Below, one piece after another: positions 1 to 64,000 of a stretch of 64,000 nucleotides of DNA (its first letter is position 1; every line of letters starts with the position of its first letter). The position numbers were made by a program, and so were the translations under genes. The notes under the pieces are model-generated. The model did no database searches. It was not told where the DNA came from and saw only the letters and a list, made by a program, of their open reading frames with translations. Source of the stretch: Eunapius fragilis (taxonomy: Eukaryota; Porifera; Demospongiae; Spongillida; Spongillidae); assembly GCA_963681505.1 (NCBI GenBank), contig OY811988.1:4751107-4815106 (forward strand). Reading direction: 5' to 3'.

Positions 1-2352
1 CATGTCCTGAGCTCCACTGAGTAACTAGCACAGCTATATGTTGTCTCTTGATAACCAGCCGAGGGTTTTTTCAACAATCTGTGTCCACAGACGCTTCACA
101 AACGCTGTACTTGGAATCGTGGAATATCCATTGCCGTACGGTACATGTAATCAAAGCACGTGACTTCGATTTATTCATGACTAAACAAACGAAAAGTAAC
201 CGTTTTGTTCTCTCACCAGAAAATATGTCTAGATATAAACTAAACACGTATAGAATGTCCAGTGATTCCTCTTTACGAAAAGGTAAGTTTCATGCCCAAC
301 TATCAGGCGTTTTTTCGAGAAAAATTGCTTGCCGTTTGAGCGCTTCATAATATCCATAATATGACCATGACCTGCGCGGAGTTAGTAGGTAAAAAAATAA
401 CACGCCTTGACTGTGCGCATATATCTTATCTAGTACAGAAATGAATGTAGAAATGCTTAAAAGATTTTCCTTCTTTTATTGCAAGTTTTTTGTGATAAAA
501 ATAAAATTAAGAACATAAACCACATTTTAATGAGCTCCTTCATTGATCAGGAACTAAGAATACCGTAAATGTTATACGGTTCTAATTAGAAAACCTAATG
601 TCCATCTCGAAACAGCCGTGAATTGACAATTCAGTGGACCACGTGACGCGTTTCGAATCCAGGTTTCTTCTACCTATGGTTTGTGTGACCGTGGAATTTA
701 TCCCATAATCATTGGTGCAATGAATATGCTGTGCTCTTGACAACAGACAAGAGCCTGTCGACCTTGTTGTGGATACATTGACATGTTCTCTGCATGAAGG
801 GTGTTAAATCGGGCGTGGATAGACTTCACCCACTGATCACCTAGGAGACCAAAGCCTGCACCCGTCCGCCTTGCCCAAGGGACAGTACATGTATGCAGGC
901 CTGGAGTACCATTTTCATGGATATACCTCTGGCAATATAGGTACATCCATGAAACAGCAAGGACACTACAACTGAAGGCTTCAAATCACCTGACCATACA
1001 CGTCAGGGGCATTTTTAAGTGTGGGGGGGGGGGGGGGGGGGGGGTAAGGCTATGAATATATAATGAGTGGGCGTGGTATATGTACGCAAATGAACGGCTC
1101 GTTGATAGCTACTGCAACGGTCACACTGACAGTTAATTTAAATAGTCCAAATTTGTTCATCCTGTTTTCTTTACTTGTACAAAACAGTTAGCTATGGGTT
1201 TCAAGTCAAGTGAAGTAATGAATAATAATTCTGCCCGGTAAAGTTGGGGGGGGGGGGGGGGGGGGGGGGGGGAGGGGGGGTAAATTCCCCCACCCCCGGT
1301 TCCGCCGCCGCTGCATGTGGTGCACATTAATGCCCTACATGGGAGCTCCAATGGCTGGCACAGGAGCTCCAGACAGTGATCCAGGATAGCTGATTTGTTC
1401 AATCTGCTAAGGGCATATCAGGTGGGTGGTGTGGTGGTGCAATTCCTTTGACGGTTGCAATAATAATATCTCAGTGGTTGTTGTCGATGTGGTAGTGTCA
1501 GCTTGTGCCTCTTTTGGATAACATACATGCGCATTAAGAAAACTTACTATACAAGCTCACGATGATATGGATGTTCTTAGCATGAGCCTCCCACTTAGTG
1601 GTTGCGTGGAGCTGTAGCAAGTGATAGGTCTGTCCATGATCTGCTCGCACAAATAGGTTATACAAGGGAGGACAATATTAATATCAATGATTATGGCTCT
1701 AAGAGACATTCTTTGCACACTGAACATTGATAGAATGCCCTCCTTTTCTTCCCCTTAGCCACTAGAAGGCGTCCACAGACTCTACAACGTTTCTGGAGCT
1801 GGTCTCTGTGGCGTTCCATCTAGGCTATGTGACCGAATAAAGCAACAAAGCCGCATTATTCATAGAAAAGCAAAACCGTTTATCGCGTGGTGAAAAAAAA
1901 GTGTGGCTTCATGTTATTGTATGCCTAACTTTGTGTAGTTGACGATGCGGCATGCTGACCTTCTTGAGAATTTGTCTGTGCTTGGTATTTTCGGCCTAAA
2001 GTATAAAGATTGCGATATGAAGAGTGCGCACATGTACTACGATGATACCCCATTTAAATGCGATGGTTTAACAGGCATTTGGTGATAAAATGAACATGAT
2101 AACAGCTCTCTTAAAAAGCGCCGTTATAATGAGGTGGTGGATTTTCTTGGTTTACGGTATAGTCTAATTATGGACTAATGTCCAACCGCAGAGGGCTGTG
2201 ACTCATAAATGTAGCAGATACGATAGCATACCAGATACAGAAATGGGTCTTCACATTACGTAACATACAGTACATCAGATATTGGTACATACATGAAACA
2301 ATATGTTTTAAATACGATACTTTGACGGTACAGAAACGGATTTTTGGCTGTC
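1..2352. other. Left edge, no gene recognised
   Basis: I see no convincing gene here. There are two long poly-G runs (about 1022-1044 and 1246-1279) and AT-rich sequence. On the minus strand at 698-946 an 82-codon frame contains GLLGDQWVKSIHARFN, which looks like a piece of an old transposon-associated protein, but it is too short to name. Confidence 0.4.
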
Positions 2353-2939
2353 TACACAGCCAAATTGTTACAATCTGTAGCAGGAATGATATATATATCA
2401 ATATGCATCAGATTGATAGTCAATATGTCTCAGATATGATAGGCAGCCACAATCTGATACAGATTCTTCTGACAATGTGACACAGACTGAAGCTACATTA
2501 TGGTTCATATATTCAACAATCCGTAGCGGAATGATTGACATACTTCTAACATATTGAATACATGCTGTGACAGTTATGAGTAATATTCTTATTTGGAATA
2601 ATGCACCTATCTAGGGGCTTCACCAAACATTCGATTATTTTTCACGTAGCGCATGACGAAATACAAATAAGTAGGCGTCTCTTCTGCTCCAGGTCCCGCA
2701 TTGTACGTGCATGAAAGAATTTGTAATCTATGGGGTGGGGCATTCCAATCGTAAAATTTCCCCTCCCCTCTTCATCCTGTGCCCGCACTGGGAGGAGTGG
2801 GAGAGGCGGTGCAAAGATACTCGATGTATAAAATATTATGGCATACGGATGATATATAAGATATAAAAGTTGCAGCTGATATATGGGATGATAAATGATG
2901 AAGTCAAGACCGATGATGTGAACACTGTCGACAGCAAGG

Positions 2940-3151
2940 CTAAGATGAATAAGGGTCACCATGTACATCTTCTGGAAGTGGTGATAGGTGTGAGTACTCA
3001 GCAGGGCCAACAATGGAATCCTCTTCCTGCAGGGCTGCTGCTAGTTCTTCATCGCTAGGCTTTCCATTGGTATATAGTTCATATTGAGCCACTGCTGGAA
3101 GCCCTTGTAAGTGTTGTGCTTGCTAGTCAGAACAGTTCGACAGTATTTACG
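2940..3151 (-). pseudogene. Relic last exon of the transposon accessory gene
   Basis: Read on the minus strand, a splice acceptor (AAATGCAG) at 3152-3159 precedes an exon beginning RKYCRTVLTSKHNTYKGFQ. This aligns with the last exon of the intact accessory gene at 16593-16832, which has RTYLRTHDDARKNTYKAFE. Shared features are RT.L, NTYK.F..WL and a following Y..G.P. A 2-bp insertion at the TATATA after NMNY shifts the frame. Reading past it gives an acidic tail ending in PYSS and a TAG stop at 2940-2942. The other four exons of the gene were not found here. Its survival beside the transposase remnant argues that the accessory gene travels with the element. Confidence 0.6.
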
Positions 3152-3476
3152 CTGCATTTAGGAGAGATTATGTATGTACTACACACGGTAAAATATGCAC
3201 TCAAACAGCAAAACTTACGAAAATGGCTACATGTGAAGGGAAACTGGTAATCACATCCCTGTTCACCTTTAATACGGGTAAAAATTTTTCAACAAAAGCT
3301 TCACACTTCAGATTTCTCCTCTCCCACCTCCCTCCTCCACTCCATCACATCACCTGAGCTCCATTACACCTTCCCATTATCACTCCTTTACATCTCTTCT
3401 CTGTCACCTCCCTCCTCCATCACATCACCTGAGCTCCATTACACCCTCCCACTATCACTTCATTACATCTCTCCAG

Positions 3477-3873
3477 TTTGGAGGGCTGCCGTACTGGTGC
3501 CCAGGCAGGTCCAGACGCCATCTTGTCTGAGGTGTGGGCCACAGGAATGGCTCGGCCTGATGGCTCACTGCCATGCAGCACAGGTGAGTATGATGTCATG
3601 AGCATGTATGATGATGTCACATGTATACAGTGATGTCATAGGTATGTAGGATGAACATGCAGGTATGTGTCATGTCATGCTTACGTTTGTACACATGGTA
3701 GGTTGGTCCACACTGGTTGACAACCATGTAGATAGCAACCAGAGAGATGCACCAGAGTTGCTATGGTCTCAGAGCTGCGGTGGTGGGGACCATTTGGAAT
3801 ACCCTACTGTATGGCACATGACAGGGCATCAGGATGTGGCGGCCATAGATGACTTCTATGTCCCTGCACTTTG
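3477..3873 (+). pseudogene. Two unexplained spliced exons inside the relic transposon
   Basis: Two exon-like segments occur between the accessory and transposase remnants: 3477-3583 (CTCCAG acceptor, GTGAGT donor) and 3702-3873 (acceptor TAG at 3699-3701). The join at phase 1 makes a glycine codon and keeps one open frame: LEGCRTGAQAG... through ...WSTLVDNHVD... to ...IDDFYVPALC, then a poly-C run. Nothing in the intact transposase or its partner matches. C/T-rich repeats before the first exon resemble introns of the host gene at the right edge. They could be captured host exons or part of another transposon protein; I do not recognise the family. Confidence 0.35.
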
Positions 3874-4084
3874 CCCCCCCCCCCCCCCCCCCCCCCCCCT
3901 TCCCCTTTCATATCCCCTCACAATACCCTGCCCCCCCCCCTCCATACACACACATCCCTGCTCCCCCCTAACACATGGATCCCTGCTTCCCTAACACATA
4001 GGGGATGTATCCATCTACACACCAGTGATATGTGAGGGGGTGGGAGTGATGTACCCATCTACACACCAGTGATGAGTGAGGGGT

Positions 4085-4519
4085 ATGAGTGATGTACTTC
4101 ATAGAAGCTGTCACATCACAGTTTGAGGTAAGACTTGAAGAGACTTTTCCAACATACATTTTCACTCAAATTCAGATGCAGTATGGTATCTTGCTAGCTA
4201 CGTTCAAGTGTAATGATGGCAGTGTTCACTGCCTTGTTCAAGGCTTTCAAAAGCTGGAGACTGCAGATGGGCAGGCTGTTAAGAATTCATATGACTGCCC
4301 TCTTCTTGAACTCAGCCGAGCAACCTTCTGTACTCCAAGCAGCAATGTCAGACGTGTGCAGTGTCACTTGTTCATGAATGCAGTGATTCGTGTGTGTGTC
4401 TGGAGACCACAGCAGTGGACAACGTTGAAAGAGAAGAGGTCTCAATCCAATCCAAACTGTTGTTCAAGCATGATTGGCAAAATTATCTGTATTGTTATAA
4501 TGTTTATTGCGCACTCTAA
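4085..4519 (+). pseudogene. Relic 3' exons of a Plavaka-like transposase
   Basis: The penultimate exon remnant ends at 4127 (YFIEAVTSQFE, donor GTAAGA). The last exon starts at 4176 after the acceptor TTCAG. It reads YGILLATFKCN...VQGFQ, aligning with FGVLLTTCKST...IQGFQ of the intact transposase, and continues with SYDCPLLELS against HHDCPIFELT. A frameshift follows, after which the other frame reads QNYLYCYNVYCAL then TAA (4517-4519), matching the intact C terminus RNYMYCYNVYC. It is clearly homologous but dead. The upstream exons have been lost from this relic. Confidence 0.7.
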
Positions 4520-5876
4520 TTAGAAAATCTATTCATTACATATATATAGATAACTACATAAACATTACCTTATTAGGAAAATTCTATTACAAGCACTATG
4601 TGAATAGCTATATAAACAATGCCTTATGAGGAACTCCTATCTCTGATACGGTATGTAAGTCATTATGAAACATATTGATACAAAAATCTGTTACAGGAAG
4701 TACGAACAATTTGCGCCAGATTGTTACTCTACATACTTTGGTACATATTGATATCATACTTTGTATCATATTGATATCATATTTGGATCATATTGTATAC
4801 ATTTTGAGTCAGGAATGGACGAGTTGCGCGTAAGGTACAAAGAATTTAATCATCCTTAATTACATCCGGACTGCTACTGTTTGAACGGAACTCAACGTGT
4901 AATACCGCCATGCTTGGGAAACCTTGAGGAATAAACAGCTGCTATACCTGGCACATGGTGCCGAGTATGTGACAACAGCAAGTCCGGTGATCCAAATGCC
5001 TCCTTTCATGGATTCCCTACTAACCTAGAAAGGTGGCTATCTATCTAGCTTACCGTGTTTAACTTACAGCCAATTAAAGGATGTAAAGCCTCACCATCGC
5101 GTTTGCTCCATCAGACATTTTCCAAATAGCAAAGCGAATAACAACCCCGAAACTACTCTCGGGAATAGGTTATCCTCCCCCCCCCCCCCCCCGCGAGCTA
5201 AAAACCGAGAGGTCAATAAGCAGCTAATTCGACTATAGATTCTCTATTGTCAACGTTAGTAACATCGGCACCATCAAGCATGCAGCAATTCTGTGACAAC
5301 ATTCACCTTTAAACAACCTCGAGCTCCACTTTCTGTAGCTGATTTCGGAGAACAACTAGTGAGCGACTATCAAGTGTATGAGATGCCCAACAATGTTGAC
5401 GATGCCTCACAGTCTGGCGCATTACCCATCGATGGGTTCAATCTAACTCCCTTTAGACTGAATCATTAGTAAATGCTCCAGTGCATGTAACTCCCCGTCT
5501 AGAAACTCAAAATACTTCCAGAAACGAATATGCACCTACAAAGATTAACTTTAGGATCGAACACGATGATTGCCTAGTTAGAGTGTATACTGGGTTCATA
5601 TTTGTTTGGCCTTCTACAACTTCCTTGTTCCAGTTGTTATTGATCTGCAGTTTTGAGAGTCAAAGGAGGGCGCTCCTGTACGGAATTGAAAAACGAAAAA
5701 TAGATCCAGAAAATCAACAGTTTATGGCGTTGGTGAAGCTAAGGCAAATATCATGACTAAACGTCACCGTTCCTTGGGCTGACAACTTTAAGACATAGAG
5801 ACTAGCAGTCCGGACGTGACGTCACGTTCAATCAAATGTTTAATCAACATTCCATCGCTTACGCGCAACTGGTCCA
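4520..5876. other. 3' flank of the relic element
   Basis: AT-rich sequence with repeated short motifs of the type TTGATAC/AATCTGTTAC near 4640-4800, similar to subterminal repeats of the intact element. A poly-C run lies near 5180. No gene was recognised. Confidence 0.4.
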
Positions 5877-5969
5877 TTGCAATTTGGCTGTGTAGTGGCT
5901 ATCAGTGATACACGGAGTCGACGCTCAAGTCTATCGCGCGGTTTTCAACCAACCTACTCTAATATATCT

Positions 5970-6776
5970 ATGGTGATGGCAGCCACTCAGCAGATGGACG
6001 TGGACTACAGCCACTTTGACGCTAGAGCCTATCTCGATTACTACTACAGCGAGCTGTCATCGTTTAGTGACGTTCTTGCCGAATACCCCCGCTTTTTCTC
6101 CCGGTTTTCAGCCAACAGTCTCTCCGTGTTGAACGTGGGAGGCGGACCAGATCTCCTGTTGCCCATCTACATGGCAGAGAAGATACGCGAGTACGTGCAT
6201 TCAGACTACGTGAAGAGCAACAGAGACGAAGTGGAGAAGTGGGCAAGTGCCGACCCCACCGCATTTAGCTGGCGGGAGCACGTGCGGCAATGTCTAAGAC
6301 TGGAGGGAAGAGACGTCTCAGAAGAGGGTATTGCGGCACGAGAGAAGCGTATGAGGAGCGTATTCAAGGCCTCCGTTGCCTGTGACATTTTTGAAGAACA
6401 AGTCGTACCACCCGAAAGCACTGGTCCGTACGATTACGTCATTTGTACGTGCGTCCTTGACGTTCTGTGCACTTCCGTGGCATCACTGGCCACGTCCGTG
6501 AGACGCCTCGCCGCTCTTGTGAGGGAAGGCGGCTACCTTCACATCGAGATGGGTTACGACACAGAAGAAGTAAGTAGCTCAGCGAACTACCGTGTTGGGG
6601 ACTTCGTCTACAAGAAATTGAAGGGTGTGAGATTGCCTACAATCTTAGAAACTATCAGTGCAGCAGGACTCTCTGTAGAGCATCAATTCTCGTATACGGA
6701 AGAATACGATAACGTAACGGCCTACAAGGACCAAATAATAATGATTATTGGTAGAAAAATTGCAGTGGAAAAATAA
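5970..6776 (+). CDS. NNMT/PNMT-family methyltransferase, copy 1
   Basis: This is a predicted SAM-dependent small-molecule N-methyltransferase of the NNMT/PNMT/TEMT family: 268 residues, intronless, close to the family's usual 260-280. The N terminus has DARAYLDYYYSEL. Motif I is LNVGGGPD at 54-61. The NNMT-type SDY...N..E..KW acidic/ribose-binding block lies at 78-91, and AFSWREHV..CLRLEG at 98-113 matches the family's W-rich segment. YDYVICTCVLDVLC at 155-167 and EGGYLHIEMG at 186-195 complete the fold, and NYRVGDF at 206-212 is the usual late motif. The start is the ATG of MVMAATQQ because that context is shared with copies 3 and 4; the frame stays open upstream to 5877. Copy 1 alone has D instead of S after the glycine motif. 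The natural substrate is unknown. Confidence 0.85.
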   Translation: MVMAATQQMDVDYSHFDARAYLDYYYSELSSFSDVLAEYPRFFSRFSANSLSVLNVGGGPDLLLPIYMAEKIREYVHSDYVKSNRDEVEKWASADPTAFSWREHVRQCLRLEGRDVSEEGIAAREKRMRSVFKASVACDIFEEQVVPPESTGPYDYVICTCVLDVLCTSVASLATSVRRLAALVREGGYLHIEMGYDTEEVSSSANYRVGDFVYKKLKGVRLPTILETISAAGLSVEHQFSYTEEYDNVTAYKDQIIMIIGRKIAVEK

Positions 6777-6867
6777 GGACTTGTGTTGAAAATGGTGCAA
6801 TTGTATGACTTTGGCCTTTGACGTTACACATTTCTTTGCATGCTGCCTTGAATGACATGCATGTCAT

Positions 6868-7852
6868 GCTCCGGTTATCATGACCCCTGGCTCCTTGGTG
6901 TTATCATGACCCCTTGTTCCTTGATGTTATCATGACCCCTTGCTCCTTGGTGTTATCATGACCCCTTGTTCCTCATATTCATTCTTAGCCAATTGCATAT
7001 ACTCCCCTCCAGGGTTGTTCCAGCAACTTCTCTGACCTTTGTGGTCTATGAGTACCTATCACATCTTCTGCTAAGGGTTGGTGTTATCATGACACCTTGT
7101 TCCTTGGTGTTATCATGACCCCTTGTACCTTGATGTTACATGACCCCTTGGTGTTATCATGACACCTTGTTCCTTGGTGTCATCTTGACCCCTTGTTCCT
7201 TGGTATTATCATGACCCCTGACTCCTTGGTGTTATCATGACCCCTTCCTCCTTGGTGTAATCATGACCCTCACTCCTTGGTGTTATCATGACCCCTGGCT
7301 CCTTGGTGTCATCATGACCCCTGGCTCCTTGGTGTTATCATGACCTCTCACTCCTTGGTGTTATCATGACCCCTGGCTCCTTGGTGTCATCATAACCCTT
7401 TGTTCCTTGGTATTATCATGACCCCTTTTACCTTGGTGCTATCATGACCCCTTGCTTATTGGTGTTATCATGACCCCTTGCTCCTTGGTGTCATCATGAC
7501 CCCTGGCTCCTTGGTGTCATCATGACCCCTTGCTCCTTGGTGTTATCATGACCCCTTTTAAATGGTGCTATCATGACCCCTTGCTTATTGGTGTTATCAT
7601 GACCCCTTGCTCCTTGGTGTCATCATGACCCCTGGCTCCTTGGTGTCATCATGACCCCTGGCTCCTTGGTGTCATCATGACCCCTGGCTCCTTGGTGTTA
7701 TCATGACCCCTTGCTCCTTGGTGTTATCATGACCCTTTGTTCCTTGGTGTTATCCTGACCCCTCGCTCCTTGGTGTTCCTTGGTGTTATCATGACCCCTC
7801 GCTCCTTGGTGTTATCATGACCCATGGCTCCTTGGTGTTATCCTGGACCCAA
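6868..7852. repeat. 25-26-bp minisatellite after methyltransferase 1
   Basis: About 38 imperfect units of the type TTGGTGTTATCATGACCCCT plus a short variable spacer, beginning about 90 bp after the stop codon. The same array follows copy 2 at 24213 but is absent after copies 3 and 4. It has no coding sense. Confidence 0.9.
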
Positions 7853-8537
7853 ATGTGAGTAAGCTTTATCGGCTGTAGGTGCATGGTAATCACAGGGACT
7901 TGCTCTCATATTTAGTGCGATTGTTGCGGATCTGTTTCATACTTTCATCATTAGTGTGAACATCTACATGCTTACATGCATATTTTACATACTTTGTGTT
8001 CAATTTTTTTTTACAAAAAATTTTTTACACATCTGAACCTGCGGCAGCAGGTTCAATATAGGATTGATTGAGGGTTGATGAATGTCATTAAAAAAACGTA
8101 ACCCGCGTCTAGAGGAACAACGGTGAATCGGATCGCTTATCTCTTTGCGCGGCGGAATGAGAGCACAACGATCTACAGTTCTATGTTTGTTCCGTGTCAT
8201 AAAACGGTGTGGTTATAGAGAAATTAACAATTTCCTGTTTAGCGTGCCCAGTCCTAAAATAATTCTTGGTCGTCGTAGTCGTCTTCTAATTCTTCTTCTT
8301 AGGAAGGTATAACTCGAGCTACGAACGGTTTTGAAGAACGGCAATAGTACCAATCGCTTTGAAATTTACCGGCACGTTATCCTATCATGTCATATAAACG
8401 CATATCACATCTAGAAAGAAACTACAGCGAAAAAGACCCTTATGCGGTAGTATGTTCTATATAGGAATTGGTATCTAGCAAGTGATTAACGCTTTAAAAG
8501 ATTTATTTTAATTAATAATGTTTTATCACAAGAGTCC

Positions 8538-8726
8538 CGAAAAGAATAAGGCATCTGTACGTGACAGCTACAAGGCCGATCCCGAAAAAAGAGGCCTCTG
8601 TACACAAGGCCAACCCTAAAATGAAGGCCTCTGTACTCGGCAGCTGCAACGCAGGAATTGATCTGCTGAGAGGCAGAAAACCACGATGAGAACCGCGCTA
8701 CTAAAAGGCAGAAATACGAGATGTAA
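8538..8726 (+). pseudogene. Decayed KA-repeat reading frame, copy 1
   Basis: Translation shows KASVRDSYKADPEK, then frameshifted pieces ASVHKAN and a final RAT KRQKYE. The same repeat is longer in the second element (12419-12906). I associate basic repeats of this kind with the N-terminal part of sponge transposon or helicase proteins, from memory and unverified. The frame is broken several times. Confidence 0.5.
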
Positions 8727-10304
8727 GGGATCTGCATAATACCATTCTCTTCACATGTAAAGCATGCATGTCCTTCGTGACCTGTGTATTGAATATTAGG
8801 GTGCCATGTTAATCTGATGTACAAAAAGGCTTCCTTATCTGATGTACCAAAGGCTATACATGTAGTCTACATGTTAGGGCCTGTCTGCCTGTGCATGCAA
8901 CTGTGTATGAATTTAATTGCTGTTGCAAGGGCTGAGTACTAGGTGAAATGAAATTTACTGCAACCATATCTTTCTCCCATATAACTACTCCTTGTATATC
9001 AACCTTGTAATTGCTAGCTCAAAAGGCTGTACAAGTCCCCCACTGCCAGCAGCAGCAACACTGCCACCGGCGCTAGCTGCACTGCCCCCTACCCCCCACC
9101 ACCAGCAGAAACAGCAGCACTGACCCCGTCACTACCACCACTAGCTGCACTGCCCCCTACCACCAACAGAAGCAGCAGCAGAAGTACTGCAGGGAATAAT
9201 TTAACCGGTATCGCATCGCATTTTGCGATGTCATTTTGACTAGATGCGAAGCAACTTTAAAAGTTTGTCGCAGAAAACTGCGATGCGAAGTTTGAATGTT
9301 TCAAACACGTACTATAGCTTGCAGACAGCAAACACATGCTACGTGAAGCGTCTAATATAATATCTATGTGCATGAAGCGAGAAACGATCGATAAGGAGAG
9401 TGTACGATACATGTAATTATTCATAGGTGTGATTGATTGTTTACTCGCGTGATCCCGCAAATGACTGCACGAGTCTAAAGGTGGTCTAAAGTTGTAGTTC
9501 CAGGAACAATTTATTTATGCCTTTAAACGATTACCGCCGAGATACGCACATCTGCGTCAAAAATGTGTTTACCATTACTAATGAATTCTTCCAGACCCTT
9601 TGAAAAATTATACCAATTAGAAGTCACTCATGTTCACCGCTTCAGATTATGTTGTTGAAACCCCTTCCAGCTACCTAATAAGATTCCTCTGCTGCCTCAT
9701 TTAGTTGTTTATGGACAACTTTCTTAAAACAAATATATTCCGACGTTAATCAGTTAAAATAGGCGTATATAATAGTTTTTATGTGCATCTATATACATGT
9801 ACCTGTAAATCCAATCATTGTGAACATTGCAATAACATATACTGTACATTTATGTCATGAATTCTAAATGGTCTAAAATGTTATGCTACATCACTGCCTA
9901 CATGTACAGTACATGAACAGTTAGTATCACACATCTCCACCCCGAAAAAAAATTGCTATACAACTGAACCGAGTTGCTAATCAACTTAGACTTTGAATAG
10001 CAAAATTGCTATTCAATTTTTACAAAGTAAATTATTCCCTGTACTGCCACCCTTGCACACCACATGGTCAGAACCTGGCAGGAGAGGAGGCTGGGGAGAA
10101 GGATGCAGCCGCCGTTGAGAACAAGGCCAGTTTGTACACTATATAAAAATAGTTATAATTATCATTATTATAGTTTATTAATATTGCACTAAGAGATAAA
10201 GTCACGGGTGGACATGGATCGTCCTATAATTGTAGTATTTATTGACCTTACCAAAGTTCGATTATTCACTACGACAGTCTGAGGGAGAGAAAAAAACTTA
10301 TGAA

Positions 10305-10599
10305 ACAAGTAAATAAAAACATTCTCTAACGAGAAAGTAGTTGGTATATAGGATTGACCAATGCTGGTGTAAAAAGCACGGAAACAAGAGTGACAGAAAT
10401 TTGACTGGAAAATTGAAATAGGCCTATATTTAGCACACTCACATTATAAGAGTGCATGTCTGAGTAATGGGCTAAATATAGGCCTATTTCTATTTTCCAG
10501 TCAAATTTCTGTCACTCTTGTTTCCGTACTTTTTACACCAGCATTGGTCAATCCTATATACCAACTACTTTCTCGTTAGAGAATGTTTTTATTTACTTG
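10305..10599. repeat. 295-bp terminal palindrome of Helitron-like copy 1
   Basis: Arms of about 135 bp: the left begins ACAAGTAAATAAAAACATTC and the right ends in its complement, with a centre around 10450. The pairing is almost perfect, so the single strand would fold into one long hairpin. The arms contain AGGCCTATATTTAGC and its complement. Confidence 0.9.
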
Positions 10600-10734
10600 T
10601 TACACAGGAATACGCTACTTGTGGCGCCCAATACAGCGGCAGCATTGCCCAGCTGGAGTGCAATGGACACTCTGGAGAAGGAATGAAGAGGGAATGGTGG
10701 TCATGTGTAATAGTCTGCTGATGCCTGCCATTAT

Positions 10735-11854
10735 CACTAAGCAAACTGAGAGCATGCATCATGGCCAAGGGTACCAGAAGTCTGAATTGCAATTGGGACA
10801 AAATGGTGAGGCCAGCGGGACAGCAGAGCGTACTTCTGTTGAAACCAAAGTGAAACAGGAGTATTTTTAGAGTAGGGCCGAAGGCCTCATAGGGCTTACA
10901 TGTGGGGCTATGTCCACCTCGTACTGTTCCCGCCGGGAAAATTATGGCTTGCGCACGGGGGTTTGCGACATATATTTTGTGGGCAGTAGATTGAAATGAT
11001 GATGTCATGCCCTTAGCAACCAACTATATCGACCTTGGTTATAGAGAAGCCCCTCTTGTCGATAGCTCCATAAAATGTTGCAGTAATCTCTCCTCCTCAA
11101 AATAGAGTTATGATTAATCCGGTATAAACCGTAGCGAGCAGTACTAACTGTCAGTCAACTTCAATTCAGAAATACACATCGCTGGCCCAAAACAATGTGC
11201 TACATGCACATACTTGATTCAGTTAGTACTGGTGTAGCCTCGTCCCCAGGCCGTCAATTAAAGTTTAGGTCTTTTTTCCTAAACTTTAATTGACGGCCTG
11301 GGGAGGAGGCTAGTACTACTGTCGTCTTTTGGAATAGGCCTAACTCAGAAAGGAAACTTTCTTAGGGTTGGGACTTGGAAAACTCGGTTGTTCTGAAGCG
11401 CGGAGGGGTACGCTTTCACAAGCCATAACTTGCCGTAGCGATATAACTGCATGTGACACGAGGATTTAGTAAAGCTGTCTCTTTTTGTCAGTTTTAAGCT
11501 TTTAAATAGTAGAACTCCACTTTTGTACTCGAAGCTCACGATTCTTAGCCCTGATTGTCAAGGACGTTGCTAAGTGCATGGCATCATCATTTCAATCTAC
11601 TGCCCACGAAATATATGTCGCAAACCCCGTGTGCAAGCCGCTAATTTTCCCGGGAACAGTACGAGGTGGACATACCCCTAAGCCCTATGAGGCCTCAGCC
11701 CTACCCTAAAATAACTCCTATTTTCCGCAACTCACTTTGCTTTCAACAGAAGTACGCTCTGCATGCTGTCCCGCTGGTCTCACCATTTTGTCCCAATTGC
11801 AATTGAGACTTCTGGTACCCTTGGCCATGATGCATGCTCTCAGTTTGCTTAGTG
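10735..11854. repeat. Foldback repeat, unit A
   Basis: Inverted arms of about 286 and 289 bp (10735-11020 and 11566-11854), beginning CACTAAGCAAACTGAGAGCA and ending with its complement. They enclose 545 bp with a small hairpin MITE. The same structure recurs in unit B (25481-26575). No transposase or clear target duplication was seen. It may be an old foldback element that was duplicated with its unit. Confidence 0.75.
11224..11318. repeat. Hairpin MITE, GCCTCGTCCCCAGGCCGTC type
   Basis: A 95-bp near-perfect palindrome with TAGTACT/AGTACTA at its ends and a TTTTTT-rich loop. A diverged counterpart sits at 25953-26048 in unit B. It would fold into a stem of about 42 bp. Confidence 0.85.
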
Positions 11855-12418
11855 ATTGTAGGATTTGGCCTTTTGAGAGAGCAAGGAGCTGAGTACATGC
11901 ATCCATGTGACGTTTAATTGCTTATCTGAACCTGCGGCAGCAGGTTCAATATAGGATTGATTGAGGGTTGATGAATGTCATTAATAAAACTTCACTAGCG
12001 GACAACGGAGAAACGGATCGCTTATCTCTTTATTGCGATGGTATGAGAGCACAACGATCTACAGTTCCACGTTGGTTCCGTGTCATAAAACGGTGTGGTT
12101 ATAGAGAAACAAACAATTTCCTGTTTCTCGTGCCCAGTCCTAAAATAATTCTCCCGTCGTCGTCTTCTTCTTCTTCTTCTTAGGAAAGTATAACTCGAGT
12201 TAGGAACGTTTTAGAAGGACGGGAATAGTACCAATCGCTTCGAAATTTACCGGCACGTTATCCATATAGACACATATCAAGTTCTATTTTAAAATGTATA
12301 TATAGATTTTTATTAATAATTTTAGGTCTCTAATTATATATAACCTGCACTAAATATATTTGGTGTTCCTATCGCAGTTTAGTTGTTACTTTGGCTATTG
12401 TAGTGAAGTTGCTAAAAA

Positions 12419-12906
12419 TGCCTTCGTGTAATCAAAAGAAGAGATCTATAAGCAACGAGCGGAATACCTCCAGAAGCAAGACGAGAACAAAGCTAAAGCC
12501 CGAGCGCTCTACAAGGCCAATCAGAAAGCCTCTGTTAGCGACAGCTACAAGGCCGATCCCGAAAAGAAGGCTTCTGTACGCGACACCTACAAGGCCGATC
12601 CCGAAAAGAAGAAGGCCTCTGTATGCGACAAGTACAACGCAGATATTGAATCTAAGCGATCTGCTAAAAGGCGGCGATATGAAGAGGACCTCGAGGAGAA
12701 CCGTGCTGCTAAAAGGCGGCGATATGAAGAGGACCTCGCGAGGCAAACCGCGCTGCTAATAGACAGAAATACGATGACAATTCAGCTGCCATTAAAACAT
12801 CTAAAAGGAGTCGGTATTGGAATGACTCCGCTGTCCGATTGGCTAAATGTGCTTCCGAAAGGACGCGGTATCGCAGGGGCCACAGAACTACCACTACCAC
12901 CCAAAG
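12419..12906 (+). pseudogene. Decayed KA-repeat protein, copy 2
   Basis: Starts ATG CCT TCG (MPSCNQKKR). A frame change near 12440 is followed by EIYKQRAEYLQKQ, KASVSDSYKADPEKK, ASVRDTYKADPEKKK and two RRRYEEDL units. A second frame change near 12738 is followed by NRAANRQKYDDNSAAIK, SRYWNDSAVRLAKCA and RRGHRTTTTTQ. A GTATGT donor follows at 12907. Two frameshifts make it a pseudogene. The protein would be lysine- and arginine-rich, probably nucleic-acid binding. I recall similar repeats in sponge proteins but cannot verify this. Confidence 0.55.
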
Positions 12907-12970
12907 GTATGTTATGGCATGTTGTATTAACATTAAAAAGCTTAATTTGTAACAGCAACATTTGTACAGC

Positions 12971-13046
12971 ATAGTCGGGCGGCCCGTTTGGTCGGGCTTG
13001 TCACCCTACTACCTGACCAAACGCGGTAGTAGGGCCCGCCCGACTA
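12971..13046. mobile_element. 76-bp MITE with 8-bp target duplication
   Basis: TGTACAGC occurs on both sides (12963-12970 and 13047-13054). The ends are inverted (TAGTCGGGCGG... and ...CCGCCCGACTA) and the inside has a second inverted pair, ACCCTACTACC/GGTAGTAGGG. An 8-bp duplication fits a hAT-type MITE. It is nested in Helitron-like copy 2. Confidence 0.6.
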
Positions 13047-13506
13047 TGTACAGCACGGATCTGCACAAAACCATTCACTAAAGCATGCATGGTGACTCAA
13101 CTGTGTGTACAGTAGATTGTTTTAATCTGATAAGGCTTCCTTACTTATTGATCTACACTGTGCCATGTAGTTCACTTCCTGACTATCCAGCTATACGCAA
13201 GTCGGCTACACCTCCATGTTTAGATGGGAGCATTATTACTGGATCAAATTTGACCAATAGATTTTTAGCAAAACTGATACACATACACCCCTTCCCTCCC
13301 TGTCATTTATATGATGGAATTGGACCAATAGAATCATAGCACAGTCTGCACGTGTTAAGGCTTTGCAAGGTATAAAAGTCATTCACCCGCTGAATAGTGC
13401 ACTTTGCAAAAAGAGGTAAATATTTAATAATACTCTGTGGATTCTAGGCTTTGCACTAAAAAGAAAGAGGTAAAAATTTAATCATACTCTCTGTCACGTA
13501 CATGTA

Positions 13507-13880
13507 GATGGTAGCTGAAGACCTCAGAGGTTTTTTCACCAACAAGGGGTCAGAGGAGGAAGAGGATGACTACATTCATCCTCCGACTCCTCTCCCCTTT
13601 ACCCCCGCCACCTCCTGAAGCAGAGCTGCCCCCACCACCACCACCAGTGCTGCCCCCACCGGCGCTCCCGCCGGCACCACCAGCGCTGTCCCCACCACCA
13701 CCACCAGCGCTGTCCCCACCACCACCACCAGCGCTGCCCCCATCACCACCAGCAGTGCTGCCCCCCTGGCCCGCCTGGCCAGAACAAGCATGGCGAGGAG
13801 GACGGCCCCGAAGAAGAAGACGGTGTGGGCGAGGACACATCATCATACATTCTACTAATTCTTATAATTATAATTATTAT
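13507..13880 (+). pseudogene. Acidic/proline-rich 3' segment in Helitron-like copy 2
   Basis: A short frame reads MVAEDLRGFFTNKGSEEEED and ends in TGA at about 13618. It is followed by a CCACCACCA-type repeat (13618-13760) and an acidic stretch (EDGPEEEDGVGEDTSS) in another frame. A matching but shorter CCACCA region is in copy 1 near 9035-9180. It may be the remnant of one exon of the KA-repeat gene; this is weak. Confidence 0.3.
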
Positions 13881-13929
13881 TAAAGACATTTGATTATTGA
13901 CTACGATAGGTCGAAAAAAAACTTATGAA

Positions 13930-14228
13930 ACAAGTAAATAAAAACATTCTCTAACGAGAGAGTTGTTGGTATATAGGATTGACCAATGCATGGTGGTGTA
14001 AAAAGCGTGGAAACAAGAGTGACAGAAATTTTCCAGTAAAATTGAAATAGGCCTATATTTAGCACACTCACAATACAACGGCGCATGCCTGACTAATGGG
14101 CTAAATAGAGGCCTATTTCAATTTTCCAGTAAAATTTCTGTCACTCTTGTTTCCATGCTTTTTACACCACCATTGGTCAATCCTATATACCAACAACTCT
14201 CTCATTAGAGAATGTTTTTATTTACTTG
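13930..14228. repeat. 299-bp terminal palindrome of Helitron-like copy 2
   Basis: Homologous to 10305-10599, with arms of about 137 bp and a centre near 14080. It lies exactly at the 3' boundary of the insertion, so it belongs to the element and is not a separately inserted MITE. Confidence 0.85.
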
Positions 14229-15476
14229 TAAATAACGAATTAACGTACCTGTATAAGCCGTAGTGAGCGGTACTAGCTGTCAATCAACTTCAGAAATACG
14301 CATCCAGACTCTTCAATTACCCATCAAACTGCACTGCTGGAAGAGCATACAGTAATTGGGCAAAAGTGGTCCAGAATAGAAGGACTGAACTGGCTATAAT
14401 ATGTACTTACAGTCAGTGAGCACCCCTAGAAGTAGGACTATTTTAAGGATTGCTGCATGCAGTAATCCTATAGGTGGCTGTTGGGGGCTGGACTGATCCT
14501 GGGGTGTTTTTGTAAATTCTTTACCATGCAGTCAACTGCGTGTCCACTCAAAAGGGAAGCCGTCTATCCAACACTTGTTTGTACCCATATCACAAAAGTG
14601 AGTTGAATGAGTGCCTGTAGCATCTTGACTTTGAGAGGCGAAGAGAGTATTTAATGATTCTGCATGAAAACACTCTATCAAGAAGCAGCCACGCACCCTG
14701 CATCGCTCATTCACCTTCGTTGTGCGTGTCTCTATTCAAACCTACGCAAATTATTCATGAACTACTCTTGCCCTGATCAACAAAAAAAAAAGAAGCGGCT
14801 CCATCTTTGCCAGTGCATGTTATTTATATGCAGGGCCGATGCCGCCGTTCAAGCAGGTGCGGCCATGGCCGCACCACTTTTTGAAACTTCGATTTAAAAA
14901 AAAAATTATACTTTATAGTTAATTGCGTACTCTGCTGCATGATGCAAGTGCTATTCATTTAATACTCATCTCGCTTGTGGCTCCTTTTTGCTCATCAATC
15001 CTTTGTTTCATTTCATACAAGCGCCCGGCCTGCGCGCGGTTTGGCCGCACCACTTTTTAAATGCCGGCGTCGGCTCTGATATGTGTTCTCCTATCTGTGC
15101 TGATGGCTCTATTGCTTAGAGAATTCTTAGGGTTGGTTCCTGCACTAAAAGCGCTGAAGTATACCCCATTTTACCCCATTTTACCCCCGCCAGATTGGCA
15201 TAGCTCTGAAAACGCAGAGCCACAGGTAATAACTCACACCTACATTGATGGTTTCGTTTATAGCTATGGTCGAGTGTTGTGAAAAGCCTTTTCATTTCTC
15301 ATAGGTTGTACAACAAGTAAGATATATGGTTCGCAAAAACAGGTGTCGTGTAATGAGATGCGGCTGGAATAATTTTGGCTCATGTCCACTGAGCCGCAAA
15401 AAGCAGTACTGTAGATCTGGGTACGAGGCTATTACGGTCACACCCAGTCTATCGCGCGGTTTCCAACCATCCTATA
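14229..15476. repeat. Duplicated flank of unit A, upstream of methyltransferase 2
   Basis: Closely matches 26646-27610 of unit B. Unit A carries about 230 extra bp (14830-15060) bounded by copies of GGCCGCACCACTTTTT, either an insertion here or a deletion in unit B. It ends in TCTATCGCGCGGTTTCCAAC, the sequence found just upstream of methyltransferase copies 1 and 4; the transposon at 15477 has separated it from its gene. No gene of its own was seen. Confidence 0.7.
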
Positions 15477-15489
15477 CACAGCCAAAAGT
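15477..15489 (+). repeat. Left terminal inverted repeat
   Basis: CACAGCCAAAAGT, followed by subterminal TGTAC/GTACC and TTGATAC motifs to about 15660. Confidence 0.85.
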
Positions 15490-15660
15490 GTACATGACTG
15501 TACCAATAATGATAGCGCTTACAACCTGTAACGCTCATTGATACAATAATTGTATCAGTTTTACATGTTGTTACAATTCATGACGGTACAACCTGTTACT
15601 TGTTTCTCCATATCAGCCATAATCATTCCTGATAAAAATTTATTGATACATGATGTAGCA

Positions 15661-16592
15661 TCGCGTGATGCATTGCGTGCCCTTTTTAATATAGAGGGGT
15701 TTATTTTATTTTAAAAGCTTCACTACCTCACTCTTGGGCCACAACAGCGTCGCGTAACTTAATGTAGCTGTCACTGAGCTTGAGAGGAGGAACGGTAAGT
15801 TAGTGACTCAGACTGAAGTGATGCATGTTTCATCCGACGAACTCCTCTAGGTCTAGCTACTGATTAGAGGAAGTAGTTATTACTTCACACCTTCAACCGG
15901 TACAAATGAGGCAGTCAAGCCTCGCTAGAATGTCACGTCTTAGGGGCGTTTCTTTGCCCCTTGTCTACGACGCTGAAAGGGTATTTCTTGTCCCTACGTT
16001 TGGCATCATCGGACCAGATCAAACACACCTCCACCTTCTTTGGATGCTAGAGATTTAGTAGACCCTACAGTTACCAGTCGGTCCCGATGCGTACTCTCGG
16101 TACCCGAGTAAATCGTTACGTCAGTACACATGTAAACACAGATTTCTGATTGAAGCACATCAAGTTAATTTCTGCGCAAGAGATAGTCACCCATGCATTT
16201 ACATTACTTATGAATGATTGGTCTTCGCAATGTCAATGACATCCAAGTATCGCTTATGCTTCTTAATTAAGGATTGTGAATAGAAGACATCGGAAAGCGG
16301 ACCCGTGCCGTGAACAAAACAAATCATTCTAGTGACATTTAACCCTTTCCTGAGCCTTCAGATATGTACGTACATGCTCATGCTTATATGCAAATATCGC
16401 AATCTCAAATTGGCATATGTGATACAAGATCAGATGTTATACACTGCCTCAAATGCATGGGCTATGAGAATACATATGATAACTGGATAAGCATAAGCTG
16501 GAGAATATGAATAATGAGTGCAAGAGTTTTTGAGCGAGGATACAATTTGGTCAGCAGCTTATTACTGTTGTTCACTTTGTTTTTGTCTTACT
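15661..16592. other. 3' flank of the accessory gene inside the transposon
   Basis: No reading frame of note between the subterminal repeats and the stop codon of the minus-strand gene. It probably contains that gene's 3' untranslated region. Confidence 0.4.
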
Positions 16593-17684
16593 TCAGTGTG
16601 CTTCAAAATGGTGCTCTCCAACGCCAAAATCAAGTTGTTCTTCCATAGGCTCTGGCTCTGCACCGGTAACATGGGATGGGGCAGTGCTATAGTTGTACAA
16701 ATGGTCTGCATGGTAGTGCTCCTCCAGTACAGCAGCTGGCGGTTGGCCCCCTTCATAACGCCTGGACAGCCATTCCTCGAATGCTTTGTAGGTATTTTTC
16801 CTTGCATCATCATGTGTCCTCAGATACGTCCGCTATCAAAATGCACAACAGATAAATGTTAAATGATTGCATAGTATGCAAAAACATACCAAAAATGCAA
16901 CGCTGTGTTCATACTGCAAACGTATAGCAGGATCATTCACTTTTAGGATAGCATCAAACTTTTCTACAAACTCATGTGTGGTATAATGCAGGTATGCTTC
17001 GCAAGGCCGAAGACCTAATAGCTGATGAACACAGCAATCATCATCACAATAACTAGATAATTAATTAATTTAAATACCCTTCGTCTTTCTTCAGCTCTCA
17101 ACATTGTAAGGTAGCCATTGCAGTACACAAGAGTCTTTTTAAGCTTGTAGTTTTCCTTATCATTCTTAAGGACCTTCACAATGGCATTCTATTTTATTAT
17201 ATAATTTTAGTGGCAACAATGATTTATAATAACCAACCCCAATATCCTCTTTGGCAGGATTCCTTGAAACAGACTTGCAAAATAGAAGGGACACTTCTAA
17301 GCTTAATTCGGTCTATTACAAATATTATACATATAGTAAAACAAAATTTGTCACACAAATTTACATAACCTTGTAGCCACTATCCTCAATAGTGAATCCT
17401 TTTTCATTTGCAGTTTTCACTGTGTTTGTCAACTTTTTAACTTCATCTTGTAATCCACACAGCAATCCATTGAACTGGTGCAGCTGAGCCTTCATCACTT
17501 TCATTTCTTCTTTATGAGCTATTGCTTCTTCTTTGATAGCCTTCAGTATGGGGTACAAAGGATGGGATTCAGCTGGCAGTACCGCGTTGGTGGCAGGGGT
17601 TGCACTGTTGATCTGCTGTGCAGCTAATGGACGTTGTGGGGTTGAAATCCTGGAGCTGGCACCCGGAAGCAGCGCGCGATTCAT
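16593..17684 (-). CDS. Transposon accessory coiled-coil protein (5 exons)
   Basis: On the minus strand, exons 17684-17370, 17273-17238, 17188-17078, 17021-16890 and 16832-16593 join through GT-AG introns, all phase 0, to a 277-residue protein with no stop. It starts MNRALLPGASS. Residues about 44-100 form a probable coiled coil (ILKAIKEEAIAHKEEMK). A basic helical part follows (AIVKVLKNDKENYKLKK), then an aromatic-rich segment (HYTTHEFVEKFDAI, TYKAFEEWLSRRY) and an acidic tail with PEPMEEQLDFG. I do not recognise the family. Its ATG is 51 bp from the transposase ATG, head to head. A relic of its last exon lies in the older element at 2940-3151. By analogy with TNPA of plant CACTA elements it could bind subterminal repeats or partner the transposase; that is inference. 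Confidence 0.75.
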
Positions 17685-17735
17685 TTCTGAGCACGTGTTT
17701 TGAAATTAAACACAGGCCGGGGTTAAAAGTTAAAC
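17685..17735. promoter_or_regulatory. 51-bp divergent intergenic region
   Basis: Only 51 bp separate the ATG codons of the accessory and transposase genes, so their promoters and 5' leaders must overlap or lie within each other. This would couple expression of the two genes. No TATA box is evident. Confidence 0.55.
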
Positions 17736-20700
17736 ATGGCTTCTGAAATGTTTCGAGGTATAATATGGATTCGCTGATGTTATATACATGTATAAGGCAT
17801 TCTATCACTACTTTCATCTTACCGTGATAAAAGGTGAATTTCATTGCGATGTATGCAAGGAAAACTTTCCGTTCCAAAGCCGGTTAATCCGACACCTAAA
17901 CACTGCTGCTCATCGAATAATGGAAGCAACGTTTAGGAAACACCGTCAGCCCATTCCGAAAAGCAGTCCAACTGAAGTATCCTCAGTGCGTTGGTACCTT
18001 TATGAACGATACTTTGAGGGGGCGGGGGGTGATTTGATACACATGTATACATCGTTACAAACCCAGCAATGAATGTTATTAGCTGTATGCAATCCACGTT
18101 TTGCGGGAAGTGGTCATGTCGATAGGTATTTTAATAATGATTCATAATGGTGCATATTATATAGGACAATTTGGAGGTGCAGAGAGTTGACAATGATGAC
18201 CGTGAGATGAATGAAAACAGTTCTGATGAATGGCAAAGTGAAGATGTGGATGAGGATGACCTTGTTAATGAACTGACATCCCACTCCAGTGGTGATTTTA
18301 GTCCATTCCCTAACAAGCAATTTGCTATGCTATATTTACTACTTCATGGACCACATCCCATTGTGAGTAATGTTACTAATGTATTGTAGTATTTTTAATA
18401 TACTCTTGTTTAAGGGAGAGACTAGTCTTGCTTTTATATGGCATATCATAAAACAGTGTGGTGTTGACATACCCAGCATTACCACACTTAAATTATGGAA
18501 GTTACCAGGGCTAACATTGCCATCCAAGGTAAGAATTGTCACTAGACTAAGTCCTAGTTCTTTATGCGTATTGTTTCTTCGTGCAGCACCTTTCACCAGA
18601 CGGAACACCATTTTACTGCATATCTTTGGCACGAGTTGTTCAGCAGTTCATTGGTAATCCAAAGGTTTCATCCATGATTGCTCGCTACCCTGTGTGTACC
18701 ACAGGACCTTATAGGTCAGTTATTTTATTACTTGAATTTTTTGGTCAGTAGTTCTGTAAATACTGCATGTTTAGAGAAATCTATCATGCGCATTGTTGGA
18801 GAAATGACACACGCTACCACACACCTATGGTTACTCTGATGGATGGTACTCATGTGTTTGTTCGTGATTGTGTTAACTTCAACCATGCTCAGTTTGGGAC
18901 AGTTAGAGGAGTTGTACTGAGGTTTTTTGCCATGGTTAGTTTTTAAAATATAATTCCTATCTTGTGTGGTTTTATCTTGTGTGGTCTTATATACTCAGAA
19001 CTTGCCTAATGAACTCTACAGTGAAATTGAGGTTCTCCTTAGTAATGAGCAGTTCTGTAGCACACCTGAGTATTCGTCTGATTGTTTTATCCCGAATGAC
19101 TGCTTTGTCATTTACCATACTGTAACCATGCCCATATCATCAATTGAATGTCAATCACCTCCACCGTCATCAATCATTAGATGGCGCGAACAAGGATTCC
19201 AAAGATTTGGTTTGCAGGTGAATAATCATTACTTCTTGTATGTAGAATGACATACGTTTCTTCACTTTTGCAGGAAACTACAGATTACTTTTCTCCTCAT
19301 CCATTGAAGATGAAAGCCGCTGGGAGGCCAGTAGTAGTGATGCCTGTGGTTTTATTTTGCGACGACACTAGTGGCAATCGGAGCAAAAAGTGGCATGCCT
19401 TCAATTCCTGGTATCTTGTTTTTGCTGGCCTGTCCCACCAGGAAAATGCCAAATTGCCCAATTTGGTGTTTCTTTGCACATCAGATAAGGTTTCTCCATT
19501 GGACATGAGTACACCCATTGTGGCTGAATTGGAAAAACTTGAGAATGAAGGGGTTCAGGCCAATGATGCACATCAAAAAACGGATGTTTTGGTCATTACC
19601 CCAGTAATGTGCATTGTTGCTGATAATCCACGTGCTTCGGAGCTGGCAAATCATCTTGGAGCTACTGCTAATAAATATTGCCGCATTTGTATGGTAAGTG
19701 CTATGTGCTTACAGTTTTTCAACTTAACCTTTTAAGTTTAACATCCCTTTTAAAGGCTGACAGGATTGAGTCTCCTAAAGTAATTGCAGAGATCAGGTCA
19801 CTGGAAAAATCAATTGCTCAAATAGCTGAAATTAAGTCTGCAAGGACAAATGAACGTAAAGCAGAGCTATCTACTTTGTATGGCTTGAGGGCTACACCAA
19901 ATCCGTTTCTTTGTGGTTTAAAACTGAATATCTATATGTGAGTTCAAATGTTTTGTTATGAGGATTACAATTGCTTCTTTACAGAGCCCTTCCTGTTGAA
20001 CCTCTTCATACAGTACCACTTGGTTCATGCAAGTACATACTGAAGCAAGTTATGCCATTATTTTCTTTGCATCAGAAAAAAGAGATCCTTGCCCGTGTAA
20101 AGGCTTTTAACACGTCTGGTTTTGAGACAAAAATGTACGGAAATGTGTGCTGGTACTATGGATCATTTGTTGGCCGTGATTTTAAAGCATGGTCACAAAT
20201 GGCACCATTTATTCTTGATCCATATGTTAGTGAGGGTCACAAAAAAGTACTTTTGAGCTATTCCAAGGTACATGCAATGAAATAAATAACCAGTACTTTT
20301 AATGTTCCATTCTTTCAGGTCTTCAAGATGATGTACTGTGATAGTTTTGCACCATCTTTATTCGATGAATGGCAGGCAATATGCCAGTCATTTGTGGACA
20401 CTGTGAATGAATTCATGCCAGAACTTATACATAAACTGAAGATCCATCTTGTCCTTCACATTCCCCAGTGTTTTATGCAGTATGGACCAACAGCTGCCTT
20501 CAGTGCTGAAAGGTAAACATGCATGTTATACAATGAATTGTACCAATACAAGGTACATGCCAGTGTTTCATGTCTGCATTTGATAGTTGTTGTATGTATG
20601 TACGTACGTATGTATGTATGTATGTATGTATGTATGTATGTATGTATGTATGTATGTATGTATGTATGTATGTATGTATGTATGTATGTATGTATGTATG

Positions 20701-20836
20701 TATGTATGTATGTATGTATGTATGTATGTATGTATGTATGTATGTATGTATGTATGTATGTATGTATGTATGTGTGTGTGTATGTATGTATGTATGTATG
20801 TATGTATGTATGTATGTATGTATGTATGTATGTATG

Positions 20837-20870
<34 letters not shown>

Positions 20871-22000
20871 TGTATGTGTGTATGTATGTATGTATGTATG
20901 TATGTATGCATGTATGCATGTATGTATGAATGTATGTATGCATGTATGTATGTGAGTGTATTGTGTGCATGCTATTAAACTATCCATTGAATATTGCTTG
21001 CTTGCTTTGTAGGTTTGAGTACTATAATTCAAAGGTTAGGGAGCAAAATATTTTTAGCAATAGACGGGCTCCCAGCCGTGATATAGCTAAACATTTTGCT
21101 ATCCTGCAACACATCCGTGCTATTACAGATGGAGGCTGCTATGGCGACTCTGAAAAGTAGATGCATGCATGCACTTTTTGACATATAAGTCATTTTTGCT
21201 TGATTCTTATAGGTGTGGAGGAGCTCTCAGAGACCTGTACTCATCTAACTGTGCTCAGGCATATCTCTATGGCACATCAAAAAGTGTCCTCTTTAGTGGA
21301 AAGCAAATATATCAGCATGGATCACCACGATTGGTATGTCGATATATTCCTTGTACATGTATAATCATTACAACCTTCAGTTGTGTCACAGAACCAAGAT
21401 TTCAGTTTTAAAATCGATTGCAATTGGTGTAGTAGGGTATGAAGAGTGCTGTCTTACGGAGCTGCAAAACCTCATGCCACCTTTTGATGTTACCCTGAAC
21501 CACACGCATGTTTCTGAGAAGGTTTTGCAGTATCGAGGTGTAATCTCTAAATCGTTGCAGCTGGTACATAGTGGTGAATACGTGGAATTGTGTGTCCCTT
21601 TTGAGGTATGGACTCAAAGCTCAAATTGTTCTCGTTGTTTACATATTTATATTTCTTTCAGAACTTCAAGTTTGGGGTATTGCTCACCACCTGCAAGTCA
21701 ACTGGTGGCACTGTATTTTGTATCATACAGGGCTTTCAACCTTGCATCAGCAATGCTGTACCACTTCTTAGTCACCACGACTGTCCTATTTTTGAACTAA
21801 CAAAGACGATTTTCACAACTGAAGCGACAAATGTATCAAAATCAGTGTCATTTGTCCACCTGTGTGCAGACAGTTGCAAATTTGAGGAGGCCTCTGCATC
21901 TGTACTGCTGGAGCAAGAAGAGGTAGATGCACCTGGACTGCACTTTATACATGACTACAGGAATTATATGTACTGCTACAATGTATATTGTATGTGTTAA
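17736..22000 (+). CDS. Plavaka-like (CACTA superfamily) transposase, 15 exons
   Basis: Exons 17736-17757, 17834-17976, 18165-18362, 18415-18528, 18587-18714, 18775-18934, 18999-19217, 19274-19693, 19756-19937, 19985-20267, 20319-20512, 21013-21156, 21213-21333, 21381-21605 and 21662-22000 join in phase to 963 residues with no stop. All introns are GT-AG. A C2H2-type finger lies at 12-34 (C12, C15, H28, H34) and an acidic stretch at about 62-88. SPFPNKQFAMLYLLL is at 100-114. CDDTSGNRSKKWHAFN starts at 357, carrying a likely catalytic aspartate, and a CRIC zinc-type motif is at 464-467. FEYYNSKVR and SNRRAPSRDIA near 690-712 are hallmarks I associate with Plavaka transposases. Intron 2's donor (GTATCC) and intron 12's donor (GTAGAT) are non-optimal. 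Being intact makes this candidate autonomous; domestication is the alternative. Confidence 0.75.
20589..20955 (+). repeat. (TATG)n microsatellite in transposase intron 11
   Basis: About 90 near-perfect TATG/GTAT units fill most of the 500-bp intron 20513-21012, with a few TGTG and GCATG interruptions. The long reading frames over it on both strands are artefacts of a 4-bp repeat. Confidence 0.95.
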
Positions 22001-22097
22001 TATAATGTGTATGAATGTGGTGTAACCTAGCTAGAAACCTCACCACCTATTAGAATGGAACTTTAGGCAACGGTGTATCGTAGATATGATTGTATTG

Positions 22098-22103
22098 AAT
22101 AAA
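22098..22103 (+). terminator. Probable poly(A) signal of the transposase gene
   Basis: AATAAA 98 bp after the transposase stop codon, followed by T/G-rich sequence. Confidence 0.5.
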
Positions 22104-22309
22104 AGTTGGTTTATAAATCACCAGATAGTGGTTATTAAAAATAATTTGCCGCGTTGCGTTTGCAATCGAGTTGACGTGCGCCAGGTTGTAAACACTCCGA
22201 TTCACTGGTCAGGCTAGGTTAAACTCAAAGGTACAGATAGAATAAGGAACACAGTGTATTATTTTTATCGGTGCTGCGTCTTTTGCAATTCTATTGTCTG
22301 CTGGTTCTA

Positions 22310-22513
22310 ATGGCGGTGTCTTTACAACAACGAAGTGATATTACTTTCACATCAGAGCGAAACATGTTAAGTGCCACATCCTTTGCGCCCATCCTTTCAT
22401 CGTTCCACGTTCAGCAGAGGGTGTTTAACTACAGGTATGTTTAGTTGAGGTGAGCACCAATTGGAATCATGGTGTTGTTATCTTGCAGGCATGTCAGAGA
22501 ACTAAAGAATTAA
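22310..22513 (+). CDS. Possible small two-exon reading frame in the transposon
   Basis: ATG at 22310 opens MAVSLQQRSDITFTSERNML, ending at a GTATGT donor after 22434. Joining to 22489 (after TTGCAG) gives HVRELKN and stop, 49 residues in all. Further GT/AG-like signals follow at 22522 and 22583. It could be a third small gene, an alternative transcript or chance. No similarity was recognised. Confidence 0.2.
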
Positions 22514-23285
22514 GTTTGAGGGTAAGTGTTTTTTTTTTTAAATTCACATTCATAACTCACTACATGTAACATCTGTTGACAGAATGATGATTGGATACAC
22601 GGGAGGTTTTTGGCCTTCGTGAAGTAGCGGAGCGGGGCTTCGCTATGACTACACGCTTGCCACCGTTACAGGTAAAGGCTTAAATCTTGATCATCCATTT
22701 TTAACCAATATGTTTGGCCCATTCTAGAGATGCATTGTCGTATGAAGTTCTAACTTGCATCTCGTGATGGTTCACTTGGCGTCGTAAACCATGTAGGCCT
22801 CTGCGTTCTGGATAGCTGCATGTGTGCATTTTCACCATGTGTATGTATCACTTTGTTAGGTTACTCTATGGCAGTTGCGATAGGACATGGAACATTGAAT
22901 GACCAACGCTCGCGCTCGTCATCGTTCTGGTGTTTATGGGCCCGAATCAACTGAAGAGAGTACTGGACACATTCGTTATAATTTGTAATTGTTAAGTTTA
23001 TTAATTTTTAATGGCAACGTACCTATCCAAGATATGAGAACAAGAATATACGGATATGGATCTATAGACACAGTTATTAAGATTAATTTTCCTACCCATC
23101 ATGCAGTGATCCAATATTGTAACATGCCCTGGTACAGGTTGTTATCATGTTTGTACGGTTATTAATTCAACAGTCATTGTACCAACTTTGTCCAACGGGT
23201 GCGTACCAATCATTGATATCAAGATGGCTTACAACAATGATATCATCTTGTAACAATACCGTAACATCCAATGTACCAATATATA
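22514..23285. other. Right subterminal region of the transposon
   Basis: No gene. From about 23110 the sequence repeats TTGTAAC, TGGTAC(A), TTGTTATC and TACCAA motifs that also occur at the left end, consistent with transposase or accessory-protein binding sites. Confidence 0.5.
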
Positions 23286-23298
23286 ACTTTTGGCTGTG
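23286..23298 (-). repeat. Right terminal inverted repeat
   Basis: ACTTTTGGCTGTG, the exact complement of 15477-15489, followed by the TA target duplication. Confidence 0.85.
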
Positions 23299-23314
23299 TA
23301 CTCTAATATCAATT

Positions 23315-24115
23315 ATGGCAGCCACTCAGCAGATGGACGTGGACTACAGCCACTTTGACGCTAGAGCCTATCTCGATTACTACTACAGCGAGCTGTCATC
23401 GTTTAGTGACGTTCTTGCCGAATACGCCCGCTTTTTCTCCCGGTTTTCAGCCAACAGTCTCTCCGTGTTGAACGTGGGAGGCGGGCCATCTCTCCTGTTG
23501 CCCATCTACATGGCAGAGAAGATATGCGAGTATGTGCATTCAGACTACGTGAAGAGCAACAGAGACGAAGTGGAGAAGTGGGCAAGTGCCGACCCCACCG
23601 CATTTAGCTGGCGGGAGCACGTGCGGCAGTGTCTAAGACTGGAGGGAAGAGACGTCTCAGAAGAGGGTATTGCGACACGAGAGAAGCGTATGAGGAGCGT
23701 ATTCAAGGCCTCCGTTGCCTGTGACATTTTTGAAGAACAAGTCGTACCACCCGAAAGCACTGGTCCGTACGATTACGTCATTTGTACGTGCGTCCTTGAC
23801 GTTCTGTGCACTTCCGTGGCATCACTGGCCACGTCCGTGAGACGCCTCGCCGCTCTTGTGAGGGAAGGCGGCTACCTTCACATCGAGATGGGTTACGACA
23901 CAGAAGAAGTAAGTAGCTCAGCGAACTACCGTGTTGGGGACTTCGTCTACAAGAAATTGAAGGGTGTGAGATTGCCTACAATCTTAGAAACTATCAGGGC
24001 AGCAGGACTCTCTTTAGAGCATCAATTCTCGTTTACGGAAGAATACGATAACGTAACGGCCTACAAGGACCAAATAATAATGATTATTGGTAGAAAAATT
24101 GCAGTGGAAAAATAA
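23315..24115 (+). CDS. NNMT/PNMT-family methyltransferase, copy 2
   Basis: 266 residues, about 97% identical by eye to copy 1, with the same motifs (LNVGGGPS, SDY...KW, EGGYLHIEMG). It lacks the first two residues (MV) because the sequence just upstream differs (CAATTATGGCA). Individual changes include YARF for YPRF, KICEY for KIREY and ATREK for AAREK. The CACAG transposon ends only 16 bp before this ATG, so the normal promoter has been displaced 7.8 kb upstream. The gene is intact as protein, but its expression would depend on a promoter supplied by the transposon end. The frame remains open through the transposon end to 23147. Confidence 0.8.
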   Translation: MAATQQMDVDYSHFDARAYLDYYYSELSSFSDVLAEYARFFSRFSANSLSVLNVGGGPSLLLPIYMAEKICEYVHSDYVKSNRDEVEKWASADPTAFSWREHVRQCLRLEGRDVSEEGIATREKRMRSVFKASVACDIFEEQVVPPESTGPYDYVICTCVLDVLCTSVASLATSVRRLAALVREGGYLHIEMGYDTEEVSSSANYRVGDFVYKKLKGVRLPTILETIRAAGLSLEHQFSFTEEYDNVTAYKDQIIMIIGRKIAVEK

Positions 24116-24212
24116 GGACTTGTGTTGAAAATAGTGCAATTGTATGACTTTGGCCTTTGAAGTTACACATTTCTTTGCATGCTGCCTTGAATGACATGCA
24201 TGTCATGCTCCG

Positions 24213-25137
24213 GTTATCATGACCCCTGGCTCCTTGGTGTTATCATGACCCCTTGCTCCTTGATGTTATCATGACCCTTTGTTCCTTATTGTTATCACGA
24301 CCCCTTGCTCCTTGGTGTTATCATGACCCCTTGTTCCTTGGTGTTATCATGACCCCTTGTTCCTTGGTGTTATCATGACCCCTTGTACCTTGGTGTTACA
24401 TGACCTCTTGGTGTTATCATGACCCCTTGTTCCTTGGAGTCATCTTGACCCCTTGTTCCTTGGTGTTATCATGACCCCTTGTTCCTTGGTATTATCATGA
24501 CCCCTGACTCCTTGGTGTTATCATGACCCCTTCCTCCTTGGTGTAATCATGACCCTCACTCCTTGGTGTTATCATGACCCCTGGCTCCTTGGTGTCATCA
24601 TGACCTCTGGCTCCTTGGTGTCATCATGGCCCCTGGTGTTATCATGACCCCTGGCTCCTTGGTGTCATGACCCTTTGTTCCTTGGCATTATCATGACCCC
24701 TTTTACCTTGGTGCTATCATGACCCCTCGCTCATTGGTGTTATCATGACCCCTTGCTCCTTGGTTTCATCATGACCCCTGGCTCCTTGGTGTCATCATGA
24801 CCCCTGGCTCCTTGGTGTTATTATGACCCCTCACTCCTTGGTGTTATCATGACCCCTGGCTCCTTGGTGTCATCATGACCCCTGGCTCCTTGGTGTTATC
24901 ATGACCCCTTGCTCCTTGGTGTTATCATGACCCCTCGCTCCTTGGTGTTATCATGACCCCTCGCTCCTTGGTGTTATCATGACCCTTTGTTCCTTGGTGT
25001 TATCATGACCCCTTGCTCCTTGGTGTTATCATGACCCCTCGCTCCTTGGTGTTATCATGACCCTTTGTTCCTTGGTGTTATCATGACCCCTCGCTCCTTG
25101 GTGTTATCATGACCCATGGCTCCTGGTGTTATCCTGG
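24213..25137. repeat. 25-26-bp minisatellite after methyltransferase 2
   Basis: Same TTGGTGTTATCATGACCCCT-type units as 6868-7852, about 36 copies with different order and number. The flanks on both sides match unit A. Confidence 0.9.
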
Positions 25138-25480
25138 ACCCAAATGTGAGTAAGCTTTATCGGCTGTAGGTGCATGGTCATCACAGGGACTTGCTCTCAT
25201 ATTTAGTGCGATTGTTGCGGATCTGTTTCATACTTTCATCATTAGTGTGAACATCTACATGCTTACATGCATATTTTACATACTTTGTGTTCAAATTTTT
25301 TTTTACAAAAAAAAAATTTACACATATTACAAATGAAAAAAAGAGATACACAGGAATACGCTACTTGTGGCGCCCAATACAGCGGCAGCATTGCCCAGCT
25401 GGAGTGCAATGGACACTCTGGAGAAGGAATGAAGAGGGAATGGTGGTCATGTGTAATAGACTGCTGATGCCTGCCATTAT

Positions 25481-26575
25481 CACTAAGCAAACTGAGAGCA
25501 TGCATCATGGCCTAGGGTACCAGAAGTCTCAATTGCAATTGGGACAAAATGGTGAGGCCAGCGGGACAGCAGAGCGTACTTCTGTTGAAACCAAAGTGAA
25601 ACAGGAGTATTTTTAGAGTAGGGCCGAAGGCCTCATAGGGCTTACATGTGGGGCTATGTCCACCTCGTACTGTTCCCGCCGGGAAAATTATGGCTTGCGC
25701 ACGGGGGTTTGCGACATATATTTTGTGGGCAGTAAATTGAAATGATGATGTCATGCCCTTAGCAACCAACTATCGACCTTGGTTATAGAGAAGCCCCTCT
25801 TGTCGATAGCTCCATAAAATGTTGCAGTAATCTCTCCTCCTCAAAATAGTTATGATTAATCCGGTATAAACCATAGCGAGCAGTACTAACTGATTCAGAA
25901 ATACACATCGCTGGCCCAAAACAATGTGCTACAAGCACATACTTGATTCAGTTAGTACTACCCTAGCCTCGTCCCCAGGCCGTCAGTTAAGTTAAAGACG
26001 TCTTTTTTCCAAAACATTAATCGACGGCCTGGGGACGAGGCTAGTACTACTGTCGTCTTTTAGAATAACTCAGAAAGGAAACTTTCTTAGGGTTGGGTCT
26101 TGGAAAACTCGTTTGTTCTGAAGCGCGGAGGGGTACGCTTTCACAAGCCATAACTTGCCGTAGCGATATAACTGCATGTGACACGAGGATTAGTAAAGCT
26201 GTCTCTTTTTGTTTGAAGCTTTTAAATAGTAGAACTCCACTTTTGTACCCGAAGCTCACGATCCTTAGCCCTGGTTGTCAAGGACGTTGCTAAGTGCATG
26301 GCATCATCATTTCAATCTACTGCCCACAAAATATATGTCGCAAACCCCCGTGTGCAAGCCGATATTTTTCCCGGGAACAGTACGAGGTGGACATACCCCT
26401 AAGCCCTATGAGGCCTTCAGCCCTACCTAAAATAACTACTATTTTCCGCAACTCACTTTGCTTTCAACAGAAGTACGCTCTGCATGCTGTCCCGCTGGTC
26501 TCACCATTTTGTCCCAATTGCAATTGAGACTTCTGGTACCCTTGGCCATGATGCATGCTCTCAGTTTGCTTAGTG
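25481..26575. repeat. Foldback repeat, unit B
   Basis: Counterpart of 10735-11854 with arms 25481-25766 and 26286-26575. It encloses a hairpin MITE (25953-26048) that has diverged in its loop. Confidence 0.75.
25953..26048. repeat. Hairpin MITE, unit B copy
   Basis: Counterpart of 11224-11318, with GCCTCGTCCCCAGGCCGTC on one arm and its complement on the other. Confidence 0.8.
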
Positions 26576-26645
26576 ATTGTAGGATTTGTCCTTTTGAGAG
26601 AGCAAGGAGCTGAATCCATGCATCCATGTGACGTTTAATTGCTTA

Positions 26646-27619
26646 TAAATAACGAATTAACGTACCAGTATATGCCGTTGCGAGCGGTACTAGCTGTCAA
26701 TCAACTTCAGAAATACACATCTTCAAATACGTTTCCCATCAAAGTGCACTGCTGGAAGAGCATACAGTAATTGGGCAAAAATGGTCCAGAATAGAAATTA
26801 AAGGACTGAACTGACTATAATATGTACTTACAGACAGTGAGCACCCCTAGAAGTAGGACTATATAGGATTGCTGCATGCAGTAATCCTATAGGTGGCTGT
26901 TGGGGGCTGGACTGATCCTGGGGTGTTTTTGTAAATTCTTTACCATGCAGTCAACTGCGTGTACACTCAAAAGGGAAGCCGTCTATCCAACACTTGTTTG
27001 TACCCATATAACAAAAGTGAGTTGAATGAGTGCCTGTAGCATCTTGACTTTGAGAGGCGAAGAGAGTGTTTAATGATTCTGCATGAAAACACTCTATCAA
27101 GAAGCAGCCACGCACACTGCATCGCTCATTCACCTTCGTTGCGCGTGTCTCTATTCAAACCTACGCAAATTATTCATGAACTACTCTTGCCCTGATCAAC
27201 GAAAAAAAAAAGAAGCGGCTCCATCTTTGTGCTATTTATATGTGTTCTCCTATCTGTGCTGATGGCTCTATTAATTGCTTAGAGAGTTCCTAGGGTTGGT
27301 TCCTGCACTAAAGCGCTGAAGTATACCCCATTTTACCCCATTTCTTCCCCGCCAGATTAGCATATATATCTCTGAAAACGCAGAGCCACAGGTAATAACT
27401 CACACCTACATTGATAGTTTCGTTTATAGCTATGGTCGAGTGTTGTGTTCTTTTCTCATAAGGTTGTACAACAAGTAAGATATATGGTTCGCAAAAACAG
27501 GTGTCGTTTAATGAGATGCGGCTGGTGAATTACGTCCTCTGAGCCGCAAAAAGCTTGCGTACTGTAGGTCTGGGTACGAGGCTATTACGGTCACACCCAG
27601 TCTATCGCGCCTAATATCT
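26646..27619. repeat. Duplicated flank of unit B, upstream of methyltransferase 3
   Basis: Matches 14229-15476. Position 26645/26646 is the empty site of Helitron-like copy 2. A deletion near 27605 joins TCTATCGCGC directly to CTAATATCTATGG, shortening the promoter compared with copies 1 and 4. No gene of its own. Confidence 0.7.
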
Positions 27620-28426
27620 ATGGTGATGGCAGCCACTCAGCAGATGGACGTGGACTACAGCCACTTTGACGCTAGAGCCTATCTCGATTACTACTACAGC
27701 GAGCTGTCATCGTTTAGTGACGTTCTTGCCGAATACCCCCGCTTTTTCTCCCGGTTTTCAGCCAACAGTCTCTCCGTGTTGAACGTGGGAGGCGGACCAT
27801 CTCTCCTGTTGCCCATCTACATGGCAGAGAAGATACGCGAGTACGTACATTCAGACTACGTGAAAAGCAACAGAGACGAAGTGGAGAAGTGGGCTTGTGC
27901 CGACCCCACCGCATTTAGCTGGCGGGAGCACGTGCGGCAATGTCTAAGACTGGAGGGAAGAGACGTCTCCGAAGAGGGTATTGCGGCACGAGAGAAGCGT
28001 ATGAGGAGCGTATTCAAGGCCTCCGTTGCCTGTGACATTTTTGAAGAACAAGTCGTACCACCCGAAAACACTGGTCCGTACGATTACGTCATTTGTACGT
28101 CCGTCCTCGACGCCTTGTGTACTTCCGAGGCATCACTGGCCACGTCCGTGAGACGCCTCGCCGCTCTTGTGAGGGAAGGCGGCTACCTTCACATCGAGAT
28201 GGGTTACGACACAGAAGAAGTAAGTAGCTCAGCGAACTACCGTGTTGGGGACTTCGTCTACAAGAAATTGAAGGGTGTGAGATTGCCTACAATCTTAGAA
28301 ACTATCAGGGCAGCAGGACTCTCTGTAGAGCATCAATTTTCGTTTACGGAAGAATACGATAACGTAACGGCCTACAAGGACCAACTTATAATGATTATTG
28401 GTAGAAAAAATGCAGTGGAAAAATAA
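27620..28426 (+). CDS. NNMT/PNMT-family methyltransferase, copy 3
   Basis: 268 residues with the same start (MVMAATQQ) as copies 1 and 4. It groups with copy 4: both read PPENTGPYDYVICTSVLDAL where copies 1 and 2 read PPESTGPYDYVICTCVLDVL, and both have CTSEAS for CTSVAS. Unique changes are KWACAD and GRKNAVEK. All SAM-binding motifs are kept. It opens the duplicated block C; the transporter gene begins 1.1 kb downstream on the same strand. The GTTATCATGACC minisatellite is absent here and a TG repeat is found instead. Confidence 0.85.
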   Translation: MVMAATQQMDVDYSHFDARAYLDYYYSELSSFSDVLAEYPRFFSRFSANSLSVLNVGGGPSLLLPIYMAEKIREYVHSDYVKSNRDEVEKWACADPTAFSWREHVRQCLRLEGRDVSEEGIAAREKRMRSVFKASVACDIFEEQVVPPENTGPYDYVICTSVLDALCTSEASLATSVRRLAALVREGGYLHIEMGYDTEEVSSSANYRVGDFVYKKLKGVRLPTILETIRAAGLSVEHQFSFTEEYDNVTAYKDQLIMIIGRKNAVEK

Positions 28427-28527
28427 GGACTTGTGTTAAAAATAGTGCAATTGTTATGACTTTGGCCTTTGAAGTTACACGTATATTTGCGTGGTGCATT
28501 GAATGACATGTCATGTTCCGCTGGCCA

Positions 28528-28528
<1 letters not shown>

Positions 28529-28602
<74 letters not shown>

Positions 28603-28608
28603 CGCGCT
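28529..28608 (+). repeat. (TG)n microsatellite
   Basis: About 32 TG units followed by CGCGCGCG. The equivalent after copy 4 (43299-43350) is shorter. A poly-C run follows in both. Confidence 0.95.
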
Positions 28609-28639
28609 TTTCACTAGTTGAGGGCTGCAGCTCCCCCCC

Positions 28640-29220
28640 CCCACCACCCATCGTGAAGGTAATTGGTAACGCCTTGCCAGTGGGCTCGCGAGGTGTGGAT
28701 GTGTGGCGAAATTACTGCACTCTTCAGGCTCACTGAAATGAGGGTCACGAATGAAGCGGCTCATTTAAACAATATCTGATGTGCTCCGTTGCAACCCTGA
28801 GCTGAACATGCTCAATGCATCCTCTGCTACGAACTGGGTCTGGGGTCGAGACAATTCCATTTTAGTGCAGAGTTCTACTGTATGTCGGACTAAACAAATG
28901 GCGCGTATTGAGCACTGCATACTTTATGGCCTTTTAGTTGATTGGATATTTGAGAGGAAGGAACCAATGCAAGCTTACAATCCTCATCAACATGCCGACC
29001 CAGAAATTTTTAATTGGGGGGGGGGGGGGGGGAGTTAGTCTCTCCTGCCATGGCGTAATGTAAAATATAAATTATGTCATGGCACGAAAGACTGGGGGCA
29101 CCGATCGATAATGTAGCATGGAAATACGGTCTAACATATCTTATAATCCCTTATAATCTGCCACCAAGTTAACCCAGTTATACACTGCACAAATAACCGC
29201 CTGCAATTCTTACACCATCT
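28640..29220. other. Intergenic spacer, block C
   Basis: Matches 43390-43996 of block D. It contains a poly-G run near 29016. No gene seen. Confidence 0.5.
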
Positions 29221-29321
29221 AACGGATTGATGTATGTCACTAGAAATCGTGAATAGGGCACTCGATTCCTCAGAAATCGAGTGCCCTATCCACGATTTCT
29301 AGTGACATACATCAATCCGTT
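29221..29321. repeat. 101-bp perfect-type hairpin upstream of transporter 1
   Basis: AACGGATTGATGTATGTCAC... pairs with ...GTGACATACATCAATCCGTT: arms of about 48 bp with one mismatch and a loop of about 5 bases. The same hairpin, changed only in the loop, is at 43997-44097. It may be a MITE fixed before the duplication or a source of a hairpin RNA. Confidence 0.9.
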
Positions 29322-29567
29322 TTTGCTGTGTATGCTCCATGAGGGAATGGGGTATGGGGGTATATATACTTGTATATAAGGTTATAGCAGCTCGAGAATA
29401 AACGTTCTAATAATATACGTTTTAATACACTACAGTTGATACAGATACGCACCATGCATGTAGCGAGTGGGGGAGTGGCATACAGATTCATGCATGCTTA
29501 CATGCCTTGGACGGAGTTTGCGTCAGCAGAGCCTGTGTCTTGAACATTGTCAAGAGATATACAAAGG

Positions 29568-32301
29568 ATGGACCTACCAACTCAAGGCACAAGTACAGGC
29601 AGTTCTATCCAGAGCGGCGATGCACCGCCAGCCATCCAGGCCACGCCCTCAGAGGAACAGAATGAGATGATGCTATCGAGCTGGGATTTACGCAGAAAGA
29701 GGTTTGAGATGTTTTGCGGGTCGGGACGGCTGTCACCGTCAAGATTCGGCGCGGCTTGGAAGAGGCAACAGCTCTTGACCGAGAAAGCTACCATTGTAGT
29801 GCTCTCTCTGGTGGTGTGTGAGACTTTGGCAGTCAACGGATCTACTTACATCTTTGGATCGTTTTTAGACGCCTTATTCGAGAAAGATGGGGTAAAAAGC
29901 TATCACCAATTTTATAGCACGTTCCTGTTGCAAACGTACGGATTTTCGTATGCCTCTCTCCTCTTATATCCGATTGCCGGTTGGCTGGGTGATTCTAAGG
30001 TCGGTAGACACAAGATGGCCGTCATTAGTCTCCTTATCCTGTTTGTAAGTTTGGTTCTGGTGGCATTCTACTTCTCGTTTTACCAATATAGGGTCAGCGA
30101 AGAGAGCAAAATGGCGATGACAGTCATATTTTACTTCGCCATCTGCTTGGGAGCGGCTGGCTTCAGCTCTAATATTATCCCCTTCGGGGCCGACCAACTG
30201 CTGTACGGACCGGCGGAGCAAGTGACGTCATACTTCAATTGGCTCTACTGGGCACGCCAGGTCGGGAGGTTGATGTTAACGATTTCGTTCGTGAACGGCT
30301 CGACGGACGAGCGAGCCCTTATTGCCTCATTCGTCGCCAGTCTCCTTACCGCTGTCGCTCTGATATTGAATATGAGCTTTAAAAAGTGTCTGTTCATCGA
30401 AAACGAGAGACGAAATCCGCTTAAGCAGATATTCGACGTGCTTCGCTTCGCAGCTGTTGCCAAGCGGCCAGAACGTGTCAGTGCATTTGGATTCGACGGT
30501 CGCAGCTCTCCTTCGAGGGTCGACCTAGCAAAGTCGAAGCACGGAGGCCATTTCGAAAGCAACGTTGTGGACGACGTGAAAACATTTTTATCGCTGCTCC
30601 CTCTGCTGTTGTTGTTCGGAGTCCCGTACTTTTTTCTTTTGGGGGTAAGTTCACACAAATTAAAACAGCCATTGTGTGAATGACACGAATTACGGGACTA
30701 GCGGAAAAAAAAAAAAAAAAAGAATGTAGGGCAATCAAGGAAAATAATCGTTGCAGCTAACACTATAGTACATGTAGCTTATCTATACAATAGTGGAAGT
30801 GATTCACGCAATCTGATTGGTCAATTACAGGTATCTAAACGCGGTAGAAACCTAGAGAGGGACTCTAAGTGTGCCAGTGGGGGGATTCTAAGTGCCCCGG
30901 GCACGTATCTATTGCATAATATGTACGTATCTAATAGCTGCGTTGCGCGATAATGTATTGGTTGCTACGTACGCGTTGCTATTGTCTAACCTATATTTAA
31001 TTGCATGGGCGTGCCCGGCCGGCCGACTCTACTAGCGACTTATCAGTTATGATATAAAATAGCTAATTAATGCGTATACCTTCTAATTAACCGCCTAAAA
31101 ATCAAACATTCGGTTGCAATAGTTGATTCGCGTTGTGTTAATAGTTAATTAATTGACCCGCGTTGACTAAACAATTCAAGTATGAGAAGCGCGAAATGAA
31201 TGTCTGCATGTTATTTTTCGTTGTTCCGAGCCCCCGAGCCCCCACCCCCCCCCCCCCTCCCGTATCAAGAATAATGAACTGTAAATTGTATTTATTCGGT
31301 TGATGTATAGTGATTTGTCATTCACTTGAACTTGTTCTCAGTCCCTGATATAATTTCTGTATTCCAGAATCAAATCTCACTGTCATTTCAAGCAGCCAGA
31401 ATGTACCACAATATGCCAGCCGGGATCGCTGATCATGATTCAATGCAATTGAGGATCACCGTGATCACTTCCATGGTCAGTATCACCCTCACCCCGATCA
31501 TGGACCAACTCATCTTCCCATTTCTTCGCGACTTCACTCCCAGCACACTGAAGAGGGTCGGAATAGGATTCGCCTCTCTGGTTCTCGCCTCTTTCGTCTC
31601 CATGATCTACGAAGCAGCGAATTATCAACTGCATCACAGCAACTACCAATGTACGTTCAGCGTCGACACAGACGCTTCGAATTCGACTCTGTCGGTTCCT
31701 TTTTGGTGGATTCTCTTACCATTTTTTTTCATCTGTCTCGCCGAAATGCTAATAAGTACATCAAGTAAGTATAGAGGGCTACTAATACAATACTTTGCAG
31801 CTAGCATTGCATGATGCAGGGAGCAGCCGTTAAAGATGGAGGTGCGGTATAAAAAGCGCGCGGTCTAATTTTTTACCTTATGCATGTACGCTCACATTGC
31901 ATGCCGCCTGCGAAACATATTGTGCTCAGTTCATACAATTGTGTGGTTTCTGTGTTCACTGATGCAGAATGGTGGTCACTGATGCAGTAAAATTAAAATG
32001 GTGGTTCGTCCATACAGGTTATGAGTTCTTCTACACCCAGTCTCCCCACGGGATGAGGGGAATGATGATAGGGCTTCTTATTTTTTCGAAGGGACTCATC
32101 GGCGGGTTGTATGCCGCGTTTCTGACAGCATTTATTGCCGAAGGCGGTAGCACGAAACAAGAGCCCTGCCGTATATGGTATTACCTCATCATGCTCGTAA
32201 CGACGGGGATTGCATTCGTGATATACGCGATGGCCACTACTAAGTACAAGCGACGCACGAGAGCAGGGATGGAAGACAGTGGACGATTTTATCTGATATA
32301 G
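29568..32301 (+). CDS. POT-family (SLC15-like) transporter, intact copy
   Basis: Three exons (29568-30644, 31368-31764, 32018-32301; GT-AG, in phase) give 585 residues, a normal length for proton-coupled oligopeptide transporters of the plasma or organelle membrane. Family features are PIAGWLGDSKVGRHK at 135-149 (MFS loop motif), PFGADQLLYGP...YFNWLYWARQVG at 205-233 (PTR2 signature region), LTPIMDQLIFPFLR in exon 2 and the E-F-Y-Q-P block GYEFFYTQSPHGM at the start of exon 3. Many hydrophobic segments are visible; about 12 helices are expected. The ExxERFxYY proton-coupling motif of helix 1 is replaced by CETLAVNGSTY, so substrate or coupling may differ. An alternative ATG is not evident; the start gives MDLPTQGTS. 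Confidence 0.75.
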
Positions 32302-34084
32302 GTACACACTAGGGACATTCGTGCTGTCGATCTTGTAAGTGCAGATATGTGTATGTCCATTTATTTATATGACAATGTACAATTTCGTTGTTAAATAATT
32401 GCTTTTGTTATGGTACATCAAATATCACCAGTATACAGTATAGAGGTCTATATATTTAATTCGGAAAAAGCGTTCCGGGCCCGCGGTTACGGTCACTTCA
32501 GTTCCCGCGCAATACGTAATCTTCCGCCGCGTCGAGTCTGGGCACGCGTGTAAAAATACATTGTGGTGTGCTACCTTTAGAGCCAAAACAAACATGCCTC
32601 CGAAGAAACCACAGCTGAAGCACAACGCCTCGTCTAAGGGAACGAAGGCGATCAAGAGGGCCAGTGCTAAGGCCAAGCCGGCGGACAATCCATTGATGGT
32701 TTTCGAATTCGACTCCGGCGACGAGGAAATGTCGGTGACCCCGCTACGTCCGAGGGGGGCGGTCCCCACCCCGAAGCTGGCGTCGGGCCAGTCGTCAGAC
32801 GGGAACGACCTGAGCGACCACTTTACGGACCACCCATCTCAGTCGGACGACGGGGATGAAGGAGGCGGAGACACGACGGAAGATGGGTCCGACGAACTCG
32901 AGGACGTATTGGCGGGACTCGTCGAAGACCCATCTCCAGCCGCGCTCAATCCGAAAAGGGCGGTAGTTCGACCCCGCCGCGGGGGCACGACTAGAAGCGG
33001 GAACAAGAGGGTTAAATGCAGCGCAACTGACGCCGCCACCCTCGTTACTGACGGCACACCTCCACCCTCGTTACTGACGGCACACCTCCACCCGAGTCCG
33101 ACAGCCCAACGAAAATATCCGGGTTGGTTGCTTCGGACGCGCCCGTATTCCCTGACCCCCTGGGAGAGGAAGGACTCACTCCTCCCAAAAGGGCACACCC
33201 TGCAAGCAAGAGGGGCCGAAAGGCTATGACGGCTCCGTCCGTTGTAGCCACATCTCCTCACTCCGCCCCTCAACTGGGTGGGGAAGTGAAGCGCAAGCGG
33301 GGTCGACCCCCGAAGAACACGCCCACCACACCCATGCGGGGCCAACCCCCGAAGAACACGCCCACCACACCCAAGCCTCTCCCTTCTCTCCCTCCGTCGC
33401 TACAACCCCTACCTCCCCTCTCCTCCTCCCCCACACCCCTAGTGGCCGTCGAAGCCGCCATGATTGAAGGCCACCCGCTGTCCGAGTCCCCAGTCCAAGT
33501 TGAAATCCACGACAGCGGCGTTGCTCAGAGCAACCACACGTCTCCCCCTCCCCCTCCTCTTTCGACAGTGGCGCCAGAACAGCAAGAAGTCATGAAGAGA
33601 AAGAGGGGATGTCCCAGGAAGAGACCTTTGACCCCTCCTCATCCTCCCCCCCAACCTGTTGATGGGGGTGCCCACGAACCCCCAACGCCTGCTGCTCAGG
33701 GCGTGCCCAGTGAGTGGGCGGAGTCACCACTCCTTAGGGCTTCTACTGATAATAATTCTTTGGTTAGGGACACACCCACTGGTGGTACACCCTTGGTTAA
33801 CACGTCCACTGAGAACACGCCCATTGATGACACGCCCACTAAATACACACACCCACAGTGCAGGACCGGCCCGGTGCTGAGCTGACACCTCTCTCCGGTG
33901 CTGAGGTGACACCCCTCCCCGATGCGAGCACCAACGCACGCAGTGCTTCAGGGTCATGTGAGGGCACCAGTGTCATGAGTGACGTTGAGGAGATTGCCGG
34001 TGATGGCACTCACGAAAGGTTGTCCTCACCGACCAAGAATGATACTGGCCATTTAAAGATGGAAACTGGCAGTGGTGAGGGCGG

Positions 34085-35066
34085 TGTGTGTGCAAGGGGG
34101 GGGGGGGGGGGCACCTTGCAGGGAGGGAGGTGTGTACAAGGGGGGGGGCACCTTGTAGGGAGGGAGGTGTGTGCAAGGGGGGGCACATTGTAGGGAGGGA
34201 GATGTGTGTGCAAGGGGGGGGGGCACATTGTAGGGAGGGAGGTGTGTACAAGGGGGGGGGGGCACCTTGTAGGGAGGGAGATGTGTGTGCAAGGGGGGGG
34301 GGCACATTGTAGGGAGGGAGGTGTGTGTGCATGGGGGGGGAGGAAGGTGTGTGTGCAAGGGGGGGGGGGCACCTTATAGGGAGGGAGGTGTGTGCAAGGG
34401 GGGGGGCAGAGAGGGAGGTGTGTGTGCAAGGGGGGGCACCTTGTAGGGAGGGAGGTGTGTGTGCAAGGGGGGGCACATTGTAGGGAGGGAGGTGTGTGTG
34501 CAAGGGGGGGGGCACCTTGTAGGGAGGGAGGTGTGTGTGTGCAAGGGGGGGAGGGAGGTGTGTGTGCAAGGGGGGGGAGCACCTTGTAGGTAGGGAGGTG
34601 TGTGTGCTAAAGGGGGGGGAGGGAGGTGTGTGTGCAAGGGGGGGCATCTTGTAGGGAGGGAGGTGTGTGTGCAAGGGAGGGGGCACCTTGTAGGGAGGGA
34701 GGTGTGTGTGCAAGGGGGGGGCAGAGAGGGAGGTGTGTGTGCAAGGGAGGGGCACCTTGTAGGGAGGGAGGTGTGTGTGCAAGGGGGGGGGCACCTTGTA
34801 GGGAGGGAGGTGTGGGGGGGGCACATTGTAGGGAGGGAGGTGTGTGTGCAAGGGGGGAGGCACCTTGTAGGGAGGGAGGTTTGTGTGCAAGGGGGGCACC
34901 TTGTAGGGAGGGAGGGAGGTGTGTGTGCAAGGGGGGGGATACCTTGTAGGGAGGGAGGTGTGTGTGCAAGGGAGGGGGCACCTTGTAGGGAGGGAGGTGT
35001 GTGTGCTAGGGGGGGCAGAGAGGGAGGTGTGTGTGCAAGGGGGGCATCTTGTAGGGAGGGAGGGGC
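34085..35066. repeat. G-rich minisatellite 1, block C intron
   Basis: About 28 units of 30-37 bp of the type GGGAGGGAGGTGTGTGTGCA + poly-G + CACCTTGTA. All long reading frames here are repeat artefacts. Confidence 0.9.
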
Positions 35067-35072
35067 ATTGTG

Positions 35073-35345
35073 GGAGAGAGAAGTGTTGGGGGAGGGAGGG
35101 GTGTTGGGGGAGGGAGGGTGTTGGGGGAGGGAGGGGTGTTGGGGGAGGGAGGGGTGTTGGGGGAGGGAGGGGTGTTGGGGGAGGGAGGGGTGTTGGGGGA
35201 GGGAGGGGTGTTGGGGGAGGGAGGGGTGTTGGGGAGGGAGGGGTGTTGGGGAGGGAGGGGTGTTGGGGAGGGAGGGGTGTTGGGGGAGGGAGGGGTGTTG
35301 GGGGAGGGAGGGGTGTTGGGGGAGGGAGGGGTGTTGGGGAGGGAT
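35073..35345. repeat. G-rich minisatellite 2, block C intron
   Basis: About 15 units of GTGTTGGGGGAGGGAGGG. Strong G-quadruplex potential. The block D counterpart is almost four times longer. Confidence 0.9.
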
Positions 35346-35923
35346 GAAGAGAAGCGATGTTTGGCTGTGTTGTCTGTCACGTTTGCAATTGTGTCTAGCA
35401 ATGTCCCTTGGTCCAACGTACGCTGGTGTGCGTGTGATGTTCAGCATCCTCCCGGAGACAAGGAGGGGGAAGGGAACACGACAGAGGAGGAGATGAAGGA
35501 GGGAGAAGGGGACACGACAGAGGAGGAGGTGGATGAGAGAGTGGATGAGGTTAGATTTGTGAGACATGTGTATGATGTCATATTTGTTACCTTGGCACTC
35601 ATATGGGGAGGTGGGGGTAGGGGGAGTTGCCCACAGTCTGTGCACTTTGCTTGTTCTTAGGAGTTTTGTGATGGATGGTCTGGTTATGTGTTGGCACAAC
35701 GTATTTGTCACTAGGAGTGGTCGGGACTGAGGGGCCTTGGGGTTTGGAGGGTTTTTTTTAGCGCTCAACGTTTCATCCACTATCCAAATCTGCGGTTCAA
35801 CCTGGGTGAAAAAAAAAATTAGCTTTCGATGGTGCCCATGTCACCGTAATGTAACAGTGGTGTTGGTGGGTGTGTGGCTATTGAGCACAGATTATTGTTA
35901 GTAAACGTGGAATATCAAACGTG

Positions 35924-38756
35924 TCTGAAATTAAAGAAACAACTTTTTTTTTCCCGCCGTGGGGTCGATCAAAGGCACTTCATTCTTATATATTTGATGT
36001 GATCTGGGCAGTAGGAGTAATAATCTGCATGGCCAGCATGGAGGAGGAGGAGCGGCAGAATAATTAAGTTTAACCAATGTTAGGTAGTAGGATTGTGGTT
36101 TCAATAATATATGAACATGAGTGACATTAAATTGACCAAAAATGAGACAAAAATCCTATACTTAGCACGTGTAAATGTACAAAGAAGTGCTAAGCTAGGA
36201 ATTTAAGTTTTAACTTATGGGTTCGTGTACAGACGTCTTTTCAGGATCGACCGGGATAAATTTAACAGTGAGGTATTGGGATGGGGTGTGCACTGAGAGT
36301 GTCAAGATGGTGTGTACGTAGCTATGCCCCCCCCCCCCCCCCCCCCCAGTTTTTCAACATTGTCTATGCATCTGATTTTCAGGGTGAGGACAGGTCTGTC
36401 CCCTCTGCCACCACCCCTCACCCCCACCCCCCCACCCCGTACCCCTAAATATTAGCACACTAGTTGCAGAGGTCAGCATTCATAAATACCAGCTCGGGCT
36501 TTTGGTCTGGTTTCATTGTAACCAGTCCTGTTTTGAAATTTCATTTTATCATTACTGGGCCAATACTTTTGGATCACATTAACATTCATTGCCCATTATA
36601 CTTCAGATTTCCAGAAGCAAATTGTAGTATTCTCAGGGTGTTTTATAAGGAAGTTCTGACTCTCCCCTGAATGAGCTTTGCTCGTGAAAATTTCTGAGGG
36701 AGCCTAACGTCTAATTTTTCCTGTATAGCCAAGTATGAATTACATTTAATTTAATATTTTGGTAATAACAATGCAGCTTCAATACTAGCACTAAAACATC
36801 GTGCATCTTAACTCTGATAAACCTAAATTATTTGGGTCTGGATTAAGACACACAGTACACAGGAGTTTAGTGTTGATATGAACATTAGCATGATAGATTA
36901 TTGCAACTATTTTATAAAGGCAAGTGAGATACCTTGGAAAAAAATACTGTTTTCAGTATCATGGTATATGGTTGTATGTTCTCTCCAATTAAAACAAAGG
37001 GCAAGTCTTCGGTTTTATATACTACTATGCATGCAAGCTGGATATGACTTCACTGAGCCCCCATCATGCATCAGTTACCACCCCCCACCCCCCCCCCCAC
37101 CCACCCCAAAATAAATAAATAAATATTCTTGTCTTGATCTACCATTGGCGAGTGTGTATTTTGTGAAGTGGGTCCCTGTAAACATCAAGGCCATTCAACT
37201 TGAGAAGGTTGGTGTCTCTCGTGCAGTCCCCCACTCAGTACAGGAGCTAGCTGCAAGTGCAGACAGTATGATGGAGTATGCTTTCATGTACAACTGAGTC
37301 CTCCATGAATGACCTGATGAAGATGCATTCTTTCAATTGCTAATCCAACTCCAGACACATATCATCCAATAAGATGAAAAACAATAAGGACATAAAGACG
37401 TATTAAAATAAGCATTTACACAGACTAGGTACGGATATACAAAAGCAATCACACCACACAAAATAGCATATGCAAAAGTGTTCCTCAACTGAACAATGTC
37501 CTGATTAGTAGTGTGACGTGATCATGAAGGGCAAAAAATCAAAAATGTTGCAGGCTAACTCCCCAGGCCCAGATTAACCATAGGACTGACTAGGCTAAAA
37601 TCTGGAGCTCTAAGCTACAGCCTATAGTCTAGGGCCCCTGGCATTATGTGGGCCCTCCATGGCCAGGAATACTATGCCAAATGACGCAATAACTGATCTA
37701 ACGGTTCTAACGCAGTAGAATCTTTATTTAAAATCAGATTGATCAAATGCATTGGTGGGTGGAGGTGGGGCCCCATGCATATATGTTTTAAGTCTAGTGC
37801 CCACAACGGCACAAGTATCTTAATTGAACACTGACTATCCCAATTAATTGCTAGCTACAAATGCTAACCACTGATGAATTTTAATCCACTGACTTTTTCA
37901 AGACGTTTTTGGGGCCACTCCCTCCCCCTTAGCTGCGCTGTTAACAAAAGCACTGTATCTGGCCTTGCAGCATATACCATGAATTTTTCTTTAGAGCCAA
38001 TCTTTCGCTGTCTCAGCATAGATTGTAATGTATTCAATAATCTATGGAGGCAGCCAGGTACGTGCATCTTTGTCTCACTGTCTTTTGTTTTGGACAATGC
38101 ATGCATAGTTTCCATATAAACCTATCGCTGAACTAACAGTGGCAGTGGGGGCAATTGAACTCACATCTATCTCAGAGGGCCCGAGCTTCTCTCCCACCTC
38201 ACCTTGGGGAGGGGAAGTGCTACACAAACTTGTCAAATATAGGCCCCCCCCCCTCTCACCTTCCCTCTCACACGTAAGGTACTTCTACCAGTTCACAACA
38301 CAACGTATTCTTAAAAATTCCCGGGTACAAAATTTGAGATGCCAAGTTGAGCAGTAATACTTATTATGCACAAAATATGTAACTAGGGCACTGCCTGAGT
38401 GCCAAATAATTCTGTAACCACAACATCGATCAACATCATTCACCATTGCAGTTGCCTCAAATACATGGATGTGCATCAAATAGAATAATAAACAGACGTA
38501 CCGTTACAGTGTATTAGTATTAGTATCTCTTTGTTATGACCGGTAGTGGCTAACCATGCAGTTACTGGTAGCGACACCTCGTTCATAGAATGCTGTAGGG
38601 CTCCATATATTCTTTAATCCTTTTTTTCTCTGCACCTAGCTGTATACGGCCATGTCAGCCAGCCCGACCACCATCTAATAATGTTTTTCTCAGCATATCG
38701 ATATTACATATTCGATACACATATGATTTCTGGGCCCGAGATCGCTGCGCTGCGTC
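35924..38756. other. Single-copy spacer between block C and the inverted repeat
   Basis: Block homology with D ends at 35923. No gene recognised. There is a degenerate palindrome near 36140-36205 (AATCCTATACTTAGCACGTG...), poly-C runs near 36330 and 37085, and scattered short frames without splice or family support. Confidence 0.4.
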
Positions 38757-38795
38757 ATCTGTCGTTGCGCTGCGCGTGACCGACTTTTGGCACTA

Positions 38796-38923
38796 ATCAC
38801 ATCCCATAGATCCGATTGACGGTTTCGAAATCGGATCCGTAACAGTCGATTTGTCAAATGACGTGTAACGGATTGTTATTATGTATGGGGTGTGATTAGT
38901 GCCATAAATCTATGGGATGTGAT
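38796..38923. mobile_element. 128-bp TA-flanked MITE, empty site in the other arm
   Basis: ATCACATCCCATAGAT at the left and its complement at the right, flanked by TA on both sides. The right arm reads GGCGCTACTGTAGTGCC with a single TA (42225-42226), the unoccupied site. TA duplication suggests a Tc1/mariner-type MITE. Confidence 0.75.
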
Positions 38924-39057
38924 TACAGTAGCGCCTCGGTCATTGCGACAATTTGCATATCCCACATTGGGAAAATATGCCCTATTCATAGCGATGTTAT
39001 CTAGGGCCTTGTGTTTCTAGCGATCGCTACAACCCACCGCTAATGAGATTCATTTCG

Positions 39058-39417
39058 TCAAGGAATCTCATTAGAAGGTGGTTTATATAAACTACCTCTC
39101 CCAGCAGTTATTAATACAATACTAGCTGCATGCAAAAGCGCCTTACCTTCACCCTTTGGTTGAAAATAAAACGAACTTACCTGTACAGTACCGTGCATCA
39201 TACACCTCACCCTTATACATAAAAGACAGGCTCCACAACATGGACAGCTGACAACAGAAAGACAGGTGCCACCTCCAACACCATGACTGTTAGTGAGACA
39301 ACATGTACAAGTTATGAGATGGATCGACCAGCATGTAAACCACCTACATATGCATGCATGTGCATATAAAGTATGCGCGTCTTGTGCAAGTGACGTGCCT
39401 GCATAAAATCGAGTCAA
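39058..39417 (-). CDS. 119-codon frame conserved in both arms
   Basis: Cysteine-rich frame beginning MTRFYAGTSLAQDAHTLYAH. The equivalent at 41733-42092 on the other strand differs at two residues. Conservation may merely reflect recent copying of the arm. No family recognised and no clear promoter or splice signals, so coding status is doubtful. Confidence 0.15.
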   Translation of the reverse strand: MTRFYAGTSLAQDAHTLYAHACICRWFTCWSIHLITCTCCLTNSHGVGGGTCLSVVSCPCCGACLLCIRVRCMMHGTVQVSSFYFQPKGEGKALLHAASIVLITAGRGSLYKPPSNEIP

Positions 39418-39883
39418 GGAATTATTTACAGCACAATACGAACCATGCCAACATCATCTTACCAAGCATATGACTGAATCAGAAGCTCAAGTTCGCCTGG
39501 ACGTACAAAGCAAGCAACAACAACAAGACACTTTTTGATTGGCTGAATTACCCTTTTTAGGAAGCTGCAGCAAACGTGCGTTGCATAACCATGCTTAATG
39601 CAGAATTCCTAGTCTTTAGATCTCTGTACACTAGATGGTAATAAAACAACAATCCCAATGCATGTACATGTTGGTTAATTTACACTCATCTTAGGTATGT
39701 TTCTGTACCGTGGGTTCTTTGTATCTAAGTACTGTGTTTTCTCTCTCACCAAATTCTACAACGTGATGTGAGTATATGTAGTGGCCAAGGAATCTCCAGT
39801 TTACATACAAATCTGGATGAAGCCAGCATACTTGTCCTGGTTACCTGTGAGAGGTATGTGGTGTGTGTGTGTGTGTGTGTGTG

Positions 39884-39923
<40 letters not shown>

Positions 39924-40539
39924 CGTGTGAATATGTTGCAGTACTCATTACATGTATGGTGACGAACCTATATGCTTGAAGTACTTACAAAGGTAGTACG
40001 TGCACATAATAGTAGCTGCAGGAAGCGAAACTTACATGCAAACACAAAACAGTTCTAATTAATCCCAACCATTAATTCGAGCTCACAACTCATGAACAAT
40101 GTGTAGAACTGTTTCTATCGTAGGTTATCGATTCACAATAGTGCAAAACACAGTAAGCTTACTTTTAGTGATGCATAGCAGCAATCCAATAATAATAATA
40201 ATAATAATAACGGTAGCGGTGACTGTCGCGCACGCGCGCGATAATGTGCACGGAAGAAGAGAAGGTGCCTCTGCTTTGAAGATAACAGAAGAGAATTGCA
40301 GATATTAAAGCTAGCAAACATGTGGAGGACATTGCATTTAACATCTTTCAGTTCATCGTCTGCGCAGGCCCTTACAGCATCAGATGAAGGTGGAATAGTT
40401 TCGTCAAGTACTGGTTCCTTTTTCTTATTCGTTATCTCCATACGTTTCGCTGTAAAATAATCGTGTACACTCAATTTCCTCGTGATAGTTGGTATTCCAT
40501 GGCTAACGAGGGGCTGCTCCACCGAATCACCCTTTGTTT

Positions 40540-40690
40540 TTCCAGTCACTAGTATATCGTCAATGTAGTAGACAACCTTCTTGCATCCTTGCAACACTAA
40601 TGCCATTGCATTCTGCCACATGGCAGGAGCTGTAGCTACTCCAAAAGGTAAAGTAAGCATAATTCCCAGGCATACAAAACCTATCAACAC
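40540..40690 (-). pseudogene. Reverse-transcriptase fragment (Ty3/gypsy type)
   Basis: The minus-strand frame reads LTLPFGVATAPAMWQNAMAL and then YYIDDILVTGKT, the finger/palm motifs of retrotransposon reverse transcriptase including the Y-x-DD box. Only about 50 residues remain, in the spacer of the inverted repeat; no LTR, integrase or protease is nearby. The frame runs on into unrelated sequence. It is a dead scrap of an LTR retrotransposon. Confidence 0.7.
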
Positions 40691-40970
40691 ATTATTACTG
40701 GTACCAAGTGGGTTATGAAATCCAAGGTCACAGTGAAGGCCTAAATACCCAATAATCTAATCGACAGGGCAGTATTACAGTGGTTCTGCTTGCTATGAAG
40801 CCTTGCAACCGTTATCAGCTTCGCGCAAATTAATTCAAGCGCGGACTATATGTACAGGCCAAAGCCCTTAATGCAGTTTATTTCATACCTGATGTCCAAG
40901 CATCTGACGGATGATTTATTCACTGGAGATGGCATTGAACTTGTTTGTCTCCACACTGACGGGTCGTGGG

Positions 40971-42263
<1,293 letters not shown>

Positions 42264-42336
42264 TTATGGCACTAATCACACCCCATACGGATCCGTAAAA
42301 CAATCCGTAACAGACGAATATCTGATCAGTTACGGT

Positions 42337-42357
42337 TTTTTTTTTTTTTTGGCTGTG
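42337..42357. repeat. Possible third CACAG-type transposon end
   Basis: A poly-T run then TTGGCTGTG followed by TA. It resembles the right ends at 5892 and 23298 and lies just upstream of methyltransferase 4. No matching left end was found. Confidence 0.3.
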
Positions 42358-42395
42358 TATCGCGCGGTTTCCAACTATCCTATACTCTGATATCT

Positions 42396-43202
42396 ATGGT
42401 GATGGCAGCCACTCAGCAGATGGACGTGGACTACAGCCACTTTGACGCTAGAGCCTATCTCGATTACTACTTCAGCGAGCTGTCATCGTTTAGTGACGCT
42501 CTTGCCGAATACGCCCGCTTTTTCTCCCGGTTTTCAGCCAACAGTCTCTCCGTGTTGAACGTAGGAGGCGGGCCATCTCTCCTGTTGCCCATCTACATGG
42601 CAGAGAAGATACGCGAGTACGTGCATTCAGACTACGTGAAGAGCAACAGGGACGAAGTGGAGAAGTGGGCTAGTGCCGACCCCACCGCATTTAGCTGGCG
42701 GGAGCACGTGCGGCAGTGTCTAAGACTGGAGGGAAGAGACGTCTCCGAAGAGGGTATTGCGGCACGAGAGAAGCGTATGAGGAGCGTATTCAAGGCCTCC
42801 GTTGCCTGTGACATTTTTGAAGAACAAGTCGTACCACCCGAAAACACTGGTCCGTACGATTACGTCATTTGTACGTCCGTCCTCGACGCCTTGTGTACTT
42901 CCGAGGCATCACTGGCCACGTCCGTGAGACGCCTCGCCGCTCTTGTGAGGGAAGGCGGCTACCTTCACATCGAGATGGGTTACGACACAGAAGAAGTAAG
43001 TAGCTCAGCGAACTACCGTGTTGGGGACTTCGTCTACAATAAATTGAAGGGTGTGAGATTGCCTACGATCTTAGAAACTATCAGGGCAGCAGGACTCTCT
43101 GTAGAGCATCAATTTTCGTTTACGGAAGAATACGATAACGTAACGGCCTACAAGGACCAAATAATAATGATTATTGGTAGAAAAATTGCAGTGGAAAAAT
43201 AA
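42396..43202 (+). CDS. NNMT/PNMT-family methyltransferase, copy 4
   Basis: 268 residues, intact, same start and motifs as copy 3, which it matches most closely (PPENTG, CTSVLDAL). Distinct changes include YYFSELSS for YYYSELSS, SDALAEYA and VYNKLKG. It opens block D and is followed in order by a TG repeat, the 101-bp hairpin and the broken transporter, on the same strand. The upstream sequence still has TCGCGCGGTTTCCAAC, shared with unit A. Confidence 0.85.
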   Translation: MVMAATQQMDVDYSHFDARAYLDYYFSELSSFSDALAEYARFFSRFSANSLSVLNVGGGPSLLLPIYMAEKIREYVHSDYVKSNRDEVEKWASADPTAFSWREHVRQCLRLEGRDVSEEGIAAREKRMRSVFKASVACDIFEEQVVPPENTGPYDYVICTSVLDALCTSEASLATSVRRLAALVREGGYLHIEMGYDTEEVSSSANYRVGDFVYNKLKGVRLPTILETIRAAGLSVEHQFSFTEEYDNVTAYKDQIIMIIGRKIAVEK

Positions 43203-43297
43203 GGACTTGTGTTGAAAATAGTGCAATTGTTATGACTTTGGCCTTTGAAGTTATATTTGCGTGGTGCATTGAATGACATGTCATGTTCTGCTGGCCA

Positions 43298-43298
<1 letters not shown>

Positions 43299-43350
<52 letters not shown>
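43299..43350 (+). repeat. (TG)n microsatellite, block D
   Basis: About 21 TG units and a CG tail, the shorter counterpart of 28529-28608. Confidence 0.95.
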
Positions 43351-43996
43351 CTCGCTTTTCACTAGTTGAGGGCTGCAGCTCCCCCCCCCCCCCCCCCCAC
43401 CACCCATCGTGAAGGTAATTGGTAACGCCTTGCCAGTGGGCTTGCGAGGTGTGGATGTGCATGTGGCGAAATTACTGCACTCTTCAGGCTCACTGAAATG
43501 AGGGTCACGAATGAAGCGGCTCATTTTTATACACAACAAACAATATCTGACGTGCTCCGTTGCAACCCTGAGCTGAACAAGCTCAATGCATCCTCTGCTA
43601 CGAACTGGGTCTGGGGTCGAGACAATTCCATATTAGTGCAGAGTTCTACGCTATATGTCGGACTAAACAAATGGCGCGTATTGAGCACTGCATACTTTAT
43701 GGCCTTTTAGTTGATTGGATATTTGAGAGGAAGGAACCAATGCAAGCTTGCAATCCTCATCAACATGCCGACCCAGAAATTTTTAAATGGGGGGGGGGGG
43801 GGGGGCGGAGGGTGTTAGTCTCTCCTGCCATGGCGTAATGTAATATATTATATTATGTCATGGCACGAAAGACTGGGGGCACCGATCGATAATATAGCAT
43901 GGAAATACGGTCTAACATATCTTATAATCTCTTATAATCTGCCACCAAGCCAGTTATACACTGCACAAATAACCGCCTGCAATTCTTACACCATCT

Positions 43997-44097
43997 AACG
44001 GATTGATGTATGTCACTAGAAATCGTGAATAGGGCACTCGATTTCTTAGAAATCGAGTGCCCTATCCACGATTTCTAGTGACATACATCAATCCGTT
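43997..44097. repeat. 101-bp hairpin upstream of transporter 2
   Basis: Counterpart of 29221-29321, identical except in the loop. It would make a 48-bp stem. Confidence 0.9.
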
Positions 44098-44624
44098 TTT
44101 GCTGTGTATGCTCCATGAGGGTATGGGGTATGGGGGTATATATAATTGTATATAAGGTTATAGCAGCTCGAGAATAAGCGTTCTAATAATATACTTTTAA
44201 TATACACTACAGTTGATACAGACGCACCATGCATGTAGCGAGTGGGGGAGTGGCATACAGATTCATGCGTGCTTACATGCCTTGGGCGGAGTTTGCGTCA
44301 GCAGAGCCTGTGTCTTGAACATTGTCAAGAGATATACAAAGGATGGACCTACCAACTCAAGGCACAAGTACGGGCAGTTCTATCCAGAACGGCGATGCAC
44401 CGCCAGCCATCCAGGCCACGCCCTCAGAGGAACAGAATGAGTTGATGCTATCGAGCTGGGATTTACGCAGGAAGAGGGTTGAGATGTTTTGCGGGTCGGG
44501 ACGGCTGTCACCGTCAAGATTCGGCGCGGCTTGGAAGAGGCAACAGCTCTTGACCGAGAAAGCTACCATTGTAGTGCTCTCTCTGGTGGTGTGTGAGACT
44601 TCGGCAGTCAACGGATCTACTTAC

Positions 44625-44691
44625 TGTAGTGTAATTATATTGTACTAGTCACGTGCGGGGCGCGTGAATAACATTAACATCTAATCCTACA
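44625..44691 (+). repeat. 5' LTR
   Basis: 67 bp from TGTAGTGTAATT to CTAATCCTACA. Confidence 0.9.
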
Positions 44692-44706
44692 TGGTGGCAG
44701 CGGTGG
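44692..44706 (+). promoter_or_regulatory. Primer-binding site, tRNA-Leu type
   Basis: TGGTGGCAGCGGTGG directly after the 5' LTR. From memory, animal tRNA-Leu (AAG/CAG group) ends CCACCGCTGCCA plus CCA, which would pair with all 15 bases. Confidence 0.7.
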
Positions 44707-45250
44707 ATGCGTGACGTGCAGTGTGAAGTTGAAGAGGAGCACGTCAGCGCAACCCAGCAGTGCGGAGGATTAATCATCAAGCGTGGCTGCGGAGGAAGGA
44801 TTGAATGCGCCGAGAGTGGGCAAATGCCAGTTGACGTTGTTACTTATGCGCCAGAGCTAAAAAGGGCCAGAGCCTGAGCGCAAGGGCGAGTGTCAGAGCC
44901 TGGACAAAAGATCAGAGCCGAGGGTGAGAGCCAGTATGAGGCGTGAGGTGAGCAAAGGTGACCGCAAGCTATGGCAAGCCACGTGGCCAGTCTGAGGTCT
45001 GGGACCGAGGTGACTAAACGTCCGCCGAGATTGGGCGAAAGCCAGATGACATTGTTTGTCAAGCGCCAGAGCCAGAGCCAAAAGGGTCAGAGCCTGAGTG
45101 CAAGGGCGGGTGCCAGAGCCAGAGCCAAACGGTTGTAGCTGAGGATGAGAGCCAGTATGAGGCAAGACTTAGTGGAAACTAGAGGGACCAGATTGAAAGA
45201 TGACAGAGACAACCAGTGTCCAGAGAGAGACAGCTAGGAGGGCGAAGGAA

Positions 45251-45775
45251 GCCAAGAGGGTGAAGCCTGAGCCAGAGAGAGGCAAGAGGCTGAAGCCTGA
45301 GCCAGAGAGAGGCAAGAGGCTGAAGCCTGAGCCAGAGAGAGGCAAGAGGCTGAAGCCTGAGCCAGAGAGAGGCAAGAGGGTGAAGCCTGAGCCAGAGAGA
45401 GGCAAGAGGTTGAAGCCTGAGCCAGAGAGAGGCAAGAGGGTGAAGCCTGAGCCAGAGAGAGGCAAGAGGCTGAAGCCTTAGCCAGAGAGAGGCAAGAGGG
45501 TGAAGCCTGAGCCAGAGAGAGGCAAGAGGGTGAAGCCTGAGCCAGAGAGAGGCAAGAGAGTGAAGCCTGAGCCAGAGATAGGCAAGAGGGTGAAGCCTGA
45601 GCCAGAGAGAGGCAAGAGGGTGAAGCCTGAGCCAGAGAGAGGCAAGAGGGTGAAGCCTGAGCCAGAGAGAGGCAAGAGGGTGAAGCCTGAGCCAGAGAGA
45701 GGCAAGAGGGTGAAGCCTGAGCCAGAGAGAGGCAAGAGAGTGAAGCCTGAGCCAGAGATAGGCAAGAGGGTGAAT
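45251..45775 (+). repeat. 30-bp tandem repeat inside the LTR element
   Basis: About 17 units of GCCAGAGAGAGGCAAGAGGG plus TGAAGCCTGA. As 30 is divisible by three, each frame repeats; one reads PEPERGKRVK, with a TAG at 45479-45481. Not convincing as a protein. Confidence 0.9.
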
Positions 45776-45840
45776 TTAGGAAGTATACAACAGAGAAGGC
45801 AGAAGAGACAGGCGTAAACAGAAATAAAAGAACAGACATT

Positions 45841-45853
45841 GGGGAAAACGAGA
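45841..45853 (+). promoter_or_regulatory. Polypurine tract of the LTR element
   Basis: GGGGAAAACGAGA immediately before the 3' LTR, the expected plus-strand primer position. Confidence 0.75.
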
Positions 45854-45920
45854 TGTAGTGTAATTATATTGTACTAGTCACGTGCGGGGCGCGTGAATAA
45901 CATTAACATCTAAGCCTACA
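45854..45920 (+). repeat. 3' LTR
   Basis: Identical to the 5' LTR except G for T at position 45914. Confidence 0.9.
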
Positions 45921-47272
45921 CTTACATCTTTGGATCGTTTTTAGACGCCTTATTCGAGAAAGATGGGGTAAAAAGCTATCACCAATTTTACAGCACGTTC
46001 CTGTTGCAAACGTACGGATTTTCGTATGCCTCTCTCCTCTTATATCCGATTGCCGGTTGGCTGGGTGATTCTAAGGTCGGTAGACACAAGATGGCCGTCA
46101 TTAGTCTCCTTATCCTGTTTGTAAGTTTGGTTCTGGTGGCATTCTACTTCTCGTTTTACCAATATAGGGTCAGCGAAGAGAGCAAAATGGCGATGACAGT
46201 CATATTTTACTTCGCCATCTGCTTGGGAGCGGCTGGCTTCAGCTCTAATATATTATCCCCTTCGGGGCCGACCAACTGCTGTACGGACCGGCGGAGCAAG
46301 TGACGTCATACTTCAATTGGCTCTACTGGGCACGCCAGGTCGGGAGGTTGATGTTAACGATTTCGTTCGTGAACGGCTCGACGGACGAGCGAGCCCTTAT
46401 TGCCTCATTCGTCGCCAGTCTCCTTACCGCTGTCGCTCTGATATTGAATATGAGCTTTAAAAAGTGTCTGTTCATCGAAAACGAGAGACGAAATCCGCTT
46501 AAGCAGATATTCGACGTGCTTCGCTTCGCAGCTGTTGCCAAGCGGCCAGAACGTGTCAGTGCATTTGGATTCGACGGTCGCAGCTCTCCTTCGAGGGTCG
46601 ACCTAGCAAAGTCGAAGCACGGAGGCCATTTCGAAAGCAACGTTGTGGACGACGTGAAAACATTTTTATCGCTGCTCCCTCTGCTGTTGTTGTTCGGAAT
46701 CCCGTACTTTTTTCTTTTGGGGGTAAGTTCACACAAATTAAAACAGCCATTGTGTGAATGACACGAATTACTAGCGGAAAAAAAAAAAAAAAAAAAAGAA
46801 GGTAGGACAATCAAGGAAAATAATCGTTGCAGCTAACACTAGTACATGTAGCTTATCTATACAATAGTGGAAGTGATTCACGCAATCTGATTGGTCAATT
46901 ACAGGTATCTAAACGCGGTAGAAACTAAGTGTGCCAGTGGGGGGATTCTAAGTGCCCCGGGCACGTATCCATTGCATAATATGTACGTATCTAATAGCTG
47001 CGTTGCTACGTACGCGTTGCTATTGTCTAACCTATATTTAATTGCATGGGCGTGCCCGGCCGGCCGACTCTACTAGCGACTTATCAGTTATGATATAAAA
47101 TAGCTAATTAATGCGTATACCTTCTAATTAACCGCCTAAAAATCAAACATTCGATTGCAATAGTTGATTCGCGTTGTGTTAATAGTTGACCCGCGTTGAC
47201 TAAACAATTCAAGTATGAGAAGCGTGAAATGAATGTCTGCATGTTATTTTTCGTTGTTCCGAGCCCCCGAGC

Positions 47273-47304
<32 letters not shown>

Positions 47305-48627
47305 CGTATCAAGAATAATGAACTGTAAATTGTATTTATTCGGTTGATGTATAGTGATTTGTCATTCACTTGAACTTGTTCTCAGTCCCTGATATAATTT
47401 CTGTATTCCAGAATCAAATCTCACTGTCATTTCAAGCAGCCAGAATGTACCACAATATGCCAGCCGGGATCGCTGATCATGATTCAATGCAATTGAGGAT
47501 CACCGTGATCACTTCCATGGTCAGTATCACCCTCACCCCGATCATGGACCAACTCATCTTCCCATTTCTTCGCGACTTCACTCCCAGCACACTGAAGAGG
47601 GTCGGAATAGGATTCGCCTCTCTGGTTCTCGCCTCTTTCGTCTCCATGATTTACGAAGCAGCGAATTATCAACTGCATCACAGCAACTACCAATGCACGT
47701 TCAGCGTCGACACAGACGCTTCGAATTCGACTCTGTCGGTTCCTTTTTGGTGGATTCTCTTACCATTTTTTTTCATCTGTCTCGCCGAAATGCTAATAAG
47801 TACATCAAGTAAGTATAGAGGGCTACTAATACAATACTTTGCAGCTAGCATTGCACGATGCAGGGAGCAGCCGTTAAAGATGGAGGTGCGGTATAAAAAG
47901 CGTGCGGTCTAATTTTTTACCTTATGCATGTACGCTCACATTGCATGCCGCCTGCGAAACATATTGTGCTCAGTTCATACAATTGTGTGGTTTCTGTGTT
48001 CACTGATGCAGTTTCATTAAAATGGTGGTCACTGATGCAGTAAAATTAAAATGGTGGTTCGTCCATACAGGCTATGAGTTCTTCTACACCCAGTCTCCCC
48101 ACGGGATGAGGGGAATGATGATAGGGCTTCTTATGTTTTCGAAGGGACTCATCGGCGGGTTGTATGCCGCGTTTCTAACAGCATTTATTGTCGAAGGCGG
48201 TAGCACGAAACAAGAGCCCTGCCGTATATGGTATTACCTCATCATGCTCGTAACGACGGGGATTGCATTCGTGATATACGCGATGGCCACTACTAAGTAC
48301 AAGCGACGCACGAGAGCAGGGATGGAAGACAGTGGACGATTTTATCTGATATAGGTACACACTAGGGACATTCGTGTTGTCGATCTTGTAATGTACATTT
48401 ATTTATATGACAATGTACAATTTCGATTCGTTGTTTAATAATTGCTTTTGTTATGGTACATCAAATATCACCAGTATACAGTATAGAGGTCTATATATTT
48501 AATTCGGAAAAAAGCGTTTCACTTCAGTTCCCGCGCAATACGTAATCTTCCGCCGCGTCGAGTCTGGGCACGCGTGTAAAAATACATTGTGGTGTGCTAC
48601 CTTTAGAGCCAAAACAAACCGTGTAAC

Positions 48628-51600
48628 ATGCCTCCAAAGAAACCACAGCTGAAGCACAACGCCTCGTCTAAGGGAACGAAGGCGATCAAGAGGGCCAGTG
48701 CTAAGGCCAAGCCGGCGGACAATCCATTGATGGTTTTCGAATTCGACTCCGGCGACGAGGAAATGTCGGTGACCCCGCTACGTCCGAGGGGGGCGGTCCC
48801 CACCCCGAAGCTGGCGTCGGGCCAGTCGTCAGACGGGAACGACCTGAGCGACCACTTTACGGACCACCCATCTCAGTCGGACGACGGGGATGAAGGAGGC
48901 GGAGACACGACGGAAGATGGGTCCGACGAACTCGAGGACGTATTGGCGGGACTCGTCGAAGACCCATCTCCAGCCGCGCTCAATCCGAAAAGGGCGGTAG
49001 TTCGACCCCGCCGCGGGGGCACGACTAGAGGCGGGAACAAGAGGGTTAAATGCAGCGCAACTGACGCCGCCACCCTCGTTACTGACGGCACACCTCCACC
49101 CGAGTCCGACAGCCCAACGAAAATATCCGGGGTGGTTGCTTCGGACGCGCCCGTATTCCCTGACCCCCTGGGAGAGGAAGGACTCACTCCTCCCAAAAGG
49201 GCACACCCTGCAAGCAAGAGGGGCCGAAAGGCTATGACGGCTCCGTCCGTTGTAGCCACATCTCCTCACTCCGCCCCTCAACTGGGCGGGGAAGTAAAGC
49301 GCAAGCGGGGTCGACCCCCGAAGAACACGCCCACCACACCCAAGCGGGGCCAGCCCCCGAAGAACACGCCCACCACACCCAAGCGGGGTCAACCCCCGAA
49401 GAACACGCCCACCACACCCAAGCCTCTCCCTTCTCTCCCTCCGTCGCTACAACCCCTACCTCCCCTCTCCTCCTCCCCCACACCCCTGGTGGCCGTCGAA
49501 GCCGCCATGATTGAAGGCCACCCGTTGTCCGAGTCCCCAGTCCAAGTTGAAATCCACGACAGCGGCGTTGCTCAGAGCAACCACACGTCTCCCCCTCCCC
49601 CTCCTCTTTCGACAGTGGCGCCAGAACAGCAAGAAGTCATGAAGAGAAAGAGGGGACGTCCCAGGAAGAGACCTTTGACCCCTCCTCCTCCTCCTCCCCC
49701 TCCTCCCCCCCAACCTGTTCATGGGGGTGCCCACGAACCCCCAACGCCTGCTGCTCAGGGCGTGCCCAGTGAGTGGGCGGAGTCACCCCTCCTTAGGGCT
49801 TCTACTGATAATAATTCTTTGGTTAGGGACACACTCACTGGTGGTACACCCTTGGTTAACACGTCCACTGAGAACACGCCCATTGATGACACGCCCACTA
49901 AAGGCACACCTACAGTGCAGGACCGGCCCGGTACTGAGCTGACACCTCTCTCCGGTGCTGAGGTGACACCCCTACCCGGTGTGAGCACCAATGCACGCAG
50001 TGCTTCAGGGTCATGTGAGGGCACCAGTGTCATGAGTGACGTTGAGGAGATTGCTGGTGATGGCACTCACGAAAGGTTGTCCTCACCGACCAAGAATGGT
50101 ACTGGTCATTTAAAGATGGAAACTGACAGTGGTGAGGGAGGTGTGTGTGCAAGGTGGAGTACCTTGTAGTGTGTGTGCAAGGGGGGGGGGGTACCTTGTA
50201 GGGAGGGAGGTGTGTGTGCAAGGGGGGGGGTACCTTGTAGGGAGGGAGGTGTGTGTGCAATGGGGGTACCTTGTAGGGAGGGAGATGTGTGTGCAAGGGG
50301 GGGTACCTTGTAGGGAGGGAGGTGTGTGTGCAAGGGGGGGTACCTTGTAGGGAGGGAGGTGTGTGTGCAAGGGGGGGTACCTTGTAGGGAGGGAGGTGTG
50401 TGTGCAAGGGGGGGTACCTTGTAGGGAGGGAGGTGTGTGTGCAAGGGGGGGTACCTTGTAGGGAGGGAGGTGTGTGTGCAAGGGGGGTACCTTGTAGGGA
50501 GAGAGGTGTGTGTGCAAGGGGGGTACCTTGTAGGGAGGGAGGTGTGTGTGCAGGGGGGGGGGGGGGCAATTGTAGGGAGGGAGGTGTGTGTATTCAAGGG
50601 GGGGGGGGCAGAGAGGGAGGTATGTGTGCAAGGGGGGGGGGCACCTTGTAGGGAGGGAGGTGTGTGTGCAGGGGGGGGGCAGAGAGGGAGGTGTGTGTGC
50701 AAGGGGGTATCTTGTAGGGAGGGAGGTGTGTGCAAGGGGGGGGCATCTTGTAGGGAGGGAGGTGTGTGTGCATGGGGGGCAGAGAGGGAGATGTGTGTGC
50801 AAGGGGGTGCACCTTGTAAGGAGGGAGGTGTGTGTGCAGGGGGGCAGAGAGGGAGGTGGTGTGCAGGGGGGCAGAGAGGGAGGTGTGTGTGCAAGGGGGT
50901 GCACCTTGTAAGGAGGGAGGTGTGTGTGCAGGGGGCAGAGAGGGAGGTGGTGTGCAGGGGGGCAGAGAGGGAGGTGTGTGTGCAAGGGGGTGCACCTTGT
51001 AGGGAGGGAGGTGTGTGTGCAAGGGGGGGGGGGCACATTGTAGGGAGGGAGGTATGTGTGCAAAGGGGGGAGCAGGGACGGAGGTGTGTGTGCAAAGGGG
51101 AGGGGGGCAGGGAGGGAGGTGTGTGTGCAAGGGGGTACCCTGTAGGGAGGGAGGTGTGTGTGCAAGGGGGGGGGGGGCAGGGAGGGAGGTGTGTGTGCAA
51201 GGGGGTACCCTGTAGGGAGGGAGGTGTGTGTGCAAGGGGGTACCTTGTAGGGAGGGAGGTGTGTGCAAAGGGGGGTACCTTGTAGGGAGGGAGGTGTGTG
51301 TGCAAGGGGGGGCAGGGAGGGAGGTGTGTGTGCAAGGGGGGGTACCTTGTAGGGAGGGAGGTGTGTGTGCAGGGGGGGGCAATTGTAGGGAGGGAGGTGT
51401 GTGTGCAAGGGGGTATCTTGTAGGGAGGGAGGTGTGTGTGCAAGGGGGGGGTACCTTGTAGGGAGGGGTACCTTGTAGGGAGGGAGGGGCATTGTGGGAG
51501 AGAGAAGTGTTGGGGGAGGGAGGGGTGTTGGGGGAGGGAGGGGTGTTGGGTGAGGGAGGGGTGTTGGGGGAGGGAGGGGTGTTGGGTGAGGGAGGGGTGT

Positions 51601-52734
51601 TGGGGAGGGAGGGGTGTTGGGTGAGGGGTGTTGGGTGAGGGAGGGTGTTGGGGGAGGGGTGTTGGGGGAGGGAGGGGTGTTGGGGAGGGAGGGGTGTTGG
51701 GGGAGGGAGGGGTGTTGGGGGAGGGAGGGGTGTTGGGGGAGGGAGGGGTGTTGGGGGAGGGAGGGGTGTTGTGGGAGGGAGGGGTGTTGGGGAGGGAGGG
51801 GTGTTGGGTGAGGGAGGGGTGTTGGGGGAGGGAGAGGTGTTGGGGGAGGGATGGGTGTTGGGGGAGGGAGGGGTGTTGGGGGAGGGAGGGTGTTGGGGAG
51901 GGAGGGGTGTTGGGGGAGGGAGGGGTGTTGGGTGAGGGAGGGGTGTTGGGGAGGGAGGGGTGTTGGGTGAGGGAGGGGTGTTGGGGGAGGGAGGGGTGTT
52001 GGGGAGGGAGGGGTGTTGGGGGAGGGAGGGGTGTTGGGGGAGGGAGGGGTGTTGGGGGAGGGAGGGGTGTTGGGGGAGGGAGGGGTGTTGGGGGAGGGAG
52101 GGGTGTTGGGGGAGGGAGGGGTGTTGGGGGAGGGAGGGGTGTTGGGGAGGGAGGGGTGTTGGGTGAGGGAGGGGTGTTGGGGGAGGGAGAGGTGTTGGGG
52201 GAGGGATGGGTGTTGGGGGAGGGAGGGGTGTTGGGGGAGGGAGGGTGTTGGGGAGGGAGGGGTGTTGGGGGAGGGAGGGGTGTTGGGTGAGGGAGGGGTG
52301 TTGGGGAGGGAGGGGTGTTGGGTGAGGGAGGGGTGTTGGGGGAGGGAGGGGTGTTGGGGAGGGAGGGGTGTTGGGGGAGGGAGGGGTGTTGGGGGAGGGA
52401 GGGGTGTTGGGGAGGGAGGGGTGTTGGGGAGGGAGGGGTGTTGGGGGAGGGAGGGGTGTTGGGGGAGGGAGGGGTGTTGGGTGAGGGAGGGGTGTTGGGG
52501 AGGGAGGGAGGAATGTTAATGGGGAGGGATGAAGAGAAGCGATGTTTGGCTGTGTTGTCTGTCACGTTTGCAGTTGTGTCCAGCAATGTCCCTGGGTCCA
52601 ACGTACGCTGGTGTGCGCGTGATGTTCAGCATCCTCCCGGAGACAAGGAGGGGGAAGGGGACACGACAGAGGAGGAGATGAAGGAGGGAGAAGGGGACAC
52701 GACAGAGGAGGAGGTGGATGAGAGAGTGGATGAG
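48628..52734 (+). CDS. AT-hook protein 5' exons, possible WAPL N terminus
   Basis: Exon 1 (48628-50131) encodes about 501 residues, mostly disordered: a basic start MPPKKPQ, VFEFDSGDEEM at 36-46, acidic 68-105 and many prolines. AT-hooks are KRKRGRPPK at 224-232 and KRKRGRPRK at 339-347, with two degraded KRGQPPK units between, so it should bind AT-rich DNA in the nucleus. The donor GTGAGG sits at the edge of the G-rich intron. Exon 2 (52574-52734) follows TTTGCAG, joins in phase and carries two EGDTTEEE repeats. Phases then match small exons at 54726 and 63349 and the WAPL-domain exon at 63841. FDSGDEE recalls the FDSDDES of vertebrate WAPL, which supports but does not prove one gene. A separate AT-hook gene is the alternative. 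Confidence 0.55.
50140..51478. repeat. G-rich minisatellite 1, block D intron
   Basis: About 38 units of the GGGAGGGAGGTGTGTGTGCA type with TACCTTGTA or GCAGAGA spacers. Longer than its block C counterpart. Confidence 0.9.
51503..52515. repeat. G-rich minisatellite 2, block D intron
   Basis: About 56 units of GTGTTGGGGGAGGGAGGG with GGTGAGGG variants; a higher-order repeat of about 350 bp is visible (51790-51960 versus 52140-52320). Strong G-quadruplex potential within an intron. Confidence 0.9.
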
Positions 52735-52989
52735 GTTAGATTTGTGAGACATGTGTATGATGTCATATTTGTTGCCTTGGCACTCATATGGGGAGGTGGG
52801 GGGTGGGGGGAGTTGCCCACAGTCTGTGCACTTTGCTTGTTCTTAGGAGTTTCGTGATGGATGGTCTGGTTATGTGTTGGCACAACGTATTTGTCACTAG
52901 GGGTAGTCGGGACTGAGGGGCCTTGGGGTTTGGAGGGTTTTTTTTAGCACTCAACTTTTCATCCACTATCCAAATATGCGGCTCAGCTG

Positions 52990-53137
52990 GGTGTAAAGAA
53001 AAAAAAAAAAAAAAAAAAGGATACAAAAATCCTATATTTAGCACGTGTAAATGTAACAGAACCAAACGAAGTGCTAAATATAGGATTTTTGTATCATTTT
53101 TCTTTTCCCAAAACCTTATTCCCTTCCTTTTACACCA
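52990..53137. mobile_element. Palindromic MITE inserted in block D
   Basis: GGTGTAAAGAAAA at the left and CCTTTTACACC at the right. Inside, GGATACAAAAATCC...GCAC pairs with GTGC...GGATTTTTGTATC (53019-53094). Block C at 35805-35820 lacks it. Its core AAATCCTATATTTAGCAC recalls the arms of the Helitron-like end palindromes. Confidence 0.6.
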
Positions 53138-53374
53138 CCATTGTCACCAGGGTGTAAAAAAATAAATTAGTTTTTGATGGTGCCCGTGTAATGTAACAGT
53201 AACAGTGGTGTAGGTGCGTGCGTGGCTATTGAGCACAGATTATTGTTAGTAAACGTGGAATATCAAACGTGTACACCTGCTCAAAAGGAATTATTTGTCG
53301 ACATAGTGCACACCTACCCTCATGTGCAAGTGTGTGCTTGAAACTACCAAGGAGTGAATTTGATGTGCAAAGGG

Positions 53375-53622
53375 AGGCCTATAAGGGTGCTGTGTGTTTA
53401 CATGTGTGAGCATAGGGAGGCCTAAGGGTGCTATGTGTTTGCATGTGTGAGCATAGGGAGGCCTAAGGGTGCTATGTGTTTACATGTGTGAGCATAGGGA
53501 GGCCTAAGGGTGCTATGTGTTTGCATGTGTGAGCATAGGGAGGCCTAAGGGTGCTATGTGTTTACATGTGTGAGCATAGGGAGGCCTAAGGGTGCTATGT
53601 GTTTACATGTGTGAGCATACCT
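53375..53622. repeat. 41-bp minisatellite
   Basis: Six units of CATAGGGAGGCCTAAGGGTG plus CTATGTGTTTACATGTGTGAG. Just past the end of block D homology (53273). Confidence 0.9.
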
Positions 53623-54470
53623 TTTGAATCCTATAGTTACATTTATGTTATGTCCAGTGAGCACATGGTTGTTGATAAAATCACGTACGCATCAAACACC
53701 AAGCATGGATATGCTTATTAAAAATTGGTTGGCTTTCAGAAAGGGGGTTTGAGGGGGTGAGGTGGTTAGGTGGTAAGGTGGGGGTGACCCCCAAAGGTTG
53801 CCTACCTTGTACATGTTAACTAGTTTGCGCTTGTGCACATGTGGGTTGTCATAGTAATTATAATTTATCTCAGCACCTTGCTGGCTTATCTATTGTCTCG
53901 TGCCCCCCTCCACCCCCAAAATGATATCAACCACACGAGGTCACTTTTATTCTCAATCAATATGTATATTAGACCAAATTTTAGTGTCACTTTTAAAACA
54001 GGATTTGATCAGGATAGATATGTAATGAAGAATAACAAGAAGTATGTAGATAGGGGGTGTTCTTTATCAAGGTCTGGATTGAAAACCCTGGTTGTGACCT
54101 GTTAAAAGCATTAAGTTGGTGGGCAGGAATGAAGGTCGTTGACACATACATGTGTTCATATTTAGGTACAGCATTATCTTGTGTGCACCACTTACAGTAC
54201 TGTTTAATGTACATGAAGATTACTTGCTGAGGTTTCGGGCTGGTTTTGTCTAAACAACTGCTATGTTTATGTGTGGAGGTGAGGGTGGGGAGTGGTGTAC
54301 CTTACATGTATGATTTCTGTCACAATGCTACATGTACATGTACTTCATATTCTCCTGTCCCCTCTCTCACTCTCCATCGCGTGTCTTACCTCATCTCATT
54401 CCCTCTTAATCCTTCCCCCTCCACCTCTCACTCCTCCCCTCCCTCCTTCCCTCTCGTCCACTTCCCTCCC
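53623..54470. other. Spacer or intron, no gene seen
   Basis: No supported exon. If the AT-hook exons and the WAPL-domain exon are one gene, this is intron. Confidence 0.35.
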
Positions 54471-54690
54471 CTCTCTTCCCCATCCATTCCCTCTTCCCCA
54501 TCCCTTCCCTCTTCCCCATCTCTTCCCTCTTCCCCACCCCTTCCCTCTCTTCCCCATCCCTTCCCTCTTCCCCATCTCTTCCCTCTTCCCATCCCTTCCC
54601 TCTCTTCCCCATCCCTTCCCTCTTCCCCATCTCTTCCATCTTCCCATCCCTTCCCTCTCTTCCCCATCCCTTCCCCCTCCACTTTCTACC
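54471..54690. repeat. C/T-rich repeat
   Basis: Repeats of CCCATCCCTTCCCTCTCTTC and variants, a long polypyrimidine tract before a candidate acceptor at 54725. Confidence 0.85.
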
Positions 54691-54725
54691 CTGCCTCCTT
54701 TGTTCCCATGACATATCCACATCAG

Positions 54726-54782
54726 CAGCATTGTGTGAGCCGCTTCACGCGTGTGGGAGGAAAAGCCAACACTTCATTCTCT
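54726..54782 (+). CDS. Candidate small exon (QHCVSRFTRVGGKANTSFS)
   Basis: 57 bp between a CACATCAG acceptor and a GTAAGC donor, open in phase 0 and compatible with the preceding (52734) and following (63349) exons. SRF....GGK...SF is loosely like the SRFGK...GG start of vertebrate WAPL. Short and unproven. Confidence 0.35.
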
Positions 54783-55171
54783 GTAAGCTAACGCAGCACG
54801 TATGTGTGCAAGTACATTAGTTCTGCAAGTAAATTACATGTAGTTCTCGTACACTGTACGTATGCATGAGTTGATCATCAGCACGTGTGTGTATTTTTCA
54901 AGCATTTGCAAAGTCCAGTATCAGTTGTTTTTACATGTACATATGTATGTGTAAGAGGGGCCTTTCGATCCATCCCACCATATTATCAAGACAATCTGTT
55001 GAATGTGGGTGTGTGTTGTTACTCTTAAGCTGGTAGCTCTTAATCCCACTTGCCTTCACATGGCACTATTGTCCTATGTGAAGGATGTCATGAGTAGTGC
55101 GTGTGTCTTTTTGGCATTATATAAACACCATAGAGATGCTACATGATGCACATGTGTATTACGCTATCTTA

Positions 55172-55387
55172 AGCTGGGTTTACAACGAGACGCTCGCTGA
55201 ATGTTGCGTCAGCGTCAGCGTCTGCAATTCGTGACGCTGACGCTGGAATAGAATTCAAGTCTATTTCAGCGTCACGTCACGTCACGTCAGCTGGGGTATA
55301 CAATAATTGTTTACAATATGACGTTTCAGCGATGCTGATGCTGACACTGACGCAACATTCAGTGAGCGTCACATTGTAAACCCAGCT
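55172..55387. mobile_element. 216-bp MITE with TTA target duplication
   Basis: TTA|AGCTGGGTTTACAA at the left and TTGTAAACCCAGCT|TTA-type end at the right. The inside is dominated by inverted GACGCTGACGC repeats. TTA duplication and these ends fit PIF/Harbinger-type MITEs. Confidence 0.75.
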
Positions 55388-56130
55388 TTAGCATCAGTCA
55401 GAGGTGGAAATAGAGGTCAGCCCTTGGAAATTTTCCAAGCAATTACAGGTTTTGGTTTTGTCTGTGCAAAGTCTTCCCAAAGCACAGCCAGTTTGACTTG
55501 ACCAAACTGACAGGGCATGTGTTTACATGTGATTTTGTGTTTACTAAATTTCATGCTAGGGGGGGGGGGGGGGGTCTATAAGTAAATTAACCCCCTAACC
55601 ACGCAATCATTATGGCAGGTCATTTGGCAGCTGGAGCATGCAGTGGATATGGTGGGATATACATGTAGGAGGAATGAAATTCATGCAAACTAAGGAAGTA
55701 GTATGAAGCGTACAATGGATGGGTTGTAGGTGATGTGATAATGAGTGTAAAAGACTGAATTAGAGTTGGAACTACCACAGACTGTATTAAGTAGCACATA
55801 AAACATTCTAAAAATGTTTTACTTGCCGTACATTTCAGCAATGAAATATTTTGCATAAGGGTCATTCCGTGGAGGGGAGACCGGGCGGCTACATGTAGAA
55901 GTCACAGCTTCGATATTCCATAGCACCCTTATTCAGCAAATGTTCTAATTAATTTTTTCAATAATCTCAAATCATCTACAATCATCTGGCTAAATAATGG
56001 CTATTTCAGATTCAGTATTTAAATTGTATGCATGCAAAGTGAAGCAGTGCATATGTGACAACCTACCCCATCCCTGGGTTAGAAGTCACACACATTTTTC
56101 CTATAGAGTTTGATTATACTAAGGCCATAA
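55388..56130. other. Spacer or intron, no gene seen
   Basis: Contains a poly-G run near 55560. No supported exon. Confidence 0.35.
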
Positions 56131-56438
56131 TCATAGGCGGCCCCAGGGGGGGGCCCAGGGTTCCATGGCACCCCCCCCCTCCCCTGGTTATGGCGCCCCC
56201 CCAACCCCTATATGTAATTTTTACTGTAGCATTGCAATATGATTACTACATGTAACTATGTGTAAAATAGCTACTAACACTCATCTGAGCATACAAATAG
56301 CGATTAACAAATGACTAAGATTGCAAAATCGATAATGCCCCTCCCCCTTTGGCACCCTTCGTGAGGTTGGCCCCTCCCCTTTTGGCGCCCTTCGTGGGGT
56401 TGGCCCCTCCCTTCGGTAAGCGCTGGGGCCGCCTATGA
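56131..56438. mobile_element. 308-bp MITE with TAA target duplication
   Basis: TAA|TCATAGGCGGCCCCAG at the left and CTGGGGCCGCCTATGA|TAA at the right. GC-rich ends with GGCGCCC/GGCACCC repeats around an AT-rich centre. TWA duplication fits the Harbinger type. Confidence 0.75.
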
Positions 56439-59400
56439 TAATTATGTACCAGTATTGAAATCCATTCAACATAAATGTGTTCCAGCAAGTTTTTTGAAAT
56501 ATTGCAACAGAGTTAGGTAATTAATACCACACATCTTCGCGGTGCTGATGATCTATGCTATAGATTGCGTCTGATGAGGCCCACAGCCCTTAGAATGTTG
56601 TCTCCAGGAACGAACCTCTTGATGTCAGCTTTGCATGATGGAAATTGGCAGGCACATTCAATCACATCGACATTTGGTGTGCCGACTTACCCCAAGCCAT
56701 CTTTTGCCCATTATCCCCAATGATACCTGAGATGCATAACTACTTATAATGGTCAAGGTTAATAACATATAGAACATAGACATTGCTTAGTGGGAAGCTT
56801 GGTCGGTGTACATTAATTCAGTTCATATATATACTCAACACTGATTAAGAAATCACCTAAATAGCAAAGCCAAAATAGATACATTTACTCTGCAGGACAA
56901 AAATCACAAATTCAAATGCTACGTCCGATTGATGAGAGCAGCATTCTTACTTATTCTTAGGTAGACACTAACTATAATACCTACATTTGATCTATACGTG
57001 TGAAATTGCTACTGCTTGTCAACCATTATCAAGATATAAATGATGTGACAACCAAAATGTGTGACTTGTAGCCCTGGTCTCCTCCTAAGCGAGGACACTT
57101 TTTCCCACATGTATGCCACTCTGACTTGCTTCAAACTTTGTGTATATGTATGTTATTGCTTGATGTAAAATATTAGGATCAGAGTGCAGAGGTCACGTGG
57201 TTTTGGGAGATATTACCACTCAAAAAGTTTTGACCTTTCTCGTACCACTCTGCCTGGTACCATTTACTCAGAGAACTGCTGTTCCTACTTGCGATGGCCA
57301 TTTTGGTATCATTTGGAAGGCGATAAAATCTTTTATTTTTCATGTATAGTGATACAATTATCAGATTGCTAAAGTTATTTTTCCTTTTATGACACACATA
57401 CAGTCAGTGAGAGATAGCCGTTCTAGCCAGGAGGGCTTGGGCATATCAGAACCGTGCTGATTTTAATTTTTTAGTATCCTGATATCCCAGCAGTACTGAT
57501 TCCCACCACAAAATACCAATAGGTACATTTTTGATGTACAAATATGGAGAGATGATTTAGTTGTGTGGTTGGAACCAAGGATAAATACCCAGGTTTTGAA
57601 AACATCAGGCCCACTTAACAGTGATATCAATAGTGCATTGTGATATTAGCAGTATCATAACACTGGGGGTGTGCCCACTGAACAGCTACTGTTTGAAATG
57701 TTATGTATGTGTAGTGATGCAGGAGCATTTCGTACTGCATGTACGTACATGTACTTCATGTACACGTGTTTGGTGCATACATGCTCCTGTGGTGAACACG
57801 CAACTGTTCAAAAGCAAGAAAGCATTAGCATCAGAAATGGACTTACTGGCAGAGCATCTTTATAACAATGCAAGTTTTAAGGTTCACAGCACACAGTGGT
57901 TTAAAACCATAGGTTACCAGGACATTTTCAAATTGTTGTGAACCAATAAACCTAAATTGTTTGTATTGTTGCTTATAATGAGGTGGTGCTAAGTAAATCA
58001 TGATATTAATTATGGTTAATCTAATCAAAACAATCAAGTTTAACTATATATCCAACTGTAATGAACTGAAACGTTTTAACAAAACATATTAACATTTACT
58101 ACCATATCATAGCAATTTATGTTAATAGTCATTTCAGAATAATTTATTAAAATCAACCCAATGAAATCAAAATATTTTGATCTTAATATGACTTAATCGT
58201 TCGCTAGATCGCTTATAAATGTACCGAAGGGATTCCTTCAGCTCATTGTACTCCCCTAGTATAAACATGTACACGTACAGACAACAAAAGACAAAAGTGC
58301 ACGCGCACGAAGCACTCTCATTTCTAACAAAAACAGCATAGATGGCGCATCATTAAGAACACAAATGCTATCTGTCAGACAGCACTAAGGCCCAAGAACA
58401 GCTTCGCTTGCATCGGGATTCGGCGAGCATTATACTAAGGGCCAACGACAGATGAAAGTATTTAAACACACAACACAGTATATAGCGCTCTAACTTCGTT
58501 GAGCAATGAATCTAAAGTAGATTTGGGTAAAAATGGCGTCATTTTGGACCACAAATAAACAAATATCTTTAGCACAATTCATGAGAATGTCATAAATCAA
58601 GTATCGTTGAAATGCTAATAAAAAGTTCTATCTAATCATTCCTTTATAATTGACTTAGTACTGTCGGATACATAACTAGCTCATGTTTTTAAGCTAGGGT
58701 GGAAAATGGCATGATTAATACTTTCCCTTCTCACGGCTCTTTACACTTTGTGAATCCTTACAGATTTATCTAATATTGTGATACTGTAGGGCATTACACA
58801 ACAGTTTTTCCACTTGAAATGAAAAATCCTTTCCTACAATGATCATGTAAATGTCCTGGTCCTAAACCACTGTGCAGCACTCAAAAATGTCAGTCAATAA
58901 TGTACTGTAAAAATTTTCAGCATGTTTTGGAAGCGTAAAGGATTTGCTTGGGTTATGTGGATGTAGGAAATTACCATTTTCCCTCCCGAATTTGTTTCCG
59001 TAACAGTTATTGTTGTTAGATGAGTGTCCTGCACTCACAATGATGAAACAGAACGTTTTGTGCCATTGTCATTGGGCACATCAAAATGTACCTACATGTA
59101 CATGTACTGGCATTTTGTGTTGGAAGTCAGTATTGCTGGGCTGTTGGGATATGAAAAAAAGGGGAAGATATTAATTATTAATAACTTTATTTCGTAATTG
59201 AATCACTATATATGAAAAATAAAAAAGATTTCATAGTCTTCCAAATGATACCAAAAGTGGCTACCCAAGTCTGCCAGGACTGGAGCAGCAGCTCTCTGAC
59301 TGAGCAATAACCTGAGGGTACTGCATATACACAGATGTTTGAAACAAATCAAAATCACCCGGAAAAAGTGTCCTTGGTTATCATCGAACCATAATGCATT

Positions 59401-59804
59401 GTTAAGAACTGTATCCGTTGTTATACATTGTACGGACCGAGGGTGCAATTATAAAAAATAAGTTGACCATTTTGTGAATTAAGCATGATATGACATGAAA
59501 CAAGCAACAGTAAACAGATGGATGGTAGAAAATATTGGTCTTACGTGCAGGAACTGGCCTTGGAGATTTAAGGTTGACAAACTGGAGGCTTGATCTTGTT
59601 CCTGCAGCTTACAGACGACACCATCCTGCCTTGTTTCAAAGATAAAAAGTTTTCTAACTTGTATCAAATTGTTTTGAATGAGCCAATTTCGTCCCAAATA
59701 AACGCCGCAGTGTTTGTTTGAGATTTTACGGTGGCAGCCACACGTAGATTTTTAAACAGCAGTCATATAGTGGCATAACAAATGAACTACGTCAGCATTC
59801 AAGG
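56439..59804. other. AT-rich spacer or intron
   Basis: No recognised gene. A frame at 57780-57941 (NTQLFKSKKALASEMDLLAE... to IFKLL) looks coding-like, but there is no family or splice support. Two segments near 57185-57400 and 59215-59440 resemble each other in inverted orientation (TTTCATAGT...CTTCCAAATGATACCAAAA), perhaps an unrecognised repeat. Confidence 0.3.
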
Positions 59805-60345
59805 AGAGGAGTCTATGAATAGACCTCTATGGATGGACCTATACAGAGGAGTCTATGGATGGACCTATACAGATGAGTCTGTGGATGGACCTATACAGAG
59901 GAGAGGAGTCTATGGATGGACCTATACAGATGAGTCTATGGATGGACCTATACAGAGGAGTCTATGGATGGACCTATACAGAGGAGTCTATGGATGGACC
60001 TATACAGAGGAGTCTATGGATGGACCTATACAGAGGAATCTGTGGATGGACCAATACAGAGGAGTCTGTGGATGGACCTGTACAGAGGAGTCTGTGGATG
60101 GACCTATACAGAAGAGTCTATGGATGGACCTATACAGAGAAGTCTATGGATGGACCTATATAGAGGAGTCTATGGATGGACCTACATGTATACAGAGGAG
60201 TCTATGGATGGACCTATACAGAGGAGTCTATGGATGGACCTATACAGAGGAGTCTATGGATGGACCTATACAGAGGAGTCTATGGATGGACCTATACAGA
60301 TGAGTCTGTGGATGGACCTATACAGAGGAGTCATATTGGTGGTGA
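59805..60345. repeat. 26-bp minisatellite
   Basis: About 20 units of GGAGTCTATGGATGGACCTA plus TACAGA. As 26 is not a multiple of three, each reading frame cycles through the same ESMDGPIQR/SLWMDLYR/VYGWTYTE peptides, so long frames are artefacts. Confidence 0.95.
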
Positions 60346-61609
60346 AGCTGTTAACATGACTGCCTTAACCAATCCTACGCCTACACATGTATGGCATCTG
60401 TGTCTTGTCAAGAATGGTAGCATAATTTTTCCGACCAAATAAATGGAGCAGGAGGGGGACTACACCACTATTAATAAAAGCCACTGTTGTTTTATGATTA
60501 CATTCTGTCGATCTAGGATGGCTAAATTATGATTTCATTGTTAGTGCTTTTTAAATTTAAAACCATGAAAGCAGAGTTTGGAAGCACTGACAGTGTTATT
60601 GTATTTCATGGCATGCCTAGTCAATTTGCGCTCAACGCTGATGTGGAGTGCAATAAATTCTCCTCTATCGTTTGGTTATGTGGCATTGTGTGTTCCTATG
60701 CATGCTGCTGCTGATGTTATTAGAGCTCAACAAGGCTACCATTAATGTGACCTTTTCACTCCACCCATAGCTCCACAGGGCTACCACTAATGCAGCCTTT
60801 TCACTTGCCTTTCTTTCACCACACGCTGTTCTTCCTTCTCAGCCAGTCTCTTTTCTTCTCAACAGCTGTCAATCATGTGCTAACGCCCGCACTTACTGTG
60901 GGGAACCTTTCAAACGCTTCAATCAAGTACTCGTGAAGCTTTCACCGTCCGAATCATCAGTGCTACATGTTGCGGGTACCTAGCGGAGAGGCCCGTTCAG
61001 CATGTAGCTGGCTCATGACACAATGCGGCATGTAGCCACAACCATGGAGTGGTACTGCATTGATATTTTCAAGCGTAACTGCAGTAGGTCTTCTGTTGTC
61101 ATAGCTGCGACACATCAAACATTTGTTACATGCCAACACAAAAGCTGCAGGGGGGAAGTTTTTCCACCTGCCTTTAAAAATGAAATTCCATTTGATTAGG
61201 TCTAAGCAATCAGCCTGCATGGAATGGCCAGTAAAGGGGCAAAGGCTATCCCCTTGAAGTCATAAGGATAAATATTGAAGCCTACACGGCTGGAGAAAAA
61301 GAAGGCTCATTCCACAAGATTGCCGCTGCTAGCTGAATAAGCACACCGGCTCTATTTTGAACAATTTTATCAGCTGGTAAAGTAGCGATGGGGACGACAA
61401 AGTGGGTGTGGTCAACCAGACCTTGTCACAAGCTCTGAGGCAGGCTTGATCTAAAGTAACCGTAGTTATGAACGCTAGGGGTATGGTCACGAGGCAAAAG
61501 AATGACTGCAGAGGCACCTACTGAGGGAGGAAGGCAGTGCGTTTACAGGAGATAAGTTTGCACTCTCCTTTTTATTGCAGCCCCAATCAGCATGGCTCTA
61601 TCCCTAAAT
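60346..61609. other. Spacer or intron, no gene recognised
   Basis: Short direct repeats CTACCA(T/C)TAATG near 60740-60790. A minus-strand 85-codon frame (60963-61220, with FKGRWKNFPPAAFVLACNKC) is unassigned. Confidence 0.3.
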
Positions 61610-62030
61610 GGGAGGGGGTAGGGCAGATTGTGGTGTAGTGGTAACACCAGTGTAATCACACTTGGGAGGGGGTAGGGGATGGTCAGATTGGCATAGTGGT
61701 AACACCAGTGTAATCACACTTGCAAGGTCACGGGTTCAAATCCCACTGAGGTACAATATGGACTTCCTACCAAACACTATTGGGACAGATGACGCCTAAT
61801 ACATCAGCTGCGCCCCAATAAGCATTGCTCTACTCCCAAATGGGAGGGGGTAGGGGGTGTCAGATTGGAATAGTGGTAACACCAGTGTGATCACACCTGC
61901 AAGGTCACGGGCTCGAATCCCACTGAGGTACAATATGGACTTCCCACCAAACATCTGGTGGGACAGATGACGCCTGATACACCACCTGGGTACAACTTTT
62001 GTAAAGTTGTTCACTGCCCCTTAAAGGGAC
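61610..62030 (+). mobile_element. tRNA-derived SINE copies in tandem
   Basis: Three partial copies of TAGTGGTAACACCAGTGTRA. Two also have GGTCACGGGTTCAAATCCCA or its variant, i.e. RNA polymerase III A-box (TGGCATAGTGG) and B-box (GGTTCAAATCC) sequences spaced as in tRNA. A common 3' part follows, TACAATATGGACTTCC...GGGACAGATGACGCC. The last copy ends near AAAGTTGTTCACTGCCCCTT. Confidence 0.7.
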
Positions 62031-63348
62031 TCTACGCTAAGAGGTGCCTCCTCATCCTGCCAAACTGAATGATGCATGAGTGATTAAGGGGTGACAGAAG
62101 CCAATAAAAAGTGGTCCAGCCAATGATTAGTAAATGAGAAGATAATGTGTTTCCATTAATTATTTTTGTACAAATAACTATCCCAAGGAAAGTGGTATGG
62201 CCATGGCCCGGAGTGGTTGTAATGGTTCCTTCACACCTGGTAAGATCTGCTGCAATGACCAAACATTTGCATCATCTCATTCCTTAGGGTATTCCAGTGA
62301 TTATCAATGGTACCTGTCATTGGTACACTCAAAGGGGACAGTATAGTTTCCTCATTCCCCCCCCCCCAAAAAAGGAGGGGCCATTGCTACTACCATGCAT
62401 GTGTAGGTGGGTACATGTACTGTAGGTGAAGACATGGTGGGACCATGTGGTGTGCCTGGGGCAGTTCTCTCCTAAAACGTCACAATTGTGTGGAGATGGT
62501 GTGGCACAAGAGGTAAAGATGCGGTGGCAGGGGTGGGGGTGGGTATTCGTTACCTTCTGCCGTACGGTGAAGTATGTTTGCAGAAAAGCAATTTTTGATA
62601 CCAGGATTCGGGAAACATTTACTATGGTTTGTAATGTAATATTCTGTAGGTGAAAGTTGGCTGCGTATAGGATTGGAAGACCACTTTTCCGGTCGCTGTT
62701 GTCATGCATTTGAAAAGAGGATCTGGTGACATATGTAGCATAGTTTAAGCAGCCAGTCAATCGTTTGGGAGTTACAAATTGGTTAGGCTCATTTGGCTCT
62801 CTCTCTCTCTTATTTGACCATATTTCTTCCAAACACACAGAGGTCCTTGTCTAACTACTCCTTTTCCTGATAAGCAGTAGTTAGTATGTGCATTATACTG
62901 TACATGTAAGCAATCCACTGGGTACTAGTGCAGAATGTTAGCATCACATGCGTGGTGTTTAGATCAATTCAGGTTTGTGGCTGGCTGTCAATATTAATAA
63001 ACATATCTGCACGTGTGATATTAGCTGAACTCCTTTACATGTGCACTTCCTCTTCTCCTCTCTCTCCATCTCCTTCCCCTCTCCTCTCCTCTCCTTCCTC
63101 TCTTCTCCTTTCTTCCCTCTTCATCCTCCCCTCTCTCTTCCCTCTCTCCTCCCCTCTCCTTTCTCCACTGTCCCTCCTCCCCTCTCCCTCTCCTACCTCT
63201 TCCCCTCCTCCCTCTTCCACCTCCTCCCCTCTCCTACCTCTCGTTTCCCTCTCTTCCCTCATCCCCCTCCTTCCCCTCGTCCCCTCTTCCTCTCCTTTCT
63301 CCTCTCCTCCCTCCTCCCCTCTCCTTTCTCCCCTCTCCATCTGTGCAG
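62031..63348. other. Spacer or intron upstream of the WAPL exons
   Basis: No supported gene. A long CTCC/TCTC polypyrimidine tract (63050-63340) leads into the acceptor at 63348. Confidence 0.35.
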
Positions 63349-64000
63349 GTCACCAAAAGTGTAGATGTACCTGTTCCATCCATCACACGGTCATCCACAT
63401 GGCCTTCCAGAGGGGCCACTCACGTTGAGAAAGGGGTATGCCTGGTGCAATGAAATATGTTATAATATGCGATGTGTGTAGGGGTGTGGTTTCCATGTGT
63501 TTGGGGGGATTATGTGTTTGGGGGGATTACACGTGTAGGGGTGTGGTTACACATGTAGGGGTGTGGTTGCGTGTGTAGGGATGCTCATATACCCCATGCC
63601 CGCATGTACTCTCTCCCACTTTACATGTCCACCTTTCATTCTCCTCCTCCCCAAATTCTCTTCACCCACGTATTCCCACCCATTATGCCTCTTCCCCCTT
63701 TCCTCCTCCTTTCCCATCTCCATCTTCCCCATCCCTCCCCCATCCTTCCTCTTCCCCATCCTTTCCCTATTCTTCCTCTTCCCCATCCTCCGTCCTCTTG
63801 TCCCCATCCTTCCTCTTCCCCATCCCTTCCCCGCTAGCAGCTGCAAACAGTGGTCCGTAACGTGAAGCAGGCCCACGAGTGCCAGCTGCTGGGAGAGAGC
63901 CAGCAGCACATAGACGAGCTCTACTTCCTCCTGGACAGCACAGGACCCGACCAGAGCCCCTCCATGAGGGCACTAGCCACATGCAGCCTGGCTCACCAGT
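63349..64000 (+). CDS. WAPL-type cohesin release factor, partial
   Basis: Exon 63349-63435 (VTKSVDVPVPSITRSS...) joins in phase 0 to 63841-64000, cut by the window edge. The second exon reads LQTVVRNVKQAHECQLLGES and DELYFLLDSTGPDQSPSMRA, then LATCSLAHQ. This matches, position for position, the beginning of the WAPL domain in animals (TVVKHVK, FGENQEF, DDIEYLLSGL, LNTRCLSVISLATKC). WAPL opens cohesin rings in the nucleus and lets sister chromatids separate. The intron between (63436-63840) has a CTTCCCCATCC-type C/T-rich repeat. The 5' part of the gene is probably the AT-hook exon at 48628. Confidence 0.65.

What the first reader, a model, noticed from the sequence alone, without database searches (positions are those of the whole stretch)
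15477..23298. Intact two-gene CACAG transposon with a divergent coiled-coil partner gene
The element has perfect 13-bp ends and a TA duplication. It carries a complete 15-exon Plavaka-like transposase plus a five-exon, 277-residue protein of no family I recognise. The two start codons are 51 bp apart, head to head. Every intron of the small gene is phase 0 and both frames are uninterrupted. This suggests a co-regulated transposase/accessory pair, functionally like TNPD/TNPA of plant CACTA elements but unrelated in sequence as far as I can see.
Basis: partly seen in the sequence, partly recalled or inferred. Interest (0 to 1): 0.85.

Follow-up and report, generated by a model that had tools for sequence, protein, structure and literature searches.

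The report
Two-gene transposon with conserved partner gene
This is a complete jumping gene that carries, besides its cut-and-paste enzyme, a second gene of unknown family that lies head to head with the enzyme gene in most of the related elements examined in the same genome, which suggests that this group of elements needs a helper protein to move or to stay active.

Summary
Window 15477-23298 is a 7,822-bp DNA transposon with perfect 13-bp ends (CACAGCCAAAAGT) and a TA duplication; a paralogous flank at about 42.36 kb keeps the empty site with a single TA. It carries an intact 15-exon DDE transposase (966 aa) and, 51 bp away head to head, an intact five-exon gene with phase-0 introns. My splice model gives 290 aa, not 277, and relatives support it. 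A 99.6% full-length copy lies on another contig. The partner is no chance passenger: of 43 related transposase loci from two genome searches, 33 have a homologue of the small gene beside them, 33 of 33 head to head, in families whose partner proteins are only 30-50% identical. Divergent families have TA|CACA(G/A)CCA ends. Their terminal ~200 bp carry a degenerate TGTTACAA-like repeat with 11/22-bp spacing; a motif learned from other families is enriched at both window ends. No Pfam family or solved structure matches the small protein convincingly. Its role, most likely a TNPA-like factor assembling on these repeats, is inferred. The transposase has the CMCT (EnSpm/Plavaka-type) signature; 'Plavaka' itself is not established. 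New variant of a known kind.

The parts
15477..23298 (.). complete transposon, 7,822 bp, flanked by TA duplication (15475-15476 and 23299-23300)
   Evidence: empty site
15477..15489 (+). left terminal inverted repeat CACAGCCAAAAGT
23286..23298 (-). right terminal inverted repeat
15490..15690 (+). left subterminal array of degenerate TGTTACAA-like sites (12 sites in 200 bp on the outward strand)
23085..23285 (-). right subterminal array of the same motif (11 sites in 200 bp on the outward strand)
17370..17684 (-). small gene exon 1 (start codon at 17684; coiled-coil-like segment)
17238..17312 (-). small gene exon 2
17078..17188 (-). small gene exon 3 (LRAEERRR motif)
16890..17021 (-). small gene exon 4
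16593..16832 (-). small gene exon 5 with stop codon
17685..17735 (.). 51-bp gap between the two start codons, putative bidirectional promoter
   Evidence: promoter function inferred
17736..17757 (+). transposase exon 1
17834..17985 (+). transposase exon 2 (C2H2-like zinc finger, sub-threshold Pfam match)
18165..18362 (+). transposase exon 3
18415..18528 (+). transposase exon 4
18587..18714 (+). transposase exon 5
18775..18934 (+). transposase exon 6
18999..19217 (+). transposase exon 7
19274..19693 (+). transposase exon 8 (LFCDDTSGN, VADNPRAS, CRIC)
19756..19937 (+). transposase exon 9
19985..20267 (+). transposase exon 10
20319..20512 (+). transposase exon 11 (HLVLH and the glutamate of SAER; the R codon spans the next junction)
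21013..21156 (+). transposase exon 12 (after a TATG microsatellite in intron 11)
21213..21333 (+). transposase exon 13
21381..21605 (+). transposase exon 14
21662..22000 (+). transposase exon 15 with stop codon

Best explanation
An apparently intact two-gene cut-and-paste DNA transposon of the CMCT clade (EnSpm/CACTA-Mirage-Chapaev-Transib and kin) that inserts at TA. Shown: both genes, the ends, the empty site, the copies, and the long-term head-to-head pairing. Inferred: it is autonomous; the two genes share one bidirectional promoter; the 290-aa partner self-associates through its N-terminal coiled coil and, with its conserved LR(A/S)EERRR-containing C-terminal domain, assembles on the helically phased subterminal repeats to bring the two ends together and to load or regulate the transposase, working like TNPA with TNPD but with no detected relation to TNPA. 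The anatomy and pairing I hold at about 0.95; the stated confidence is for the whole mechanism.
For: Anatomy. Full-length copy at 99.6% over 7,806 aligned positions. Empty site with one TA. Pairing: 26 of 39 transposase loci, plus 4 of 11 unpaired ones read upstream, plus 3 of 4 new loci (compared by eye) = 33 of 43, all 33 divergent; three more pairs in fetched DNA (L032, L036, L041). Chance expectation for the first 39 is 0.24. Four phase-0 introns recur in other families. dN/dS 0.07, 0.13 and 0.30 among the three young copies, on few changes. Distances of partner and transposase correlate. 3-4 hydrophobic spacing M61-M64-L68-F71-L75-L78-V82-L85-V89. Subterminal motif learned from 10 ends of other families, log-likelihood 108.6 against a highest of 61.5 in 12 shuffles, is enriched at both window ends; periodicity at 11, 22 and 23 bp in 14 ends, no peak in 15 control stretches.
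Against: No binding, expression or transposition data. Exact k-mers are not enriched at the window ends (P 0.06-0.59). Other places in the window score as high or higher on the motif: the right end's count is reached by 0.9% of positions and the top reverse-strand stretches lie elsewhere. The transposase has its own C2H2-like finger, which could bind the repeats alone. Ten of 43 transposase loci show no partner within the limits used; seven of them were read 3.5 kb upstream without finding one. Of 84 partner loci clustered, 51 have no transposase shown, mostly single-exon pieces whose surroundings I did not read. No DNA-binding domain is recognised in the small protein. Correlation of distances falls to r 0.51 (p 0.03) without a near-duplicate element. 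dN/dS between close pairs of relatives, most of them decayed, is 0.5-1.2.
Confidence: 0.5

Rival explanations
1. The transposase's N-terminal C2H2-like finger binds the subterminal repeats; the partner does not touch DNA but is a transposase co-factor (nuclear import, stability or chromatin targeting), as proposed for the second protein of PIF/Harbinger elements (recalled).
For: A C2H2-like pattern opens the transposase in the window and in relatives (translations; sub-threshold Pfam matches in 2 of 4 scanned). The partner has a coiled-coil pattern but no recognised DNA-binding fold.
Against: It leaves the conserved basic EERRR motif of the partner unexplained; neither model was tested.
Confidence: 0.25
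2. The partner is a regulator or anti-silencing factor acting on the shared promoter and on the ends, keeping the element expressed (as reported for TNPA on methylated Spm promoters), and is not needed for the cutting reaction.
For: 51-bp head-to-head gap; TNPA precedent read in passages of PMC1636069.
Against: No methylation or expression data. Retention in 33 of 43 loci is equally expected of a transposition factor.
Confidence: 0.15
3. The partner is a negative regulator that limits transposition.
For: A coiled-coil protein made from the same control region could titrate the transposase; nothing specific.
Against: Long retention in divergent lineages fits a positive role at least as well.
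Confidence: 0.07
4. The small gene is a captured host gene or passenger without a role in the element.
For: Some copies stand alone in the DNA read (L033, L026+L046), and 51 of 84 partner loci have no transposase shown, most of them not read around.
Against: 33 of 33 paired transposase loci share one orientation, four introns recur, and the pair persists across families at 30-50% protein identity. Nothing in three genome searches looked like a conserved single-copy host gene, though this was not tested in other species.
Confidence: 0.03

Closest known systems
En/Spm (CACTA) TNPD + TNPA of plants
   Same: CAC..GTG-type 13-bp ends; a DDE transposase plus a second protein; subterminal repeats at both ends; gene-less deletion derivatives keep the ends.
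   Different: TNPA and TNPD come from one alternatively spliced unit (passages of PMC1636069 and PMC2613891); here two separate divergent genes. TSD is TA, not 3 bp. No TNPA sequence was compared directly.
SmTRC1 and other animal/fungal TRC elements (PMC1636069, abstract and passages)
   Same: Animal CACTA-superfamily element with short second proteins; 2-bp duplication in 7 of 14 copies there; Transposase_21 core, here only a sub-threshold match.
   Different: SmTRC1 ends start with CCC; its short proteins come from alternative splicing and had no detectable relatives in other TRC elements.
Plavaka (PlavakaA/PlavakaB, PMC12730594, passages)
   Same: CMCT signature; one relative's transposase gives a sub-threshold PF18759 match.
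   Different: Published termini TGT..ACA or CATCA..TGATG; here CACAG..CTGTG.
ESTA (EnSpm-like elements with TA duplication, rust fungi, PMC12730594, passages)
   Same: CMCT clade and TA target duplication.
   Different: Described there from fungi; sequence relation to the present transposase not tested.
RAG-like transposons (RAG1L/RAG2L; PMC7204232, start of abstract in a search listing)
   Same: Two-gene animal elements in the CMCT clade.
   Different: Genes are convergent there, divergent here; no RAG2-like match in Pfam.
PIF/Harbinger (ORF1 + transposase; PMC2836001, start of abstract in a search listing)
   Same: Two element-encoded proteins needed for movement.
   Different: Different transposase superfamily; no Myb-like match in the partner.

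Membership tests
CMCT clade (definition from PMC12730594) | C(2)C and H(3-4)H motifs between second D and last E | tested here: met
   CDD...ADN...CRIC...HLVLH...SAER in the window; same order in complete relatives. Read by eye, not by a tree.
CMCT clade (definition from PMC12730594) | CA..TG termini and 2-5 bp TSD | tested here: met
   CACAG..CTGTG, TA; 8 of 8 flanks of six copies read
EnSpm/CACTA | CAC..GTG termini | tested here: met
EnSpm/CACTA | 3-bp TSD | tested here: not met
   single TA in the empty site
EnSpm/CACTA | Transposase_21 (PF02992) above its cut-off | tested here: not met
   14.9 to 23.9 bits in 4 of 4 transposases scanned, cut-off 28.6
Plavaka | PF18759 above its cut-off | tested here: not met
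   22.0 against 26.3 bits in 1 of 4 transposases scanned, no match in 3; genome scan silent, but its controls were silent too
Plavaka | termini TGT..ACA or CATCA..TGATG | tested here: not met
ESTA | TA TSD | tested here: met
ESTA | transposase groups with ESTA in a tree | not tested
   no ESTA sequences at hand
TNPA-type accessory protein | binds subterminal repeats | not testable with these tools
   repeats present, binding unknown
TNPA-type accessory protein | produced from the transposase transcription unit by splicing | tested here: not met
   opposite strand, own start codon; no transcript data
PIF/Harbinger second protein | Myb/SANT domain | tested here: not met
   no Myb/SANT match at E 0.5 in any of 10 family members scanned

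The most novel reading that the evidence does not exclude
The partner proteins are a previously undescribed family and, with TA-specific CACAG-ended elements, define a separate animal lineage of two-gene CMCT transposons in which the accessory factor coats 11-bp-phased subterminal sites, an invention of the TNPA strategy independent of plants.
Probability: 0.35. Interest if true: 0.7.

Novelty: new variant of a known kind. Interest (0 to 1): 0.58.

Why it matters
Accessory proteins are known for plant CACTA, PIF/Harbinger and RAG-like elements, but the CACTA ones differ so much between elements that TNPA and TNP1 share little similarity (PMC2613891, passages). Here one accessory family stays alignable across many element families in one genome, head to head with the transposase in every pair found, beside identifiable repeat arrays at the ends. 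That makes an old question, what the second protein of CACTA-type elements does and how it co-evolves with its repeats, testable by comparison and by a simple two-protein assay. Two intact, nearly identical copies exist.

Tried and rejected
Exact k-mer enrichment at the window ends gave nothing significant (P 0.59, 0.34, 0.29, 0.06, 0.58 for k = 6 to 10); the repeats are degenerate and appeared only in autocorrelation and motif search. PF18759 on the whole genome: no hit, but its controls were silent as well, so nothing follows. Partner against Pfam at E 0.5: 22 families, each matched by 1 of 10 members, best E 0.00015 and below its cut-off. Profile against solved structures: best E 0.54. Viral contigs: no relative. 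I considered calling the small gene a host gene and rejected it. A domesticated solo partner at C1:8812655 was considered (no transposase in the 5.6 kb of L046 upstream), but its frame holds a stop.
Full report
What was checked. The stretch 15477-23298 was read directly and tested by script. The ends are CACAGCCAAAAGT and its reverse complement, 13 bp without mismatch, and both flanks are TA. The host genome is held (219 Mb, 24 contigs, unnamed; the window is C18:4751107-4815106).

Gene models. The transposase runs from 17736 to 22000 in 15 exons and encodes 966 residues. The gap between the start codons is 51 bp. A spliced aligner written for the purpose returns the same small-gene model when given that protein.

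Mobility. A full-length copy on contig C6 is 99.6% identical in two aligned blocks totalling 7,806 positions, about 31 differences, with both genes open and its own TA flanks. A third copy on C3 is 95.6-97.8% identical in the part read, and its small gene is open; its transposase was seen only as search hits. A derivative on C7 (L004, about 93%) joins the element's first about 690 bp to its last about 1.2 kb, so both genes are gone while both ends are kept; L006 on C20 lacks the same interior, its right end not matched. All 8 flanks read around six copies of this family are TA. In the window the region is tandemly repeated, and the paralogous flank at 42355-42687 matches the joined flanks across the junction with a single TA, which is the empty site. 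The other two paralogues, at 5928 and 27339, lack the element too, but the site itself is altered there.

The transposase. It shows D (LFCDDTSGN), D (VADNPRAS), CxxC (CRIC), HxxxH (HLVLH) and E (SAER) in this order (same order in complete relatives), the signature given for the CMCT clade in PMC12730594 (passages read). Pfam gives only sub-threshold matches: Transposase_21 in 4 of 4 transposases scanned, Plavaka PF18759 in 1 of 4, C2H2 in 2 of 4 (one of the four lacks the start of the finger). The termini are not those published for Plavaka, and the TA duplication is not the 3 bp of EnSpm but that of ESTA. I therefore place it in the CMCT clade without a sub-lineage. My impression that DDTSGN resembles fungal Plavaka proteins is recalled, not tested.

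The partner is a family. Searching the genome with the small protein gave 36 matching stretches, the three young copies and others at 31-51% identity plus one fragment at 78%. Two relatives as queries gave 51 and 70. Clustering gives 84 loci, many of them single-exon pieces. Of 39 transposase loci, which scored only the best 47 of 1,196 candidates, 26 have a partner locus within 8 kb and 26 of 26 are head to head; random placement predicts 0.24. For 11 of the 13 others I read 3.5 kb upstream, and a profile found a divergent partner in 4 (L048, L051, L053, L057). A second transposase query (best 48 of 1,306 candidates scored) added four loci, compared by eye: three paired and divergent (C9:5277, C2:7105, C6:5620), one not (C5:7601476). 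Total 33 of 43, all divergent. Three further pairs (L032, L036, L041) were seen in fetched DNA. Of the ten without partner, seven were read without finding one; one of these, L050, has an element end right before a truncated transposase. One has a partner 9.7 kb away in the same orientation (C1:4261532), and two were not read.

Seen from the other side, 33 of the 84 partner loci have a transposase shown: 26, six more, and the decayed element at window 2355. For the other 51 none is shown: four were read at least in part (L026+L046, L033, L037, L022) and 47 were not read. Because only best candidates are scored, all these counts are lower bounds and not a census.

Conservation of the partner. 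Ten members align with motifs FxIExSxYK, LFCxxLxRxP, LR(A/S)EERRRxxGxxPC, NTYKxFxKWL. Four phase-0 introns recur in relatives such as L031, L043, L044, L047; in L026, L032, L033, L036, L041, L042 and L053 the aligner placed one or more introns in another phase, through damage or misalignment. dN/dS among the C18, C6 and C3 copies is 0.30, 0.13 and 0.07, on few changes; deep pairs have saturated dS with dN 0.44-0.73 (one pair with dS 1.5 gives 0.41); close pairs of relatives, most of them decayed, give 0.5-1.2. Pairwise distances of partner and transposase correlate over 8 loci (r 0.92, p 0.002 on a seventh of the permutations), less so without a near-duplicate (r 0.51, p 0.03). In Pfam no family matches more than 1 of 10 members (best E 0.00015, below its cut-off); no solved structure matches (best E 0.54), and no viral contig encodes a relative.

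The ends across families. A scan for TA|CACAGCCAA with one mismatch, so TA by construction, gave at least one hit in 19 of 23 sequences and none in L036, L033, L046 and L057; some hits lie inside genes and are chance. L041 (2601-8138) and L043 (765-7242) are complete two-gene elements by this test, L040 has both ends, and L042, L044, L047, L051, L053, L030 and the C7 pair show one plausible end beyond a gene. Autocorrelation over 14 ends, two of them from the second window element, peaks at 11, 22 and 23 bp (z 3.0, 3.6, 3.9), with troughs at other lags; 15 internal stretches show nothing beyond 2.5. Single ends are noisy. A 10-bp motif, ccTGTtACAa, learned from 10 ends of families other than the window's, reaches a log-likelihood of 108.6 against 37.9-61.5 in 12 shuffles. 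Applied to the window, it counts 12 sites per 200 bp at the left end (reached by 0.075% of positions) and 11 at the right end (0.9%); among the highest-scoring stretches are also places outside the element, and the top reverse-strand ones do not include the right end. Inside the element the density falls off about 200 bp from each end. The threshold of 3.5 bits was my choice. Exact k-mers were not enriched.

How it most likely works. Shown: a mobile element, two intact genes, a pair inherited together for long, and phased repeats at both ends. Inferred: the partner forms a coiled coil (hydrophobic residues at 61, 64, 68, 71, 75, 78, 82, 85, 89), binds the repeats through its conserved domain and helps the transposase join the ends, as TNPA does with TNPD (PMC2613891 and PMC1636069, passages). 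The main alternative is that the transposase's own C2H2-like finger reads the repeats and the partner is a protein-only co-factor. Nothing here separates the two.

Novelty. Searches of the paper library listed no paper whose title or abstract start describes such a pair; beyond listings I read one abstract and passages of three papers. Repbase Reports and most subscription journals are not in that library, so an earlier description is possible. I rate it a new variant of a known kind: two-gene CACTA-type elements exist, but a divergent, alignable accessory family of this kind is not described in what I could read.

Noticed in passing
window 2355-5892: A second, decayed element of the same group: ends CACAGCCAAATTG, TA on both sides, remnants of the partner's last exons on the minus strand (about 3074-3314) and of the transposase C-terminus on the plus strand (4176-4474).
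   Followed up: partly
window 2340-2352: A degenerate element end (TTTTTGGCTGTC) abuts the element at 2355 with only TA between them, as if one element inserted at the TA of another; the same back-to-back layout occurs in L040 at 6471/6474.
   Followed up: no
window 5976, 23315, about 27626, 42402: Tandem copies of an NNMT/PNMT/TEMT-family methyltransferase gene (PF01234, E 3.4e-33, for the copy at 5976; the others by DNA similarity). The element ends 16 bp before the start codon of the copy at 23315, and a mechanical open frame (23147-24115) runs from inside the element into that gene.
   Followed up: partly
window 34103-35344 and 50185-52508: Two large, strongly G-skewed tandem arrays with units of 37-39 bp and 18 bp (GGGAGGGAGGGGTGTTGG), GC skew 0.65-0.79 in 2-kb windows; perhaps G-quadruplex-forming, untested.
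   Followed up: no
C8:6013435, C2:14162488, C9:4198925, C1:14913989, C21:3441737 and others: Many loci match only a piece of the partner's exon 5 with the same or nearly the same score and a TAA inside, which suggests a non-autonomous derivative family that amplified a gene fragment.
   Followed up: no
window 20580-20960: A long TATG microsatellite inside transposase intron 11; the alignment with the C6 copy breaks there, so its length differs.
   Followed up: no
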